A DNA stretch of 61,714 nt, taken from the NCBI GenBank assembly GCA_021811565.1, contig JAJZOL010000147.1:1-61714 (forward strand). Direction: 5' to 3'. Source of the stretch: a bacterium. GTDB lineage: Bacteria > Armatimonadota > Chthonomonadetes > Chthonomonadales > CAJBBX01. Positions within the stretch are counted from its first letter, which is position 1, and every line of letters starts with the position of its first letter. Positions 1-61,714 of the stretch are shown in pieces. The position numbers and the translations under genes were made by a program. The notes under the pieces were generated by a model, which was not told the DNA's origin, made no database searches, and worked only from the letters and a program-made list of their open reading frames with translations.

Positions 1-596
1 GGATTCCAAAAGGAGTTTAGATAGCCGAATGACGCTCCGCCCTGTTGACGAAGCTCGACTCCGTCAAAAATGGAAAGGTGCGCGATGAAACCATGCTTTT
101 TGGCATACTCGCACTGTCCTTGCAGGCCATTCCAGAATACGGGATCCCATCGGCTTAAATCCGCTTTCCATCCATGACCGGTATTGACGTAAAGAAACGG
201 AACCGGCGTGGGTACTCCGTTCCAACTGGATGGATGGGTGGAGGCGGACATACGGTTCACCCCCAAGCTGATGCGGATGTAATTAAGATGATAGGGGCTT
301 TCCAGCCTCATCATCTCCCTGTACCGTGAAGGATGATCGATGTAGTACCCATCGGGAACCGCCGCCCAATCATAATAGCCGATCAGAAAAACCGGCTTCC
401 CTGCGGCATCCTGATAGTATCTTCCCGAGGGGTGAACACGTATGCCACCGCCATGTAATTCCCTGATTTTTTTGTGGTTGGCTGCTGATGAGGGTCCCCC
501 GATAAGCGAGCCCGCCATGCCAATGAGAAACTCTTTGCGTGTTATCAAAATGCCCACCAATATCCCGGCGATAAACGATAATGGATAACGTATCAT
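1..596 (-). CDS. Secreted or membrane-anchored glycoside hydrolase-like protein (DUF4038/apiosidase-like), C-terminus beyond window
   Basis: An open frame runs on the minus strand from an ATG at 594-596 to the window edge without a stop, so the gene is cut at its C-terminus; about 198 residues are visible. The N-terminus (MIRYPLSFIAGILVGILI) is a hydrophobic signal or anchor. Then comes a short segment of the type YYQDAAGKPVFLIGYYDWA, which resembles the start of DUF4038/putative apiosidase TIM-barrel enzymes that act on plant or algal polysaccharide; the later YAKKHGFIAHLSIFDG fits the barrel. The start is uncertain: a good AAGGAG lies 28 nt upstream of this ATG, and a seven-codon TTG micro-ORF placed at the right distance from it ends in a TGA overlapping the ATG. 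Catalytic residues lie outside the window. Family assignment is tentative. Confidence 0.7.
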   Translation of the reverse strand, partial: MIRYPLSFIAGILVGILITRKEFLIGMAGSLIGGPSSAANHKKIRELHGGGIRVHPSGRYYQDAAGKPVFLIGYYDWAAVPDGYYIDHPSRYREMMRLESPYHLNYIRISLGVNRMSASTHPSSWNGVPTPVPFLYVNTGHGWKADLSRWDPVFWNGLQGQCEYAKKHGFIAHLSIFDGVELRQQGGASFGYLNSFWN

Positions 597-708
597 GTAT
601 ACATGCACAAAGTCAATAACGGTTCTCCTTTCCATTCAATGAATCGCGTAGTTGACCAATCTCAAACCCTAAGGTAGAATTGGAAGAGTATATCACGGCT
701 GAAAAGAG

Positions 709-1350
709 ATGCTGCGGCAGATGCGCAAAAAAACCGCCTTTACATTAATTGAGTTACTCGTGGTGATAGCCATTATCGCTCTGCTCGCAGCGATACTATT
801 CCCTGTCTTCGCAGCCGCGAGAGCAAAGGCGAGACAGATTGTTTGCGTTTCAAACCTGCGCCAAATAGGTTACGCTTTCACCATGTACGCCCAGGATTAC
901 GATGGATACTTTCCGTGGGCGGTGGATCCCACGGATAAATACACTCCGCAAATATGGAACTCCTATCCCGCCTTTCAAGCGGAAATCCCTAGTATGCCGC
1001 TAATCCAAACCGTTTTATTGCCCTACGTGAAGACCCCGGAGGTATATCATTGCCCTTCGGACACAGGTTACACCGTGGAGGATTTCACCGGAATCCCTTT
1101 GGACGCCACCCCTACAAGTTATGCCAAATTCGGCACGAGTTACAACTATCGTACGGAGATATCGTTTCGTCATATGAGCGAAGATTCCCTGAACACTCCA
1201 TCCGATGCGAATCTGCTTATGGACGCCTCGGGAAGCTGGCATGGAGGCACCGCATTGAACGATATGCGCTATAACACCCTCTTTGCGGACGATCACGTGA
1301 AAATAGAGACGCGTTCGCAGATGAACGCCATATGGAACACTCCGCTGTGA
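709..1350 (+). CDS. Type IV pilin-like protein with prepilin N-terminal cleavage/methylation motif
   Basis: 213 residues. The N-terminus MLRQMRKKTA|FTLIELLVVIAIIALL is a class III (type IV pilin) signal: basic leader, prepilin peptidase site before F, Glu at +5 and a hydrophobic helix. It continues as FPVFAAARAKARQIVCVSNL and YAQDYDGYFPW, the layout of the DUF1559-like pseudopilins that are strongly expanded in Armatimonadota and Planctomycetes. The C-terminal part ends in DMRYNTLFADDHVKIET, matching the 'FADGHV' region of that family. It would be inserted in the inner membrane and cleaved by PilD; whether it builds a filament or is a surface protein is unknown. A second in-frame ATG at 721 is possible. 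It overlaps the next gene by 19 nt. Confidence 0.9.
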   Translation: MLRQMRKKTAFTLIELLVVIAIIALLAAILFPVFAAARAKARQIVCVSNLRQIGYAFTMYAQDYDGYFPWAVDPTDKYTPQIWNSYPAFQAEIPSMPLIQTVLLPYVKTPEVYHCPSDTGYTVEDFTGIPLDATPTSYAKFGTSYNYRTEISFRHMSEDSLNTPSDANLLMDASGSWHGGTALNDMRYNTLFADDHVKIETRSQMNAIWNTPL

Positions 1351-2714
1351 ACCGCGTTCAAAGCCGCATCAAGCGAATCCGCGCGCAATGGATAGTGCCC
1401 GTATCGACCACTCCCTTTTCAGATGGGGAGATCGTCATTGACGGCGAGAACATAGTGGATTTGCGCACCGTTCTCTCCGGACGCGCCGAAAGAGACGACA
1501 TTCTCGATTACGGCAACGCTATCCTGATGCCGTCGTTCGTCAATGTCCACACACACGTGGATTACACAGTGATGCGCGGATTATTGGAGGACCTCCCCTT
1601 TTTCCCTTGGGTGCGCAAAATGGTGGAATTGAAGGACAGGCTTGCCGAGGAGGACTGGATATGGTCCGCGCGCCTTGGAATTGCCGAGGCTCTAAGCGCT
1701 GGAGTTGGTACCATTGGGGACTGCTCCTCAACCGGCGCAGCCCTGCAGGCGGCACTGGAGTCGAATATTCGAGGGATCGTCTATCAGGAGGTATTCGGAA
1801 TTGATCCATCCCTGAATATCGCAACGGCGCTGAAGGATGCGGAAACCCTCATTCTGGAACAACAACGCCGATGCGATGGATCGATTGTCACGGCGGGAGT
1901 ATCTCCGCATTCCGCGTACACCTGCAATCAAAGGATGCTGGAGGGGGTAGCGGAACTCCGCGAGAAACTGGATATTCCTCTTTGCATCCACGCGGCGGAA
2001 TCCCCGGGGGAATCGCAACTGATTCGAGAGGATCGCGGGGTGATCGCGGAGATGTATTCCAGAAGGGAAATTCCCTGGACAGCCGAAGGCGTATCCCCCA
2101 TCGCCTATCTTGAAAAACGGGGGATTCTTTGCGACAGGACACTCCTGGTACATGCTGTTCAAATGGAGGCGTCGGACGCGGCTATTATGAGCCGTAACCG
2201 TTGCTCCCTTGCGCACTGCCCCAAATCCAACGCAAAACTGTGCAATGGCAGGGCCCCGATGGAGCTTGTCGGGGCGTTCACCGAAAACCAAGGCATCCCC
2301 GTCGGAATCGGAACGGATAGCGTCGCAAGCAACAACCGTATGGATATGTTCGAGGAGATGAGATTCGCCCTGTTGCTAAGGCGAGCGTTCAGGAGAGACT
2401 GTTCCTCTCACGATACGCGCAGAGTGTTGGAAATGGCGACGATCGGGGGAGCCAAAGCATTGGGAAAGGAGGAGCTCATCGGAAGTTTGGAGATCGGCAA
2501 AAAGGCGGATTTCACTCTCGTGCGCACCCATACCCTCTCAATGACCCCATGCCATGACCCCGTTTCGGCTTTGGTGCATGCGGCGAGTTCATCCGATGTC
2601 ATCGCGACATTCGTAAACGGCGAAGCATTATATATGGACGGTGAAATCCGGGGAATAGACACGGAAAGGGCAATCCAAAAGGTGCGTGAAATCGCGGTTC
2701 GACTGAAAGGGTAA
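1332..2714 (+). CDS. Amidohydrolase of the SAH/aminofutalosine deaminase (SsnA/MtaD/TrzN) type
   Basis: 460 residues, the usual length for cytosolic metal-dependent deaminases of this group. Metal ligands can be placed: H73 and H75 in NVHTHVD, H220 in CIHAAES, and D329 in IGTDSVASN; E223 and H274 (LLVHAVQ) are the expected catalytic residues, and HCPKSNAKL (about 295-303) is the typical loop of chlorohydrolase/SAH deaminase relatives. Members remove amino or chloro groups from purine-like or s-triazine rings; S-adenosylhomocysteine, methylthioadenosine, guanine or aminodeoxyfutalosine (in the futalosine menaquinone route) are the common substrates and cannot be told apart here. The ATG lies inside the end of the preceding pilin gene, so translational coupling is likely. 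Confidence 0.9.
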   Translation: MEHSAVNRVQSRIKRIRAQWIVPVSTTPFSDGEIVIDGENIVDLRTVLSGRAERDDILDYGNAILMPSFVNVHTHVDYTVMRGLLEDLPFFPWVRKMVELKDRLAEEDWIWSARLGIAEALSAGVGTIGDCSSTGAALQAALESNIRGIVYQEVFGIDPSLNIATALKDAETLILEQQRRCDGSIVTAGVSPHSAYTCNQRMLEGVAELREKLDIPLCIHAAESPGESQLIREDRGVIAEMYSRREIPWTAEGVSPIAYLEKRGILCDRTLLVHAVQMEASDAAIMSRNRCSLAHCPKSNAKLCNGRAPMELVGAFTENQGIPVGIGTDSVASNNRMDMFEEMRFALLLRRAFRRDCSSHDTRRVLEMATIGGAKALGKEELIGSLEIGKKADFTLVRTHTLSMTPCHDPVSALVHAASSSDVIATFVNGEALYMDGEIRGIDTERAIQKVREIAVRLKG

Positions 2715-2721
2715 GACGGAC

Positions 2722-3438
2722 ATGAAAAAAAGGGTGGTTGTAAAACCAAAGCCAAATCTACGGAAGGCGCTGATAATATCCCTGATAACCTTGGTAAGCG
2801 GCGCTGTCATCGTGTCGTTCCTGTTTCATTACAACCTATCCGGTCTGAGCTTGGCATATGCAGGAACCTACGCGCCGCCCTACACTTGGAATGAATACCT
2901 GCTTGTAAATATCACCTGTCTGATTTTCATTCCCATGCTCATCATCTTCACCATTTTCAGGGAAAATCCCCAGTCCTACGGCTTAATGCGTCCGCAAAAT
3001 GACGCAGCGAAAATCGCCCTTTGGTTTTTCCTGCTCATGCTGCCGATACTCATCATCGCATCCAGATTCCCAGCCTTTCGCAATTACTATCCCATACAAA
3101 AAGAGGCGATCTATTCGGTGCGTTATTTCCTCTACTTCGAGATCACCTACGGTTTTTACCTTTTCTGCTGGGAGTTTTTCTTCAGAGGGTTTCTCACATT
3201 CGGCTTGGAGAAACGCCTTGGATCGATCACAGCGGTCATATTGCCGTCCATCGCCTTTTGCGCCCTTCACTGGACCAAACCGATTCCGGAGTTTCTCGGG
3301 TCCTTCATCGCCGGAATTGCGATGGGCTGGCTTGCCCTCCGTGGCAAATCGTTTCTACCAGGCTTTTGGATTCATTGGGGGATATCCGTGATATTTGACA
3401 TCCTCTGCATCCACGGCGCACCGAGAGCTTTTTTATAG
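2722..3438 (+). CDS. CPBP family intramembrane glutamic-type protease-like protein
   Basis: 238 residues with several hydrophobic helices (about 17-36, 60-79, 98-113, 135-155, 168-183, 192-206, 214-230). The conserved motifs of the CAAX protease/bacteriocin-processing (CPBP, ABI) family are present but altered: motif 1 reads WEFFFR (W150, E151, R155), whereas the usual form is EExxxR, so the first Glu is replaced by Trp; motif 2 is FCALH (F179, H183), and motif 3 is HWGISVIFD (H218, D226). It starts 7 nt after the amidohydrolase stop, so the two are probably co-transcribed. Role unknown; these proteins cleave or shield membrane substrates. Activity is doubtful given the missing Glu. Confidence 0.85.
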   Translation: MKKRVVVKPKPNLRKALIISLITLVSGAVIVSFLFHYNLSGLSLAYAGTYAPPYTWNEYLLVNITCLIFIPMLIIFTIFRENPQSYGLMRPQNDAAKIALWFFLLMLPILIIASRFPAFRNYYPIQKEAIYSVRYFLYFEITYGFYLFCWEFFFRGFLTFGLEKRLGSITAVILPSIAFCALHWTKPIPEFLGSFIAGIAMGWLALRGKSFLPGFWIHWGISVIFDILCIHGAPRAFL

Positions 3439-3640
3439 AAACACGCACGATTCGTTCCCATGCTTGGATAAAGAGCGGGATAAAACCGGTACAATAATAT
3501 CGACATTATGGAATAAGTTCGATCATATGGCGATTTGCGTCTTCAAAAGTTGATGATGCCGCTCATTTCCGCTGATGATCGTTTTCAATGTATATCACAC
3601 TCCACCTGAATGACGCTTGGCAAGAGGAAACCGCCTCGGG

Positions 3641-5329
3641 ATGACAAATAATCTACGCATCACTTACTCAAATCCGAATATCAAGCGATTCCCATCCATT
3701 CGGCATCGAATCAACCCTCTCGCATTTGCCATCGCTTTCATGATCGCATCCGCAACCGCTTTCGCAGCCGGCAAGATTACACTTAACACAAAACCGCCGG
3801 ATGTGATCATCGATCAGTTCAAGCAATTAACGTGGCAACCGGAAACCAACTACTTCCAATCGAACAGCCCGGTGAGAATTATCCTGATTGACCCCGATAC
3901 GGGAGAGAAAACCATCATATTGGCGGATAACGTGGAGGGATCCGCCTCCCAAACCATCACGGTCAAAGGTCATCTTACTTTGACCAGACCCGAAGGCGAT
4001 CTCGTCGGGGAGGATATGACTTTTAATCCCGTGGATCATACCGGGATTATCCATAACGCCAAAACCGATGCTTACAACATCTTTCTCAAGGGAAAAATCA
4101 TCCAGCTTTTACCTGGAAACATCCTTCTTGCAAAGGACGCCGTCTTCACCACATGCAGGCTGAAACATCCGGACTACCATATCACCGCCAAGGAGGTAAG
4201 GGTGTACCCGAATGGCAAGGTTGTGGGAAAGGGAATCACATTTTGGCTGGGACCTAGCCGCATCATCTCGCTTCCGTCCTTGGAGAAGACATTCGCTCCC
4301 GGAGTGCAGAATCCAATCCCAATTCCCGGGTATTCCAAGCAAAACGGACTCGCTATTCCCTTGTCGGGGGATGTGTTCACGAACACCAATCGCTCGATGT
4401 TCTACAATATCAATATAGCTGTGAAGCAGTCTCCACAGGGGATCATCTCTTTCGCGCAGGATATCGCACATGTGCCTCAAGGAGCATACCCCCCTTCCGG
4501 ACAAGCGTACAGGGCTTCTCAACCGTTAGGCAGCGCTCTGCAACCGCTGCCAATGATGAACATCAATGCGCCAAGCCCCACCCTGTTCCTGCATCGCACC
4601 ACTTTGTACGGTTTAATCACGAAGGGAACCTTTGTGGATAACAGGGAACGCACGAACATACAGGTGGATCGGTTACCGGACATCGGGGTTCATTTCGGCA
4701 ATATACTAAATAGCCGCCAGGTTAATCCAACTGACCCGAATTTCAGCGAGGAGACGCATTCCGTCTTCGGAACATCCTTTCTAAATCCTGCGGAATGGAT
4801 CGTAAGCGCGGATATCAACGGAGGTTATTTTCGCGAACAGCCGGATCATGTAACCTCGGGAAGGTTCTCGGAGGGTTTGGATATATCCTCGCCTCTTTAT
4901 GTTCTCGCCAACCCGTTTTATATTCGATATGGCATGACGCTGCACACCTCTTACTACTCAAAAACGCATACCAATTACACGCTCTTCTCTCCTGAGGCGG
5001 AGATGGATTGGGTGGTTCGACCAAACACGCTTCTTTCCGCCTCCTACCGTCTGCAACAGGATTTTGGAAAGACCCCGTTTCTATTCGACCACAAGGATGT
5101 CCCTCACGAGGTGGACTTCAATTACGGTTGCCTTGCGGCGCATTGGGGATACAATTTCGGAGTGAGATACGACGTGCAGAGATGGCGGGCTTTTGATACG
5201 ATATTGGGTATCAAGAAGCGATTCGACTGCATGGAGGTTGGACTGGCGTACCATACACGATACGAAGGACTGGACGTCATCTTCAATCTTTTGCCTACTG
5301 GAACAAAATCGACATCGTCAAATCAATGA
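3641..5329 (+). CDS. LptD/OstA-like outer-membrane LPS-assembly protein
   Basis: 562 residues from the ATG at 3641; a TTG at 3617 would add eight residues, but GAGG at 3624-3627 favours the ATG. A basic N-terminus is followed by a signal helix (PLAFAIAFMIASATAFA). The next part has the OstA/LptA-like jelly-roll pattern (TADAYNI-like strands, GEDMTFNPVDHTG), then the LptD signature: FTTCRLKHPDYHITAKEV, FWLGPSRIISLPSLEK and the 'GYS' loop. The remainder is strand-rich and could form a beta barrel (for example FGVRYDVQRWRAF). LptD places lipopolysaccharide into the outer membrane; this protein is shorter than the roughly 780-residue proteobacterial form. No other lpt gene is in the window. Confidence 0.8.
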   Translation: MTNNLRITYSNPNIKRFPSIRHRINPLAFAIAFMIASATAFAAGKITLNTKPPDVIIDQFKQLTWQPETNYFQSNSPVRIILIDPDTGEKTIILADNVEGSASQTITVKGHLTLTRPEGDLVGEDMTFNPVDHTGIIHNAKTDAYNIFLKGKIIQLLPGNILLAKDAVFTTCRLKHPDYHITAKEVRVYPNGKVVGKGITFWLGPSRIISLPSLEKTFAPGVQNPIPIPGYSKQNGLAIPLSGDVFTNTNRSMFYNINIAVKQSPQGIISFAQDIAHVPQGAYPPSGQAYRASQPLGSALQPLPMMNINAPSPTLFLHRTTLYGLITKGTFVDNRERTNIQVDRLPDIGVHFGNILNSRQVNPTDPNFSEETHSVFGTSFLNPAEWIVSADINGGYFREQPDHVTSGRFSEGLDISSPLYVLANPFYIRYGMTLHTSYYSKTHTNYTLFSPEAEMDWVVRPNTLLSASYRLQQDFGKTPFLFDHKDVPHEVDFNYGCLAAHWGYNFGVRYDVQRWRAFDTILGIKKRFDCMEVGLAYHTRYEGLDVIFNLLPTGTKSTSSNQ

Positions 5330-5446
5330 TGTTTTGGAATGGATCGGTGCGTATCCAATTCAACGTTAAAAACGAATTGGATGACTTCAGCGAATAAAAC
5401 TATCGTAAGAAATATTAACGCACCAATCTTGAGGGACATGACACAT

Positions 5447-6061
5447 ATGCAAACCGACAAGGGAATCACAATAGGGATTTTGGCTCTTCAAGGGGATTAC
5501 GAAGCGCACAAAAAAATGATAGACCAAATTGGCGGAGCGACTACCATATTGGTTCGCTCAGTGGAGGAGTTGCAAAAGTGCGATGGAGTGATCATCCCTG
5601 GCGGGGAGAGCACCACAATAGGAAAGCTGCTTGTCAAGCATGATATCATAGAACCCCTGATTCATAAAGTGCAGGACGGCATGCCTCTCTATGGCACTTG
5701 TGCAGGGATGATCCTCATGGCGAAGGAGATAGAGGGGAGCGAGCAGACCCGGCTTGGGGTGACAAATATCTCCGTCGCAAGAAACGCCTTTGGAAGACAG
5801 GTGGACAGCTTCGAGGCTCAGATCCCCTTCTCTTCTTTGGAGGGGGAAGCGGTGGAAGGGGTTTTCATTCGCGCCCCATACGTTACCAAAACCTGGGGCG
5901 ATGTGGAAATCCTCGCAAAATATCAGGATAAAATCGTGGGGGTGCGTGAAAAGAACATGCTCGCCACCGCTTTTCATCCGGAATTAACTTCGGATACGAG
6001 GGTGCATGAGCTATTTCTGAAGATGGTGCGATCGTCCGTGCGGAACGTCTCAAAGCCCTAA
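5447..6061 (+). CDS. pdxT: Pyridoxal 5'-phosphate synthase glutaminase subunit PdxT
   Basis: 204 residues from ATG 5447, which has GAGGG 11 nt upstream; upstream in-frame starts at 5339 and 5438 are less likely, and the family length (about 190-200) supports the short form. It is a class I glutamine amidotransferase that feeds ammonia to PdxS in DXP-independent vitamin B6 synthesis. Visible motifs: ILALQGDYEAH at the N-terminus, the oxyanion-hole IIPGGESTTIGKL, the nucleophile elbow GTCAGMILMA (Cys) and the FHPELTSD His-Glu pair near the C-terminus. The PdxS partner is not in the window, which is unusual because the two genes are often adjacent. Its stop overlaps the convergent glycosyltransferase stop by 4 nt. 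Confidence 0.97.
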   Translation: MQTDKGITIGILALQGDYEAHKKMIDQIGGATTILVRSVEELQKCDGVIIPGGESTTIGKLLVKHDIIEPLIHKVQDGMPLYGTCAGMILMAKEIEGSEQTRLGVTNISVARNAFGRQVDSFEAQIPFSSLEGEAVEGVFIRAPYVTKTWGDVEILAKYQDKIVGVREKNMLATAFHPELTSDTRVHELFLKMVRSSVRNVSKP

Positions 6062-7371
6062 GGCTCATCCTGGGAAGCATTTCTGACTTGTCCCGCGATT
6101 TCCCCATATAATTCCCGGGTTTGACGGATCATATCATCAATTCGATAGTGTTTGGCGATGCCTTCCCGAGCGGATTTGCCGTATGCGTCCGCTATCTCGG
6201 GATGATCCATCCAATCCCTCAAAATGTCCGCAAACTCCTCCGGCTTGTCTTTATCGAAAAGCGCCCCACCGGAAGTGATACCGATAAGTTCCGGAAAGAC
6301 ACCATGGTTGGGGGCGATGACAGGCACCCCGCAAGCCATCGCCTCCATCATCGCCATACTTCTAACCTCGGGGATTCTACTCGGAACCGAGAAAGCGCTG
6401 CAGGATCGTAGCATTCGCGTTTTTTCCGCGAAATCAATCTCCCCTAGATACTTGAATTCCATATTGACGCACTGAGAGATGGAGGCTTGCACCTGCATCC
6501 AATATTTGATATCCATTACTTTCCCCGCGACAAGCAAACGAACCCTACCCATTCCGCGTTTGGTGAGAATCCTCAGAGCCTCAGCCAAAACATCCAACCC
6601 TTTTCCATGCGTGATCGCGGATACGTAACCAACGGTGAATGGCTCTCTGTTTCTGTTGGCGATGCTTTCATATCTTGTCAAATCAACGCCGGTCGGTATC
6701 ACATGGATATTCTCATAAGGCAATCGAAGATACGCCGCCATTCGTTCCGCCGCATCGTGACTAGGCGAGATGAAACAGTCCACGGCACGCACGTTCTCCT
6801 GCATTTGCCGCCAAACCTTTGATCTCCATTCCTCGGGAAACACCTCCACGAAACTATCCTCTCCTTGAAAGGCGCAGACCACGGGGATATTGTATCTCAC
6901 TCTAATATCTGGGGCCACGGATGAGAGAAGAGTGTTCGTGATGCTCACGAGATCAAAAGGCTGCAGAGTATCCATATGGGCGAGAAGTTTATCCATCTCC
7001 TTGCGTTGAAAACCCCTACGCCCAAGCAGCACGGAGTGTGTCATGGGTCCCAATTCCTCGGCTTTCACGCTCACAGCGAATTTGCTCGCCCAAAGGAGAA
7101 GTTTGGGATTATCCAACAGACGATCCGTCCATACCGGCGTTTTGCGGAAAAAAGGGATATTTTGCTGCAGCCAGGAGTTTATGCCGCCAAGAAAGATTTT
7201 GTTTTGAGGAATCGCCTGAAAAAGGTCGGAATCCACGCGAAGAGGAGTGTAAAGCGGAAGGATGATGACATCGTCTCCTTGAGCGATCAGACCATTTGCC
7301 AAGGAGATATCGCGTGCGCACGCTCCGCAATACATTCCGCCGGCGCCCGCCGCTAAATGGACAATCCTCAT
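6058..7371 (-). CDS. GT4-type glycosyltransferase, last gene of the terpenoid locus
   Basis: 437 residues from ATG 7371, which has GGAGG 6 nt upstream (a TTG two codons earlier would sit on the Shine-Dalgarno). GT-B fold: an N-terminal acceptor domain opening with MRIVHLAAGAGGMYCGACAR, and a C-terminal nucleotide-sugar domain with FTVGYVSAITHGKGLDVL, VAGKVMD and the EX7E-like stretch VPSRIPEVRSMAMMEAMACG followed by PVIAPNHG. Retaining GT4 enzymes move sugars from nucleotide donors to lipids, glycans or small molecules. It lies 34 nt downstream of the DUF116-prenyl synthase gene on the same strand, so the simplest idea is glycosylation of the terpenoid made by the neighbours. Donor and acceptor cannot be read from sequence. 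Confidence 0.88.
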   Translation of the reverse strand: MRIVHLAAGAGGMYCGACARDISLANGLIAQGDDVIILPLYTPLRVDSDLFQAIPQNKIFLGGINSWLQQNIPFFRKTPVWTDRLLDNPKLLLWASKFAVSVKAEELGPMTHSVLLGRRGFQRKEMDKLLAHMDTLQPFDLVSITNTLLSSVAPDIRVRYNIPVVCAFQGEDSFVEVFPEEWRSKVWRQMQENVRAVDCFISPSHDAAERMAAYLRLPYENIHVIPTGVDLTRYESIANRNREPFTVGYVSAITHGKGLDVLAEALRILTKRGMGRVRLLVAGKVMDIKYWMQVQASISQCVNMEFKYLGEIDFAEKTRMLRSCSAFSVPSRIPEVRSMAMMEAMACGVPVIAPNHGVFPELIGITSGGALFDKDKPEEFADILRDWMDHPEIADAYGKSAREGIAKHYRIDDMIRQTRELYGEIAGQVRNASQDEP

Positions 7372-7405
7372 TTCCAACCTCCGTTCAAGACGCTATCCGA
7401 TCGCC

Positions 7406-9130
7406 TTAGCCCGTATGTGCAAGGATTGTATTCACCAAAAACCGGAGCAAATTCCCGATGGGTTTCTTCTCTATCTGGTCCGCGATGGTGAGACATCGCG
7501 CCTTCAGTAGATCAACTAATGCATCCGCTTTTGTGAAAGCTCCCATGCTCTCGTATAGCTCCCTGACTTCCTGGATGGAAACCATTCCGGATTGCACATC
7601 TTGGGCAGTGGGAATGTTGGAGCCTTTTTCGGATGCAAACGCTCGAAGGATGGTAGGGCGGCAGGAAAGAAAATCCTGCCCCATATGCACCTTGTTCTCC
7701 TCGGATTCGCTCCAGTCATCCAGATCGTTTACGATCTGGTAACCTTGACCCAGATAGGAGGAAAAACGGGATAGCAGTTCCTTATCCATTTGGTATCCTG
7801 CAGACCTTAAGCCGGCGAATAACGCCGCCTCAAAAGCCTTGGAGGTCTTTTGCGCATAGATGGATAACACCTCCAACGGTTTCAGGTTTTCAGAGCCATT
7901 GGAAACGCTCATCAATTCCGCCCCTTGTCCGCGACAAAGGTTCAGGTGAGCCGCACCAAGATGCGCGAGAATGTCCGAAGTAACATCCGCGCCTATGTCG
8001 CTGACTTGCCGTGACACAAGAAGATAGCCCAATCCAATGAGAAAATCGCCGACATTGAGAGCTGTCGCCACTCCGTAACGATGATGCAGTGTGTCATCCC
8101 CGTATCGCCAATTATCACCGTCCTCAATATCATCATGCACCAAGGACGCCTTGTGCAGACATTCGATGGCGATGGCGATATGTCGAACGGAATCCGGAAT
8201 GAGGGATTCCAAATTCGCCCCCTCCTCCATGACGATATCGCCATGCTTGGCAACCCCATACGCCGCAAGGGTGATGAACGGTCGAAACCTCTTGCCCCCC
8301 TCCAATATCCATTCATACGAGATACGATCCGTTTCGGTCGAGAACCCGCCGTCGGGGGAGCGATCAAAAACCGTAGCGAGATGCCTTTCCAAATTGCGGA
8401 TGGCGAAGATGGACCGGGTGTGTCTTAGCATAGGAACGTATGACAGATAATCCTGCTGACGATCCTCGGTTCGCAGTTCCATAATGCGTTTGACAAGAGA
8501 TATTTCCGCCTCGGTGTCCTTGCAACCGTCGCGTAAGAGAGGGACCGCCACCATGGGAACCCCCAAATTCGATACGCGTTCATAGGATTTCTCCAGGGAA
8601 TCGAGGCACGCGACGCCAAGAATGGCGTCAGCCTCATTGTCGAGCACCTTCATAATGACCGATGTTGTGCCTTCGGCGATAATCACCTGATATCCAAGCT
8701 CATCCGCTCTGCTTTTGAGGGAATGGATGTCACACGCACCGCATCCTGCGCAGTTCAACCCAACGGAATCATAAGTCCCTCTGCACGCTTTCTGATCTCT
8801 GAGGCAATGCGGCAGCAGCAGTAAACGGCGATTAAATGGCGTCGCAGCGTAGCGGCGCTTCCAAAAGGCGTTGCTTAGTTCAACCATGGCAAAGCCAAGG
8901 TATTCCAGCCTCTCCTGCATGGAGGATAAGAGATGAATCCCGTGGAACTCCAACTCGGTTCGATCCGGCGGGGAGTTTGTGAAGGATGCGGAAGCGATCC
9001 GTAGCGATTCCGCGCGAATTGCGGAACGCACTTCGGCGTCCTGTGGCACCTGTTTAATATTTGATGGCTTGATGGTGGATTCGCCGGAAGGTTTGAAAAT
9101 CATGGAAATAACGGTATCTCTTTGCGCCAC
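7406..9130 (-). CDS. Fusion of a DUF116 domain with an isoprenyl diphosphate synthase
   Basis: 574 residues from GTG 9130; ATG 9103 is an alternative and neither has a good Shine-Dalgarno. Residues about 60-215 are DUF116-like, with C109, C116, C127, C130 and C133 grouped as CLRDQKAC and CAGCGAC, plus LGVACLDSLEKSYERV and PLLRDGCKDTE; a metal or Fe-S site is likely but unproven. Residues about 225-574 are an all-alpha trans-prenyltransferase: GGKRFRP (278-284), first Asp-rich motif HDDIED (D333, D334, D337), and a second motif QIVNDLDD (465-472) in which N468 stands where the first Asp of QxxDDxxD is usual. It would join IPP units into a longer prenyl diphosphate in the cytosol. Next upstream gene is the terpene cyclase, so it probably makes the cyclase substrate. 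Confidence 0.9.
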   Translation of the reverse strand: MAQRDTVISMIFKPSGESTIKPSNIKQVPQDAEVRSAIRAESLRIASASFTNSPPDRTELEFHGIHLLSSMQERLEYLGFAMVELSNAFWKRRYAATPFNRRLLLLPHCLRDQKACRGTYDSVGLNCAGCGACDIHSLKSRADELGYQVIIAEGTTSVIMKVLDNEADAILGVACLDSLEKSYERVSNLGVPMVAVPLLRDGCKDTEAEISLVKRIMELRTEDRQQDYLSYVPMLRHTRSIFAIRNLERHLATVFDRSPDGGFSTETDRISYEWILEGGKRFRPFITLAAYGVAKHGDIVMEEGANLESLIPDSVRHIAIAIECLHKASLVHDDIEDGDNWRYGDDTLHHRYGVATALNVGDFLIGLGYLLVSRQVSDIGADVTSDILAHLGAAHLNLCRGQGAELMSVSNGSENLKPLEVLSIYAQKTSKAFEAALFAGLRSAGYQMDKELLSRFSSYLGQGYQIVNDLDDWSESEENKVHMGQDFLSCRPTILRAFASEKGSNIPTAQDVQSGMVSIQEVRELYESMGAFTKADALVDLLKARCLTIADQIEKKPIGNLLRFLVNTILAHTG

Positions 9131-9189
9131 TTACGGTTGAGCGGCAAATCGTTTTTTTTCATTATAACACAGGTCTCATAAATACGCTA

Positions 9190-9218
9190 AAACTGATGGA
9201 TGAAAAATTCACCATCAG
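9190..9218 (-). terminator. Hairpin at the end of the terpene cyclase gene, possible attenuator or terminator
   Basis: Read on the minus strand, CTGATGG is followed by a short AT-rich loop and CCATCAG, then TTTT. An inner TGAA/TTCA pairing could lengthen the stem with one bulged T. It overlaps the cyclase stop codon and precedes the prenyl synthase fusion by about 60-90 nt, so it could reduce read-through into the downstream gene or stabilise the upstream message. The U-tract is short, so efficiency as a terminator is uncertain. Confidence 0.45.
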
Positions 9219-10981
9219 CCATGAATCATTTTATTTTTTTGCAATTTGTACCGCCCCAGAGCTTCCAAAGTCCAAATAATAGGATACAACTTTTCCGAAT
9301 ACCAAAGGCTTGTGAAATAGAGGCCAATTGGCGCTGGATTTTCGTAGGCACGAGTACGGCAACCTCTCAGCAAAAAATCAACGCCTCTCTCAGCCTCCTG
9401 GATATGGCCGCACGCCAAAAGAGCGATCACGGATAACGAAGTTTCCTCCATGGTGGAGAATATTCCTTTTCCGCCGCCCCATCCCCCATCATCGTTTTGA
9501 ACATCCAGAAGATAGTGAACTCCTTTATCCCTTTCCGGCTGCAGTTCATTCAGTTCTCCCAGCGCCAATAGGACTCGGCTCGCCCCCACCACTCTGTTCT
9601 CGCCATGCGGAGCGTACTGATTACCGAACCATAGTGGAACCCATGAGCCATCCTCGCATTGATTTTTTTTAAGCCATTCCAAACCTCTTCGAATGCTGTT
9701 TGACACATTCACATGGGATAACATCTTGGCATAAGGGGAGATGGCTCGCAAGGCGTGTGCGGTAATATCCGGACAACTTCGATCGAAAGGCAATCCGCTC
9801 CAGCCTTTGCAAAAGGTCGGCCATCCGCCATCGTCGTTTTGAAGTCGCAATAACCATTTCAACCCTGCCCATTCCCGCGCCTCTCCTTGAAGACGATAGA
9901 GCGCTATTAGCACAGCCGATGTATCGTCAGCGTCAGGAACACTACCCGGATGATGATTCCATCCCCACCCACCCGCATCCGCTCCCGTGTAGGGATGGCG
10001 AACGAGTTGTTGCCGCCCATAAAGCCATTCCTTAATGGCCAGGGGATCGATTCCCGGGGAAAATTCAATCCATTTGAATAAGCTCAAAATATGAGATGTG
10101 ATCCAAACGGAGAGGTTCGTATCTATCGGCCAACTTCCATCAGGACGCATGGACCAACGGAGAAATGCGAAACATTTTTTGGTGATGGGATGCTGAGGGT
10201 CAAAACGATTCGCCAGAGCCATCGCAACAAAGGAGGTTAAGGGAGTCGCATCAAGAAAACCACCATGGGCGGGCTGGATCTCCTCCAATTTCTCCATAAC
10301 CTTCGGAATGCACACCTGCCGCAAAGCTCCTGCAAACGGATTCGCAGTGGGGTTTCTTTGTTCCACCAACATTCCGATGGCGATCAATGCCGGGAGAGCG
10401 TAACTAACCACTCCTAGTTTCAGGAATTTAAACAAGCCCTGCGGAACTGCCGCCAGCTCGAAAGGCAGATCCGGCACGCACTTCCAATCCACCAATCCCG
10501 CAAGGGCGCAATTCATCAGTATCGGCGCTGAAAAAGTTCGATCCTCACTGTATAGCTCGAGAACGCCTTTTGCGACCTCACCGTTATGGTTGACCAAAGC
10601 CTTTTTCAACCATGCGTTCATCCCCTGCAATGCATTGGTAACGAGCAGGTGTTTCAAGTCCGCTATTTTTTTTTCATTCAGACGAATTGCGGCCTTCACG
10701 AGCAGAGTGGTGGAGAGATTTGAGGGACTGTCAGTGGTATCCCCCCATCCTCCATCCGGATTCTGATGGACCAAGAGCCATTCCAAACCTGCATGCAATC
10801 TTTCTTCATCCTCGGGTTCGTTTGAAAATGAGAGAGCGGAAAGAGCGGTTGCGTTGGATAAGGCTGACGAGGATAAACGCCCCTCCCAATGAGAACCCTC
10901 AATAATCTCCTTGGCGAGGATGCTCTTCAACTGCACAATCGCTTCATCAATTTCAGGGTTCAACAGGGAGTTCAGTGACAT
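9215..10981 (-). CDS. Squalene-hopene cyclase-like class II terpene cyclase
   Basis: 588 residues, a little shorter than typical squalene-hopene cyclases (about 630-720). Alpha/alpha barrel repeats of the QW type are seen at 73-79 (QNPDGGW), 381-387, 441-447 and 495-501, plus MRPDGSW at 288-294. The catalytic acid motif DxDD of class II cyclases is intact as D350-A-D352-D353 followed by T354. N-terminal HWEGRLSSSALSNATALSAL and C-terminal PIGLYFTSLWYSEKLYPII are typical of the bacterial cyclase clade outside classical hopene synthases. It should protonate and cyclise a linear polyprenyl chain. The gene starts inside the end of the radical SAM gene (10 nt overlap). No squalene synthase or HpnCDE is in the window, so the true substrate is open. 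Confidence 0.92.
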   Translation of the reverse strand: MSLNSLLNPEIDEAIVQLKSILAKEIIEGSHWEGRLSSSALSNATALSALSFSNEPEDEERLHAGLEWLLVHQNPDGGWGDTTDSPSNLSTTLLVKAAIRLNEKKIADLKHLLVTNALQGMNAWLKKALVNHNGEVAKGVLELYSEDRTFSAPILMNCALAGLVDWKCVPDLPFELAAVPQGLFKFLKLGVVSYALPALIAIGMLVEQRNPTANPFAGALRQVCIPKVMEKLEEIQPAHGGFLDATPLTSFVAMALANRFDPQHPITKKCFAFLRWSMRPDGSWPIDTNLSVWITSHILSLFKWIEFSPGIDPLAIKEWLYGRQQLVRHPYTGADAGGWGWNHHPGSVPDADDTSAVLIALYRLQGEAREWAGLKWLLRLQNDDGGWPTFCKGWSGLPFDRSCPDITAHALRAISPYAKMLSHVNVSNSIRRGLEWLKKNQCEDGSWVPLWFGNQYAPHGENRVVGASRVLLALGELNELQPERDKGVHYLLDVQNDDGGWGGGKGIFSTMEETSLSVIALLACGHIQEAERGVDFLLRGCRTRAYENPAPIGLYFTSLWYSEKLYPIIWTLEALGRYKLQKNKMIHG

Positions 10982-12546
10982 GATTTTCGCATCGGCGCCT
11001 TTTTGGATTCTTTCTCATCGGAAGCGGTTCCATATGAGGGGCTTTTCCGTGAGTGCAATCTCCTCATATTGAGCAAAAGACTCCACTCAAGCACCTGACC
11101 TCGCCCCATCCCTTGCATGAGCAACCTCTTCCCCAAACCAACGCCGGCTCCGGACTGATTGTCCCAATACATTTTGGGAGTCCAATAAAAATTCAGGTTG
11201 TAGCATCTCTTAATCAAATCCCAATGAGACCGACGCAGATCGTTCGGGTTCGGAGACCGTGAGCCATCCACGGGGGCGTAAAGAACCGGAAACACAGTGA
11301 CGCGCTCATTCGAAAGACGTTCCACCCATTCCATCGTCATTTGGATATCGTGTTCCGTCTCGTAAGGCAAACTAATAATAAGACTTACCAGAGGAAAGAA
11401 GCCTGCACATACAAGCCTGCGCACTTGATCCTCGGAAAATTCCGCCCAAGCGTCGGCTCCACCGCGTCCCATCTTGGCTCCGCCTCCGTTTTTCCTTAAT
11501 AGCGATCCACTGGCGGTTTCAACGCCAATATTCACCCATGGGTATTCATGCCGCTGCCCCCGCGTTAGCAATAGGCGTATTTGATGCAATTGGTCATCGG
11601 AATACTGAGACACGCTTAGCACATTGCAATGATCGAGTTGGATCAGCTTTAACCCCTCCACCTCCCTCACTTTTTCCAAGAGGCGTATGGGACTATCCGG
11701 ATTCACTTGCAAGCCGTTTGCGCCGTAACGAAAAAAATCCTCGCTAAGGATGGCGATGTTGGGTTTACCCGTCTCCACGTTCGTGCGAACGTCCTTGATA
11801 ATCGTCTCATGAGGCAGGTGTATCATCGCGGTTTTACGAATGGTGCAAAAGGCGCATCCCAAACCGCATCCTCGGCTTATCTCGACCACGCCCATGGTAC
11901 TCGGGTGTCGTATGGGTGGGATATTTTCGGCGGAAACCGATTCCCCTTCGATTATGGACGGGATTTCGTCTCCGGAAACAATCCTGTGAAAGATGGAGGA
12001 TACGTTTCCCTCTGCGTACCCCGTAACCAGATAGTCAATGGGAAGCTCCCGCGAGGCAATTCTCTCTCGCAACTGCCAAGCTCCGGGGCCTCCAAGCACC
12101 ACTTTCACATGGGGATATGCATTCTTCAATCGCCGAATATTCCCCATCAATTTGCGAAACATTCGATAAGGGTAAATGGAACCACCGGAGATGCCGCACA
12201 TGGTGGAGCTATTCATGCCAAATCCGGCAGGTTCACCGGAGGAGACTGCGATAATGGCTGTATCCTCTCCAACGAAATCCGGGAGAGAATCCGGATCAGC
12301 AACCACCACTTCCCCTTCGGTAAATCCGCCCGCGAGAAGAGCCGCCTCAATTCGTCTGAGACCAAGGGGGGCAAACTTCGCAACGCCGCCTTCCGAGGCA
12401 GGTCGTTTCATCAAAAGGTGCGTCATCAAAAAAGAGGGTGTGGTGGTCGTTTGACTGGCCGCTAGCATTCCGTCGAAAAGCAGATCGTAATCGGCTATAA
12501 GTGTGCGATCCGCAGTTAGCAGGATTCTGCAGCCCTTTCCATTCAA
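10972..12546 (-). CDS. B12-binding-type radical SAM enzyme of the terpenoid locus
   Basis: 524 residues. An N-terminal Rossmann-like region (about 60-195, including VVADPDSLPDF and VVLGGPGAWQL) resembles the cobalamin-binding half of B12 radical SAM proteins, although no clear DxHxxG cobalamin-ligand motif is seen. The radical SAM motif is C227-x3-C231-x2-C234 (SRGCGLGCAFC), followed by a TIM-barrel core with LIQLDHCNVL and VNIGVETASGSLL, and a C-terminal extension. Known relatives methylate or rearrange lipids and other small molecules (for example HpnP, HpnH). It overlaps the ferredoxin-like gene upstream by 4 nt and the cyclase downstream by 10 nt, which strongly suggests one operon and a job on the same product. 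The exact reaction is not predictable. Confidence 0.9.
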   Translation of the reverse strand: MNGKGCRILLTADRTLIADYDLLFDGMLAASQTTTTPSFLMTHLLMKRPASEGGVAKFAPLGLRRIEAALLAGGFTEGEVVVADPDSLPDFVGEDTAIIAVSSGEPAGFGMNSSTMCGISGGSIYPYRMFRKLMGNIRRLKNAYPHVKVVLGGPGAWQLRERIASRELPIDYLVTGYAEGNVSSIFHRIVSGDEIPSIIEGESVSAENIPPIRHPSTMGVVEISRGCGLGCAFCTIRKTAMIHLPHETIIKDVRTNVETGKPNIAILSEDFFRYGANGLQVNPDSPIRLLEKVREVEGLKLIQLDHCNVLSVSQYSDDQLHQIRLLLTRGQRHEYPWVNIGVETASGSLLRKNGGGAKMGRGGADAWAEFSEDQVRRLVCAGFFPLVSLIISLPYETEHDIQMTMEWVERLSNERVTVFPVLYAPVDGSRSPNPNDLRRSHWDLIKRCYNLNFYWTPKMYWDNQSGAGVGLGKRLLMQGMGRGQVLEWSLLLNMRRLHSRKSPSYGTASDEKESKKAPMRKSCH

Positions 12547-13370
12547 TTGCGTCTCCCATAAATTGAATCCACTTGATCTATTAGTGCGTCCAACTCGTCC
12601 ATCACGATATTTGATGTTGCAGGTTCAGGCTTACTGATACGAACAGGTCTGGTGCACTCCTCGCAAGTGGGTGCGCCCGGGGAAGGGATTAGGAACGGAC
12701 CCTCCTGACCGCATTTTGGACATTTGGCTTTCGTTCTGGTGTAGTACATATGCCTAGCTTGCCTGTCCGGTTGCATTAGCAATCCTGGCGCCCCGGCAAT
12801 TGCAGGATCCTTTGCATAGAGAGGAAAGATAATCGCCCCATTCGGACAGATGCGACTGCAAGCAGGACAGCCCGGCTTGCACAGATCCGGATTTGCAACT
12901 TGGACCACGCCGTTTTCGTCCGTCTCGTGAACACCAAACAGACAAAACTGCAGGCAGTTCAGGCAGTTTGTACATCTCGACCTGTCCACAACCGGATACC
13001 ATCGAACAAGCTGTCGGGTTTGCAACACATTAGGGTTGGCTGGCGTAACAGTGTTATCCTCGGGGAGTGCGCCCCATGCCGGATCAGAGGGGATATCCGA
13101 AAAATGATAGCAGATCAGAGATTGTCTCCCCACGTTGTGTTTACGCAATAACCACTCCGCAGGGCGGGGATGTAACCATGAGATGAATATAATATCCCCA
13201 TCCATTTTTGATAGCTCATCCCAAATGCAATCGTTTTCAGATACGTGATACAGATGCGGGGTCACGGTAACCGCCACTCCGAATTGTCCGGAGAGTTTGC
13301 GAATAAGTTGATTTTCCTGGGGGAGAGAATCCACTTCTCCGCTTCTGGACAGTATAATGTTAATTGACAT
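12543..13370 (-). CDS. Ferredoxin-like protein with two 4Fe-4S motifs and a zinc-ribbon-like tail
   Basis: 275 residues. An N-terminal domain of about 100 residues (MSINIILSRSGEVDSL start) is not recognised. Then come two cluster motifs: C133-x2-C136-x2-C139-x3-C143 and C164-x3-C168-x2-C171-x3-C175 followed by PNGAI, which would hold two [4Fe-4S] clusters. A CPKC (217-220) and a CEEC (236-239) pair form a likely zinc ribbon. No signal peptide is seen, so it is cytosolic. It is the first gene of the minus-strand block and its end overlaps the radical SAM start by 4 nt. It may deliver electrons to the radical SAM enzyme, or to the DUF116 domain; this is inference from position. GAGG lies upstream of the ATG. 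Confidence 0.85.
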   Translation of the reverse strand: MSINIILSRSGEVDSLPQENQLIRKLSGQFGVAVTVTPHLYHVSENDCIWDELSKMDGDIIFISWLHPRPAEWLLRKHNVGRQSLICYHFSDIPSDPAWGALPEDNTVTPANPNVLQTRQLVRWYPVVDRSRCTNCLNCLQFCLFGVHETDENGVVQVANPDLCKPGCPACSRICPNGAIIFPLYAKDPAIAGAPGLLMQPDRQARHMYYTRTKAKCPKCGQEGPFLIPSPGAPTCEECTRPVRISKPEPATSNIVMDELDALIDQVDSIYGRRN

Positions 13371-13464
13371 ATCGCTTATGTCCTCTGAATGATGAGGAAT
13401 GAATCATGCCTCATATCGACATGGTTCAATGGAAAATAGGTAATTACATGGCAAAACAATCATT

Positions 13465-13494
13465 TTGGCAATTTGTCCTTTGCTTTTATTATAT
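13465..13494 (+). promoter_or_regulatory. Possible sigma70-type promoter for the exported electron-transfer genes
   Basis: TTGGCA (13465-13470) and TTATAT (13489-13494) are 18 nt apart, in the 194-nt gap between the divergent terpenoid and electron-transfer blocks. The leader would be about 65 nt. A small inverted repeat (ATGAGG at 13392-13397 with CCTCAT at 13409-13414) lies in the minus-strand leader. No riboswitch fold is evident. Confidence 0.35.
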
Positions 13495-13564
13495 CATTAA
13501 GACAGGAACCCTCGCCACGCGTGGAACATCTCCTAAGGGCCCAAGGCTTTACATCAACTAATAC

Positions 13565-15013
13565 ATGAAAAACAAGATCATCTCCTGGGGAGTGCCCATA
13601 GGCGTCACGCTGACTTGTGTCGCCATTCTTTTGGGTCTTATAATGCATGAACAGCGGATAAACAATTTCCCTGAACGCCCGCTAAACGTGGAGCCGGCAA
13701 AGACTATTCAAAAACAAAACGTGGCGCAAACCGCCGCTCCCACATCCTCGACTCCATCCACCACGGCGACAACGGCTCCAACTCAGCAATCATCCTATAA
13801 ATTCACCGGGGTGAATGTTGCGAATCTACCAGGCTCCTGGCCCTGCTTTCGCGGCCCAAACCACGATGATATCAGCCCGGAAAAAGTGGCGTTATCGTCT
13901 GACTGGCAAAAAAATCCTCCTCATCTCCTGTGGTCGATAAATTTAGGGGAGGGATACGCCTCGGCGGCAATTGAGCATGGCAAGGTCTATGTGCTGGATT
14001 ACGACGAAGCGCACCAGGAGGATGCCCTACGTTGTCTTTCCCTTGCAAACGGTCAGGAGATATGGCGGCAATCCTATCCCGATCCTATCAAGCGCAATCA
14101 CGGAATGAGCCGAACCATTCCGGCGGTTTCAGGAAAATACGTGGTTTCCCTCGGACCGCAATGCCACGTGTTATGCGCGGATGCCGACACGGGGAAAATA
14201 TTCTGGCAGATGGACTTGGTCAAACAGTTTGGAACCACTGTGCCGCAATGGTACGCGGGACAATGCCCCCTCATCGATGGGAATAATGTTATCCTCGCTC
14301 CGGCGGGAAATGTCCTGATGATCGCGGTGAACCTTGCGACAGGGAAAATCGTCTGGCGAACGCCGAATCCGATGGGATGGCAAATGACGCACTCCTCGAT
14401 CGCGAAAGCCACCTTCCATAATCAATCCATTTATGTCTATTGCGGCAGCGGTGGAGCGGTTGGCGTCTCGGCGAAGGATGGCTCCATACTCTGGCAAACG
14501 ACGGACTGGAAGGTGAGCACAGCCACCGTCCCCACTCCCATCTGCCTTCCCGATGGTCGTATCTTCTTCACGGGGGGATACGGTGCGGGCAGCGCGATGA
14601 TGCAAATGACCGAGCAGGGCGGCAAATTCTCAATCCAGACGCTTTATCGATTAACTCCCGACGTTTTCGGATCTGATCAGCAAACGCCTATTTTATACAA
14701 AGGTTATATTTACGGCGTGCGATCCGGTGGGGAGCTTGTCTGCCTTAATCTTAACGGGCAACCCCAATGGACCAGCGGAGCCACTCGACGTTTCGGGCTT
14801 GGACCCTATCTAATAGCCGACGGACTGATTTTTATCATGAATGATTCGGGAGTACTCACCATGGTGCAAGCCACGCCGACAGCTTATCACGAACTGGGAG
14901 ATATTCAAATCTTGAGCGGTCCGGATTCCTGGGGTCCAATGGCAATCGCGGGTGGCTTGCTAATCGCAAGGGACCTGAACAGAATGGTCTGCTTGGATAT
15001 GCGCTTACACTAA
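13565..15013 (+). CDS. Membrane-anchored PQQ-type beta-propeller protein (quinoprotein-like)
   Basis: 482 residues. N-terminal signal anchor at about 7-27 (GVPIGVTLTCVAILLGLIM), then a Thr/Pro/Ala-rich linker to about residue 75, then a beta-propeller opening with WPCFRGPNHDDISPE, the common start of Planctomycetes/Armatimonadota PQQ-like repeat proteins. Repeats such as GKVYVLDYDEAHQEDALRC, GKIFWQMDL, GKIVWRTPNP and GSILWQTTDW mark successive blades. The domain would lie outside the cytoplasmic membrane. Such proteins may bind PQQ as dehydrogenases or be structural propellers like BamB; the cofactor ligands cannot be confirmed. It opens a plus-strand group that continues with an NHL protein and Fe-S proteins, which supports a redox role. 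Confidence 0.85.
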   Translation: MKNKIISWGVPIGVTLTCVAILLGLIMHEQRINNFPERPLNVEPAKTIQKQNVAQTAAPTSSTPSTTATTAPTQQSSYKFTGVNVANLPGSWPCFRGPNHDDISPEKVALSSDWQKNPPHLLWSINLGEGYASAAIEHGKVYVLDYDEAHQEDALRCLSLANGQEIWRQSYPDPIKRNHGMSRTIPAVSGKYVVSLGPQCHVLCADADTGKIFWQMDLVKQFGTTVPQWYAGQCPLIDGNNVILAPAGNVLMIAVNLATGKIVWRTPNPMGWQMTHSSIAKATFHNQSIYVYCGSGGAVGVSAKDGSILWQTTDWKVSTATVPTPICLPDGRIFFTGGYGAGSAMMQMTEQGGKFSIQTLYRLTPDVFGSDQQTPILYKGYIYGVRSGGELVCLNLNGQPQWTSGATRRFGLGPYLIADGLIFIMNDSGVLTMVQATPTAYHELGDIQILSGPDSWGPMAIAGGLLIARDLNRMVCLDMRLH

Positions 15014-15087
15014 GCAGCCGATTGAATTGCAATATAACTCGATAAATTATTTTTTTTCTTGACAATTTGAATTTTTCGAAGATAATA

Positions 15088-15175
15088 CAGGTAAATGCAA
15101 AATTCGAATTTCAAGTATTTCACCGAGAGTGAAAGGAGCAAAAGTGGCCTCATTTTCTGACTTTTGCATTTACCT
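15088..15175 (+). repeat. Dispersed 88-nt element with conserved inverted ends, copy A
   Basis: The ends form a perfect 14-nt inverted repeat, AGGTAAATGCAAAA and TTTTGCATTTACCT. The element matches the minus-strand copy at 30307-30395: 29 of the first 33 positions and 16 of the last 17 are identical, while the middle differs. It sits 85 nt upstream of the NHL gene. It could be a small palindromic mobile element, an operator or a structured RNA leader. No target-site duplication is obvious. Confidence 0.75.
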
Positions 15176-15260
15176 AAATAGATAGGACAATGATCAACGT
15201 ATCGCTCACACCTTGTTTCCGGGGTTTGGATGTGATGTTTTGCACATTCCGTGATAAGCC

Positions 15261-16208
15261 ATGAAATGGCGATTGATATTACTCGGCTTAGTTGCCATTC
15301 TCTTTGGATTATGGGGGATCGTCTTATGGAAAATCGCCCCCCAATCAACCACTGCTCTGGATTCATTCCAAGCCATAAGAAACGTCCCCGAAAAGTGGCT
15401 TACATGGAAGGAGGTCGCCTCTTACCCGTTGCCAGCCTCCGGAGTTAACGATATTGCGGTTGACGGAAAAGGAAGGATATACGCGGCATGCGACAAGGGC
15501 TTGCTGATCTTCACACGGAAGGCTCAGCAGCCAAATGTGGTTCCTACTCCCGAGCCTCCTATGTGCGTTGCACTGCAGGATGATAAAATATATATGGGCA
15601 TAAAAGATCATATTGAAGTCATCTCGCGATCCGCGAACCAAATCGTAAACTGGGCGCCGCCCGCGATCAATGCACAAATAATAAACATTGCAGTGAATAA
15701 ATCATACGTTTATGCAGCGGATGCAGGAAATAAGCTCGTATGGAAATATGATATTCGGGGAAACATTGTTGGAACGATTGGGCGCCCCGATCCCGCTAAA
15801 GATATCATGGGGTTCATATTACCCAGCCCGCACTTGGACATTGCGATCCAAAGAGATGGCAACCTGTACGTAAACAATCCCGGGCGCCATATGGTGGAGG
15901 CATTCACTCCGAATGGTAGATTGATTTCATCGTTCGGGGGGGGAGGGAACTCGATTAATAAGTTCTGCGGATGCTGCAACCCTATTCGTATCGCCTTGCT
16001 ACCATCCGGGGATATCGTAACTTCGGAAAAAGGGTTGCCGAGAGTGAAGGTGATCAAACCGAATGGATCATTGGATAGCGTGATTTTGGGTCCCAAGGCT
16101 TTTTCACAAAACACCGATGATATCCCTATTGCCACCGATGCGCAGGGAAACGTATATATCGCGAACAATTACACAAAGCAACTGAACGTATACGCCAGGG
16201 ATAATTGA
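15261..16208 (+). CDS. Exported NHL-repeat beta-propeller protein
   Basis: 315 residues. The N-terminus (MKWRLILLGLVAILFGLWGIVLW) is a signal anchor. The rest is built of NHL/SMP-30-like repeats: VNDIAVDGKGRIYAAC, INIAVNKSYVYAADAGNKLVW, HLDIAIQRDGNLYVNNPGRH and IPIATDAQGNVYIANNY. A short CGCC stretch (residues about 236-239, NKFCGCCNPIRIA) is unusual in such a propeller and could bind metal or form a disulfide. It precedes two Tat-exported Cys-rich proteins by 52 nt and probably belongs to the same operon. It could be a scaffold or electron-transfer partner outside the membrane; no enzymatic motif is seen. There is a weak Shine-Dalgarno. Confidence 0.82.
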   Translation: MKWRLILLGLVAILFGLWGIVLWKIAPQSTTALDSFQAIRNVPEKWLTWKEVASYPLPASGVNDIAVDGKGRIYAACDKGLLIFTRKAQQPNVVPTPEPPMCVALQDDKIYMGIKDHIEVISRSANQIVNWAPPAINAQIINIAVNKSYVYAADAGNKLVWKYDIRGNIVGTIGRPDPAKDIMGFILPSPHLDIAIQRDGNLYVNNPGRHMVEAFTPNGRLISSFGGGGNSINKFCGCCNPIRIALLPSGDIVTSEKGLPRVKVIKPNGSLDSVILGPKAFSQNTDDIPIATDAQGNVYIANNYTKQLNVYARDN

Positions 16209-16260
16209 CAGAGACACACATCTCCCGGCGGGACAAATATCTGAAAGATTTAGGCGCGAC

Positions 16261-16491
16261 ATGAATAATGATGTAAAAAACAGGCGGGAATTCCTTACGG
16301 GAATCATTCGCGGGGCGATGGCAACCGCCATGGTTGGAGGAATCGGAGCGATGGTTTTTCGCAAATCACGCGGATGCCCCGAACTTCCCATCTGCACGCA
16401 ATGCGGTTATTACGGCGATTGTGACCTTCCACGAGCCTTGGAAACTCGTCAAGCGGAAAGGATCAAAACAGATGGCCGCCACCGACAATAA
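16261..16491 (+). CDS. Small Tat-signal cysteine-containing protein
   Basis: 76 residues. NRREFLTGIIRGAMATAMVGGIGAMV is a twin-arginine signal (RREFL) with a weakly hydrophobic helix. The short mature part keeps three cysteines, CPELPICTQCGYYGDC counted as C-x6-C-x2-C with one more at the end of the run, so it may bind an Fe-S cluster or metal. The last 20 nt overlap the next Tat gene, so both are surely co-translated. It is not a remnant of a longer frame: the reading frame is complete with its own stop. I recall no characterised family; it may be a small exported subunit of the neighbouring ferredoxin complex. Confidence 0.7.
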   Translation: MNNDVKNRREFLTGIIRGAMATAMVGGIGAMVFRKSRGCPELPICTQCGYYGDCDLPRALETRQAERIKTDGRHRQ

Positions 16492-17044
16492 GAAATCCAG
16501 ACGAGAGTTTATCGCTGATGGAATCCGGACAGGAGGGTTGATTATTGCTAGCGGAGCCATCGGAGCCCTTGCCGCCAGTTCGCATGCCGAAGACACGGTC
16601 TGGCAGATCGATCCCTATAAATGCACGAATTGCGGGCTTTGCGCCACATCCTGCGTTTTGGATCAATCGGCTGTCAAGTGCATGCACGCCTTCGCCATGT
16701 GCGGTTATTGCAATTTGTGCTCCGGAATGTTGCGTCCCGAAAGAGTGGGCAACACCATTGAAGCGGAAAACGTGCAATGCCCGACTTTCGCGATCCAACG
16801 ATCGTATGTCGAGAACCCGTATTTTCAGTATGTCATCGATGAAAACCTCTGTATTGGATGCGCGAAATGCTCCAAGGGATGCAATGCCTTCGGAAACGGT
16901 TCCCTGTTCATGCAGATTCGACATGATCGATGCCTGAACTGCAACCAGTGTTCCATAGCGGAAGTCTGTCCGGCGCAGGCGATTGTGCGAGTTCCCGCCA
17001 GCAAACCGTATCTGCTTAAATCCAAGATCAAACAGGACGGTTAA
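16472..17044 (+). CDS. Tat-exported polyferredoxin-like protein
   Basis: 190 residues from ATG 16472; a longer frame from 16334 is rejected because it would run through the preceding small gene out of frame and hide the Tat signal. The N-terminus KKSRREFIADGIRTGGLIIA is a Tat signal. The mature part contains CTNCGLCATSC, CGYCNLCSG, CIGCAKCSKGC and CLNCNQCSIAEVCPAQAI, enough cysteines for three to four [4Fe-4S] clusters in a DMSO-reductase-beta/NrfC-like layout. It would fold in the cytoplasm with its clusters and cross via Tat, as typical periplasmic ferredoxins do. With the NapH/NosR-like membrane protein 8 nt downstream it likely forms an electron conduit on the outer face of the inner membrane. 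Confidence 0.85.
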   Translation: MAATDNKKSRREFIADGIRTGGLIIASGAIGALAASSHAEDTVWQIDPYKCTNCGLCATSCVLDQSAVKCMHAFAMCGYCNLCSGMLRPERVGNTIEAENVQCPTFAIQRSYVENPYFQYVIDENLCIGCAKCSKGCNAFGNGSLFMQIRHDRCLNCNQCSIAEVCPAQAIVRVPASKPYLLKSKIKQDG

Positions 17045-17051
17045 TCATTTC

Positions 17052-18344
17052 ATGTTTCAAAAATTAACACCTCCGTTTTTTTTGCTTCAGATAACAACGC
17101 CTCCCCAAAAGAACCCTCCGCCGGATTTCACTACAGGCTACCAATATCCCGTCACGATAAATCCCCCTCCCCGGGCGGAGTTGTTCACACGCATTGACAT
17201 GGTGATGTTGGTCACGCTCATGCTAATGACCGCCTACTTCATTCTTTACAAGCGAAGCCGTAAAGAGGTGAGACTTATCTCTCTTTTCTCTCTCTTGTAT
17301 TTCGGATTTTATCGGCATGGTTGCGTATGCAGCGTGGGAAGTATTCAAAACGTGGCGATGGCGATTTTTAATAACGGCTATGCGCTGCCACTGTCCGTCG
17401 GGGTTTTCTTCATTTTACCACTCCTATTCGCGCTCTTCTTCGGACGGGTTTTTTGTGCGGCGGTGTGCCCTCTTGGTGCGGCGCAAGATTTAATTCTGCA
17501 AAAAGCGAAACGAGTTCCGATTTGGCTGGACGAGACGCTTAGCGTTATTCCCTACGTCTACCTAGGGCTGGGAACCCTATTCGCTGCGACTGGAACTGTT
17601 TTTATCATCTGTGAATACGATCCCTTCGTGGCGTTTTTCCGCTTGAACGGCGGGGCGATGATGGTAACCTTGGGTATCATAATCCTTTTCCTGTCCACAT
17701 TCATCGGAAGGCCCTATTGCCGTTATCTATGCCCATACGGTGTCCTTTTGCGGTGGGCGGCGGCATGGTCGAAATGGAAGGTGCATGTGGCTCCGGATAA
17801 ATGCATCCAATGTCATCTTTGCGCGGAATCTTGTCCTTTCAACGCCATGCGAATGCCTGTTCCCGAAGAGGTTCGTCCGTCCAGAAAATCCACTCGTGCG
17901 GTATTATCAAGGGTGCTCTGGCTTATCCCGCTCCTGGCGATCCTTGGCGGAATATCCGGGCGATTGGCTAGCCCTCTCCTTTCCCATGTGGATATAACGG
18001 TGCAAACTGCGGATCGTGTTTGGAAGGAGAGACACGGATTGGTTCATGGAGAGACTTTGGAGAGCCAGGCTCACCGTGCAAACCAAATCCCTGATAATGT
18101 TCTTTACGCCAAGGCGGCGAAGATACGCAGAACATACGCCCTATATACGACTATTTTCGGCGTATGGCTTGGATTAGTGTTTGGATTGAAACTGTTTTTT
18201 ATTACAACCCGACGTAGATGGGATGATTATGACGCCGATCCCGCCGCCTGCGTGGCTTGCGGTAGATGTTTTGGGTATTGCCCTGCGGAAGCCAATGGGA
18301 AAAATGTTGAGGAGGGGGTATACATTAAAGGGAACCTCAAATAA
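17052..18344 (+). CDS. NapH/NosR-type membrane ferredoxin
   Basis: 430 residues from ATG 17052; an upstream in-frame start at 16983 overlaps the previous gene and is unlikely. Membrane helices at roughly 45-65, 75-95, 120-140, 170-195 and 215-235, with the family motifs FGRVFCAAVCPLGAAQDL and GRPYCRYLCPYGVLLRW (CxxxCP) at the membrane edge. Two ferredoxin motifs follow: CIQCHLCAESCPFNAM and, near the C-terminus, CVACGRCFGYCPAEANG. No FMN_bind domain is seen, so it is nearer NapH than full NosR. Members pass quinol electrons to periplasmic partners. There is no nitrous-oxide or nitrate reductase gene in view; the likely partners are the Tat ferredoxin and propeller proteins just upstream. Confidence 0.88.
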   Translation: MFQKLTPPFFLLQITTPPQKNPPPDFTTGYQYPVTINPPPRAELFTRIDMVMLVTLMLMTAYFILYKRSRKEVRLISLFSLLYFGFYRHGCVCSVGSIQNVAMAIFNNGYALPLSVGVFFILPLLFALFFGRVFCAAVCPLGAAQDLILQKAKRVPIWLDETLSVIPYVYLGLGTLFAATGTVFIICEYDPFVAFFRLNGGAMMVTLGIIILFLSTFIGRPYCRYLCPYGVLLRWAAAWSKWKVHVAPDKCIQCHLCAESCPFNAMRMPVPEEVRPSRKSTRAVLSRVLWLIPLLAILGGISGRLASPLLSHVDITVQTADRVWKERHGLVHGETLESQAHRANQIPDNVLYAKAAKIRRTYALYTTIFGVWLGLVFGLKLFFITTRRRWDDYDADPAACVACGRCFGYCPAEANGKNVEEGVYIKGNLK

Positions 18345-18441
18345 ACGCGGTCAATTGCAGAATAAAACGTAAATTGCTTCACCATGTGCGCTCGCATTTC
18401 GCCATCCAGTGCGAACCTTGTAATTTCCTAAGGAGAAGAAA

Positions 18442-21400
18442 ATGCGCTTCATTTCATTATTCCTGGGTCTTTTGCTATTTATTACGTTAATGGTCCATAC
18501 CACCGCTGCTGCGAATAAGAACCAAGGCAATTCCAACCCGGTAACAATCGCAAACGCCGAGACTCATCCAAACCTGCTCCCCAATTTCGGTTTCATGGAT
18601 TTGGTTAGGCATGGCGTTCCGAATGGATGGACGTGGCAATCGCGCAACACCGTATCCAGTATCACCCCGGTGGATACGCGCTCCGAGTTCGGGATGAGAT
18701 CTCTTCGGATTAAAAACGCGACACCTTTTGGAGCGAACGTATACGGAACGATGTGGACCACTAACCCCATCCATTTAACCCCTGGCACGCCTTACACAAT
18801 GAGTTGCTGGGTGAGCATCTCTCAATCAACCGTAGCGTGGATTGGCGGCGGGGATGATTGGAGGGTCAGACTCTATTTTCCGAACACCTATGGCAAATGG
18901 AAACAGTTTAGCCTTACATTCACTCCAAGCCCTTCAGAGGCGGAATTCACGTTTCGCATAAACACAGACGGTCAGACGAATGGCTTTCTTCTGCGCGACC
19001 CAAAAATCGAGGAGGGAAACGTCGTCACACCAGACCCTCCCGCAACGCAAATCGATCATCCATTGTTCCTCCCAACCCCTATGCCCGCGATAAACACGGA
19101 TAACCCATGGACTTTTCAAGCCTATCTCTATTCTTCCAAACCTATGAAAAATGCCATTTTAACAGCGATGTTAAAGTACGATGGCAAGGTTGTGCAACAG
19201 AAGTCAAAAGTTAATGCACCATTGGGTTTATCCCTTGTTACCATCAAGGAAGACGCCGTCCGCGTTCCGCATGCATCGGCGAACATGCAAATCAGCATTA
19301 ACAACAGTGAAGGCGCCGATCGCGCCACGTCCAATACGGTTATTGAGTTGTTCTCAGCCAACGCAACCAGACAAGCACTCTTATCCATACAAAACGCCGT
19401 TCCCTCCCTTTCTAAAATGATGCACAAGGCGGAAAAAATGAAGCTGGATGTAAGCTACCCTCGCGTGGCGGTCACCATTCTCCAACACCTCACGGGATAC
19501 GCGTTGGCGATGCTCGATCATAATCAGATTCAGCGCGCCACGTCTATGCTGGATCAGTTGACACCGATGGAACGTAAAACCAAGCGCACTTTCCAGTTAA
19601 TGCTCGCTCGAAAACTGCGATATCCGCCGACACCCTATTATGTGACTGGCAAGATATCCATCAAAAAAGCCACTTTTTACGCAAGCACCAAGGTGCCGGA
19701 AGAACGTGGAGTGTCCGTGCGTCCGGTCAACTTCACAGGCTGGGGAGCATTCGACCAAGTGCGCAAGGATCTCAATATCCTGCCGGATTACGGAGCGAAT
19801 ATCATCCAAGTGGAAATTGGTCCCAGTGCAGTATTCCCATCGGAGGGAGTTGTGTCCGATAGTGCTGTCCAGGATATGATAAGATTGCTGAAACAGGCTG
19901 CGAAAGCGAATGTGGCGGTAAATATACTGATCAGTCCGCATTACATGCCTGAATGGGTGATGAAGAAATACCCGGATATGAACGTGCAAAAAGAGGGATT
20001 CTTGCAATATTCCCTTTTTGCGCCGGAGGGAAGGGAAATCCTGCGCAAATTCCTGCAGTATGTCATCCCTCAACTGAAGGGTTATCCTGCCCTGCATAGT
20101 TTCTGTTTAAGCAACGAGCCAACAAACGCCCAAAGCCCGAATGATCCCAACGAGCGGCGCGATTGGCAAGAGTGGCTGCAAAAACATTATTCAAGTATCG
20201 GAGAATTGAACCAATTATGGGGGACGAATTATACGGATTTCGACGCCATACCGGTTCAAAACACGCTCAACCCACCTCCGCCATCGCCTATATGGTATGA
20301 TTTCGTGCGTTTCAACCAGGAGTTTTTCGCCGGATGGCATCGCTACCTGGCGGACACGATCCATTCCATCGCACCCAATGTTCCCGTCCATGCGAAAGCG
20401 ATGACTTGGACCATGCTTGGTGCGCCAGAGGTGCGTTACGGTGTGAACGCGCAATTATTCGGCGATTTCAGTCAAATCAATGGCAACGACTCCGCTGATT
20501 TCTACAACAATGGAGTCGGCGAATGGGCGGACGGTTGGACGTTGAACAACATGGCTTACGATCTTCAGCATTCCGTTTTAGACGCCCCCATCTTCAATAG
20601 CGAGAACCATGTGATGCCGGATAGAGGCGAGTACCCCGTGCCGCCTCAGCATCTTATCACGGACTTGTGGCAAAGCGCAATTCATGGCGAGGGTGCGACA
20701 ACATTATGGTGCTGGGAGGAGACGTTCGATCCGAAAGCGGATTTTTGGGGGCTTGAAATGGAGCGTCCGGCGTGCGTCCAGGCGATAGGCGATACCGGTT
20801 TGGATTTAATGCGCCTAGCCCCGCAGGTTGCAAAATTCCAGAATATGAAGCCACAGGTGCAGATTCTATTCACCACTGCAGCGAGAGTGTGGGACGGAAA
20901 CGACTTCAGCGATTGCCTCAACAAGGTTTGCACCGCACTTGATTTCACAGGCATGAAAATAGGCTATGTCACGGAAAGGGATCTTGTGGAAGGGAAAACG
21001 CCAATCGCACCGCTTCTGATCGTTCCGGATATACGGCATATCTCGAACGCGGCATTGCAAACTCTTGATAAATACAAAGGTCATATCCTCGCTTTTGGCG
21101 GCAAGGATATATTCGGATATGATGACTACAACCATCCCCGTGAAGTCCCTGCATACCATACGATAGCATTTACGAGAGAACAGACCACGGACATAGACAT
21201 ATGGAAAAGGCTCATCCCCTATCTGACATCCGAAAAACTCAACCCAACTATAAAAATTACTGATATAAACGGCAAGAGCCAGTGGGGCGTGGAATGGCTT
21301 ACGGTAAAATACCATGGGTCGATATTGGTAAACGCAGTCAATTACCTTCAAAATCCGACAACCATAAAGGTCTGGTCGGGCAAAAAGAGTCTCTTCTGTC

Positions 21401-21489
21401 GAAATATACTGCCAACCACACCAACCGGATATGTGAAAACAATCCATCTGAACCCGATGCAACCAGTATTGCTTGAGTTAAAGAATTAA
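18442..21489 (+). CDS. Secreted GH42-like (beta-galactosidase-type) glycoside hydrolase
   Basis: 1015 residues, with AAGGAG 7 nt before the ATG. Signal peptide at 1-23 (LFLGLLLFITLMVHTTAAA). Residues about 45-190 form a carbohydrate-binding-like beta-sandwich (LRIKNATPFGANVYG, WKQFSLTFTPS). The catalytic TIM barrel starts near YGANIIQVEIGPSAVFPSEG; the likely acid/base is the Glu of CLSNEPTNAQ and the likely nucleophile the Glu of FNSENHVMPDRGEYP, positions that fit clan A glycosidases such as GH42. A C-terminal amidotransferase-like alpha/beta domain (LLIVPDIRHISNAALQTL) is also usual for GH42 trimerisation domains. It should act on beta-galactosides or related sugars outside the cytoplasm. 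Substrate is not certain. Confidence 0.85.
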   Translation: MRFISLFLGLLLFITLMVHTTAAANKNQGNSNPVTIANAETHPNLLPNFGFMDLVRHGVPNGWTWQSRNTVSSITPVDTRSEFGMRSLRIKNATPFGANVYGTMWTTNPIHLTPGTPYTMSCWVSISQSTVAWIGGGDDWRVRLYFPNTYGKWKQFSLTFTPSPSEAEFTFRINTDGQTNGFLLRDPKIEEGNVVTPDPPATQIDHPLFLPTPMPAINTDNPWTFQAYLYSSKPMKNAILTAMLKYDGKVVQQKSKVNAPLGLSLVTIKEDAVRVPHASANMQISINNSEGADRATSNTVIELFSANATRQALLSIQNAVPSLSKMMHKAEKMKLDVSYPRVAVTILQHLTGYALAMLDHNQIQRATSMLDQLTPMERKTKRTFQLMLARKLRYPPTPYYVTGKISIKKATFYASTKVPEERGVSVRPVNFTGWGAFDQVRKDLNILPDYGANIIQVEIGPSAVFPSEGVVSDSAVQDMIRLLKQAAKANVAVNILISPHYMPEWVMKKYPDMNVQKEGFLQYSLFAPEGREILRKFLQYVIPQLKGYPALHSFCLSNEPTNAQSPNDPNERRDWQEWLQKHYSSIGELNQLWGTNYTDFDAIPVQNTLNPPPPSPIWYDFVRFNQEFFAGWHRYLADTIHSIAPNVPVHAKAMTWTMLGAPEVRYGVNAQLFGDFSQINGNDSADFYNNGVGEWADGWTLNNMAYDLQHSVLDAPIFNSENHVMPDRGEYPVPPQHLITDLWQSAIHGEGATTLWCWEETFDPKADFWGLEMERPACVQAIGDTGLDLMRLAPQVAKFQNMKPQVQILFTTAARVWDGNDFSDCLNKVCTALDFTGMKIGYVTERDLVEGKTPIAPLLIVPDIRHISNAALQTLDKYKGHILAFGGKDIFGYDDYNHPREVPAYHTIAFTREQTTDIDIWKRLIPYLTSEKLNPTIKITDINGKSQWGVEWLTVKYHGSILVNAVNYLQNPTTIKVWSGKKSLFCRNILPTTPTGYVKTIHLNPMQPVLLELKN

Positions 21490-21557
21490 TCGCCGCATGA
21501 GAAAAGCCAAGCATTCCTATGGTTCCGCATACCAAAGCGTGATATACTATGATTGTC

Positions 21558-21589
21558 GATGAATCGGTATGCCTTTACACCGATTCGTC
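21558..21589 (+). other. Stem-loop in the gap between the GH42-like and PQQ genes
   Basis: GATGAATCGGT (21558-21568) can pair with ACCGATTCGTC (21579-21589) through a 10-nt loop, with one G-U pair. No U-tract follows, so it is not a clear intrinsic terminator. It could be a processing or 5' leader structure for the PQQ gene that starts at 21654. Confidence 0.4.
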
Positions 21590-21653
21590 CATCTTATGGA
21601 AGGATATTTTTAATCGGTTTAATTCCTAAATACGGAATGATTATCAGCGAAAT

Positions 21654-23678
21654 ATGAATTCGGATCCTGTCCACAGTAACTCCCCACACAATAACCCATG
21701 GATGATCGCAGCTTATCGCACCGCCAGAGCGATGGAGATTTTTTGCGTTCTCATGCTAGCCATCCTCTTGGCTAATTCAATACGCGCACGAATTAATGAT
21801 CCCAATAACCCAGTCAAGTTGGAGAATCTCCTTGTCCAACTTTCACAAAACCCGAAGGATGAAAATCTTAAAAAGGAGATTCGACAACTGGATGTGACCA
21901 TCCGGAAAAACTATTTTCGTAGCCAGTTTATCGCAAAATACGGGTTGTATCTTCTGATCGGAGCGTTGGTGATTTATCTCCTTAGCTTGGAATATCTGCG
22001 CTCAGGGACCAAATCAACGCCGTTGCCCAATGTGAATATCGCCAAGGAGCCATGGTTGAACCCCGCCTTAAGCCGCAGATCGATTTACGCATTGGGCGGA
22101 ATTATGGGAGGCGTTCTTCTATCGTTAATCGTTTTATCCAGACATGATGTAACCTATGCTTATATTCACAATGATCTTTTTACGGCTTCCAACACGGCGT
22201 CCGCGCCTGCATCACCTCCACCCCCAATGGTTCAACAATTAGCTTCGACACCTGCAACAATCCCCACGGCGTCTACCGTTGCAACCGCACCAACCCCATC
22301 AAATGCACCCGCTAACGCCAACACAGCCGCAGGCACGCCATTGCTTGGCGCGGCAGCCATCACTGCAAGTTCCTCGCCGGCGTTACGCCCCGTTACACCC
22401 ACAGCAATTACACCGATTTCACCTAGTGCTCAAACCTCCGTCCCAACGCCGTCCGCCGCCACAACGAATGTTGCGACAGTCTCCATCACCCCTGCATACC
22501 CTTCCGATTGGAGTAATCAGTGGAATATGTTTCGGGGCCCGAGCGGAACAGGAATATGCACTCTCAGCGACATCCCCCTGCAATGGGATGGCACTCAGAA
22601 CCAAAACATTCTCTGGAAAGCCCCCATCCCCCTGCCGGGTTGGAGTTCGCCAATCGTCTGGAAAAAAAACATCTTTTTCACGGGCGGAGACAAGACCCAG
22701 CGGGTGGTTTATTGCTATTCCCTTAGCTACGGGTCTATTAACTGGCAATACAAGGTGCATGTGAAGGGATGCAATACGGTTCCTCAAGTGGGGGATGACA
22801 CAGGATTTGCGGCGCAAACCATGGCGACCGATGGAAAACGAGTGTACGCCATTTTCCCAACAGGAGAATTGGTCTGTCTTGACTTCACTGGCAAGCCCTT
22901 ATGGCTCAAATTCCTTGGCACCCCGGATAACGAGTACGGCATGGCTGCGTCGTTATTGCTCTGCGAGGGAAAGCTGATTGTGCAATCCGATCAGGGGAGC
23001 GATTCCACCGACAAGAAATCCTCAATCATTGCGTTCGACGACAAAACGGGCAAACAGTTATGGCGAACCCCGCGACCGGTCGGAAGTTCCTGGGCGACTC
23101 CCATCGCCATCAAGGTTAATGGCAAAACCGAAATCATCACCGCAGGAAACCCTTGGGTTATCGCATACGATCCCGCAACAGGCAAGGAGATATGGCGATG
23201 CGAATGTCTCGGCGGCGAAGTTGCTCCATCGCCCATCTTCTCCGGCCCCTTCGTTGTGGTTAGCAACCAAGGAGCGAATATCGTGGCGATCCGACCAACA
23301 GGCAAGGGCGACATCACCAAAACCGGTATCGCATGGATGGGAATGGATGGTTTGCCGGATATCGTAAGTCCTCTTAGTGACGGAAAACGCGTTTACCTTT
23401 TTACAACCCAAGGACAGATAACCTGTTACGACACAATTACAGGCAAGGAGTTGTGGACCCATCAGATGACGGATAATATCAAAGCGTCCCCCACGCTAGT
23501 AGGGAATAGTATCTATCTTTTGGATACGAAAGGGGTCATGCATATCCTAGCCGCAGGGGATCAATTTAACGAGACGGGTAAGAACCCCGTTGGCGAACGA
23601 ACATACTCTTCGCCGGCATATGTGGATAATAAGATCATTATTCGAGGGGAAAAGGATCTCTTTTGCATAGGCAAATAA
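21654..23678 (+). CDS. Multi-pass membrane protein with C-terminal PQQ-type beta-propeller
   Basis: 674 residues. Hydrophobic helices at about 25-45 (MEIFCVLMLAILLANSI), 102-120 (YGLYLLIGALVIYLLSL) and 145-163 (YALGGIMGGVLLSLIVL) come first. A linker rich in Ala, Thr, Pro and Ser spans about 180-275. The propeller begins with WNQWNMFRGPSGTG-like sequence (read here as NQWNMFRGPSGTGICTLSD) and has blade motifs GKQLWRTPRPVG, GKEIWRCECLGGEV and GKELWTHQM. The propeller would lie outside the inner membrane on a flexible stalk. It resembles the protein at 13565 but has more membrane segments. It ends 52 nt before the NuoEF fusion, so the two may be co-transcribed. Confidence 0.85.
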   Translation: MNSDPVHSNSPHNNPWMIAAYRTARAMEIFCVLMLAILLANSIRARINDPNNPVKLENLLVQLSQNPKDENLKKEIRQLDVTIRKNYFRSQFIAKYGLYLLIGALVIYLLSLEYLRSGTKSTPLPNVNIAKEPWLNPALSRRSIYALGGIMGGVLLSLIVLSRHDVTYAYIHNDLFTASNTASAPASPPPPMVQQLASTPATIPTASTVATAPTPSNAPANANTAAGTPLLGAAAITASSSPALRPVTPTAITPISPSAQTSVPTPSAATTNVATVSITPAYPSDWSNQWNMFRGPSGTGICTLSDIPLQWDGTQNQNILWKAPIPLPGWSSPIVWKKNIFFTGGDKTQRVVYCYSLSYGSINWQYKVHVKGCNTVPQVGDDTGFAAQTMATDGKRVYAIFPTGELVCLDFTGKPLWLKFLGTPDNEYGMAASLLLCEGKLIVQSDQGSDSTDKKSSIIAFDDKTGKQLWRTPRPVGSSWATPIAIKVNGKTEIITAGNPWVIAYDPATGKEIWRCECLGGEVAPSPIFSGPFVVVSNQGANIVAIRPTGKGDITKTGIAWMGMDGLPDIVSPLSDGKRVYLFTTQGQITCYDTITGKELWTHQMTDNIKASPTLVGNSIYLLDTKGVMHILAAGDQFNETGKNPVGERTYSSPAYVDNKIIIRGEKDLFCIGK

Positions 23679-23730
23679 AAATGATCAATAACCACCCAAT
23701 GGAATCGTCCGTCCGCAGGAATACACGGAG

Positions 23731-26205
23731 ATGAGAAACCTTATCGGAGCCTCCCTGCCAATTCTGAATAAGAAGGGGCTGAGAAAAAACAGCATACAAA
23801 GCACGAGTGATGCGGATAATATTAATCCCATTGCATATGTGGAGGAGCTGGTTGAGACCACGGGGCGCGGAACGGAGGCACTGTTGCCCATTCTTCAGGC
23901 GATACAGACTAAATTCCGATATCTGCCTGAAGAGGCATTACGTCACGTGTGTCGGATCACGCAAATCAGACCGGCGGATATTGATGGGGTTGCGAGTTTC
24001 TATTCCCAGTTTCGCAGAAAGCCTGTAGGAAGATTCACAATCAACGTTTGTCACGGAACGGCTTGTCATGTAAAAGGCTCCGGATTAGTGCATGAGGCGC
24101 TCGCTCGTTACTTGGAGTTAAACCCTGGCGAGGATACCGATAAGGCGGGTCTTTTTACATTACAGCGTGTGTTTTGCCTGGGATGCTGCACGTTGGCTCC
24201 GGTGATGCAAATTGAGGGCGTCACATATGGTCATCTTTCCACGGAAAATGCGGATCGCGCCTTGAAGGATTTCCTGAAGCTCGATTCCGAATCGGGCGTT
24301 GTCAAGGCTGCCGATAAGAGATTCCCGAACCATTTCGATATGGCTGAGATTCGCGTTGGCATGGGATCATGCTGCATCGCCATAGGAAGCCAGAAGGTGC
24401 AAAACGTTATCGAGGAGACCATCCGTCACTATAACATCCCCGCCGTTATCAAACCCGTCGGATGCATTGATGCCTGTCATCTTGCTCCAACCGTTGAGAT
24501 CATCCCGCATTATTCCCCTAACTCCATGCCGGAAAGCGTTGCTGAAAGTGAAAACGAAGGCGGAAATTCAATCCTCTTTACAAAGGTGACCCCGGAAAAA
24601 GCGGAGAAAATCATCCGAACCCATCTTAAACCTCAAGGCATATTCCCTCGAATGAAGGAGATATACGCAGAGGCGCTGGACAAGTTCGATGTGGATGAAG
24701 GACCTGTCACGCGCTATTCCTCGGAAGTGCGCGAGGGGGCGATCTGTGATTTTCTCGGTGGGCAGGTGCATATTGCCACCGAGAGTTGCGGCTCGCTTCA
24801 ACCGTTGAATTTAAAAGAGTATCGCATACGGGACGGTTTTCAGGCGTTGGAGGAGGTGTTACAATCATCCGACCCCGAATCGGTGATAGAGACCGTTACG
24901 GAATCCGGCTTGCGTGGGCGGGGAGGCGCTGGATTCAGAACCGGTCTGAAATGGAGACGAGTGCATGAAGCACTTGGAGACGAGAAATATGTTGTGATGA
25001 ACGGAGACGAGGGTGACCCTAGCGCATTTATGGACCGCATGCTATTGGAGTCCTATCCTTTTCGTATTTTGGAAGGGATGATAATCGGAGCTTTCGCCGT
25101 CGGCGCACACGAAGGAATTCTCTACATCCGCGCGGAATACCCTCTTGCAACTCGAATAATGCGAGAGGCGATTAGAATTTGCGAGGAGAACAACCTGCTC
25201 GGCGAGAGAATACTGGATTCCAATTTCACGCTACGACTCAAAGTGATGGAAGGTGCGGGCGCATTCGTTTGCGGCGAGGAGACGGCGTTGCTTTCGAGTA
25301 TCGAAGGCAAGCGGGGTGAGCCGAGAATTCGTCCGCCCTACCCCGCCGAATCAGGATTGTGGGGAAAACCAACACTCATCAATAACGTGGAGACCTATGC
25401 GATGGTTCCATGGATCATTCGCCATGGCGCTAAGGCGTACGCGGCGATAGGCACGGATACCAGCAAGGGCACCAAGGTTTTTTCGCTGACAGGGAAAATC
25501 GCACGGGGTGGATTGATAGAGGTTCCCATGGGAACGAGCTTGCGGCATATCGTTGAAGTTATCGGCGGCGGAACCCCGAATGGCAAATTCAAAGCGGTGC
25601 AAATAGGAGGACCGTCCGGAGGATGCATTCCAGCCGATTTAGCCGATATCCCCATAGACTACGAGGCGCTGCAAAGCGTCGGGGCTTTTGTGGGAAGCGG
25701 CGGGTTAGTGGTTTTAGATGAGCACGATTGCATGGTGGACATCGCGCGATATTTTCTCAACTTCACTCAAAACGAGTCTTGTGGCAAATGCACCTTCTGT
25801 CGCGTGGGGACACGAAGGCTGTTGGAGATGTTGGATAAAATAGCCACTGGCAAGGGGAAGCCGGGGGATATCGATAAATTGGAGGAACTCGCGTTGCAGG
25901 TGAAGCAATCCAGCCTCTGCGGGTTGGGACAATCCGCTCCCAATCCTATCCTCTCCACTTTGCGATATTTTCGTGACGAATACGAGGCGCATATTCAAGG
26001 GCGATGCCCTGCGGGAAAATGCAAGGACTTGGTCCATTACCGAATCGGAGACAAATGCAACGGATGCACGAAATGCTCCCAAATATGCCCAGTGAATGCC
26101 ATACCCATACGACCTTATGAAAAACACTCCATTGACGACTCCCTTTGCACGAGATGTGATTCCTGCAGGCAAATTTGCCCGGTGGAAGCCATCCATGTGG
26201 AATAA
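23731..26205 (+). CDS. NuoE-NuoF-ferredoxin fusion, NADH-dehydrogenase-type diaphorase subunit
   Basis: 824 residues. Domain order: a NuoE/HydC-type thioredoxin-like [2Fe-2S] domain (about 30-175; C107, C112, C149, C153), a second [2Fe-2S] thioredoxin-like domain as at the start of HydB/HndC (about 200-300; C214 or C215, C245, C249), the NuoF flavoprotein (about 365-735; GLRGRGGAGF at 393-402 for FMN/NADH, NGDEGDP at 424-430, [4Fe-4S] from C684, C687, C690, C730), and a C-terminal 2[4Fe-4S] ferredoxin (C776, C779, C782, C786 and C806, C809, C812, C816). It should oxidise NADH and pass electrons on, as in soluble hydrogenases, formate dehydrogenases or Nfn-like complexes. No NuoG/HydA partner is nearby. 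Confidence 0.93.
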   Translation: MRNLIGASLPILNKKGLRKNSIQSTSDADNINPIAYVEELVETTGRGTEALLPILQAIQTKFRYLPEEALRHVCRITQIRPADIDGVASFYSQFRRKPVGRFTINVCHGTACHVKGSGLVHEALARYLELNPGEDTDKAGLFTLQRVFCLGCCTLAPVMQIEGVTYGHLSTENADRALKDFLKLDSESGVVKAADKRFPNHFDMAEIRVGMGSCCIAIGSQKVQNVIEETIRHYNIPAVIKPVGCIDACHLAPTVEIIPHYSPNSMPESVAESENEGGNSILFTKVTPEKAEKIIRTHLKPQGIFPRMKEIYAEALDKFDVDEGPVTRYSSEVREGAICDFLGGQVHIATESCGSLQPLNLKEYRIRDGFQALEEVLQSSDPESVIETVTESGLRGRGGAGFRTGLKWRRVHEALGDEKYVVMNGDEGDPSAFMDRMLLESYPFRILEGMIIGAFAVGAHEGILYIRAEYPLATRIMREAIRICEENNLLGERILDSNFTLRLKVMEGAGAFVCGEETALLSSIEGKRGEPRIRPPYPAESGLWGKPTLINNVETYAMVPWIIRHGAKAYAAIGTDTSKGTKVFSLTGKIARGGLIEVPMGTSLRHIVEVIGGGTPNGKFKAVQIGGPSGGCIPADLADIPIDYEALQSVGAFVGSGGLVVLDEHDCMVDIARYFLNFTQNESCGKCTFCRVGTRRLLEMLDKIATGKGKPGDIDKLEELALQVKQSSLCGLGQSAPNPILSTLRYFRDEYEAHIQGRCPAGKCKDLVHYRIGDKCNGCTKCSQICPVNAIPIRPYEKHSIDDSLCTRCDSCRQICPVEAIHVE

Positions 26206-28327
26206 GGCGCCGGTTATCACATTCATCGCATTTTTCGCCATGCTTCTAGCCGAACCATCATTCGCGATTGACAGGGTGATCATACAATACGCCCCAAATC
26301 ACGCTGTCAACATCTTTTCACCCAATAAAGCCTTGGGTGCCGCATTGGACGGTCAGGACGAGGGGGAAGTTTCCAGAATGCTCTCCCCCTACAATATAAG
26401 GCGGATGCTTGAAGCAGGTTTTCATACCGTCAGCTACAGGTTAAGAACGGAACTGGCGGTCGAGGCATGGCATTGGAATCCAATCGGAAAATGGAGCGAT
26501 CCCAGGCATCATCAGGGATACTGGACATCCTCCGCCGATCCGCACGGGTTTATCGATGTTTGCTGGGGATACCGTCTCCCTCGAAGGGGCGACACGTTTG
26601 ATCAAGCCAATAACGACGGATATTCGCGAATAGACGATGGCGATATTGGTTCTTTTTGGAAGAGCGATCCCTATCTCGACCGTTATTTCACCCATGAAAG
26701 CAACTCCCTGCACCCTCAGACGGTTGTGATCGACTTTGGGGAGAAGAAACCAATCGACGCCATTCGCATTCGATGGGGCGAGCCATGGGCGACGGAGTAC
26801 TCCGTGCAATATTGGAGCGGAGATGACAGCGTAGCGACCGTCGAACACCCGATTGGGGAATGGTGCGTTTTCCGACATGGGGACATCCACCACAGCCATG
26901 GCGGGGACGTTTTTATCCATCTCACCCCCGAACCGATCCGAGCTCGTTTCATCCGAATACGGATGACGGAGAGCTCACATACGGCGCCGAAAAGGTCTAA
27001 GGATATCCGGGATCGACTAGGTTATGCGATACGGGAGATATACATTGGAGAGATCAAAAAAGGCACATTCCATGACCTCGTCAAACACGATGTCAATAAC
27101 CAAAAGCAGACTGTGATATATGTCTCTTCCACGGATCCGTGGCATAGGGAAAAGGATAGGGACAAACATACCGAACAACCCGGTTTCGACCGTATTTTCC
27201 ACTCAGGTCTCACTGGCGGGACCCCGATGATGCTTCCCGTTCCCCTGTTATATGACACTCCGAATAACTCATTGGCGGAACTCAGGTATTTGAAAGCGAA
27301 GGGATACCGTTTCGGACCCATTGAGATGGGCGAAGAACCGGATGGTCAATACGTTACTCCGGAGGATTACGCTGCTCTATACGTTCAATGGAGTCGGATT
27401 ATAAAAAAGGAGTTTCCCTCCCTGAAACTAGGTGGTCCCTGTTTCCAAACCACGGAGGTTGATGACGCCGCATGGCCCCATGATATATGGAGAAAACCCT
27501 GGTACGTTCGCTTTTTGTCATATCTAAGAAATCATCACGTTCTTAAGTATTACCAGTTTTTCTCGTTTGAATGGTACCCGTTTGATGAGACACGAGTGGA
27601 TTCCGCTCCGCAACTCGCATTTGAGCCCTCTCTGCTCTACGGGGTGATTACGCGCTTGAGGCAACAGGGGTTATCGAACGCAATTCCATGGTACATCACG
27701 GAATACGGCTATTCAGCGTTTTCCGGCAAACCCGAGGTGAAAATTCAAGGGGCGTTGATGAATGCGGATATCGTGGGACAGTTCTTAACCCTTGGCGGCA
27801 AACGTACATATCTCTACGGTTACGAACCGAACTCCCTCATTGAGGAGTCTCCGGGAGCTTGGGGAAACAATATGCTCATCGAGGCGGATGAGGAAGGTAA
27901 GGCGAAATACAATCTGGCTACCTTTTGGGGTGCCTGGCTGCTAACTCATCAATGGACTTTCCCTGATTCAAAAAATAAGCTGTTTTATGCGAGTTCCAAT
28001 ATCTTAAATACGGAAGGACAGAAAGTCGTAACCGCTTATCCGCTGCTTCGCAACGACGGAGAATGGTCCGTTTTACTTATCAATAAGGATCCATCCAATG
28101 AGCATGCAATTCAACTGGAACTGCTGAATCAAGCAAACAAACACATCGCCAAACCGAAAGGACGGTGGGTTGTTTACAGCTTTTCGCGGGAACAATACCA
28201 TTGGAAGGAGGATGGTTCAAACGGGCGCCCAATTGAAAGCCATCCCCCTATTCAAAGCTACGTCAACCAACCTGAAACCCTTACTTTACCGCCATATTCC
28301 CTTGTGGTGGCGAGAGGAAAGTTTTAA
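26195..28327 (+). CDS. Secreted glycosidase-like protein with discoidin-type and TIM-barrel regions
   Basis: 710 residues from ATG 26195, which overlaps the NuoEF stop by 11 nt and is preceded by GGTGGAAG; a longer frame from 26096 lies inside NuoEF and lacks a signal peptide. MWNKAPVITFIAFFAMLLAEPSFA is a signal peptide. Residues about 120-290 look like an F5/8-type C (discoidin) beta-sandwich (QTVVIDFGEKKPIDAIRIRW, ARFIRIRMTES). A TIM-barrel-like region follows with FGPIEMGEEPDGQYVTPEDY and, about 130 residues later, IPWYITEYGYSAFSG; these Glu residues could be acid/base and nucleophile of a clan A glycosidase (GH39-like order). Family and substrate are not certain. The C-terminus is a beta-sandwich. 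Confidence 0.72.
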   Translation: MWNKAPVITFIAFFAMLLAEPSFAIDRVIIQYAPNHAVNIFSPNKALGAALDGQDEGEVSRMLSPYNIRRMLEAGFHTVSYRLRTELAVEAWHWNPIGKWSDPRHHQGYWTSSADPHGFIDVCWGYRLPRRGDTFDQANNDGYSRIDDGDIGSFWKSDPYLDRYFTHESNSLHPQTVVIDFGEKKPIDAIRIRWGEPWATEYSVQYWSGDDSVATVEHPIGEWCVFRHGDIHHSHGGDVFIHLTPEPIRARFIRIRMTESSHTAPKRSKDIRDRLGYAIREIYIGEIKKGTFHDLVKHDVNNQKQTVIYVSSTDPWHREKDRDKHTEQPGFDRIFHSGLTGGTPMMLPVPLLYDTPNNSLAELRYLKAKGYRFGPIEMGEEPDGQYVTPEDYAALYVQWSRIIKKEFPSLKLGGPCFQTTEVDDAAWPHDIWRKPWYVRFLSYLRNHHVLKYYQFFSFEWYPFDETRVDSAPQLAFEPSLLYGVITRLRQQGLSNAIPWYITEYGYSAFSGKPEVKIQGALMNADIVGQFLTLGGKRTYLYGYEPNSLIEESPGAWGNNMLIEADEEGKAKYNLATFWGAWLLTHQWTFPDSKNKLFYASSNILNTEGQKVVTAYPLLRNDGEWSVLLINKDPSNEHAIQLELLNQANKHIAKPKGRWVVYSFSREQYHWKEDGSNGRPIESHPPIQSYVNQPETLTLPPYSLVVARGKF

Positions 28328-28334
28328 TCGTAGG

Positions 28335-30239
28335 CTATTTGATCTGTATGAAAGTAACTGAATGAGCGGGCAATTCGAGATGATCCAGCATTATAGAAGA
28401 TCGGATCGTCACAGGTTTCACCTCATCCGGCTCTCCCGGTATGTTAAGAGCCTCCAACGTTGGTCCGTCTATCCTCCATCCCGTTGAGCTTATCTTGGAG
28501 CCCATACCAACCGCGTGAATCGCCACGGTTTGCGCGGAATCAGGCGAATAGTTCACTAACGCAACGTTTATCGCTCCAGTTTTGGGATCTTTCGCCGCCA
28601 CCCCGTCCACCAACGGGGCCCCGCTCCATTTCATGGGAATTAAATCCCCCTCCATATGCTTGCGGTATAATTCGAGCACATACCCGATCGGGTTCATGGA
28701 GGCGTAATTTTTTGTGGTGTTGATAGCGCCAAGGACATTCACGGTCTGAGCCCAGTTCGCCATGGTGACATAACCTGCGGAACGGAGCAGTTCGTTCATT
28801 CCTCTCGCCACCGCGATTGCGTCTCCAAGGCAGAAAAATCCGCCATTGCCGCCCAGTCCCCATTCATCAATCGCCAAACGCACTTTTTTAGCATCCGGGG
28901 CGGCGGCGTTAAGACGTGGTTTGAAATCATTCACGATCCCGCGAATACCCTCCGCCACCTCATCGGAATATGAAATAAACCGACTTTCGTATTCAGCGGG
29001 ATTGGCAGGATTGGACGGCGCAGCGTAAAAATGCCCGCTTATTAGATTCATGTATCCGGAGCATTCCGGAAAAATCACGTCATTCCAACCCCCGGGCGCT
29101 CCAACAACGATCACCCTGATATTTGGATCAACCTTTCGCATTTCGCGAACATACTCGTTGTTACGGAGCGCGTATTGCCGAACCGGGACGTGACCAAGCT
29201 GCCAATCTCCGAACATCTCGTTGCCAATCCCCCACCAACTGACATCATACGGCGCGGGATGTCCATTTCGGGCGCGGACCGCACCCCACTTGGTATTTAC
29301 CGAACCTGTGAAATACTCCACTTCGTCCGCGGCGTTTCGCACATTGCCAAGTCCGGTGTTCACCGCCACATAAGGCTGACAGCCCACTCTTCGGCAGAAA
29401 TCCATAAATTCATCCGCGCCAAAGTCGTTATCCTCGACGTTGTTCCAGGCGCGGTCCCATCGCGGAGGACGTCGGTCCCTGGGGCCGACCCCATCCCTCC
29501 AATCGTATCCAGATACGAAATTCCCCCCTGGCCAGCGCATGATTGGAGGGTCCAACTCCTTGATTAGCTTCAGAGTGTCGGCTCGCATCCCGTCCACATT
29601 ATCGGCTGGCATAAGGGAAAGGCATCCAATCCACAGATATGTAGGATGATCCACTGTGACGTATAACGATGCATCGTTCGTGGTGGCTCCGGCGGTAAAG
29701 GAGAAATCGTACTTGTGATATTGCGACCCCACGGAATTCAGCGTGATTGTTTTCTCATTATCCACCGCATCCCCCCATTTCACGATCACGTTAACTGAGG
29801 ATGGACTTTGAATATCGGCGAGTATCGCATAGCCGACGTATTTTCTCCCCTTCACCAAGCCAACGCTATCTTGAAGGATACCAAATGGAGCGTCTCCTTT
29901 TTGCAACCATATCGCCATGCAGTGATCCCCCGCGTAAGCGCCAGCAGGATCGAGCTTCACTTCCCCGGTCACGCTTTCTGGGTTGTATATGTTCCAATAT
30001 TTCCCTGGGGGAAGAAGGAATTTTCGATCCATAAGCATCTCCGACCAAACCCCTTGCTGGATGCAATGATCCAAATGCTCGATGAATTGCCCGTAAAGCA
30101 GAGGATTTATGGGGATTTCGGATGATTTCGCTTCAATCGTCGCCTCGGGGATAGATGTTTGCGCTTGCAACCCAGGGGCGAGAATAAAAAGCGCAATGAG
30201 GATCAGACTAATCGCAGACCAGCGCGCGTAACTACGCAT
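28335..30239 (-). CDS. GH51-type alpha-L-arabinofuranosidase, secreted
   Basis: 634 residues from ATG 30239, which has GGAGG 9 nt upstream; the frame extends to 30290 but without such a site. Signal peptide YARWSAISLILIALFILAPG. The N-terminal beta region (PINPLLYGQFIEHLDHCIQQ) and the barrel motif MRWPGGNFVSGYDW, then the acid/base Glu in WWGIGNEMFGDWQ and the nucleophile Glu in LAIDEWGLGG, are all typical of GH51. It removes terminal arabinofuranose from hemicellulose or arabinan. It is convergent with the discoidin glycosidase (7 nt between stops). The dispersed repeat copy B lies in its upstream region, ending 67 nt before the ATG. Confidence 0.93.
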   Translation of the reverse strand: MRSYARWSAISLILIALFILAPGLQAQTSIPEATIEAKSSEIPINPLLYGQFIEHLDHCIQQGVWSEMLMDRKFLLPPGKYWNIYNPESVTGEVKLDPAGAYAGDHCMAIWLQKGDAPFGILQDSVGLVKGRKYVGYAILADIQSPSSVNVIVKWGDAVDNEKTITLNSVGSQYHKYDFSFTAGATTNDASLYVTVDHPTYLWIGCLSLMPADNVDGMRADTLKLIKELDPPIMRWPGGNFVSGYDWRDGVGPRDRRPPRWDRAWNNVEDNDFGADEFMDFCRRVGCQPYVAVNTGLGNVRNAADEVEYFTGSVNTKWGAVRARNGHPAPYDVSWWGIGNEMFGDWQLGHVPVRQYALRNNEYVREMRKVDPNIRVIVVGAPGGWNDVIFPECSGYMNLISGHFYAAPSNPANPAEYESRFISYSDEVAEGIRGIVNDFKPRLNAAAPDAKKVRLAIDEWGLGGNGGFFCLGDAIAVARGMNELLRSAGYVTMANWAQTVNVLGAINTTKNYASMNPIGYVLELYRKHMEGDLIPMKWSGAPLVDGVAAKDPKTGAINVALVNYSPDSAQTVAIHAVGMGSKISSTGWRIDGPTLEALNIPGEPDEVKPVTIRSSIMLDHLELPAHSVTFIQIK

Positions 30240-30706
30240 GAACAAACTCCTCCAATTCGCGAAGATTCTTAGTAATGCGAGCCATTGCAAAAAAAACTAT
30301 CCCTAGAGGTAAATGCAAAATTCAGGCATGTGGCTATTACCGCTCATATCACGTTCTGCAAAAAATACTTGGAAATCGAATTTTGCAATCACCTGCCAAT
30401 GTTTCGATTGTTAGAGGGATATGACAGGAAACCGATCCCATCTTTTCGCAACCAACCCGGTTACTAAAGGATACCGTCGTAAACGGTCATCTGACAAGTT
30501 GGATTATTCCCATGGAGACTCACGGCGAAAAAACGTTATGCTGAAGTATAATAGAGATTAGCCATGGGAATGCCTTCAGAGGCATCCGATTATTTCCGTT
30601 CGGGATGTGGCTCCAGTCGTCTCACTTTTGAATTCCTGTCTCATCGCGCCCAGGCCTCCCCCCATTTTATCGCCCGGCGCTCCATTAAGAACATGGGAGT
30701 ATCAAT
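30240..30706. other. 467-nt divergent intergenic region
   Basis: The gap separates the minus-strand GH51 gene from the plus-strand secreted protein at 30707. It contains the dispersed element copy B (30307-30395). A TATAAT (30547-30552) could be the -10 box of the plus-strand gene, though no good -35 is 16-18 nt upstream, and a small hairpin (ATGCCT, TCAG, AGGCAT at 30570-30585) would lie in its leader of about 150 nt. No gene was found here. Confidence 0.6.
30307..30395 (-). repeat. Dispersed 89-nt element with conserved inverted ends, copy B
   Basis: Read on the minus strand it starts CAGGTGATTGCAAAATTCGA and ends TTTTGCATTTACCT, aligning end to end with copy A at 15088-15175 (88 nt). Both ends are well conserved and the central 40 nt are not. 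In both copies the element points towards a downstream gene and ends 67-85 nt before its start codon (here the GH51 gene). Confidence 0.75.
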
Positions 30707-33700
30707 ATGAGGAAGGTCCTTCTCTTTATTTGTTGCATCTTGTTTCTTCCGCAAGCAGCATTAGTTTCCGCTCAGGTATACCACAATCAGGTGAACACGC
30801 GGTTCAATACGATATCCACCGGGCCAATGCAGGCGACGATCATAGATTTGCCATCGGAAGCCTCCAAAAGTGTTCCAACTGATATCATTGCCAAAAGTAT
30901 GAACCAAATCTTTCAAAGCCGCCAATCTGCATTGAATAGAGAGATGGCGTTCCTGAAGAACTCCTTGCACACCGGCAAAACTATCACCCCTGGGGTGCCG
31001 GATATCGTTATGCTGAGACAAAATGGCAAATTGATACTCCCACCCACGGTCAAGCGGGGAACCGGTGCGAATGACATTACATTCACATTCCCTGCAGCGG
31101 GCACAACAGGGGCGTGGCCGAGCGCCACGCAGCAAAATCTTCAATCGCTCGTCAACGCGATATACCCCCAGTTAAAACTTGTTTACGGTAATCCGTCATG
31201 GAGTGGAACGGTCACCATCGTTGACGGAGATAATCTGAATCCAACCATTGACGATCGCGACGCCTTTTCGGGCGGCATTTACAATATATCCACCAATCAG
31301 ATCATTTTCGCGGAGTACAATACGTTACAGAGCGCGGTTTTGAACCTGACGCAGATGATGGCTATCGCTTTCCATGGACCCGCCTCCATATCCTACGACG
31401 CTTGGGAAAAGGGAATGGCGCGAGCCGCGACGATGATGGTGGTGCAAAATCTCATCAATTTGGGACAACTGAGTTCTAACCCGAGTGCGACTAACTATGT
31501 TGACGTCGCCGATCCACTGTGGCATGCATTAAACTATTACGATCTGTTGAACCAACCTGCTCTGGGAAATGATCGTTTTTACCCTATCTCTCTGCAAAAC
31601 ACACCCCTGGGCACAACCGGACTTGGCGGAATGCTTTACCCGCGACTGCAGATGTCGGGATCCGCATGGTTGAAGGTGGCGACAACGGATCCGAATTTCT
31701 TCAAGAATTTTAACGCCGCTTATTACACCGCATGGGCTGCAAACGCCTCAATCGCAAATAATGTTCCGCAACTAAAACAATTGGCATCCCAGGTGCTCAC
31801 AGCCGACGGCGCCCCCACCATTGAAGGGCAAAGCTTCTCCGACTGGTATCAACAGCAATATGTCCTCGACACCAGTATCTCACCCGGAACCAAGGAATAT
31901 CTGTGGAGCGTGCCATCCCGCCCCACCACATCCGACAACTACAGCATCGCCGTGGTGATTGTTTACCAAAACACCTCCTTGGACTCAAATGGAAACAGCG
32001 TTGAGACTCCATTGGCTGGAACATGCTATCCAATCTATTGGGACAACACCTACACGAACCGATTCTACTTAGGTGCCCAATATGAGAGCGTGACCATCAC
32101 GGACGGTGAGGGAACCGACTCCCCTGTATTTCCCAATACTTTGGGTGGCACCGACCCGAATGGCGTAATGCGAGTGACCATGGATTTCCCGATTAACTCC
32201 AGTGACGCCCGCCTTTACGTAGGGCCGAGAACCATGGGCACCACCGCAGCGCCGAATAATTTCTGGGGTGTCGTAGTGGGTGCGGATACAGGAACCATGC
32301 AGATCCAAACTGAGACCGGAGTGAACCAAACATTCAATGTGATACAAGGCGCATTCGGGGGCGCATTGCCCAGCGCCGCATTCTCCAGACCCGGCAGAAC
32401 CACGCTCACGTTCACAAGCTCCACAGGACAACAGACGGTACGCCAGGTGGTGACGGGATATAATGAGTTCGTACCGGTTTTCTACGTCACGGACCCCTAT
32501 ACAACCCTTACCTATCAGTTCCCCGCAGGACCCGCAATGATATCCTTCCCAATACTCCCATACGCCCCCAAGGCGGCGGACGCCCTGCTTGACCCCACAT
32601 CAGGCAATCCTCTTTTCAATAGTGGAAATTTGCTAATGGCTGAGTGGGAGCAGAATGCGACCGGCACGGACAAATACCTGCGTTATCCCTCTATGCAACC
32701 CCTGTCACCGGGGAACGGCTATTGGGAAAACTTCCCACAGCCGACATCAATTCAAATCATTGGTCGTTCCACAACCCAGGATCAAGCTTATACGATGGGC
32801 TTGCAGTATGGTTGGAATCAGGTGGGAGACCCCTACACCACCGCAATACAAGCCAGCGACCTGCTCTTCCAGAATGGCTCGAATAACATTCCGGACACAC
32901 TCGCCCAGGCATACACGGACAACTGGATCGGTCAGAACGTACCCGGAGTGGGGGTGGTTGCCTTGCTCGCGTATGATCCATCTCAGGGCTACATTCCCGC
33001 TACGACATTGGAACCATGGCAAGGGTATTGGATGCGCGTGTTGGTTTCCAGCGGATTGACCATAACCTACCCCAACCCCGTTCCGGGCGGGAAAATGGTT
33101 TCGGCGACGAAAAGCGTAACTCCCGTACCGACGGATGGATGGACTTTGCCAATGAGGTTAATCGGCTCTAACGGATTGGGGGCAACGGTATGGCTCGGGC
33201 AATCCAGCCAAGCGAACAATGGTTACAACGCGAGAATGGATATCCCCATGCCACCGCCAATTAACGGGTCGGCTCCCACCATGGTGTTGGATCCCCAAGA
33301 TTGGGGATCCAACTCGGGGCAATACCTCTCGGAAATCCATCCGATCAATTCGCCCTCCGTATGGAATATCACCGTCCAAACTCCAACGCCAAATACGAAT
33401 TACACATTGACGTGGTCTGGCATCACCAAAGTGCCGAGAACAACGCAATTGATACTGGTGGATAGAACCACAGGGACACGTCAATATCTTAATGGCTCAT
33501 CCGCATATACGTTCAATTCGGGAAACACCACCACTAGAAATTTGCAGATTATCCCGGAATTGCATAGTTTTAACGCACTGCATATCATGAATGTCAACGC
33601 CGAAGTGACCCGAGCGAGCAACCTTGCCCATATCAGTTTCATTGTCTCTTCGGATGCATCCATCACCGCAAGTATCATGGACGCCACGGGTAAAACCATC

Positions 33701-33874
33701 CGAAATCTGCAGGCAGGACGAGCCGTGACCGCAGGTACGCAAACCCTTAATTGGGATATGAAGACCAATAACGCCATATCCGTGCCATCGGGAGTCTATC
33801 TGGTTAAAATAATCGCTACCACTCCGGACGGCGAATCTGCGCGAGTGGTGCAGCCGATTCTCATCACCAGATAA
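30707..33874 (+). CDS. Large secreted protein with C-terminal FlgD-like Ig domain
   Basis: 1055 residues with GGAG 7 nt before the ATG. Signal peptide MRKVLLFICCILFLPQAALVSA. The first 400 residues include ADGAPTIEGQSFSDWYQQQY and LNLTQMMAIAFHGPASISYD, which suggest an alpha-helical domain I cannot name; a peptidase-like fold is possible but no HExxH is seen. Middle parts are beta-rich (GPAMISFPILPYAPKAADAL; SPGNGYWENFPQPTSIQIIG), similar to repeats in Armatimonadota surface proteins. The last 90 residues (ITASIMDATGKTIRNLQAGR and the following SGVYLVKIIATT) are the FlgD Ig-like/T9SS-type C-terminal domain. It is followed 12 nt later by a lipoprotein gene, so both likely act at the cell surface. 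Confidence 0.78.
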   Translation: MRKVLLFICCILFLPQAALVSAQVYHNQVNTRFNTISTGPMQATIIDLPSEASKSVPTDIIAKSMNQIFQSRQSALNREMAFLKNSLHTGKTITPGVPDIVMLRQNGKLILPPTVKRGTGANDITFTFPAAGTTGAWPSATQQNLQSLVNAIYPQLKLVYGNPSWSGTVTIVDGDNLNPTIDDRDAFSGGIYNISTNQIIFAEYNTLQSAVLNLTQMMAIAFHGPASISYDAWEKGMARAATMMVVQNLINLGQLSSNPSATNYVDVADPLWHALNYYDLLNQPALGNDRFYPISLQNTPLGTTGLGGMLYPRLQMSGSAWLKVATTDPNFFKNFNAAYYTAWAANASIANNVPQLKQLASQVLTADGAPTIEGQSFSDWYQQQYVLDTSISPGTKEYLWSVPSRPTTSDNYSIAVVIVYQNTSLDSNGNSVETPLAGTCYPIYWDNTYTNRFYLGAQYESVTITDGEGTDSPVFPNTLGGTDPNGVMRVTMDFPINSSDARLYVGPRTMGTTAAPNNFWGVVVGADTGTMQIQTETGVNQTFNVIQGAFGGALPSAAFSRPGRTTLTFTSSTGQQTVRQVVTGYNEFVPVFYVTDPYTTLTYQFPAGPAMISFPILPYAPKAADALLDPTSGNPLFNSGNLLMAEWEQNATGTDKYLRYPSMQPLSPGNGYWENFPQPTSIQIIGRSTTQDQAYTMGLQYGWNQVGDPYTTAIQASDLLFQNGSNNIPDTLAQAYTDNWIGQNVPGVGVVALLAYDPSQGYIPATTLEPWQGYWMRVLVSSGLTITYPNPVPGGKMVSATKSVTPVPTDGWTLPMRLIGSNGLGATVWLGQSSQANNGYNARMDIPMPPPINGSAPTMVLDPQDWGSNSGQYLSEIHPINSPSVWNITVQTPTPNTNYTLTWSGITKVPRTTQLILVDRTTGTRQYLNGSSAYTFNSGNTTTRNLQIIPELHSFNALHIMNVNAEVTRASNLAHISFIVSSDASITASIMDATGKTIRNLQAGRAVTAGTQTLNWDMKTNNAISVPSGVYLVKIIATTPDGESARVVQPILITR

Positions 33875-33885
33875 GGAAACATAAA

Positions 33886-34797
33886 ATGATAAAACGATCC
33901 ATATTAACTCTACTGATCCCGTTCGCCTTGATCGCACTTTCCGGGTGCGGCGGCGGTGGAAGCGGTGCTCCGCCGGCGACCGTCACCGGAACCGTGTATA
34001 TAATCTCCACGACTGGAGGAGGCATTGCACCTAACCCACCAGCCACGGTTTCCATCGGCGGGCAATCACAACAAACGGACACCAATGGCAACTTCACGTT
34101 CCTAAGCGTTCCATCGAATTCAACTTCGATAATGGTAAGTGCCTCCGGTGCCACAACCCTGACACAAGTGCTGCCCACTCTCACTCCGAACGCAACCAAT
34201 AACTTGCAAAGCATCTATTTGACGACAACAGGAACAGGCTACACAGCGACAGCCACGGGGACCGTCGTGGATGTGAACACATTGAAGCCCATATCGGGAG
34301 CAACGGTCATTTTAAACGGACTGTTCGCAACGACCAACGCCAGCGGGCAATTCACGATTTCAGGATTGCCGGTCGGTTTGGGCGGAACAAACTCCCCCGT
34401 TGGCTTGGTGACCGCAACGGGATATGATAATTTGCCATTGGTTTTGAGCTTGCCGTTAGGGGATTCCACGCCTCCCAACCAAGTTAATGATCTTGGAAAT
34501 ATCGCGCTCGCCCCGCCTGTAAGCGGTACACCTCCCACAGTGCCATCGGATATTAACGGAAAAGTGACGCTGCAAGGCATGGCGACATTTGCGGGAGTCA
34601 CGGTCTCGCTCCTAAATAGCTCCGGAACGGTGATTTCTCAAACAACCACCGCTTCGGATGGAAGCTACGGTTTTTGGGTTGCCACTGGAGCTTACACATT
34701 GCAGTTCACCTATTCCAGTTATCAGCCCCAATCCCAACCCGTAACTCTGACGCATACGGACCAGCCTGTTACGGTAAATGTCACATTGGTTCAATAA
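33886..34797 (+). CDS. Lipoprotein with carboxypeptidase-regulatory-like domains
   Basis: 303 residues, AAGGAAA before the ATG. The N-terminus MIKRSILTLLIPFALIALSGC is a lipoprotein signal with the lipobox LSGC, followed by a Gly-rich linker. Three repeats of the carboxypeptidase D regulatory (Ig-like/transthyretin) fold are visible: VSIGGQSQQTDTNGNFTFLS, ATVILNGLFATTNASGQFTI and VTVSLLNSSGTVISQTTTAS with DGSYGFWVATG. Such domains decorate cell-surface proteins and are rarely catalytic. It lies 12 nt downstream of the large FlgD-Ig protein and may anchor it or share its surface location. Confidence 0.85.
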   Translation: MIKRSILTLLIPFALIALSGCGGGGSGAPPATVTGTVYIISTTGGGIAPNPPATVSIGGQSQQTDTNGNFTFLSVPSNSTSIMVSASGATTLTQVLPTLTPNATNNLQSIYLTTTGTGYTATATGTVVDVNTLKPISGATVILNGLFATTNASGQFTISGLPVGLGGTNSPVGLVTATGYDNLPLVLSLPLGDSTPPNQVNDLGNIALAPPVSGTPPTVPSDINGKVTLQGMATFAGVTVSLLNSSGTVISQTTTASDGSYGFWVATGAYTLQFTYSSYQPQSQPVTLTHTDQPVTVNVTLVQ

Positions 34798-34869
34798 CAA
34801 AAACTTGGGGTTTGGTAAATGCATACCTGAATGGAATAGGCTATGGCTTCCACCATTAGGGAACGGTAT

Positions 34870-37800
34870 ATGAGAACTCATAATAAAGGGACACGGCATG
34901 CCGTGTCCCTTGTATCCGTATTGGCGGTCGCATTTTTAATTGGGATTCCATATCATCGGGCTATCGCGAAAAAAACCATATCAATATCCTTCACCCCAAA
35001 CACCCCAGCCGAGAAACCGTTCCTTAGGGGATCAAATCGGGGAATGGAAATGGATGTTCACGGAGTCAAATGGCGTTTCGCGGATGGAAAGGCGTATTTC
35101 ACTTATCGTTTTTCCAGACCCGGCGCTCAATACGCCTTGCTCACCATGGATATGAGCGGGGAATATCTCGTGAAGGCGAGTTCGGACGGAATTAACTGGA
35201 ACACCATCCTATCCAGTCACCTTACTGGCAATGTCGATCATTACAACAGAGGGTATTATCAGGCGAACCTGCTTCCGTTTTTTCGTCAGAGTCCTATCGT
35301 ATACGTGCGATTTCTAGACAACGATCCGAGCGGAGGATGGGGTCCAAGCCTCTATCATCTCACTTTGGATTTCGCCCCGGGCATGCACCCGCTCCCGTTA
35401 CCAAGCCGAGAGTTCGCGACGCTGAGGATTTCGGCGTCAGGCTGGGGACAATCACTGGATCAAAGTATCGCGCATTTATCGTTCAATTCAAACTGGCTGG
35501 AAAGGGAGTCCTTTATTCGCAATGGAACACCGCTCAAGCAGGGAGAGATGAAATATAGAATAACGCATCCGCTTTCGTTTGACCTGAAAACTCTATTGCA
35601 CGATACGGATGTAGTCTGGTTGGATGCGGGGTCATCTCATGACGCGTTGAAGAGGGGCGCTGAGGCGATCGCTCAATTCGTTCAACTTGGTGGCGCACTG
35701 GTGGTGTGTGGCTCATGGGAGACCTATGGAGGGAATGCGGGAGGAGGATTTGCAGACACCCCCCTCGCTTCCATATTGCCGGTGAAAATAATCTCCAGTC
35801 CTGACACTGACGACAATCAGTGCAAATTGGAAATTGTCCATAACACCCCGTTTTTCAAAAGGGTTTTTTGGAATGGATGCCCTCGATTTCATGGACACAA
35901 TCGTGTGGAATTGCGCAAAGGCGCTCATTTGATCGCTCGATGGGACGACGGCGATCCGGCAATGGCTTGGTGGAACTACGGAAAAGGCAGAGTATTTTGC
36001 TTCACCTCGACCCCTGATGGCGGGTGGGGAGCGAACGTACGCAAGGATTGGAGCGTTCCTTACGGACGATTTGTGCGGCAACTGCTTCAATGGATTGTTA
36101 AAGGTTTACCGTTTCAACTCTCCCAAACACAGCGCATTGCGATGAAAACACCTCTCAACCTCAAGGATAGTTGGCAAACACTTTATCACATTTGGCGATC
36201 CATGCCGGCAAAAGGAGAGATCAATCTGGAAGATGCTCGGCTGCGACTTGCATTTGATCTCACCGGCGCATCTCGATTAATGAGAAGCGGATGGTATTAC
36301 GCTTGGACACGAAAAGCCGCGTTTGGCAGACTTTGGAACGGAGTCAAGAGCTGGGATTACCTCCCTGGTTACAATGATATCCCCCCCGCAAACGCAACCC
36401 CGACGCCATTCACGCCGCAACTCGGATATCGATTGGAGATGGCTGCAATATCCGCAGTGAAATTCGCGAAATTGAGCCATTCCATCCATGCCTTGGAACA
36501 GGCAACGAAAATCAGATCTCAACTCGCAAAGTATCTCAATCAATCCTCTTGGAAACCGGTACCTATGCCGATGAATTGGGCTGGGAAACAAATGGATCAA
36601 TTCCTTCCAGGAGATAGTTTGTTTGAACAAGAGCCTGACTGGGTCATACAGTGCGGGGATTTAAATAACGGCCGTTCGCCTCAATATATGCGCTGGGATA
36701 TCTCCCGCCAAACGAAGGAGATATTGCAAACAGCACAGCGCGTTCCGGTTACCACTAACTATATCGACGGCATGACAACAAGTTGGGGCGAATCGGGAAA
36801 AACTACGAAGGTGATTGGCTCCCCGCAATCTCCCTTTGATTTAAAGGAATCCTTTTTCACCACGGCTAGCACTTGGTTCGACGAACCTCTTCCATATATG
36901 ACCTATTTTCAGGAATTCCGAAAGGGTGAAATTGTCATTAGCCGTCATTTCACGCTTGTTTGGGGGTCACCGGCGTTAGCGGAGATAGTCAGAATTGAGA
37001 ATGATGGGAAAACCGCGCTGCCTCCGTCCAGACTGGTGACAAATGTCTTTCCTGTGTCCGGTCGATACTTGTCGCTGCTGGATATAAACGGGAATCAAGC
37101 GATATCTTCGAAAAAAGGGATGATTCTCACACAGGAAATTGCACCGATACACCCAGGCGAATCGGAATGGAGAACGGTGTTGACGGTATTGGGAACAGAC
37201 AAGGCCTCCTTGAACCATAACGTAGATATTTCACTCAACTGGTGCCGAATTCATTTGCCGATCCCCGGACTGCCGCCAGTCACTTGGAAACTCGCCGCGC
37301 CAGCCAGGAACAATCCCACTCCGTCAATCAGCAAGGTGGGGATGTGGATCCATTCAATCAATGGTTTTTTCCACTATTTGGAGGGAGCCTTGCTAACACC
37401 GAAGGGAACCTATCGGGAGGTTTTCAACCAGCGAAGTTTATGGACGGATTGTGACCTTGCCAATGTGTCTCGCGGACTGGCAATTTACGCTCTTACCACC
37501 GGAAACGATGCGGCACGGAAGCGCACTCGAACTCTGTTGGAATATATGATGAGTTGTCAAGCTCCCAGCGGAGCGTTTTTCTCGCGGCGAGTGTTGGATG
37601 CGGATGGCCACGCCCGCGCCTACTCCCTTTCAAATTGGTGTTGCAGCGTGGCTCAATGCACCTATCCCCTCACACTGGGGTATCGTCTATTCGCAACCAG
37701 CGATCCAGTATTCGCAAAGCGCTGTTTGAACGCCTCGCAACGTGCCGGGGGGTGGCTTATACGTGACACGGATACCGACGGCTCCTTATTTGCCGACGAT

Positions 37801-38433
37801 TCCGGTCCTCGACACGATTTCGGGAATAAAAACGATTATCCTGGGGATGTTCATGGATTGGCGGTTATGGATCTGTGCGAATTGTACCGTCTCACAAAGG
37901 ATAAGCGTTATTTGGAAGGAGCGATTCACATCGGACGCTACCTCAAAGCGAATGCCGACGAACTTATGACGAACGGCAACGCCATCGGTGGACTCTGCGC
38001 TCTCTGGTATGAAACGCATGAAACAGGATATCTCGAAAAAGCTGAGGAAGTTGCGGATAACCAACTCATAGGTTCCGCTTTGGATGGGAATTTCAGTCTT
38101 GTGGTGGCTCCGCAATTGGACGAATTGGATTACGCCTATCGCGCATGGATGCTTTGCGATCTGGCGCGCGCGGAAAAAAGAATGGCATATCAATTAGAAA
38201 ACAGAGACATTCATCAGGCTAAGCTTTTTCTACGTCGATCCTGGGCGCATTTGGGTGCCGCCGATTGGATGACCGAGACGTTCTTCGGGGTGAACAATCG
38301 ACAACGAAATCTTCAGGACACAACTGGCGGTTCAGCATGGGGAAATGTTGAGGTTACCGGAATGGAAATATCGGCGCTCGCTCAAATAGACTCATCCTAT
38401 CATCAAAAACCGACGGATTCGCCTATCTGGTAA
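34870..38433 (+). CDS. Very large secreted protein with amidotransferase-like and alpha/alpha-barrel regions
   Basis: 1187 residues from ATG 34870 (AGGG 8 nt upstream); a start at 34843 is less likely. Signal peptide VSLVSVLAVAFLIGIPYHRA. Residues about 230-410 resemble a class I glutamine-amidotransferase-like/ThuA fold seen in carbohydrate-related proteins (TDVVWLDAGSSHDALKRGAE, GGALVVCGSWETYGG, WWNYGKGRVFCFTSTPDGGW), without a clear catalytic Cys. The C-terminal 330 residues form helical repeats such as DVHGLAVMDLCELYRLTKDK and ALWYETHETGYLEKAEEVAD, an (alpha/alpha)6 six-hairpin glycosidase or lyase-like barrel. Function is unknown, probably polysaccharide-related given the GH51 and GH42 neighbours. 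It is the last gene of the plus-strand surface-protein group. Confidence 0.75.
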   Translation: MRTHNKGTRHAVSLVSVLAVAFLIGIPYHRAIAKKTISISFTPNTPAEKPFLRGSNRGMEMDVHGVKWRFADGKAYFTYRFSRPGAQYALLTMDMSGEYLVKASSDGINWNTILSSHLTGNVDHYNRGYYQANLLPFFRQSPIVYVRFLDNDPSGGWGPSLYHLTLDFAPGMHPLPLPSREFATLRISASGWGQSLDQSIAHLSFNSNWLERESFIRNGTPLKQGEMKYRITHPLSFDLKTLLHDTDVVWLDAGSSHDALKRGAEAIAQFVQLGGALVVCGSWETYGGNAGGGFADTPLASILPVKIISSPDTDDNQCKLEIVHNTPFFKRVFWNGCPRFHGHNRVELRKGAHLIARWDDGDPAMAWWNYGKGRVFCFTSTPDGGWGANVRKDWSVPYGRFVRQLLQWIVKGLPFQLSQTQRIAMKTPLNLKDSWQTLYHIWRSMPAKGEINLEDARLRLAFDLTGASRLMRSGWYYAWTRKAAFGRLWNGVKSWDYLPGYNDIPPANATPTPFTPQLGYRLEMAAISAVKFAKLSHSIHALEQATKIRSQLAKYLNQSSWKPVPMPMNWAGKQMDQFLPGDSLFEQEPDWVIQCGDLNNGRSPQYMRWDISRQTKEILQTAQRVPVTTNYIDGMTTSWGESGKTTKVIGSPQSPFDLKESFFTTASTWFDEPLPYMTYFQEFRKGEIVISRHFTLVWGSPALAEIVRIENDGKTALPPSRLVTNVFPVSGRYLSLLDINGNQAISSKKGMILTQEIAPIHPGESEWRTVLTVLGTDKASLNHNVDISLNWCRIHLPIPGLPPVTWKLAAPARNNPTPSISKVGMWIHSINGFFHYLEGALLTPKGTYREVFNQRSLWTDCDLANVSRGLAIYALTTGNDAARKRTRTLLEYMMSCQAPSGAFFSRRVLDADGHARAYSLSNWCCSVAQCTYPLTLGYRLFATSDPVFAKRCLNASQRAGGWLIRDTDTDGSLFADDSGPRHDFGNKNDYPGDVHGLAVMDLCELYRLTKDKRYLEGAIHIGRYLKANADELMTNGNAIGGLCALWYETHETGYLEKAEEVADNQLIGSALDGNFSLVVAPQLDELDYAYRAWMLCDLARAEKRMAYQLENRDIHQAKLFLRRSWAHLGAADWMTETFFGVNNRQRNLQDTTGGSAWGNVEVTGMEISALAQIDSSYHQKPTDSPIW
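34886..34911. repeat. Perfect 26-nt palindrome inside the start of the large secreted protein gene
   Basis: AAGGGACACGGCA is followed directly by its reverse complement TGCCGTGTCCCTT (centre between 34898 and 34899). It starts 14 nt after the A of the ATG at 34870, in codons 6-14 of the signal peptide. As DNA it is an ideal dimer binding site; as RNA it would form a strong stem near the ribosome binding site. No U-tract follows. Confidence 0.85.
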
Positions 38434-38435
38434 AG

Positions 38436-38478
38436 GGGGGTGGAGGCGTTGAGCTTGCGCCCAAATGCCCCCACCCCC
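38436..38478. terminator. Strong GC hairpin between convergent genes
   Basis: GGGGGTGGAGGC (38436-38447) pairs with GCCCCCACCCCC (38467-38478), one mismatch, loop of 19 nt. It lies between the stop of the large secreted protein (38433) and the stop of the sigma factor gene (38497), so it can serve both strands. The T-runs are absent, so it may act as a transcript end-stabiliser rather than a classical intrinsic terminator. Confidence 0.55.
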
Positions 38479-38496
38479 AGTTTGTTGAACCTAAAA

Positions 38497-39108
38497 CTAC
38501 GCAGCGAAATGAACGGAGGCTTCAAACTGGGATTCGCCAAAGAAATCCTCGCCGAGTATCTGCTTCAATGATTCTCGCAACAGTTTTCTGCCTCGATGCA
38601 ACCTGGATCGTATCGTTCCAACCGGACAACTCATAATGTACGCCGCCTCTTCGTAACTCCACTTTTCGATGTCCGTCAATCTAATCGCCTCGCGATAGTT
38701 TCCCGGCAGATTATCCAGAGCCTCGTATAACTTATCATGGTAAAACTTACGCAGGCAAATTCTTTCCGGTTCTGAATCCGGGTCTGGGACAATGTTGCCT
38801 AGTGTGGTCGCGGAGTTATCAATCGATATGGGCTGATCAAGGGATTGAATTTGAAGAGTGGATTTCCTCCTCCAACGATCAATGGCGAGGTTGGAAATGA
38901 TGCGAAACAACCAGACTTCGAAGGATAGATGCTTGTCGTATCGGTCAAACGCTTTCCATGCTTTCACGTAGGCATCTTGTGTAAGATCTTCCGCATCCGC
39001 TTCGTTACCTGTCAGCTTGCAAGCTAAACTGTACGCACGATGATAACTGCGTTTGTAGAAAGATTCGAACTCCAATCTCTGGGTTCTTTGGTGGACAGTA
39101 TTTTCCAT
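38497..39108 (-). CDS. ECF-type RNA polymerase sigma factor
   Basis: 203 residues, with AGGAGGAG directly upstream of the ATG. Region 2 (about 15-85) contains YSLACKLTGNEADAEDLTQD and AYVKAWKAFDRYD, region 2.4-like WLFRIISNLAIDRWRRKS; region 4 (about 130-185) contains GNYREAIRLTDIEKWSYEEA and SCPVGTIRSRLHRGRKLLRE, a helix-turn-helix for -35 recognition. No anti-sigma gene is adjacent: the upstream gene on the same strand is a GlcD-like dehydrogenase. The group is probably a SigW/RpoE-type stress or surface sigma factor, but its regulon cannot be read here. The 209-nt gap upstream is AT-rich. Confidence 0.95.
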   Translation of the reverse strand: MENTVHQRTQRLEFESFYKRSYHRAYSLACKLTGNEADAEDLTQDAYVKAWKAFDRYDKHLSFEVWLFRIISNLAIDRWRRKSTLQIQSLDQPISIDNSATTLGNIVPDPDSEPERICLRKFYHDKLYEALDNLPGNYREAIRLTDIEKWSYEEAAYIMSCPVGTIRSRLHRGRKLLRESLKQILGEDFFGESQFEASVHFAA

Positions 39109-39317
39109 GGCTCTCCTCCTGAAGACTCTGGAAATAAACAGTTCCTTTTAAAGCGAAGTGTTTATCGCTGCTTGGACAAAATTTCCCATCATATAACGTA
39201 TAACAACAAACTTATGGATTTGAAGCAAACATACAATTACATTATAATCATAAAACGGTTTTTTTTGATGAGAAGTTCCCTTTTTTTCGAGATACGGCAT
39301 CTTATGAATGTGATTCG

Positions 39318-40670
39318 CTACATATCAAAAATCTTTGCGGGGTTCATGATCCTCAGCGGATCGAAAAGGGTTTTGATACGGCGATAGTAATCCATATTAA
39401 TCGACGGAATTGCAAGCGGCAAAAAATCCTTTTTCAGCATCCCTATACCATGCTCACCGGATAAAGTGCCCCCCACGCCCACTGCTGCACGTATTAATTC
39501 CGATGTTGCATTTTCCACTCTTCTCATCATCTCTCCGTTATTCATGTCGAAGAGAACGTTTGGATGTAGATTACCATCCCCGATATGTCCGAAAACCGGT
39601 ATCATCAAATCGTTTCTGGAAGCTATATCACGGATTTCACGCACCATGTGAATGATCTCGGAGCGCGGAACGGAGATATCCTCCCCCAGTTTGTTCGGCA
39701 TCAGTTTGGAAAGCGCGGGGGATATGGAGCGTCGTAATTTCCAAAGACGGTCGCGTTCAGGCTTCTCCATTGCCAACTCCACCCGCTTCGCCCCGTGACG
39801 ATGACATATCTCCTTAGCTAGAACAAGCTCCTTTCGCACGGATTCCAAGTAACCGTCCGATTCGATCAGAAGCATCGCCTCCACATCCGCCTCAATTCCC
39901 ATATCCCAAGTGCGTTGCACGCAATCAATGCCCGTCTTATCCACGAATTCGATAACGGACGGTAACATTCCGGATTCAAGCAATCCATTCACCGCCGACG
40001 CCGATATCTCCAAATCCTTGAAGAGCGCAAGTGTGGTGCCTGCGGTTTCCGGCAACGGGATCAGCCTCAAAGTGACCTCCGTCACCACGCCAAGAGTTCC
40101 TTCCGATCCGATAAACAGTTGGCTCAGGTTGTAGCCTGCGGCGCTTTTGATATACTTTCCGCCATCCCTTATCACTTCGCCTCCGGGAACCACAAAATGA
40201 AGCCCCCGCACATACTCCCGCGTTACGCCGTATTTCAAACAGCGCGGACCGCCCGCGCACGTGGCGACATTCCCGCCAAGAGTGCATTGCTTTAGGCTTG
40301 CAGGATCCGGGGGATAGAACAACCCCATTTTCTCCACAACTGTTTGAAAATCCCCGGTAATCACTCCCGGCTCAACCACAGCCATAAGACATTCGCGATC
40401 TATCTCGATGACACGGTTCATCGGGGCGAAATCCATCACGACTCCGCCATTCGGAGTGGATCCTCCCGCCAAGCCTGTGCCTGCTCCTCGCGGAAACAAA
40501 GGAGCGGCATACTCCTGCGCCAAACGCATTACGGCTTGCGCCTGCGCCTCCGAAGAGATATGCACAACCGCATCTGGCTGCCCGGTCAGACTTGTGGAGC
40601 CGTCATAACCGTATGCAATAAGCGAGACTTCATCGGCGCTTACGGACCCTTTCGGCATTACGCTTTCCAA
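39318..40670 (-). CDS. glcD: FAD-linked oxidase, glycolate oxidase subunit GlcD-type
   Basis: 450 residues from TTG 40670. FAD-binding PCMH domain with PLFPRGAGTGLAGGSTPNGG and GGNVATCAGGPRCLKYGVTR, then the oxidase C-terminal domain with PVFGHIGDGNLHPNVLFD and SGEHGIGMLKKDFL. It oxidises D-2-hydroxy acids such as glycolate or lactate and passes electrons to GlcF, whose gene lies directly upstream (20 nt). The frame stays open above the TTG through IKPDFITA back to 40709, with GAGGTG 7 nt ahead of an ATA codon at 40692-40694 that overlaps the GlcF stop, so the true N-terminus may be a few residues longer. GlcE is absent; many two-gene (D/F) systems lack it. Confidence 0.93.
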   Translation of the reverse strand: MESVMPKGSVSADEVSLIAYGYDGSTSLTGQPDAVVHISSEAQAQAVMRLAQEYAAPLFPRGAGTGLAGGSTPNGGVVMDFAPMNRVIEIDRECLMAVVEPGVITGDFQTVVEKMGLFYPPDPASLKQCTLGGNVATCAGGPRCLKYGVTREYVRGLHFVVPGGEVIRDGGKYIKSAAGYNLSQLFIGSEGTLGVVTEVTLRLIPLPETAGTTLALFKDLEISASAVNGLLESGMLPSVIEFVDKTGIDCVQRTWDMGIEADVEAMLLIESDGYLESVRKELVLAKEICHRHGAKRVELAMEKPERDRLWKLRRSISPALSKLMPNKLGEDISVPRSEIIHMVREIRDIASRNDLMIPVFGHIGDGNLHPNVLFDMNNGEMMRRVENATSELIRAAVGVGGTLSGEHGIGMLKKDFLPLAIPSINMDYYRRIKTLFDPLRIMNPAKIFDM

Positions 40671-40690
40671 CGCGGTTATGAAATCGGGTT

Positions 40691-42022
40691 TTATCGTATC
40701 ACACCTCGTTTATTATTCGATAGCAAAAGGTTGGTTTCCCGTGAAGAATCGCAGTTCTCCATCCGCCCCTGCATAGCCACCTCCAAAACTTCGCTGAGGT
40801 ATTTGACGTTCCATTCATCCCCCTCCGACTTGCCGGCTAAAAGTTGCAAAACGCATCCAGGGTTCGAGGTGACAATAGTATCCGCGTTCGTTTCTCGTAT
40901 AAACCTCAGCTTGCGTTCCAAAGCGTTATCCGCAATTTGCGGATTGGTCAGCCAGTAAATGCCGGCGCTGCCGCAACACCTATCCTCCTCGGTCAACTCC
41001 AAAAACTCTCCGGCGATCTTTTTTAGAATCCTTTTGGGTGGATCGCAAACTCCTTGCGCATGAGCCAAATGGCACGGAGCGTGCCATGTATAACAGCCGG
41101 GGAGGATCTCCATATCACCGATGAACGGCTCCACAAACTCGGCGAAATCCCTGACCTTCGCGCTAAAACGAAGCGCCTGATCCACATTCAACAGATGCTC
41201 ATACCCTTTCATCTCCGCCCCGCACGCGGCGCAGTCCGTAACGATAATATCCACCTCATCGAAAGCTCGAATATTGCGGCGAGCCATCTCCTTCGCGGAA
41301 TCTATCTCCCCCATGGTCATCTGCGGAGCTCCGCAACATACAATTCCACGCGGAGTCAGGACATCATATCCGAGAAGGGATAGAACACGAACGGCGCTCA
41401 ATGCCGCATCTGGGAAAAGTACATTCATGGCGCAACCGAGGAAATAACCAACCACACCCTTTTTCACCCCTGTGGCGGGAACTATCTCAGGCAAGGAGGC
41501 GCGGGCGGGTTTCCCCGGTATTTCGGGCAGATACCGATCCAGTCTCTCCAACTTCGGCATGGAGTGGAGAAGACCGGAACTGCGTAACCAATGGCGAAGC
41601 CCGGTTTGCTGATACAGAAGACGCATCGCCCCCATTCCAAACTCCATCATGCCAGCGTGCAATAGGGGGGCGTTTGTCAACATTCTCCTGATACGACGAG
41701 GTAAGCCATCCGGCATGATTTCCGCGCGTTTGAGAAGCGAAAGCTGGCCCGGATGAATGTCGTTCGGACATGCGGTTTCACAGGCTCTGCAATCCAGGCA
41801 TGTGAAAAGAGCCTCGCGCAGTTCCTTGGAATCGGCGAGACGATGGTCATTGAAGGCGCGAATTAGTTGAACCCGTCCTCTCGGGGAACGGGTTTCAAGC
41901 TGTGTGGCGGACCAAGATGGGCACGCGGATTGGCACGCCGCACAGCGACTGCATGCGGATAAGGGATCTAACTTGGACTCACCATCGCCGATATCCTTCA
42001 ATTGCTCTTTTCGATCTAACAA
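40691..42022 (-). CDS. glcF: Glycolate oxidase iron-sulfur subunit GlcF-type
   Basis: 443 residues from TTG 42022. Two ferredoxin motifs at the N-terminus, CSRCAACQSACPSW and CLDCRACETACPNDI, hold two [4Fe-4S] clusters. Two cysteine-rich CCG domains follow, GYFLGCAMNVLFPDAA with CCGAPQ, and WHAPCHLAHAQG with CCGSAGIYWL, as in GlcF, HdrB-like and LutA proteins. It takes electrons from GlcD and passes them to a membrane quinone. The TTG is in frame with the preceding gene and only one codon after its TGA, a striking same-frame arrangement; there is no internal ATG before the Fe-S motif. Glycolate or D-lactate oxidation is the likely job. Confidence 0.92.
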   Translation of the reverse strand: MLDRKEQLKDIGDGESKLDPLSACSRCAACQSACPSWSATQLETRSPRGRVQLIRAFNDHRLADSKELREALFTCLDCRACETACPNDIHPGQLSLLKRAEIMPDGLPRRIRRMLTNAPLLHAGMMEFGMGAMRLLYQQTGLRHWLRSSGLLHSMPKLERLDRYLPEIPGKPARASLPEIVPATGVKKGVVGYFLGCAMNVLFPDAALSAVRVLSLLGYDVLTPRGIVCCGAPQMTMGEIDSAKEMARRNIRAFDEVDIIVTDCAACGAEMKGYEHLLNVDQALRFSAKVRDFAEFVEPFIGDMEILPGCYTWHAPCHLAHAQGVCDPPKRILKKIAGEFLELTEEDRCCGSAGIYWLTNPQIADNALERKLRFIRETNADTIVTSNPGCVLQLLAGKSEGDEWNVKYLSEVLEVAMQGRMENCDSSRETNLLLSNNKRGVIR

Positions 42023-42025
42023 TCG

Positions 42026-42886
42026 TCACGCTTTCGATTTTATGGAGGACTTTGAACGCGTTTCCTGCAATTTGATTTGCGAGTCGCGTCCCTCCAATAT
42101 CTTCAGGGATATTTCAATGACCTCCTCCGCTTCCGCTGGGGTCATTGTTCCCACGGTCACCATATCCTGAGGACGAAGGGTGTTCCAGACGAACGTTAGA
42201 GCCTGGAATGGGCGTAATTGCCCCGCCGCCATCGGTTTGATCGTCATTACAGGTTTTTTGGCGTTCCGTATCACATTCGCTACCCAATCCACCTCCACCT
42301 GCATAAGGAACCCCATGGAGTTATACATGCTGATGTAGGTCTCCACATCCAGCCCGGACTCATCGGAATAGATGATGCTCTCCGGCATATGCGTACTCAA
42401 TCCTGGAATCATCTCATATTTGCGGATCAAGGCGCACAGGTCATCCATCTTGCGAAGTGTGCGAGTGCAACGGTCCACCATGGCGTCCGTAGTGCATTGA
42501 TGCGGCAGAAGAAACTCCGCGCCCATGCTTTTATTGTGTGCGATGATTCTCTCCGCCTCGGAAAGATCGAAACCTTTCGTCGGGGTCTCCGCGTTCACCG
42601 GGAAGTGCGGGGTGGATATGATGTGGCATTTCACACCGGTGCTATCCTCGGCGTCGCATATGGCGGATTTTAAAGGATCGTTATCAATCTGCCCCATGAT
42701 GGCGTCAACGCCATTGCGTAAATAAACCTCTATGATACGCGCCATAGTCTTGCGCTCGCGTATGTTTTCCTTTATGAAATTGTCCTTGGCGGCGGTGGTG
42801 TGACTCCAACCTAAGAACCAGTTGGTTCCAATAAGCATGCGAGAAATTGACAATCCGCCGACGACCGTGCGAGGAAACTGATTCAT
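42026..42886 (-). CDS. Conserved TIM-barrel protein upstream of glcF, function unknown
   Basis: 286 residues from ATG 42886, supported by GGAGGG 5 nt upstream (the frame itself reaches 42922). FPRTVVGGLSISRMLIGTNW at the start and KPVMTIKPMAAGQLRPFQAL plus MVTVGTMTPAEAEEVIEISL near the end resemble an aldo/keto-reductase-like barrel, but no catalytic Tyr/Lys tetrad or NADPH motif is obvious, and VEVDWVANVIRNAKK is unlike those enzymes. I do not know a named family. It ends 4 nt before the GlcF start in the same frame, so it is part of the glycolate-type dehydrogenase operon and may process the 2-oxoacid product or substrate. Confidence 0.75.
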   Translation of the reverse strand: MNQFPRTVVGGLSISRMLIGTNWFLGWSHTTAAKDNFIKENIRERKTMARIIEVYLRNGVDAIMGQIDNDPLKSAICDAEDSTGVKCHIISTPHFPVNAETPTKGFDLSEAERIIAHNKSMGAEFLLPHQCTTDAMVDRCTRTLRKMDDLCALIRKYEMIPGLSTHMPESIIYSDESGLDVETYISMYNSMGFLMQVEVDWVANVIRNAKKPVMTIKPMAAGQLRPFQALTFVWNTLRPQDMVTVGTMTPAEAEEVIEISLKILEGRDSQIKLQETRSKSSIKSKA

Positions 42887-42994
42887 AAATACCCTCCATA
42901 GGTGTTTAGCCACCAAAACCATAATTTACCAAAGTATACCACTTGTTTATCGTTGCGTGTGGAAAATGCTTAAGCAACGGACAACCTTATCATA

Positions 42995-43744
42995 TCAATC
43001 TCGCGCCAACGCCACGGCGTATACGCGCTTAGCCCCCGCATTTTTCAACACCTTCGCACACTCTTCCAAAGTAGTCATTGTAGTGATGATATCATCCACC
43101 AGCATCACCACCTTGCCTCGTATCGCCTCCGCATCGCGCACCTCGAACGCCCCGCTCATATTCCGCCGCCGCTCTTCGATATGCAACTTGTAACTCGCAT
43201 GTGTCAGACGCTTCCGAATCAGCGCATCAATACCAAGAGGAACCTCCATGGAAAGCGAAACATGGCGAGCAAGTATCTCCGATTGATTGTAGCCCCTCTC
43301 CCATCGTCTTAACCAATGCAGGGGAACAGGGATTATCAGTTGAACATTCCGTTTGAGGTGAGGATATTTCTTCAAATATTCGCCTAACGACTTTCCAAGA
43401 ACTTCTCCCACTCTCTTTCGTCCGTCAAATTTCAAATGATGGATTGCCGTCTTGATTTCACCATCATACCCCCACGGAGCGATTGCACAATGGAGTTGCG
43501 GATTTTTTATCGCTCTGCAATCGGAGCATAATGATCCCTGCAACTCATTGGAGACCATGCGAGAACATCTTGGGCACAGGGGAGGAGTTAGCTTGGGGAA
43601 GGAAGAGAAACATTTGGAACACAAGGCGTCATCGCACGATTCGCGACATAGCACGCATACCCGGGGAAAGGTGAAATCCAATAGTCCTTCCCAAGCGTCG
43701 CGGATAAGGGAGGAATGATCGTCTGACCGCTTCTCGGCGTTCAT
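42995..43744 (-). CDS. comF: ComF-family phosphoribosyltransferase-like protein
   Basis: 249 residues from ATG 43744 (AGGA 10 nt upstream; a TTG at 43750 is possible). N-terminal double zinc-ribbon-like part: CVLCRESC, CSKC, CPRC and CSDC. Then IKTAIHHLKFDGRKRVGEV, PVPLHWLRRWERGYNQSEI and the PRPP-site VVMLVDDIITTMTTLEEC, in which Met replaces the Gly of the usual TTGxT. ComF is a type I PRTase-fold protein that helps process incoming single-stranded DNA in natural transformation. The last 249-residue size is normal. The frame is 12 nt from the E2 gene start region downstream in the sequence but on the same strand, so co-transcription with the E1/E2 genes is possible. Confidence 0.93.
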   Translation of the reverse strand: MNAEKRSDDHSSLIRDAWEGLLDFTFPRVCVLCRESCDDALCSKCFSSFPKLTPPLCPRCSRMVSNELQGSLCSDCRAIKNPQLHCAIAPWGYDGEIKTAIHHLKFDGRKRVGEVLGKSLGEYLKKYPHLKRNVQLIIPVPLHWLRRWERGYNQSEILARHVSLSMEVPLGIDALIRKRLTHASYKLHIEERRRNMSGAFEVRDAEAIRGKVVMLVDDIITTMTTLEECAKVLKNAGAKRVYAVALARD

Positions 43745-43756
43745 TTTCAAAAGATC

Positions 43757-44977
43757 CTATTTTATTGATTCTTGAAACTCCTCGGGCAATCTTTCAACTC
43801 TGCGCTTGATCTCTGCAAGGAAACGCGCCCCGCCGACTCCATTGATCAGCCTATGATCAAATGTTAAAGACATCCTTGCGACTTTTCTAAAGGCGCACGC
43901 TCCGTCAATCGCGGGATAAGCCTCATCATGAGGCGCTCCAAGAAATAACGTTGCAACCGCCGGAGCGATCACCACGGGAATGGCGAACCGGATTCCGGTG
44001 TGGGAGAGGTTCGTCAAACTCAACTGCATTACGTCACCGGTTTGGTCCTCACCCGCTTTCGCGCGTTTCATTGCGTCTTCAGCCACATCGCAGAAGCTCA
44101 CAAAGTCGAGTGTGTCGGCGTCAGGAATCCTGGCCATCACCAATTCATCATCCGGCATGGACACCGCCACACCCAAGTGAAGGTGTTCGTATTCGCGGAT
44201 TTTATTCTCGTTTAGAAGAGCGGAGCGGAATTTTGGATGGTTTTTTGAAGATTGAACGACACACCATGCGAACAAAAGGAAACGCGACGGTTTCCGGATG
44301 GCATCCGTGGGAATCCATTTTTTACGGACCTGTTCCAGCACATCCCATTGAATGAACGATTCCAACGTTGCCGGGATCGTCTGGCTCACACCTCGCTGCA
44401 ATCGATAAATGAGGGTTCGCTGTCGAGAGGTTATGGAGATATCGTTGTGGGAATAAACCCGCGTCGAAGCATCGCCGTTGATCTCTTTCATCAGGAGATG
44501 TTCCAAATCGCTCTTTTCAACCCTGCGCCCCAAATCCCGATACAGCGACAAAATCTCCTCATCCGTGATGTTTTTTTGATGCGCGTATTGTCGTTCACGC
44601 GGAGAGACATGTAGATTGCGCAGACTTGGCAGTGGGACATCCGTTACAGGCGATAAGAGACCGTTTGTCTGTTTCTCTTCGATTTCGTCCCGAGAGTATC
44701 CCCCGGTCTTGGTTACCACAGCCGCCCGAGAAAGATCATTCGAGCGAATTCTTCCTACGACAGCCCCAATTGGAAGAACCTCGCCTTCAGCGACTAGCCA
44801 TTCATCAAGAAACCCTGCCGACGGAGATTCGATTTCCATCACCGCCTTGTCGGTTTCCATCTCGAATACGGGCTCATCACGGGCAATTTCATCCCCAGGG
44901 TTTTTCAGGAATCGGATGATTCGAGCTTCCTGAAGACCCTCACCCAGTTGGGGAATAACAATTTCAGTTGCTGGCAT
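43757..44977 (-). CDS. Dihydrolipoamide acyltransferase (E2) of a 2-oxoacid dehydrogenase complex
   Basis: 406 residues. Lipoyl domain at 1-78 with the lipoylated K44 in METDKAVMEIES; peripheral-subunit-binding domain at about 122-165 (VSPRERQYAHQKNITDEEIL); catalytic CAT-like domain from about 175. The active-site motif reads SLTFDHRLINGVGGARF: H375 is present, but the usual Asp of HxxxDG is N379. The E2 carries the acyl group from E1 to coenzyme A. It lies 87 nt downstream of the fused E1 gene on the same strand; the E3 (dihydrolipoamide dehydrogenase) is not in the window. Substrate (pyruvate, branched-chain or other 2-oxoacid) cannot be fixed by sequence alone. Confidence 0.93.
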   Translation of the reverse strand: MPATEIVIPQLGEGLQEARIIRFLKNPGDEIARDEPVFEMETDKAVMEIESPSAGFLDEWLVAEGEVLPIGAVVGRIRSNDLSRAAVVTKTGGYSRDEIEEKQTNGLLSPVTDVPLPSLRNLHVSPRERQYAHQKNITDEEILSLYRDLGRRVEKSDLEHLLMKEINGDASTRVYSHNDISITSRQRTLIYRLQRGVSQTIPATLESFIQWDVLEQVRKKWIPTDAIRKPSRFLLFAWCVVQSSKNHPKFRSALLNENKIREYEHLHLGVAVSMPDDELVMARIPDADTLDFVSFCDVAEDAMKRAKAGEDQTGDVMQLSLTNLSHTGIRFAIPVVIAPAVATLFLGAPHDEAYPAIDGACAFRKVARMSLTFDHRLINGVGGARFLAEIKRRVERLPEEFQESIK

Positions 44978-45064
44978 GGGATATCTGTTCCGCTCCTTTG
45001 ACTGAAAGAGATTATTAACATTACCACCAAAGAGTGAAAGGCGATCCTATCACATCGTGCTTTG

Positions 45065-47059
45065 TTATTGCGGATGAACTAAATCCAGCAAAGCTTTGAG
45101 TGTGCGATCCACATCCGGCAGGGATGCATATTCCAAATGGGGTGCAAAGGGAACAGGAACATCCTCTCTCGCTAATAATACGGGAGGATCGCTGAGCAGA
45201 TTCCATCGTTCCGGTTTCGTGACGATTTCTGAAATGATAGTCTGACCGAAGCTCCCCGTCTTTGCATCCTCCTCGATCACTAACAATCGTCCCGTCTTCA
45301 AGAGAGAAGCGCATATTCCCTCCCAATCACATGGCACGAGGGTTCGTAAATCCAACACCTCAACGCTAATCCCGTGAGATTGAGCTTGATCCGCAACTTC
45401 CAATGCCACCTCAATACAATTCCCCCAACTCACCAAGGTGACATCGGTCCCCTCTCTTCTAATCGCTAGTTTGCCAAAAGGTATTGGAGCGAATGATTCC
45501 GGAGATGCCTCTCGCTTTCGAAATATATGCTTGGGTATTAGATAAAGTGTTGGATTGTCGCTTTCTATCGCTGTCAACAGCAATCCAGCGGCATCCTCGG
45601 GAGTGCTCGGAGAAACGACTTCTATGCCCGCCAAATGCGCCCATATTCCCTCATTGGTTTGACTATGCCATGGTCCGCCGCCGGGTAGATACGCCCCACA
45701 GGGAGCGAGTAGAACCATGGGACATGTCCATGCACCGCAGGTTCTCCACCGCAAAGTCGATACCTGAGTGGAAAGTTGGTTGAAGCCAGTGGTGATAAAG
45801 TCAATGAATTGAATCTCGAATATGGGCTTAGCCCCAGTTGCGGCTAGCCCCACGGCTGTTCCGATAATTGTCGCCTCGGCTAAAGGAGAGTTGAGTACCC
45901 TGCCGGGAAATGAGGAACTCAATCCTTTTGTAAGTCCGAAAACTCCGCCTTTGGGGTCTTCGATATCCTCACCCATCATAATTACCCGAGGGTCCGTTTC
46001 CAACGTATGACGGAGCGTATCATTGATCGCCGTCACCATGGTAACGCTATCAGCATCGGCGGGCTTAATGCATGCATCGAGATCAATGGGTTTTTGCTGC
46101 GCCATCATATGATCTCGAAGTGCGCTTGTTGAAGGCAGCGGCGCCTCCTCGGCTTTCAAGTAATCCCGCTCCACCTTTAGGGCTATTTGATCCTTGATGC
46201 ACTCCCACTCCTCGGCTGATATGACGCCTTCCTGAATGAGGCGATCTTTCGTCTGTGCAATCGGATCCAACAAGATTATATCTTCCAAATCCTGCTCGGG
46301 ACGGTAAACCCTTTGATCATCCGAGGATGTATGGGAGCACAATCGATCCAGTTCGCACCAAAGCACTGTGGGACCTTCACCCGCCCGCGCTTTCTCAACG
46401 GCGATAACGCCATGACGATAAATAACATCCGGCACTCGACCATCCAAACGCACATAATGCTCATCGTTGAATACCCCCAGACGATAGGGATTTTGATGGA
46501 TGGTGTTGGTGCTTATGCCATACAAATTATCCTCGACCACAAACACGATCGGGAGTTTTTCCTGAATTGCAAATGCGACCGCCTCAAAATACTCTCCCTG
46601 CCTAAGAGAGGCGTCTCCTATGGTGCAAAGAACGACGGAGTGTTCCCCGTTTCTTCGCAAATTCCATGCGCATCCCACTGCAGGCAGACATTGGCTCGAT
46701 GTAGGAGTGGCGATAGAGAAAATATTCAACGGACGGCTGCTGTAATGCCCGTGCATGGGGCGACCGGAGCCGTTCACGTCCTCTCTCGCAAAGAAGCTAA
46801 GAGCGATCTCATAGGTGGACAAACCACGGGCAATGCAAAGAGCACGGTCGCGATAGTAGGGAAACAGAAAGTCTTCAGGGCCAAGAAGAAAAGAGAGAAC
46901 GGCGATAGCCTCATGGCCCATGCCTGCGACCTGAAATATCCCGCGGTTTTGTCTCAGTAAAATGCCTTCACGACGGTCTCCCTGACGCGATTCCTCCATG
47001 ATGCGAAGCAACGGCAACGCGGGATAGCTCTGAGAAATATCCATAATAGCTGATTTCAT
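45065..47059 (-). CDS. Fused E1 alpha-beta of a 2-oxoacid dehydrogenase
   Basis: 664 residues, about the sum of separate alpha and beta subunits. The alpha half (1-320) has the thiamine diphosphate motif GDASLRQGEYFEAVAFAIQE ending at VVEDN, and a FPYYRDRALCIARGLS stretch typical of the branched-chain type. The beta half (about 345-664) has VIMMGEDIEDPKGGVFGLTK, NSPLAEATIIGTAVGLAATG and LRTLVPCDWEGI. It decarboxylates a 2-oxoacid and acylates the E2 lipoyl group. Fusion of alpha and beta in one chain is known in some bacteria. AGGA is 7 nt before the ATG. A minus-strand TATAAT at 47211-47216 could be its -10 box. Confidence 0.94.
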   Translation of the reverse strand: MKSAIMDISQSYPALPLLRIMEESRQGDRREGILLRQNRGIFQVAGMGHEAIAVLSFLLGPEDFLFPYYRDRALCIARGLSTYEIALSFFAREDVNGSGRPMHGHYSSRPLNIFSIATPTSSQCLPAVGCAWNLRRNGEHSVVLCTIGDASLRQGEYFEAVAFAIQEKLPIVFVVEDNLYGISTNTIHQNPYRLGVFNDEHYVRLDGRVPDVIYRHGVIAVEKARAGEGPTVLWCELDRLCSHTSSDDQRVYRPEQDLEDIILLDPIAQTKDRLIQEGVISAEEWECIKDQIALKVERDYLKAEEAPLPSTSALRDHMMAQQKPIDLDACIKPADADSVTMVTAINDTLRHTLETDPRVIMMGEDIEDPKGGVFGLTKGLSSSFPGRVLNSPLAEATIIGTAVGLAATGAKPIFEIQFIDFITTGFNQLSTQVSTLRWRTCGAWTCPMVLLAPCGAYLPGGGPWHSQTNEGIWAHLAGIEVVSPSTPEDAAGLLLTAIESDNPTLYLIPKHIFRKREASPESFAPIPFGKLAIRREGTDVTLVSWGNCIEVALEVADQAQSHGISVEVLDLRTLVPCDWEGICASLLKTGRLLVIEEDAKTGSFGQTIISEIVTKPERWNLLSDPPVLLAREDVPVPFAPHLEYASLPDVDRTLKALLDLVHPQ

Positions 47060-49649
<2,590 letters not shown>

Positions 49650-49773
49650 ATTTTCGCGAATATTCCGATAATTATCGCTCCCGTTTTTGCGGTAATATAG
49701 GAAAACACCAATAAAGTCCAGTCATGTTTAACGAATACGTTTTATCGCAGTTTTAATCGTATCGGAGCAATTC

Positions 49774-50595
49774 TTGATATTCACACGCAGAATCGCGAGA
49801 GAGTTGGCCCTTAAAGCCCTGTTTCAAAAGGATGTCGGCAAGCAGCCGCTTGAAGAGATATTTCCTGGCATTATGGAGCAAATACGCTTCATCGTGATGG
49901 AACCCATTCAACAGATATCGATGCGCGATCAAAATATCATACACGACCAATCTCGGAGTAAAACCGATAATCCGGAGATATCCCCTAAAACTCGCAGATT
50001 GATACGTCAATCCGCGACAATGATGATCAAGAGCATGCAGCAACTCAGATCTCAAACGGAGTCGATCATCGCTCGAATGGTGGATGTCCATCCCGCCATA
50101 ACCCAAGCGCAGGGACGAGAGGAGCTTAAAACCCACATTGAAGATGCCAAAGTCCGAATCACGAAACTCACTCAAAAGAATACTCCGTTCGCCGACATTT
50201 TAATCGAATCCGCTGAACAAGCATATCATGCCACACAGCACCTTCTGGCTGCGTTCGATAAACATGCGGAGGACGCTATTCAAATTGCGGAATTCACGCG
50301 GGAACTGGTGTTTGGAACAAGAAAAATGCGGCGGGAGATCGACCATATTTTATCGATGAACGCGACCGGCTGGACACTGGCTCGACAAGCCGCCGTTGAT
50401 AGAAATATACTCCGTATCGCAGCCTATGAAATCCTATACATGAAGGATATCCCAATCGCCGCTACGATTAACGAAGCGATTGAACTGGCGAAGAAATACA
50501 GCACGGAGGAATCCGGTCGATTTGTCAACGGAGTTTTGGGTGCTCTCGGGCCTCGGCTTCTCGACGACGCTAATGAATCGTTGCCTAAGGTCTGA
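49774..50595 (+). CDS. nusB: Transcription antitermination factor NusB with a large internal insert
   Basis: 273 residues from TTG 49774, which has GGAG 6 nt upstream. The start FTRRIARELALKALFQKDVG and the end VDRNILRIAAYEILYMKDIP with INEAIELAKKYSTEESGRF and FVNGVLGALG are canonical NusB. Between them (residues about 38-160) is an extra, mostly helical stretch of about 120 residues (for example TRRLIRQSATMMIKSMQQLR), roughly doubling the usual 140-residue protein. NusB binds boxA RNA with S10 for rRNA antitermination. The insert should lie on one face and could add a partner-binding site. No signs of a frame break. Confidence 0.88.
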   Translation: MIFTRRIARELALKALFQKDVGKQPLEEIFPGIMEQIRFIVMEPIQQISMRDQNIIHDQSRSKTDNPEISPKTRRLIRQSATMMIKSMQQLRSQTESIIARMVDVHPAITQAQGREELKTHIEDAKVRITKLTQKNTPFADILIESAEQAYHATQHLLAAFDKHAEDAIQIAEFTRELVFGTRKMRREIDHILSMNATGWTLARQAAVDRNILRIAAYEILYMKDIPIAATINEAIELAKKYSTEESGRFVNGVLGALGPRLLDDANESLPKV

Positions 50596-50672
50596 AGCCG
50601 TATTCACCTCAAACTCGACCATAACATGATGATACCGAGCGAAAAAATCACCGTATCGCGGGATAATATTCC

Positions 50673-51761
50673 ATGTTAGGTTCCTTGTTATTTAAAAATC
50701 TGGCGAAATGGTTGATGTCACTTGGAGAGGAGGAGCACCCGCAAGCGGGTTTGCTGGAATCATCTCCGTCCGCGGAAGCACCCATCGCCCCCACAATTCC
50801 TCCTACGGACTTTCACCACCCTAAAGTCAGCCGAGCCTCTATGGGATGCAATTTTGATATCTATCTTGCAGGATCGGATTATGACAACCTAACCGGTGCA
50901 GCCGAACAGGCTCTAGATGAAATCACACGACTTGAAAATCGCCTCAGTAGTTTTATTGAGGATAGCGACGTAACCAGAATAAACGCCTACGCCTCCAAGG
51001 GCTGGGTTCGCTTGGAGCCAAGATTATATCACCTAATACGTTATGCGTCGGATATCTCAGGAAAAACCAATGGGGCGTTTGATATCACCTGCGCGCCACT
51101 GGTGCGTTTATGGGGCTTCTATACAAAAACCGACACGCCTCCGGATAAGCAGGCGATACTAAACGCGCTGGAATCTGTCGGGTTCGACCATATTCTTTTC
51201 GATGACGAAGAAAGTATGATCTCGTTCGCCCGCGAAGGAATGGAAATCGACCTCGGCGCGATCGGCAAGGGATACGCAATCGATGAGGCTGTGGATACTC
51301 TGCGCCGATATGGTGTGGAACACGCCGTGATAAGCGGCGGCGATAGCACGATTTACGCTTTAGGTTCCACTGAAACAGGGGAGCCGTGGCGCTTCCATGT
51401 TACCGATCCCTTTCACCCCGAAACGAAATTGTGCGCGGTGAATCTTAGGAATGAGGCATTATCCACATCCGCGATCACAGAGCAGTTTTTTATTCATGAC
51501 GGCAAGCGTTACGGGCACATCCTTGATCCGCGCACCGGTTATCCTTCCGACACCGACATCCTTAGCTCCACAGTAATCTGCGCATCGGGGATGGAAAGCG
51601 ACGCTTACTCCACCGCCATATTCCTCATGGGAGTGGAGAAAGCGAGGATATTCTGTTCGACACTTAAAGGCATGAGGGTGGTTTTAACTTTCATTGATAA
51701 CGATAAAACGGCGTTTGTGAAGTTGGGAGATTGGGATAACACCGATATCCCCGTCGAATAG
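50673..51761 (+). CDS. apbE: FAD:protein FMN transferase (ApbE family)
   Basis: 362 residues. The core of ApbE is clear: SRASMGCNFDIYLAG, ALDEITRLENRLSSFIEDSD, GAFDITCAPLVRLWGFY, EIDLGAIGKGYAIDEAVDTL, the AVISGGDSTIYALG loop and GKRYGHILDPRTGYPSD with the metal-binding DA-type end GMESDAYSTAIFLMG. ApbE attaches FMN to Thr of FMN_bind-domain proteins using FAD and Mg2+. No lipoprotein signal is evident at the N-terminus, so the cell side is uncertain. No FMN_bind substrate is seen in this window, though the NapH-like electron-transfer set at 13.5-18.3 kb suggests the organism uses such extracytoplasmic redox systems. Confidence 0.93.
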   Translation: MLGSLLFKNLAKWLMSLGEEEHPQAGLLESSPSAEAPIAPTIPPTDFHHPKVSRASMGCNFDIYLAGSDYDNLTGAAEQALDEITRLENRLSSFIEDSDVTRINAYASKGWVRLEPRLYHLIRYASDISGKTNGAFDITCAPLVRLWGFYTKTDTPPDKQAILNALESVGFDHILFDDEESMISFAREGMEIDLGAIGKGYAIDEAVDTLRRYGVEHAVISGGDSTIYALGSTETGEPWRFHVTDPFHPETKLCAVNLRNEALSTSAITEQFFIHDGKRYGHILDPRTGYPSDTDILSSTVICASGMESDAYSTAIFLMGVEKARIFCSTLKGMRVVLTFIDNDKTAFVKLGDWDNTDIPVE

Positions 51762-51827
51762 TCTTATAAGGTTGGAATTGTAACAGTCGGCCCGAATCAT
51801 ACACTCACAAAAAGCGAGGATCACGGA

Positions 51828-53138
51828 ATGAAGAGGACTATTTCCTTTCAATCAACTGACATGAGTCGCAGGGAGTTCATCCAAGGCACCGCTGCGATCG
51901 CATCCGCATTCGGTTTGGGTCTTAGCCAGATCGCTCAGGCGCAGGACGCCAGCCCTGCTGCATCGGGGGACGTGCGCCCTGTGAATGTCGCATTCATTGG
52001 AGTGGGAGCGCAGGGTTTTGGTGTGGATTTCAAGCGCGCCATGAATGTGCCGGGGGTTCGAATGGTGGCTATTTGCGACGTATACGAACCTAACCTGAAT
52101 CGCGCCCTGAAGGATGCACCGAACGCAACAGGTTACAAGGATTACCGCCAGGTAATGGACCGCAAGGATGTCGAAGCGGTGTTGATAGCCACTCCAATCA
52201 TCTGGCATGCCCCAATCGCCATCGCGGCTTTGGAATCCGGCAAACATGTGTTCAGTGAAAAAATGATGGCGTACACCATTGAAGAGGCGCGTAACATGGC
52301 GCGCGCGGCCATAAAAAACAATCGAATACTCCAGATCGGCCATCAGCGCAAATCCAGCATCCTATATAATCACGGATGGGATCTTATCAGAAATAAAAAG
52401 ATATGCGGCATTGTAACTCATATCCGAGCCCAATGGAACCGCAACAGCAGTTGGAGACGTCCGGTCCCACCAGATACGACGGATAAGTTTTGGAACTGGA
52501 GGCTGTACAAAGAGACCTCTCAAGGGCTATTGGCGGAACTCGGCTCCCATCAAATCCAAGTTGTGAACTGGTACTTGGAATCGCGCCCGACCTCGGTGGT
52601 TGGATTGGGAGGCATTGATTATTGGAAGGATGGAAGAACTGTCAATGACAATGTGGAGGTTCTCTACGAATACCCGAACGGAATCAAATTGAACTACACC
52701 TCCTTAACCACCAATCAATTTGACGGTTACGCGGAACAATTCATGGGCAAGGATGGCACCCTTATCGTCTCGGAAGGCACGGGCGGACAGTTTTATCGCG
52801 AACCGAACGCACCCCTGTTGGATTGGATGAAACATCCGGTGGGAGGCAAATTAACAGGCGAACATAAGGAACCGGGATTGCTTCTTGATCCCTCAGCCAC
52901 GAAAAAACTGAACAAATCCGGCGTCAAGGTTGGGGAGATGACTATCGAAGGGGATGTGCGAGGCAAGGATGACTACCAATTGGAGATGGATAACTTCTTC
53001 AACAGCATCCGCACCGGGGCGCCCGTGGCGTGCACCGCGATGGACGGTTTCGAGGCTGCAGTGGCGGTAATTAAGGCGAATGAAGCCATAGCCAAAAAGT
53101 CCAGGGTGGTCATACACGACTCCGATTACAGCATCTGA
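51828..53138 (+). CDS. Tat-exported Gfo/Idh/MocA family oxidoreductase
   Basis: 436 residues, GAGG before the ATG. MSRREFIQGTAAIASAFGLG is a Tat signal (RREF) with the cleavage region AQAQDAS. The NAD(P)-binding Rossmann domain begins NVAFIGVGAQGFGVDFKRAM; the conserved EKP-type motif is HVFSEKMMAYT, with Met in place of Pro. The C-terminal substrate domain follows (NRNSSWRRPVPPDTTDKFWN; QGLLAELGSHQIQVVNWYLE). Exported members in Planctomycetes and Bacteroidota act on polysaccharide sugars, some as NAD-dependent glycosidases. The substrate here is unknown. It stands alone between apbE and a 420-nt gap. Confidence 0.9.
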   Translation: MKRTISFQSTDMSRREFIQGTAAIASAFGLGLSQIAQAQDASPAASGDVRPVNVAFIGVGAQGFGVDFKRAMNVPGVRMVAICDVYEPNLNRALKDAPNATGYKDYRQVMDRKDVEAVLIATPIIWHAPIAIAALESGKHVFSEKMMAYTIEEARNMARAAIKNNRILQIGHQRKSSILYNHGWDLIRNKKICGIVTHIRAQWNRNSSWRRPVPPDTTDKFWNWRLYKETSQGLLAELGSHQIQVVNWYLESRPTSVVGLGGIDYWKDGRTVNDNVEVLYEYPNGIKLNYTSLTTNQFDGYAEQFMGKDGTLIVSEGTGGQFYREPNAPLLDWMKHPVGGKLTGEHKEPGLLLDPSATKKLNKSGVKVGEMTIEGDVRGKDDYQLEMDNFFNSIRTGAPVACTAMDGFEAAVAVIKANEAIAKKSRVVIHDSDYSI

Positions 53139-53558
53139 CTAACCCCTTTCTCAATCGAGACGGCTGCGAATTCGCAAATCCGGACACGACATCGCTCATT
53201 TCAAGCTTCGCCATTCGCTCGGATGATGGATTTTGCAGTCGCCTCAAATGCTGAAAGAGGAATGGGAATATTAGAAAAATCTCATTTCAGTGATGCATTT
53301 TTTTGGAAACTCCATCATTTCCCATCCGTATTAGACAGTAGAAACGAAGTTGCTTCAATATTTTTTCCGTAATCATCATCAAGATTGAGCGAAGATGACT
53401 ATGCTTTGGGAAGGTTATATTGACAACTATCAAATTCGAACGATTTTGCCGAAAATAAAATGTAACGAAACCATTCCCGTTTCGTCTATATAATCAAACA
53501 TACTGGAGAATAACCCTATAAAACAATAGCTATTGTCGTATGATGGAGGTTGATTACC
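53139..53558. other. 420-nt intergenic region
   Basis: This stretch has no gene. It contains the possible third copy of the dispersed element (53158-53244). A TATAAT (53489-53494) is 65 nt before the next ATG but lacks a good -35; a TTGACA (53420-53425) lacks a matching -10. GGAGG (53545-53549) is the ribosome binding site of the STN-domain gene. Confidence 0.6.
53158..53244. repeat. Possible diverged third copy of the dispersed element
   Basis: Its length (87 nt) matches copies A and B. The end GGATTTTGCAGTCGCCT resembles GAATTTTGCAATCACCT of copy B, and the start AGACGGCTGCGAATTCG pairs with that end in 12 of 17 positions. The interior is not similar, so the assignment is weak. It lies 20-106 nt after the Gfo/Idh/MocA stop. 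Confidence 0.35.
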
Positions 53559-54377
53559 ATGAAACTGGTCGCGGCTCGAAAATTTTTGGCATTCCTTTCC
53601 ATGATGTTTTTGGCAACGGTTTTGCTAATGCCGAACATCGCACGAGCGCAGGATACTGGTTCTGGTGGATCGCAGGATATCTCAAACAAGAAAGTTACCC
53701 TCAATCTGCAGAACGCGGACATTCACTCCGCCCTTACGCTCCTCTTCAACACTGTTGGCGCAAACTTCTCCATTGCTAGTGACGTGAGAGGCTTCGTCAC
53801 CGTTTCACTTAATGATGTTCCTTTCCAAACCGCTTTGGAGAGCATCTTACGAGCATCTAGCATGATGCCCTTAACCTATCGCATTGAAAACGGGGTGTAC
53901 ACCATATCTCCCAAGCAGGAGGATAATACCAACACATATGCTCCTACCCAGCAAGATAATACGAGTACATCCTCATCAACAACCACTCCATCGCTGCCTA
54001 AACGGTTCACCAAAATCCCGGTGAACTTCGCGGATGCGGGTGAAATAGCCTTGCTCTTGGGTGGAACACCAATCATCTCATACTATTACAATACAGCGGG
54101 CATGCTTGGAATGAATAGCATGGGAGGCGGATATGGCAACGGCTTCGGCGGCGGAGGCTTCGGAGGCTATGGTGGCGGCTATGGCGGTGGTTATGGCGGC
54201 GGCTATGGCAACTCATTCGGAGGAGGCTTCGGCGGAGGTTACGGCGGAGGGTTTGGTAACAGCTTCGGCGGAGGCTTCGGGGGCATCGGAGGTGGTCTCG
54301 GTAACTCATACGGCGGAGGATATGGCGGATACAATAACTACGGCGGCTACAATAGCGGCGGATACCGAGGATATTAA
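53559..54377 (+). CDS. Secreted STN-domain protein with Gly-rich repeat tail
   Basis: 272 residues from ATG 53559 (GGAGG 9 nt upstream; a TTG at 53550 is rejected as it overlaps the SD spacing). Signal peptide FLAFLSMMFLATVLLMPNIA. Residues about 45-125 form a secretin/TonB short N-terminal (STN) fold: KVTLNLQNADIHSALTLLFN and GFVTVSLNDVPFQTALESIL. After a Ser/Thr-rich linker the last 90 residues are almost only Gly with Tyr, Phe, Asn and Ser in GGYGGGYGGG-type repeats. It lacks the secretin barrel. It may be an extracellular or periplasmic adhesive or matrix protein; the STN domain may dock to a secretin. A strong terminator follows directly. Confidence 0.85.
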   Translation: MKLVAARKFLAFLSMMFLATVLLMPNIARAQDTGSGGSQDISNKKVTLNLQNADIHSALTLLFNTVGANFSIASDVRGFVTVSLNDVPFQTALESILRASSMMPLTYRIENGVYTISPKQEDNTNTYAPTQQDNTSTSSSTTTPSLPKRFTKIPVNFADAGEIALLLGGTPIISYYYNTAGMLGMNSMGGGYGNGFGGGGFGGYGGGYGGGYGGGYGNSFGGGFGGGYGGGFGNSFGGGFGGIGGGLGNSYGGGYGGYNNYGGYNSGGYRGY

Positions 54378-54418
54378 TAACTCCAGCCTACACATCCATC
54401 CCGAAGATACATGAGTAA

Positions 54419-54447
54419 GAGGGGCGTTTTCTATCGCCCCTCTTTTT
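54419..54447 (+). terminator. Intrinsic terminator after the STN-domain gene
   Basis: GAGGGGCG (54419-54426) pairs perfectly with CGCCCCTC (54435-54442) across an 8-nt loop and is followed by TTTTT. The U-tract overlaps the stop of the convergent ROK gene. Confidence 0.85.
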
Positions 54448-55396
54448 ATATCAACGCAATCGCCGCCAGATCCTGCGCCCTATCGCCCAATGCAGCCGGT
54501 ACCACCTCGCAAACGTAAAGCGACCGCGCCCAAGTGTATTCTTTCAATGTGTTGCGAATGGGGTTCAGGATAAGGTCTCCCGCATGGACGGCGATAGTGC
54601 CCAAAACTATTTTCTCGGGATTCAATATCTGTATCAGGTTTGATAACCCAACTCCCATGTAAAATCCAGCCTCCTCCAATATCCTGATGGAGAACGCATC
54701 CCCTTCCTTGGCGCATTCCACTACATGCTTGGCGGTGATGTTGGCTGGTTTCCCGCCTGCTTTTGCCACAAGTTGCTTGCCTCGTCCGTAATGCAGACTG
54801 TCCTGAGCCAAACGCGCAATCGCAGGCCCGGAACTCAGCGCCTCCAAGCACCCCTTCTTGCCGCATTTACAAACCGGACCGTTCAGAAGAATCGTTTGAT
54901 GCCCCGCCTCGCCAGCAAGATCATTCGTGCCATGATACAGCCTGCCATCAAGTATCATCCCGCACCCGATGCCCGTGCCCATCGTTAGATACAACATATT
55001 CACAGTGCCCCTGCCAGCCCCGAATTTCCACTCAGCCAGCGCAGTGGCGTTGGCGTCGTTCTCGAGCGCTACTTTGATATCCGGAAACTCTCTCCTTAGA
55101 ATGTCGCCTGCGGGAACTTCGACCCATAGGGGAAGGTTCGGGGGAGAAAGAATCATGCCAGTGGCGCTGTCAAGGGGACCTCCGCATGAAACTCCCAATC
55201 CCTTCAACGACTGTATTGGCACATTCCTATCCCGTAAAATGCTTTTTGCGTGCTCGCAAAGCCTTCCAAGGACACTTTCAGGCTGTTCCCCAGGGTCGGT
55301 TTCTATCTCTCGTCTATCGAACACGTCCCCTTCGGAAGAACCCAGGCACGCGGCGCACTTTGTGCCTCCAATATCCAAGCCGACGATGTATGACAT
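54446..55396 (-). CDS. ROK-family sugar kinase (glucokinase-like)
   Basis: 316 residues with AGGAG 8 nt before the ATG. The ATP phosphate loop is YIVGLDIGGTKCAACLG at the N-terminus; the catalytic Asp lies in ALENDANATALAEWKFG; the zinc-binding motif CKCGKKGCLEALSSGPAI is complete. ROK members are glucokinases, other sugar kinases (ManNAc, allose) or repressors; no N-terminal helix-turn-helix is present, so it is a kinase. Glucose is the most likely substrate. The partial second DLVHHDG motif is not seen, which is normal for this group. It sits alone between a terminator and a 343-nt gap. Confidence 0.93.
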   Translation of the reverse strand: MSYIVGLDIGGTKCAACLGSSEGDVFDRREIETDPGEQPESVLGRLCEHAKSILRDRNVPIQSLKGLGVSCGGPLDSATGMILSPPNLPLWVEVPAGDILRREFPDIKVALENDANATALAEWKFGAGRGTVNMLYLTMGTGIGCGMILDGRLYHGTNDLAGEAGHQTILLNGPVCKCGKKGCLEALSSGPAIARLAQDSLHYGRGKQLVAKAGGKPANITAKHVVECAKEGDAFSIRILEEAGFYMGVGLSNLIQILNPEKIVLGTIAVHAGDLILNPIRNTLKEYTWARSLYVCEVVPAALGDRAQDLAAIALI

Positions 55397-55739
55397 GCAT
55401 TCACTCCTAAAAAGAGGTTCATGCCTATTATGTTACCCAAAGAAGCCGAGGATGCATAAAAAACCTGATCTTCAGTGAAACCGAAACCCCAGGAATCACG
55501 TTAATCAATTCAGGGAAATGAAACTGCCCCCTCGCCTTTGGATCGCGGTATCATAGGTGTGGAATTATGGCAATGAAACGATTAAAGTGCAATCAACGCC
55601 AGTGAAATAATATATGATTTATCATGAAAATAGGCGTACAATATACTCAGGCAATGGCGGTTTTGCAATCATTGAGGATGGGAACATAGGCTTCCTTTTA
55701 CTTTCGCCCTCTCTTAAACTGTAACTGGATGGTGGGCAA
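55397..55739. other. 343-nt divergent intergenic region
   Basis: The gap lies between the minus-strand ROK gene and the plus-strand NfeD-like gene. A TACAAT (55637-55642) could be a -10 box for the NfeD-like gene, without a convincing -35. Otherwise no gene, repeat or clear hairpin was seen. Confidence 0.55.
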
Positions 55740-56444
55740 ATGAATGGATTTGTAATAATATATTTGGCTTGCTTCGCCTTGGGTATCACCTATGCGGTTA
55801 TCTCATTCCTTATTGGCGGATTATCTCACTCGGCACATGTACATCATCTTGGAGGGCATATCGCTCATCCTGTAGATGGTCATGTTCATACGGTGGGCGG
55901 AAACGCCTCTGAAGGAGCGCATTCAGGGCATATCCACATTGGACACACTCATTTAGGGCATCAGGATATCGTTCACACTGCGGAGCATAATGCTTCGCAA
56001 AACGGAAATGGCTCGAATGACGAACAGACCACACATCTGAATATTTTGCATTATATCGACCCCATGTCCGTTTCGGGGTTTCTTATCGGTTTTGGCGGGG
56101 CGGGATTATTATCTCAAGCGGTTCATGCAGCGATGATATATGGCTTGCTCACCGCGATAGCCGCCGGAGGAGCGATGTGGACCGGTGCATGGCTTTTGAT
56201 CAATCGAGTTTTCGGGGCGGCGAGCACCTCCAGTCATAACGTCTTGGAGGATTTGATAGGTCTTAAGGCGCAGGTGACCGCTCCGATCTCCCAGGATCAT
56301 CCGGGAATGATTTGCTATGTGGTTGCCGGATCCAGGCAAACGATTCGCGCGATAAACGAAGAGGAGGGAGTTATTCCCCCCGGTGTGGATGTCAGGATTC
56401 ATCGGCTGGATAACAACATCGCTCGTGTGATGAGGATCCATTAA
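55740..56444 (+). CDS. NfeD-like membrane protein with His-rich loop, partner of flotillin
   Basis: 234 residues. TM1 at 3-27, a loop (28-108) with 18 His residues (H30, H33, H35, H36, H40, H43, H48, H50, H61, H64, H66, H69, H71, H74, H79, H83, H99, H104), then TM helices at about 110-128 and 130-158, and a C-terminal OB-fold NfeD domain (LEDLIGLKAQVTAPISQDHP, VVAGSRQTIRAINEEEGVIP). The next gene is flotillin, the classic partner of NfeD1b/YuaF proteins. The His-rich loop is likely outside the inner membrane and could bind divalent metals or respond to pH; the family does not usually carry such a loop. Metal binding is inference. Confidence 0.85.
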   Translation: MNGFVIIYLACFALGITYAVISFLIGGLSHSAHVHHLGGHIAHPVDGHVHTVGGNASEGAHSGHIHIGHTHLGHQDIVHTAEHNASQNGNGSNDEQTTHLNILHYIDPMSVSGFLIGFGGAGLLSQAVHAAMIYGLLTAIAAGGAMWTGAWLLINRVFGAASTSSHNVLEDLIGLKAQVTAPISQDHPGMICYVVAGSRQTIRAINEEEGVIPPGVDVRIHRLDNNIARVMRIH

Positions 56445-56569
56445 GTAAACCATGCGAAACTGAATAGCGTACCGGCAAAAGATATTTCCATAGGCGCACG
56501 AAGTCCGCACTCACCTTATTAGTTGCGGAAGAAAATCCCAAAGTCAGTTGAAGAAAGGAAGGTGTTTTC

Positions 56570-58165
56570 ATGCCAGATATGAACGTCATCACCATGACAT
56601 TCGTAATTGTTGTCGCGGTTGTAGTTTTCTTCCTGATTCTCATTTCCATCTATCGATCGCTCTACAGGAAAGTTGGACCTAATGAAGTGCTTGTGATCTC
56701 CGGCGGAAAAGGAGAGGTGGTCACCGATGCGAACGGTGAAAAACATCGAATTGGGTTCCGAATCGTGAAGGGCGGGGGCTCCTTGGTGAACCCTCTCACG
56801 GAACGAGTGGAAATAATGTCCTTGGAATTGATCACTTTGGACCTCGTAACTCCTGAGTTTTTAACGAAGATGGGAGTCCCTATCAAGGTGGATGGCGTAG
56901 CCCAGATCAAAGTGAAAGGCGATGACATATCGATTCGAACGGCGGCGGAGCAATTTTTAAACAAGAGCCGCGACGAAATCAAGAACATCGCATATGAAAC
57001 GGTGGCGGGGCACCTTCGCGCCATCCTCGGAACTTTGACGGTGGAAGAGGTCTACGCTTCCCACGAAACTTTCGCCCAAAAAGTGGCGGAGGTTTCAGCA
57101 GGCGATCTTTCCAATATGGGGCTGGAGATCATCTCCTTCACCATCAGGGAAATCACGGATAGCCGCGGTTATCTGGAGGCGATAGGAAAGACTCGAATCG
57201 CCCAGGTGAAGCGTGATGCTCAGATCGGAGAGGCGGAGGCTAATCGCGACGCCACCATTCGCGCCGCACAAGCAAATCAGGAAGCCTCAATAGCCAAATT
57301 CATGGCGGACACCAAAATTGCAGAAGCCGATAGAGATTACAAACTTAAGCTCCAGGACTACAATGGATCCGTCAATCAGAAAAAAGCCGAAGCCGATTTG
57401 GCCTATGATCTGCAACGATACAAAACCGAACAGTCGGTCAAGGAGCAGTCCGTTCAGGTTCAGATCGTGGAAAAGATCAAGCAGGCTGAACTCGAGGAGA
57501 AAGAGATCGCCCGAAAGGAAAAGGAACTGATCGCAACCGTGCAACGCCCAGCTGAAGCGGAGCGAAATCGCATCCAAACCATCGCCGAGGCGGAACAATT
57601 CCGTCTGAAGGTTACGGCGCAAGGACAAGCGGAAGCCGCAAAAACCACCGGTTTCGCTCAAGCAGACGTCGTCCAACGCACCGGTGAAGCGGAGGCGGAG
57701 GCGAACAAGGTGAAGGGACTTGCGGATGCCGAAGTCGCTCGAGCACGTGCGATCGCCGAAGCGGATGGAATCGCCGCGAAAGGCAAGGCGATGGGAGAAT
57801 CCATTGAGGCTCAGGGACTTGCGGAGGCAACGGCCATGTCGCGGAGAGCGGAAGCGTTCCGTACCTATAACGAAGCCGCCGTCGCGCAGATGTTCATCGA
57901 AAAGCTCCCGGATATCGCTCAGGCGGTGTCCGCTCCGCTCGCAAAAGTGGATCGTATTGTCATGATTAACAGCGGAGGAACGGATGGAATCGGGGCGAGC
58001 AAGTTGACAGGCGAGGTGACAAAAATGATCACTCAGATACCTCCCATCATGGAAGCGATGACGGGAATAAAGCTGGAGGATCTTATGAAGAACATCCCTG
58101 GCTTAAGTCAAAAAACCAATGCGACGCCAAGCGAAACCATTGAGAAGATAGAGACGAAAGCGTAG
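56570..58165 (+). CDS. Flotillin-like SPFH-domain protein (FloT/YqiK)
   Basis: 531 residues with AAGGAAGG before the ATG. N-terminal membrane hairpin or helix (about 9-27, FVIVVAVVVFFLILISIY), SPFH domain (about 30-220, LVTPEFLTKMGVPIKVDGVA, KNIAYETVAGHLRAILGTLT), and a long coiled coil with Glu/Ala heptads (ERNRIQTIAEAEQFRLKVTA; EAEANKVKGLADAEVARARA). The last residues (SKLTGEVTKMITQIPPIMEA) are the oligomerisation part. It organises membrane microdomains and membrane fluidity together with NfeD. A strong terminator shared with the convergent isomerase gene follows 8 nt after the stop. Confidence 0.95.
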   Translation: MPDMNVITMTFVIVVAVVVFFLILISIYRSLYRKVGPNEVLVISGGKGEVVTDANGEKHRIGFRIVKGGGSLVNPLTERVEIMSLELITLDLVTPEFLTKMGVPIKVDGVAQIKVKGDDISIRTAAEQFLNKSRDEIKNIAYETVAGHLRAILGTLTVEEVYASHETFAQKVAEVSAGDLSNMGLEIISFTIREITDSRGYLEAIGKTRIAQVKRDAQIGEAEANRDATIRAAQANQEASIAKFMADTKIAEADRDYKLKLQDYNGSVNQKKAEADLAYDLQRYKTEQSVKEQSVQVQIVEKIKQAELEEKEIARKEKELIATVQRPAEAERNRIQTIAEAEQFRLKVTAQGQAEAAKTTGFAQADVVQRTGEAEAEANKVKGLADAEVARARAIAEADGIAAKGKAMGESIEAQGLAEATAMSRRAEAFRTYNEAAVAQMFIEKLPDIAQAVSAPLAKVDRIVMINSGGTDGIGASKLTGEVTKMITQIPPIMEAMTGIKLEDLMKNIPGLSQKTNATPSETIEKIETKA

Positions 58166-58173
58166 AAATGAGG

Positions 58174-58220
58174 CAAAGTCCTCCGTAAAATGGCTTTATT
58201 ACGGAGGACTTTGTATTTTT
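58174..58220. terminator. Bidirectional intrinsic terminator between flotillin and sugar isomerase
   Basis: CAAAGTCCTCCGTAA (58174-58188) and TTACGGAGGACTTTG (58199-58213) form a perfect 15-bp stem with a 10-nt loop. A T-run follows on the plus strand (58216-58220) that overlaps the isomerase stop. Confidence 0.9.
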
Positions 58221-58962
58221 ATATTCCGGATTCGCGAAGATATCTTCTGCTAACGGCAAGATCCTCGTAAGGGTTTCTCAGATGAGTGTCCTGTTCCACA
58301 AAAATCCAGCCATTGTAGCCAGCGCTCTTAAGCACATTCAAAACTGCGTGATTATCCAGCCCGATGTTTCCCGCGCCTAATTCGCAAAATCTACCCTTGC
58401 GATGCCACTCCTTTATCGTATCATCCGGCTCATAGGCGAACCAATCCTTCACGTGAACCGCGATAATGCGCTGGACGTACTTTTTCGCCGTTCCTACAGG
58501 GTCTCCCCCCGCAGCGGCGAGATGAGCGGTATCCAACAAAAGCCCGCAATCTGGGCAAGCGGCCATGAAATGATCTAATTGCTCCTGAGTTTCCACCACC
58601 GTTCCCAAATGGTTGTGCAACACCGTGCGAACATTCATTTTAGCCGTCGCCTGGCACTGAAAGTTCACTTGCCTGCAAAAAGCGTCCATATCCCGCGCAC
58701 TTGCCGCAGTCCAGATGTACTCTTTGCGGAATCCCGCCGTCCATTGCAAGGATGAACCGAAGCTCGTAGCTCGAACCGTACCGAAATCCATGCCCAATCG
58801 TGTGAAGATGGCTGCACGCTCGAGAGCTTGAGAGGGACTGTCCGCCTCAAGGCGTTCGATGCCGTCATATCCAATCTCCCTAAGCTTTAGCAGACGATCC
58901 TCCAAATCGAATAGCCCGCCTTCGTATACATTCAGTCCGAAATCCGCCACACCGATTTTCAT
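58219..58962 (-). CDS. Sugar phosphate isomerase/epimerase (xylose isomerase-like TIM barrel)
   Basis: 247 residues from ATG 58962, which has AAGGAGG 5 nt upstream; the frame continues to 59052 but overlaps the neighbour. The fold is the AP endonuclease 2/xylose isomerase-like barrel: KIGVADFGLNVYEGGLFDLE, the metal-ligand type VRTVLHNHLGTVVETQEQLD, and CGLLLDTAHLAAAGGDPVGT with VHVKDW. Metal-dependent sugar or inositol isomerases are the usual members. The 49-nt gap to the next minus-strand gene and the shared terminator make it the last gene of that operon. The substrate is not clear. Confidence 0.92.
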   Translation of the reverse strand: MKIGVADFGLNVYEGGLFDLEDRLLKLREIGYDGIERLEADSPSQALERAAIFTRLGMDFGTVRATSFGSSLQWTAGFRKEYIWTAASARDMDAFCRQVNFQCQATAKMNVRTVLHNHLGTVVETQEQLDHFMAACPDCGLLLDTAHLAAAGGDPVGTAKKYVQRIIAVHVKDWFAYEPDDTIKEWHRKGRFCELGAGNIGLDNHAVLNVLKSAGYNGWIFVEQDTHLRNPYEDLAVSRRYLRESGI

Positions 58963-59011
58963 ATCATCCTCCTTCTTCATATGCTCGGCGGAAGAGAGGG
59001 TTCCTCCGGCG

Positions 59012-60163
59012 TCAATTGGTAACAATGAGTTCGACATTTGCGCGAGGCACAATCACCTCCGAGCCATCATCGAGACGCGCCTTCAATACGCGAACCTTCG
59101 TCTCGGATTCCACGGTCTGTAATTCGGCGGGCAATTCAATCACACGTCCCAAACCGCCGAAATTCGGTTCCCTGATAATGCGAATATATGATCCTATATC
59201 CAAAGCCCCTCCATCGTTTTTTCCATCCGAGGCATCCAAACAGGGAGATGTGGAAAGAGGTGTGATCACCTCCGGACGAATCACTCCGGCTCTTATCTGA
59301 GTGGCTCCGTTGAAAGAGCACTCTTTTCCCTCCAATGAGCGTAACAGTTCAAAGGTCCTTTTCGCCATGGAGATGGTTCCGAACCCTTCGGTGAGTATGA
59401 GTGAAAATGGAATCGGCTCGTGACCCGTAATCGCCACGCCTATGTCGTAATTGGGATCGTTCAGATATTTCCTCATAAAAGCGATAAGATCCTTGTCCAC
59501 GATCGCCCCCACGATTAATCCCGCGACCCCCATTTCCACCGCCTTTTCAAGGGCTTCCCCTGTCACCGAGCTACCGCCCACGAGAAGGCAACCTTTGTGT
59601 TCAGAGCGGATATCATCCCCCTTGATCTCTCTCTCCTTGTCGGAATGGGGTATCACGATAGCGCCTCGCCTCTCCCCTCCAACTCCGAAAATGCCCTGCA
59701 CTAACGCACCGTAACACTCCACGATGACTCCTTCGCTCTCTATCACCTGGGTGATGGTCCCCTCAACGTAGGCGTCTCTTTCTATTGGAGTGGGGGGTTG
59801 ACGAATCTGAAGATGTCCTGTTTGGGGGGAGATTACCTCCAGGATGCCATCAACAGTGGATTTCACCTCGCTCTTGAATAGACCGAACAGCCCTTTGGAC
59901 TTCGCGAGCAGGTCACCCTTCCGGATACGATCCCCCACCTTCACTTGCAGAGCGGATGCAACATCAGCGGGCTCCACCCCAAGCAACTCCGCCAATTTGA
60001 TCGTTTGCATAATTCCAGGAAGATCGGTTTTCGCTACGACCGTGTCCGGATTCACCCGATCTCCGACTTTAACCAGCACATCGCCTTTCAGTGGCAGGCG
60101 ACGCACCTTTTCAATTCGCGTGTATTCACTGACCTTTAATCCCGGCGTATAGGCGGTTCCCAT
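59012..60163 (-). CDS. Conserved protein of unknown function with barrel-sandwich and KOW-like parts
   Basis: 383 residues with GAGGAG 5 nt before the ATG. MGTAYTPGLKVSEYTRIEKV begins a region of VLVKVGDRVNPDTVVAKTDL and VKVGDRIRKGDLLAKSKGLF, which looks like two biotinyl/lipoyl-type barrel-sandwich hybrids, without the modified Lys motif. A middle stretch (RGAIVIPHSDKEREIKGDDI to GLIVGAIVDKDLIAFMRKYL) has no name; the end (VRVLKARLDDGSEVIVPRAN) resembles a KOW/SH3-like barrel. I think it belongs to a family conserved in Armatimonadota and some clostridia-like phyla but cannot name it. It lies between a pilin-like gene and a sugar isomerase. The function is open. Confidence 0.72.
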   Translation of the reverse strand: MGTAYTPGLKVSEYTRIEKVRRLPLKGDVLVKVGDRVNPDTVVAKTDLPGIMQTIKLAELLGVEPADVASALQVKVGDRIRKGDLLAKSKGLFGLFKSEVKSTVDGILEVISPQTGHLQIRQPPTPIERDAYVEGTITQVIESEGVIVECYGALVQGIFGVGGERRGAIVIPHSDKEREIKGDDIRSEHKGCLLVGGSSVTGEALEKAVEMGVAGLIVGAIVDKDLIAFMRKYLNDPNYDIGVAITGHEPIPFSLILTEGFGTISMAKRTFELLRSLEGKECSFNGATQIRAGVIRPEVITPLSTSPCLDASDGKNDGGALDIGSYIRIIREPNFGGLGRVIELPAELQTVESETKVRVLKARLDDGSEVIVPRANVELIVTN

Positions 60164-60238
60164 CCCATCTCCTCATCACCTAATAGGTAATTGATCACTC
60201 TCCATTGATGTTGTTGCTCAAGAACGCATTTGTCGCCT

Positions 60239-60817
60239 CTAAAAGCGTCTTCCCTCAAGATCGGTTAATTCATCTTCATTCCGATAGGTAGCCTTAAGAT
60301 CACCCATAATCACGCTTCCCGTGGGTTCTGGGACTTTGTGCATCTTTGTGAGATTTTTCGACACATCATCCCAGTTTTTGAGATTGACGCTTTGATTATA
60401 TCCGCCTCCGTATTTCTCGATCACCAGCGGAGCATCGCTAAGCCTTCCTATTTCCTCCAATCGTTTCCGTCTCGCCAAATCCCCCGGACGAACGTTCATG
60501 GAAATCCCGCCGAGCATGGAGTTGTAAGCGTAGCTGCATTTATCGTGGGTATGATCCAAAGGACAGTGGAAATAAGTTTCAACTGAGAAACCCGTGCCCG
60601 TGGTTGCGGTGATATCGCTCTCAGCCGCATCCTGCCAGTCATTGGCGTTTGGCAAGGTATCATCCCAATCCCCGGCGTAGTTTTTAATGCCTTGAGAGAT
60701 TTTACGCACATTGTTCTGGCAAACTTGAAAATTGCGATTTTGAATCATGCCCATCACAACCGGCTTCAATGCCATATAGAGGAGGAAACAGATAATCACG
60801 ATAACCACCTGTTGCAT
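60239..60817 (-). CDS. Pilin-like (DUF1559-type) membrane protein without a prepilin cleavage motif
   Basis: 192 residues from ATG 60817, with AAGGAG 9 nt upstream; the open frame continues to GTG 60949, which would overlap the methyltransferase. The N-terminus MQQVVIVIICFLLYMALKPV is an uncleaved signal anchor with no FTLIE-type site. The next part FQVCQNNVRKISQGIKNYAG then DWDDTLPNANDW follows the 'CxSNLRQIGxAxxxYAxDxDxxxP' pattern of DUF1559 pseudopilins, and HCPLDHTHDKCSYAYNSMLG the Cys-containing middle; GSVIMGDLKATYRNE stands where FADGHV is found. It may be a derived pilin-like structural or regulatory protein. The longer start would add a basic cytosolic tail. Confidence 0.78.
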   Translation of the reverse strand: MQQVVIVIICFLLYMALKPVVMGMIQNRNFQVCQNNVRKISQGIKNYAGDWDDTLPNANDWQDAAESDITATTGTGFSVETYFHCPLDHTHDKCSYAYNSMLGGISMNVRPGDLARRKRLEEIGRLSDAPLVIEKYGGGYNQSVNLKNWDDVSKNLTKMHKVPEPTGSVIMGDLKATYRNEDELTDLEGRRF

Positions 60818-60894
60818 CCTCATGCGCTCCTTCAGTCCGATGCGCCATGTGGAGCGTTTTCGCCTAGGCGTGTTGGAATCATTTTCGTTCAATT

Positions 60895-61714
60895 TCAAAT
60901 GACGATCGCTTCCTTTTCCATCGGTACGTAAGACCTTATTTTCCGGCACCTGGCATGGTGGTAATAAACGAGCGAACTTGAAATATGCTCGACCGCGAAC
61001 GCTTCGGAGAGAAGCTCATGCAACTCCTTGCGGGTGAACCTTATGAAGTAAATCCCCCCTGCGTGCTCCCCCTCTCTTTCTCCGAATAGACGCATCAGCA
61101 ACGAGTGGTTATACGCCGATATAGCCGAATTCCCCCCGACACGGAGCACGCGAGACATACCCTTTAAAGCGTTCACGCGCGTTTCATGAGTTGGAATATG
61201 CTCCAAAACGCCGCAACTGACCACCCGATCCACGGATTCGGTTTTAATGGGAAGACGGCAAAGATCCGCCTGGATCAAATCCACGTTACGGATTCCTTTT
61301 CTCATTAATTTCTCGCGGTTCACACGAAGCGATTCCCATGAAAAATCCACGGATACCACTCGGCGGCATCTGTGCGAGAAAACATGCGTCATCCTGCCCG
61401 TGCCGCATCCGCCTTCCAGCAACGTATGATCCGAAGCCATGGAAAGCATGGAGAGCGTCATGGGAATCTCCGCCAAGCCATACAGACTGAGATACCACAT
61501 CTTATCATACGCTTCAACCTGATCATCCCTCGCACTCATTTCAGAGAGCTTGGCGGAGACGACTTGGTCTTCAGTGCGTTCATCCTCCTCGGTCAAATCA
61601 CTCGGCATGAGTTGCGCGATCCCTTCGCGAATCGGATAGTATCTGCCGCAGGATGGGCAATGAATCTCCCCCGTCAAAATCTCCCCGTCTGCAAAGGTGA
61701 GATCATGATATCTC
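60895..61714 (-). CDS. SAM-dependent methyltransferase with Trm112-like N-terminus, N-terminal part beyond window
   Basis: The frame is open to the window edge (in frame, RYHDLTFADGEI precedes the TTG at 61677), so the gene starts outside; about 272 residues are visible. The N-terminal part IHCPSCGRYYPIREGIAQLM is the second half of a Trm112-like zinc domain; its first cysteine pair would be beyond the edge. The class I methyltransferase core follows: LLEGGCGTGRMTHVFS (motif I), VVSVDFSWESLRVNREKLMR, ADLCRLPIKTESVDRVVSCG and LEHIPTHETRVNALKGMSRV. Such enzymes commonly act on lipids, glycans or quinones. Substrate unknown. The gene is 77 nt upstream of the pilin-like gene on the same strand. 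Confidence 0.88.
   Translation of the reverse strand, partial: RYHDLTFADGEILTGEIHCPSCGRYYPIREGIAQLMPSDLTEEDERTEDQVVSAKLSEMSARDDQVEAYDKMWYLSLYGLAEIPMTLSMLSMASDHTLLEGGCGTGRMTHVFSHRCRRVVSVDFSWESLRVNREKLMRKGIRNVDLIQADLCRLPIKTESVDRVVSCGVLEHIPTHETRVNALKGMSRVLRVGGNSAISAYNHSLLMRLFGEREGEHAGGIYFIRFTRKELHELLSEAFAVEHISSSLVYYHHARCRKIRSYVPMEKEAIVI

Follow-up and report, generated by a model that had tools for sequence, protein, structure and literature searches.

An 88-bp repeat upstream of two unrelated genes in an Armatimonadota genome belongs to a high-copy MITE family probably moved by an IS1182-type transposase

The window analyzed here, a 61,714-nt stretch of DNA, contains two similar elements of 88 and 89 nt, each located shortly upstream of a gene, and we asked what kind of element could occupy both positions. 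The first-pass annotation had left two options, a non-autonomous mobile palindrome or a cis-regulatory module shared by a regulon. The target site duplications, the empty orthologous sites, the copy number and an insertion sequence (IS) that shares the ends, all reported below, support the former, and the regulon module did not hold. The features of the window that bear on this question are:

15059..15086, +, predicted sigma-70 promoter TTGACA-16-GATAAT (11/12 consensus; the -10 overlaps the left target site duplication of copy 1)
15084..15087, no strand, left 4-bp target site duplication of copy 1, AATA (the sister genome has an empty site with a single AATA)
15088..15176, +, MITE copy 1 (C-AGGT...ACCT plus terminal base; family model match; orthologous site empty in the sister genome)
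15089..15105, +, left inverted end (TIR) of copy 1, AGGTAAATGCAAAATTC
15159..15175, -, right TIR of copy 1, AGGTAAATGCAAAAGTC
15177..15180, no strand, right 4-bp target site duplication of copy 1, AATA
15261..16208, +, gene for an NHL-repeat/SGL-like protein, downstream of copy 1 (PF01436)
28335..30239, -, gene for an alpha-L-arabinofuranosidase (GH51-type), downstream of copy 2 (PF06964, PF22848)
30302..30305, no strand, right flank of copy 2, TAGG (target site duplication, 3/4 bases matching)
30306..30395, -, MITE copy 2 including terminal base (family model match; orthologous site empty in the sister genome)
30396..30399, no strand, left flank of copy 2, TTGG (target site duplication, 3/4 bases matching)
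51766..51769, no strand, empty target site ATAA, filled in the sister genome by a family member (C2:181507-181594)
53176..53244, -, possible degenerate remnant of the element (weak; nhmmer E = 0.0051 only)

The similarity first described between 15088-15175 (+) and 30395-30307 (-) was reproduced, with 29/33 identities over the first 33 nt and 16/17 over the last 17 nt, as were the inverted ends (14/14 positions in copy 1, 12/14 in copy 2) and the distances from element to ATG (85 nt to the NHL gene at 15261, 67 nt to the arabinofuranosidase gene at 30239). A BLAST search with copy 1 against the genome that contains the window (G000; 4.0 Mb, 248 contigs, Armatimonadota/Chthonomonadales lineage) returned ~39 further full-length places at E <= 3e-17 and 80-85% identity, together with one weak palindromic echo. 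A covariance model built from 29 aligned copies gave 138 hits in this genome at E <= 1, ~94 of them strong. The resemblance of the two window copies is thus not a chance match. Sites resembling the TIR at <=3 mismatches numbered 352, compared with 9 for a reversed control, and a pattern combining a perfect right end with a loose left end found no match in this genome, being too strict.

Members of the family are 88-89 bp long and have no coding capacity. Their ends follow the consensus CAGGTAATTGCAAAATTC-(~53 nt)-GAATTTTGCAATTACCT(C), the full consensus being CAGGTAATTGCAAAATTCGATTTCCAAGTATTTCACCGAACGTGAAATGAGCGATAATAGCCACATTTCCTGAATTTTGCAATTACCT, usually followed by C, and the 17-bp TIR (AGGTAATTGCAAAATTC) is near invariant among the 29 aligned copies. 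The impression of a divergent center between preserved ends was correct in that both TIRs lie 3-4% from the consensus and the interior 10%, but the divergence of the center falls largely at subfamily-diagnostic positions; sequence subfamilies exist, for example the G-TTTGAAGG and GCTTTTCAGG types. Unpaired perfect TIRs on contigs C49 and C195 were considered as ISs and proved to be decayed copies. At one contig end (G000:C173:13780-13879), a copy is bordered by the same 14 bases in perfect inverted form; the palindromic element probably made the assembly fold back on itself here.

With element bounds set at C-AGGT...ACCT-C, an exact 4-bp direct repeat flanks 57/90 copies, whereas shuffled pairs of flanks average 3.2 matches, with a maximum of 10. 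The target sites are AT-rich, show slight symmetry (1.41 vs 1.01 pairs of 4) and tend to have G as the next base after the duplicated 4 bp. We also compared 1.4 Mb (with overlaps) of a sister genome of the same genus (G032), in which the region orthologous to window positions 13500-31500 aligns at ~90% identity with two gaps that are exactly the two elements. At site 1 the sister genome reads ...GAAGAT-AATA-GATAGG..., with a single copy of the target, and site 2 likewise lacks the element, its junction being slightly changed. The comparison with insertion-free loci that had been suggested thus gave empty sites with continuous flanks at both positions. Among copies in the window's genome with both flanks in the compared part of the sister genome, about 12-13 sites are empty there, most of them at just the offset that a 4-bp duplication predicts, and 4 are shared. 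The orthologously shared copies lie on C76, C85, C153 and C206, a count that leaves out C61, C12 and C8:25913; for C61 and C12, the alignment shows different insertions in the same region. The reciprocal case also occurs, as window positions 51766-51769 are empty where the sister genome has a copy. The five top-scoring copies in that genome share one score, which suggests recent spread of the family there.

ISs with the same ends are present in both genomes, as a 1398-bp element (G000:C211) and a 1427-bp element (G032:C7), alongside a deleted form of 983 bp in G032:C27. Their transposase contains the Pfam domains DUF772 and DDE_Tnp_1. No intact transposase was found in either genome, as all copies seen are broken by stops or partial, and an active source may sit in assembly gaps. 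Related plasmid proteins of 35-40% identity are annotated as IS1182, including ISUnCu17. The NCBIfam IS1182 and IS5 models match the broken transposases far below their curated cut-offs, so the family name IS1182 rests on the homology to these annotated plasmid proteins. The plasmid homologs belong to elements of 1.4-1.5 kb with TIRs GAGNNNNTTGCAAAA. The combination expected of IS1182 members, a 4-bp duplication and ends like GAG...TTGCAAAA, was found for an ISUnCu17-like plasmid copy (flanked by ATGA/ATGA) and for an IS copy in another Armatimonadota genome, G177 (GAGCYAATTGCARATTA ends, AACA/AACA repeats). The IS copies in the two genus members have no flanking repeats, as for G000:C211, or repeats matching at 3 of 4 bases.

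In six comparisons of the MITE interior with the IS, derivation was not detected and alignment scores were mostly within those of shuffles, although in one of them only 2/200 shuffles reached the observed score. An interior without detectable IS origin fits the definition of a type II MITE (PMC10969869). Other DDE_Tnp_1 proteins, on C119, C156 and C214, were rejected as a source, having no matching TIRs nearby. The DDE genes at L159 (C119), L161 (C214) and L162 (C156) gave domain matches that include DDE_Tnp_1 with a weak DUF4277 match, and DDE_Tnp_1_4.

A cis-regulatory RNA or DNA module common to a regulon, and carried in the leader transcripts of the genes that follow it, was suggested by the placement of both window copies, equally oriented, 67-85 nt ahead of a start codon, by a strong predicted hairpin (DNA strand z ~ -5.6) and by the location of copy 1 directly 3' of a predicted promoter. 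The common orientation is true of the window pair but not of the family. Using gene contexts from a simple ORF caller, we placed 43 copies of the window's genome between tandem, 24 between divergent and 9 between convergent genes, and only a few copies touch called ORFs; these contexts match the background, taken as the intergenic space in the sister genome (chi-square p = 0.25). Over 72 tandem contexts orientation is random, with sense:antisense counts of 18:25 in the window's genome and 14:15 in the sister genome (32 sense and 40 antisense in total), the outcome that the earlier annotation had itself named as favoring a mobile element over regulation. Covariance analysis, also proposed there, found changes on both sides in 0/17 predicted pairs, indicating that the ends are conserved as sequence. 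Furthermore, identity between the two genomes is 90% over the four shared copies (318/352) and 92% over their 150-bp flanks (1101/1193), giving no sign of constraint; the sister genome lacks the element at each of the loci orthologous to the window sites, and a search of the window found no Rfam family at the gathering threshold. We therefore consider a regulon module highly improbable, and the family would appear to have no conserved host role.

The short, intergenic, high-copy elements with palindromic ends could also be REP/RAYT-like or attC-like palindromes moved via single-stranded DNA by an HUH enzyme or a tyrosine recombinase. We give this almost no credence, since 4-bp target duplications together with empty sites that retain one target copy are the marks that staggered cuts leave in DDE transposition, and a DDE transposase is encoded by the IS whose ends are nearly identical. 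A further possibility is a mobile element with local co-option, for instance to serve as a 5' leader or to supply a portable promoter (TTGCAA-17-TATTAT, minus strand). The TTGCAA...TATTAT arrangement is kept in 51/94 copies, MITEs with promoters have been published (PMC10969869), and transcription of the NHL gene probably starts at copy 1. As the promoter hexamers of 15059-15086 are also found in the empty-site sequence of the sister genome, copy 1, directly after this predicted promoter, is probably now the first part of the NHL mRNA leader. Against co-option, the family has no orientation bias and its shared copies no excess conservation, window copy 1 has lost the -10 motif, the promoter strand of both window copies is directed away from the downstream gene, and an element this rich in AT may match the hexamers by chance. 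On balance, co-option is unlikely.

Together, these analyses support, at a probability of about 95%, the conclusion that the repeat is a type II MITE, probably mobilized in trans by a DDE transposase of the IS1182 family, and, jointly with this, that the window copies are independent insertions younger than the divergence from the sister species, unless they were exactly lost there. In the mechanism we propose, an ~88-bp non-autonomous DNA element with 17-bp TIRs would be recognized at its ends by an IS1182-family DDE transposase acting in trans, and insertion, for the most part into AT-rich intergenic DNA, would create 4-bp target site duplications. Movement by a transposase of this type is probable, judging from sequence comparison.

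The exact 16-bp end is present in 3/291 genomes of the phylum, namely both genus members and one genome of the same order. The latter (G053) contains a 227-bp element (L111, 1500-1726) whose ends are GAGGTAATTGCAAAATTA and GAGGTATTTGCAAAAGTC and which is probably a further MITE. Outside the phylum, a scan for paired ends found one contig labeled Lentisphaera (L041, 4561-4660) and one labeled Chlamydiae (L043, 2827-2906), which have the identical 16-bp end AGGTAATTGCAAAATT around unrelated palindromic interiors. End sites at <=1 mismatch number 125 in the Lentisphaera genome (G291) and 20 in the Chlamydiae genome (G292); many form pairs spaced by 70-180 bp that enclose unrelated interiors, and 4-bp repeats accompany several of them, which suggests independent MITE families with the same or very similar ends. 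An IS1182-type transposase was not found in the Lentisphaera genome, and only a fragment of one, at 41% identity, was found in the Chlamydiae genome. Three TIR matches in viral contigs were dismissed as chance, as they lie inside phage coding sequence and have no second end. It is conceivable, though doubtful, that the end of one transposase lineage (AGGYAATTGCAAAAYT) independently seeded MITEs with unrelated interiors in Armatimonadota, Lentisphaerota and Chlamydiota, and that some insertions became host leaders or promoters.

The family adds a high-copy, apparently recently active MITE to a poorly studied, uncultured phylum and is tied to an IS group by common ends and target site duplication size. 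It also serves as a warning that repeats of this kind located in leaders can pass for riboswitch-like modules, and it may account for some contig breaks in these assemblies, since several copies lie at contig ends.

By description, the Correia, Chunjie and QMITE elements differ from the present family in both ends and interiors. With these and other bacterial MITEs it shares a length of 50-500 bp, TIRs, target site duplications and intergenic amplification (reviewed in PMC10969869); it is a new high-copy family of a known kind of mobile DNA with an ordinary mechanism. The IS1182 ISUnCu17 group has the end pattern GAGNNNNTTGCAAAA and 4-bp target site duplications, its length is 1.4-1.5 kb, like that of the presumed parent IS, and its transposase is homologous; the MITE lacks coding capacity and has only the ends in common with this group. 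The nearest published case that we found, likened by description, is MITEPye1 of Paracoccus yeei, which has 18-bp TIRs like IS1182-family ends and 4-bp direct repeats (PMC11578231). Like the family described here, MITEPye1 is non-autonomous and intergenic, with IS1182-like TIRs, 4-bp repeats and a predicted long stem-loop, but it occurs in a host of another phylum and at 1-3 copies per chromosome, compared with ~94 here.
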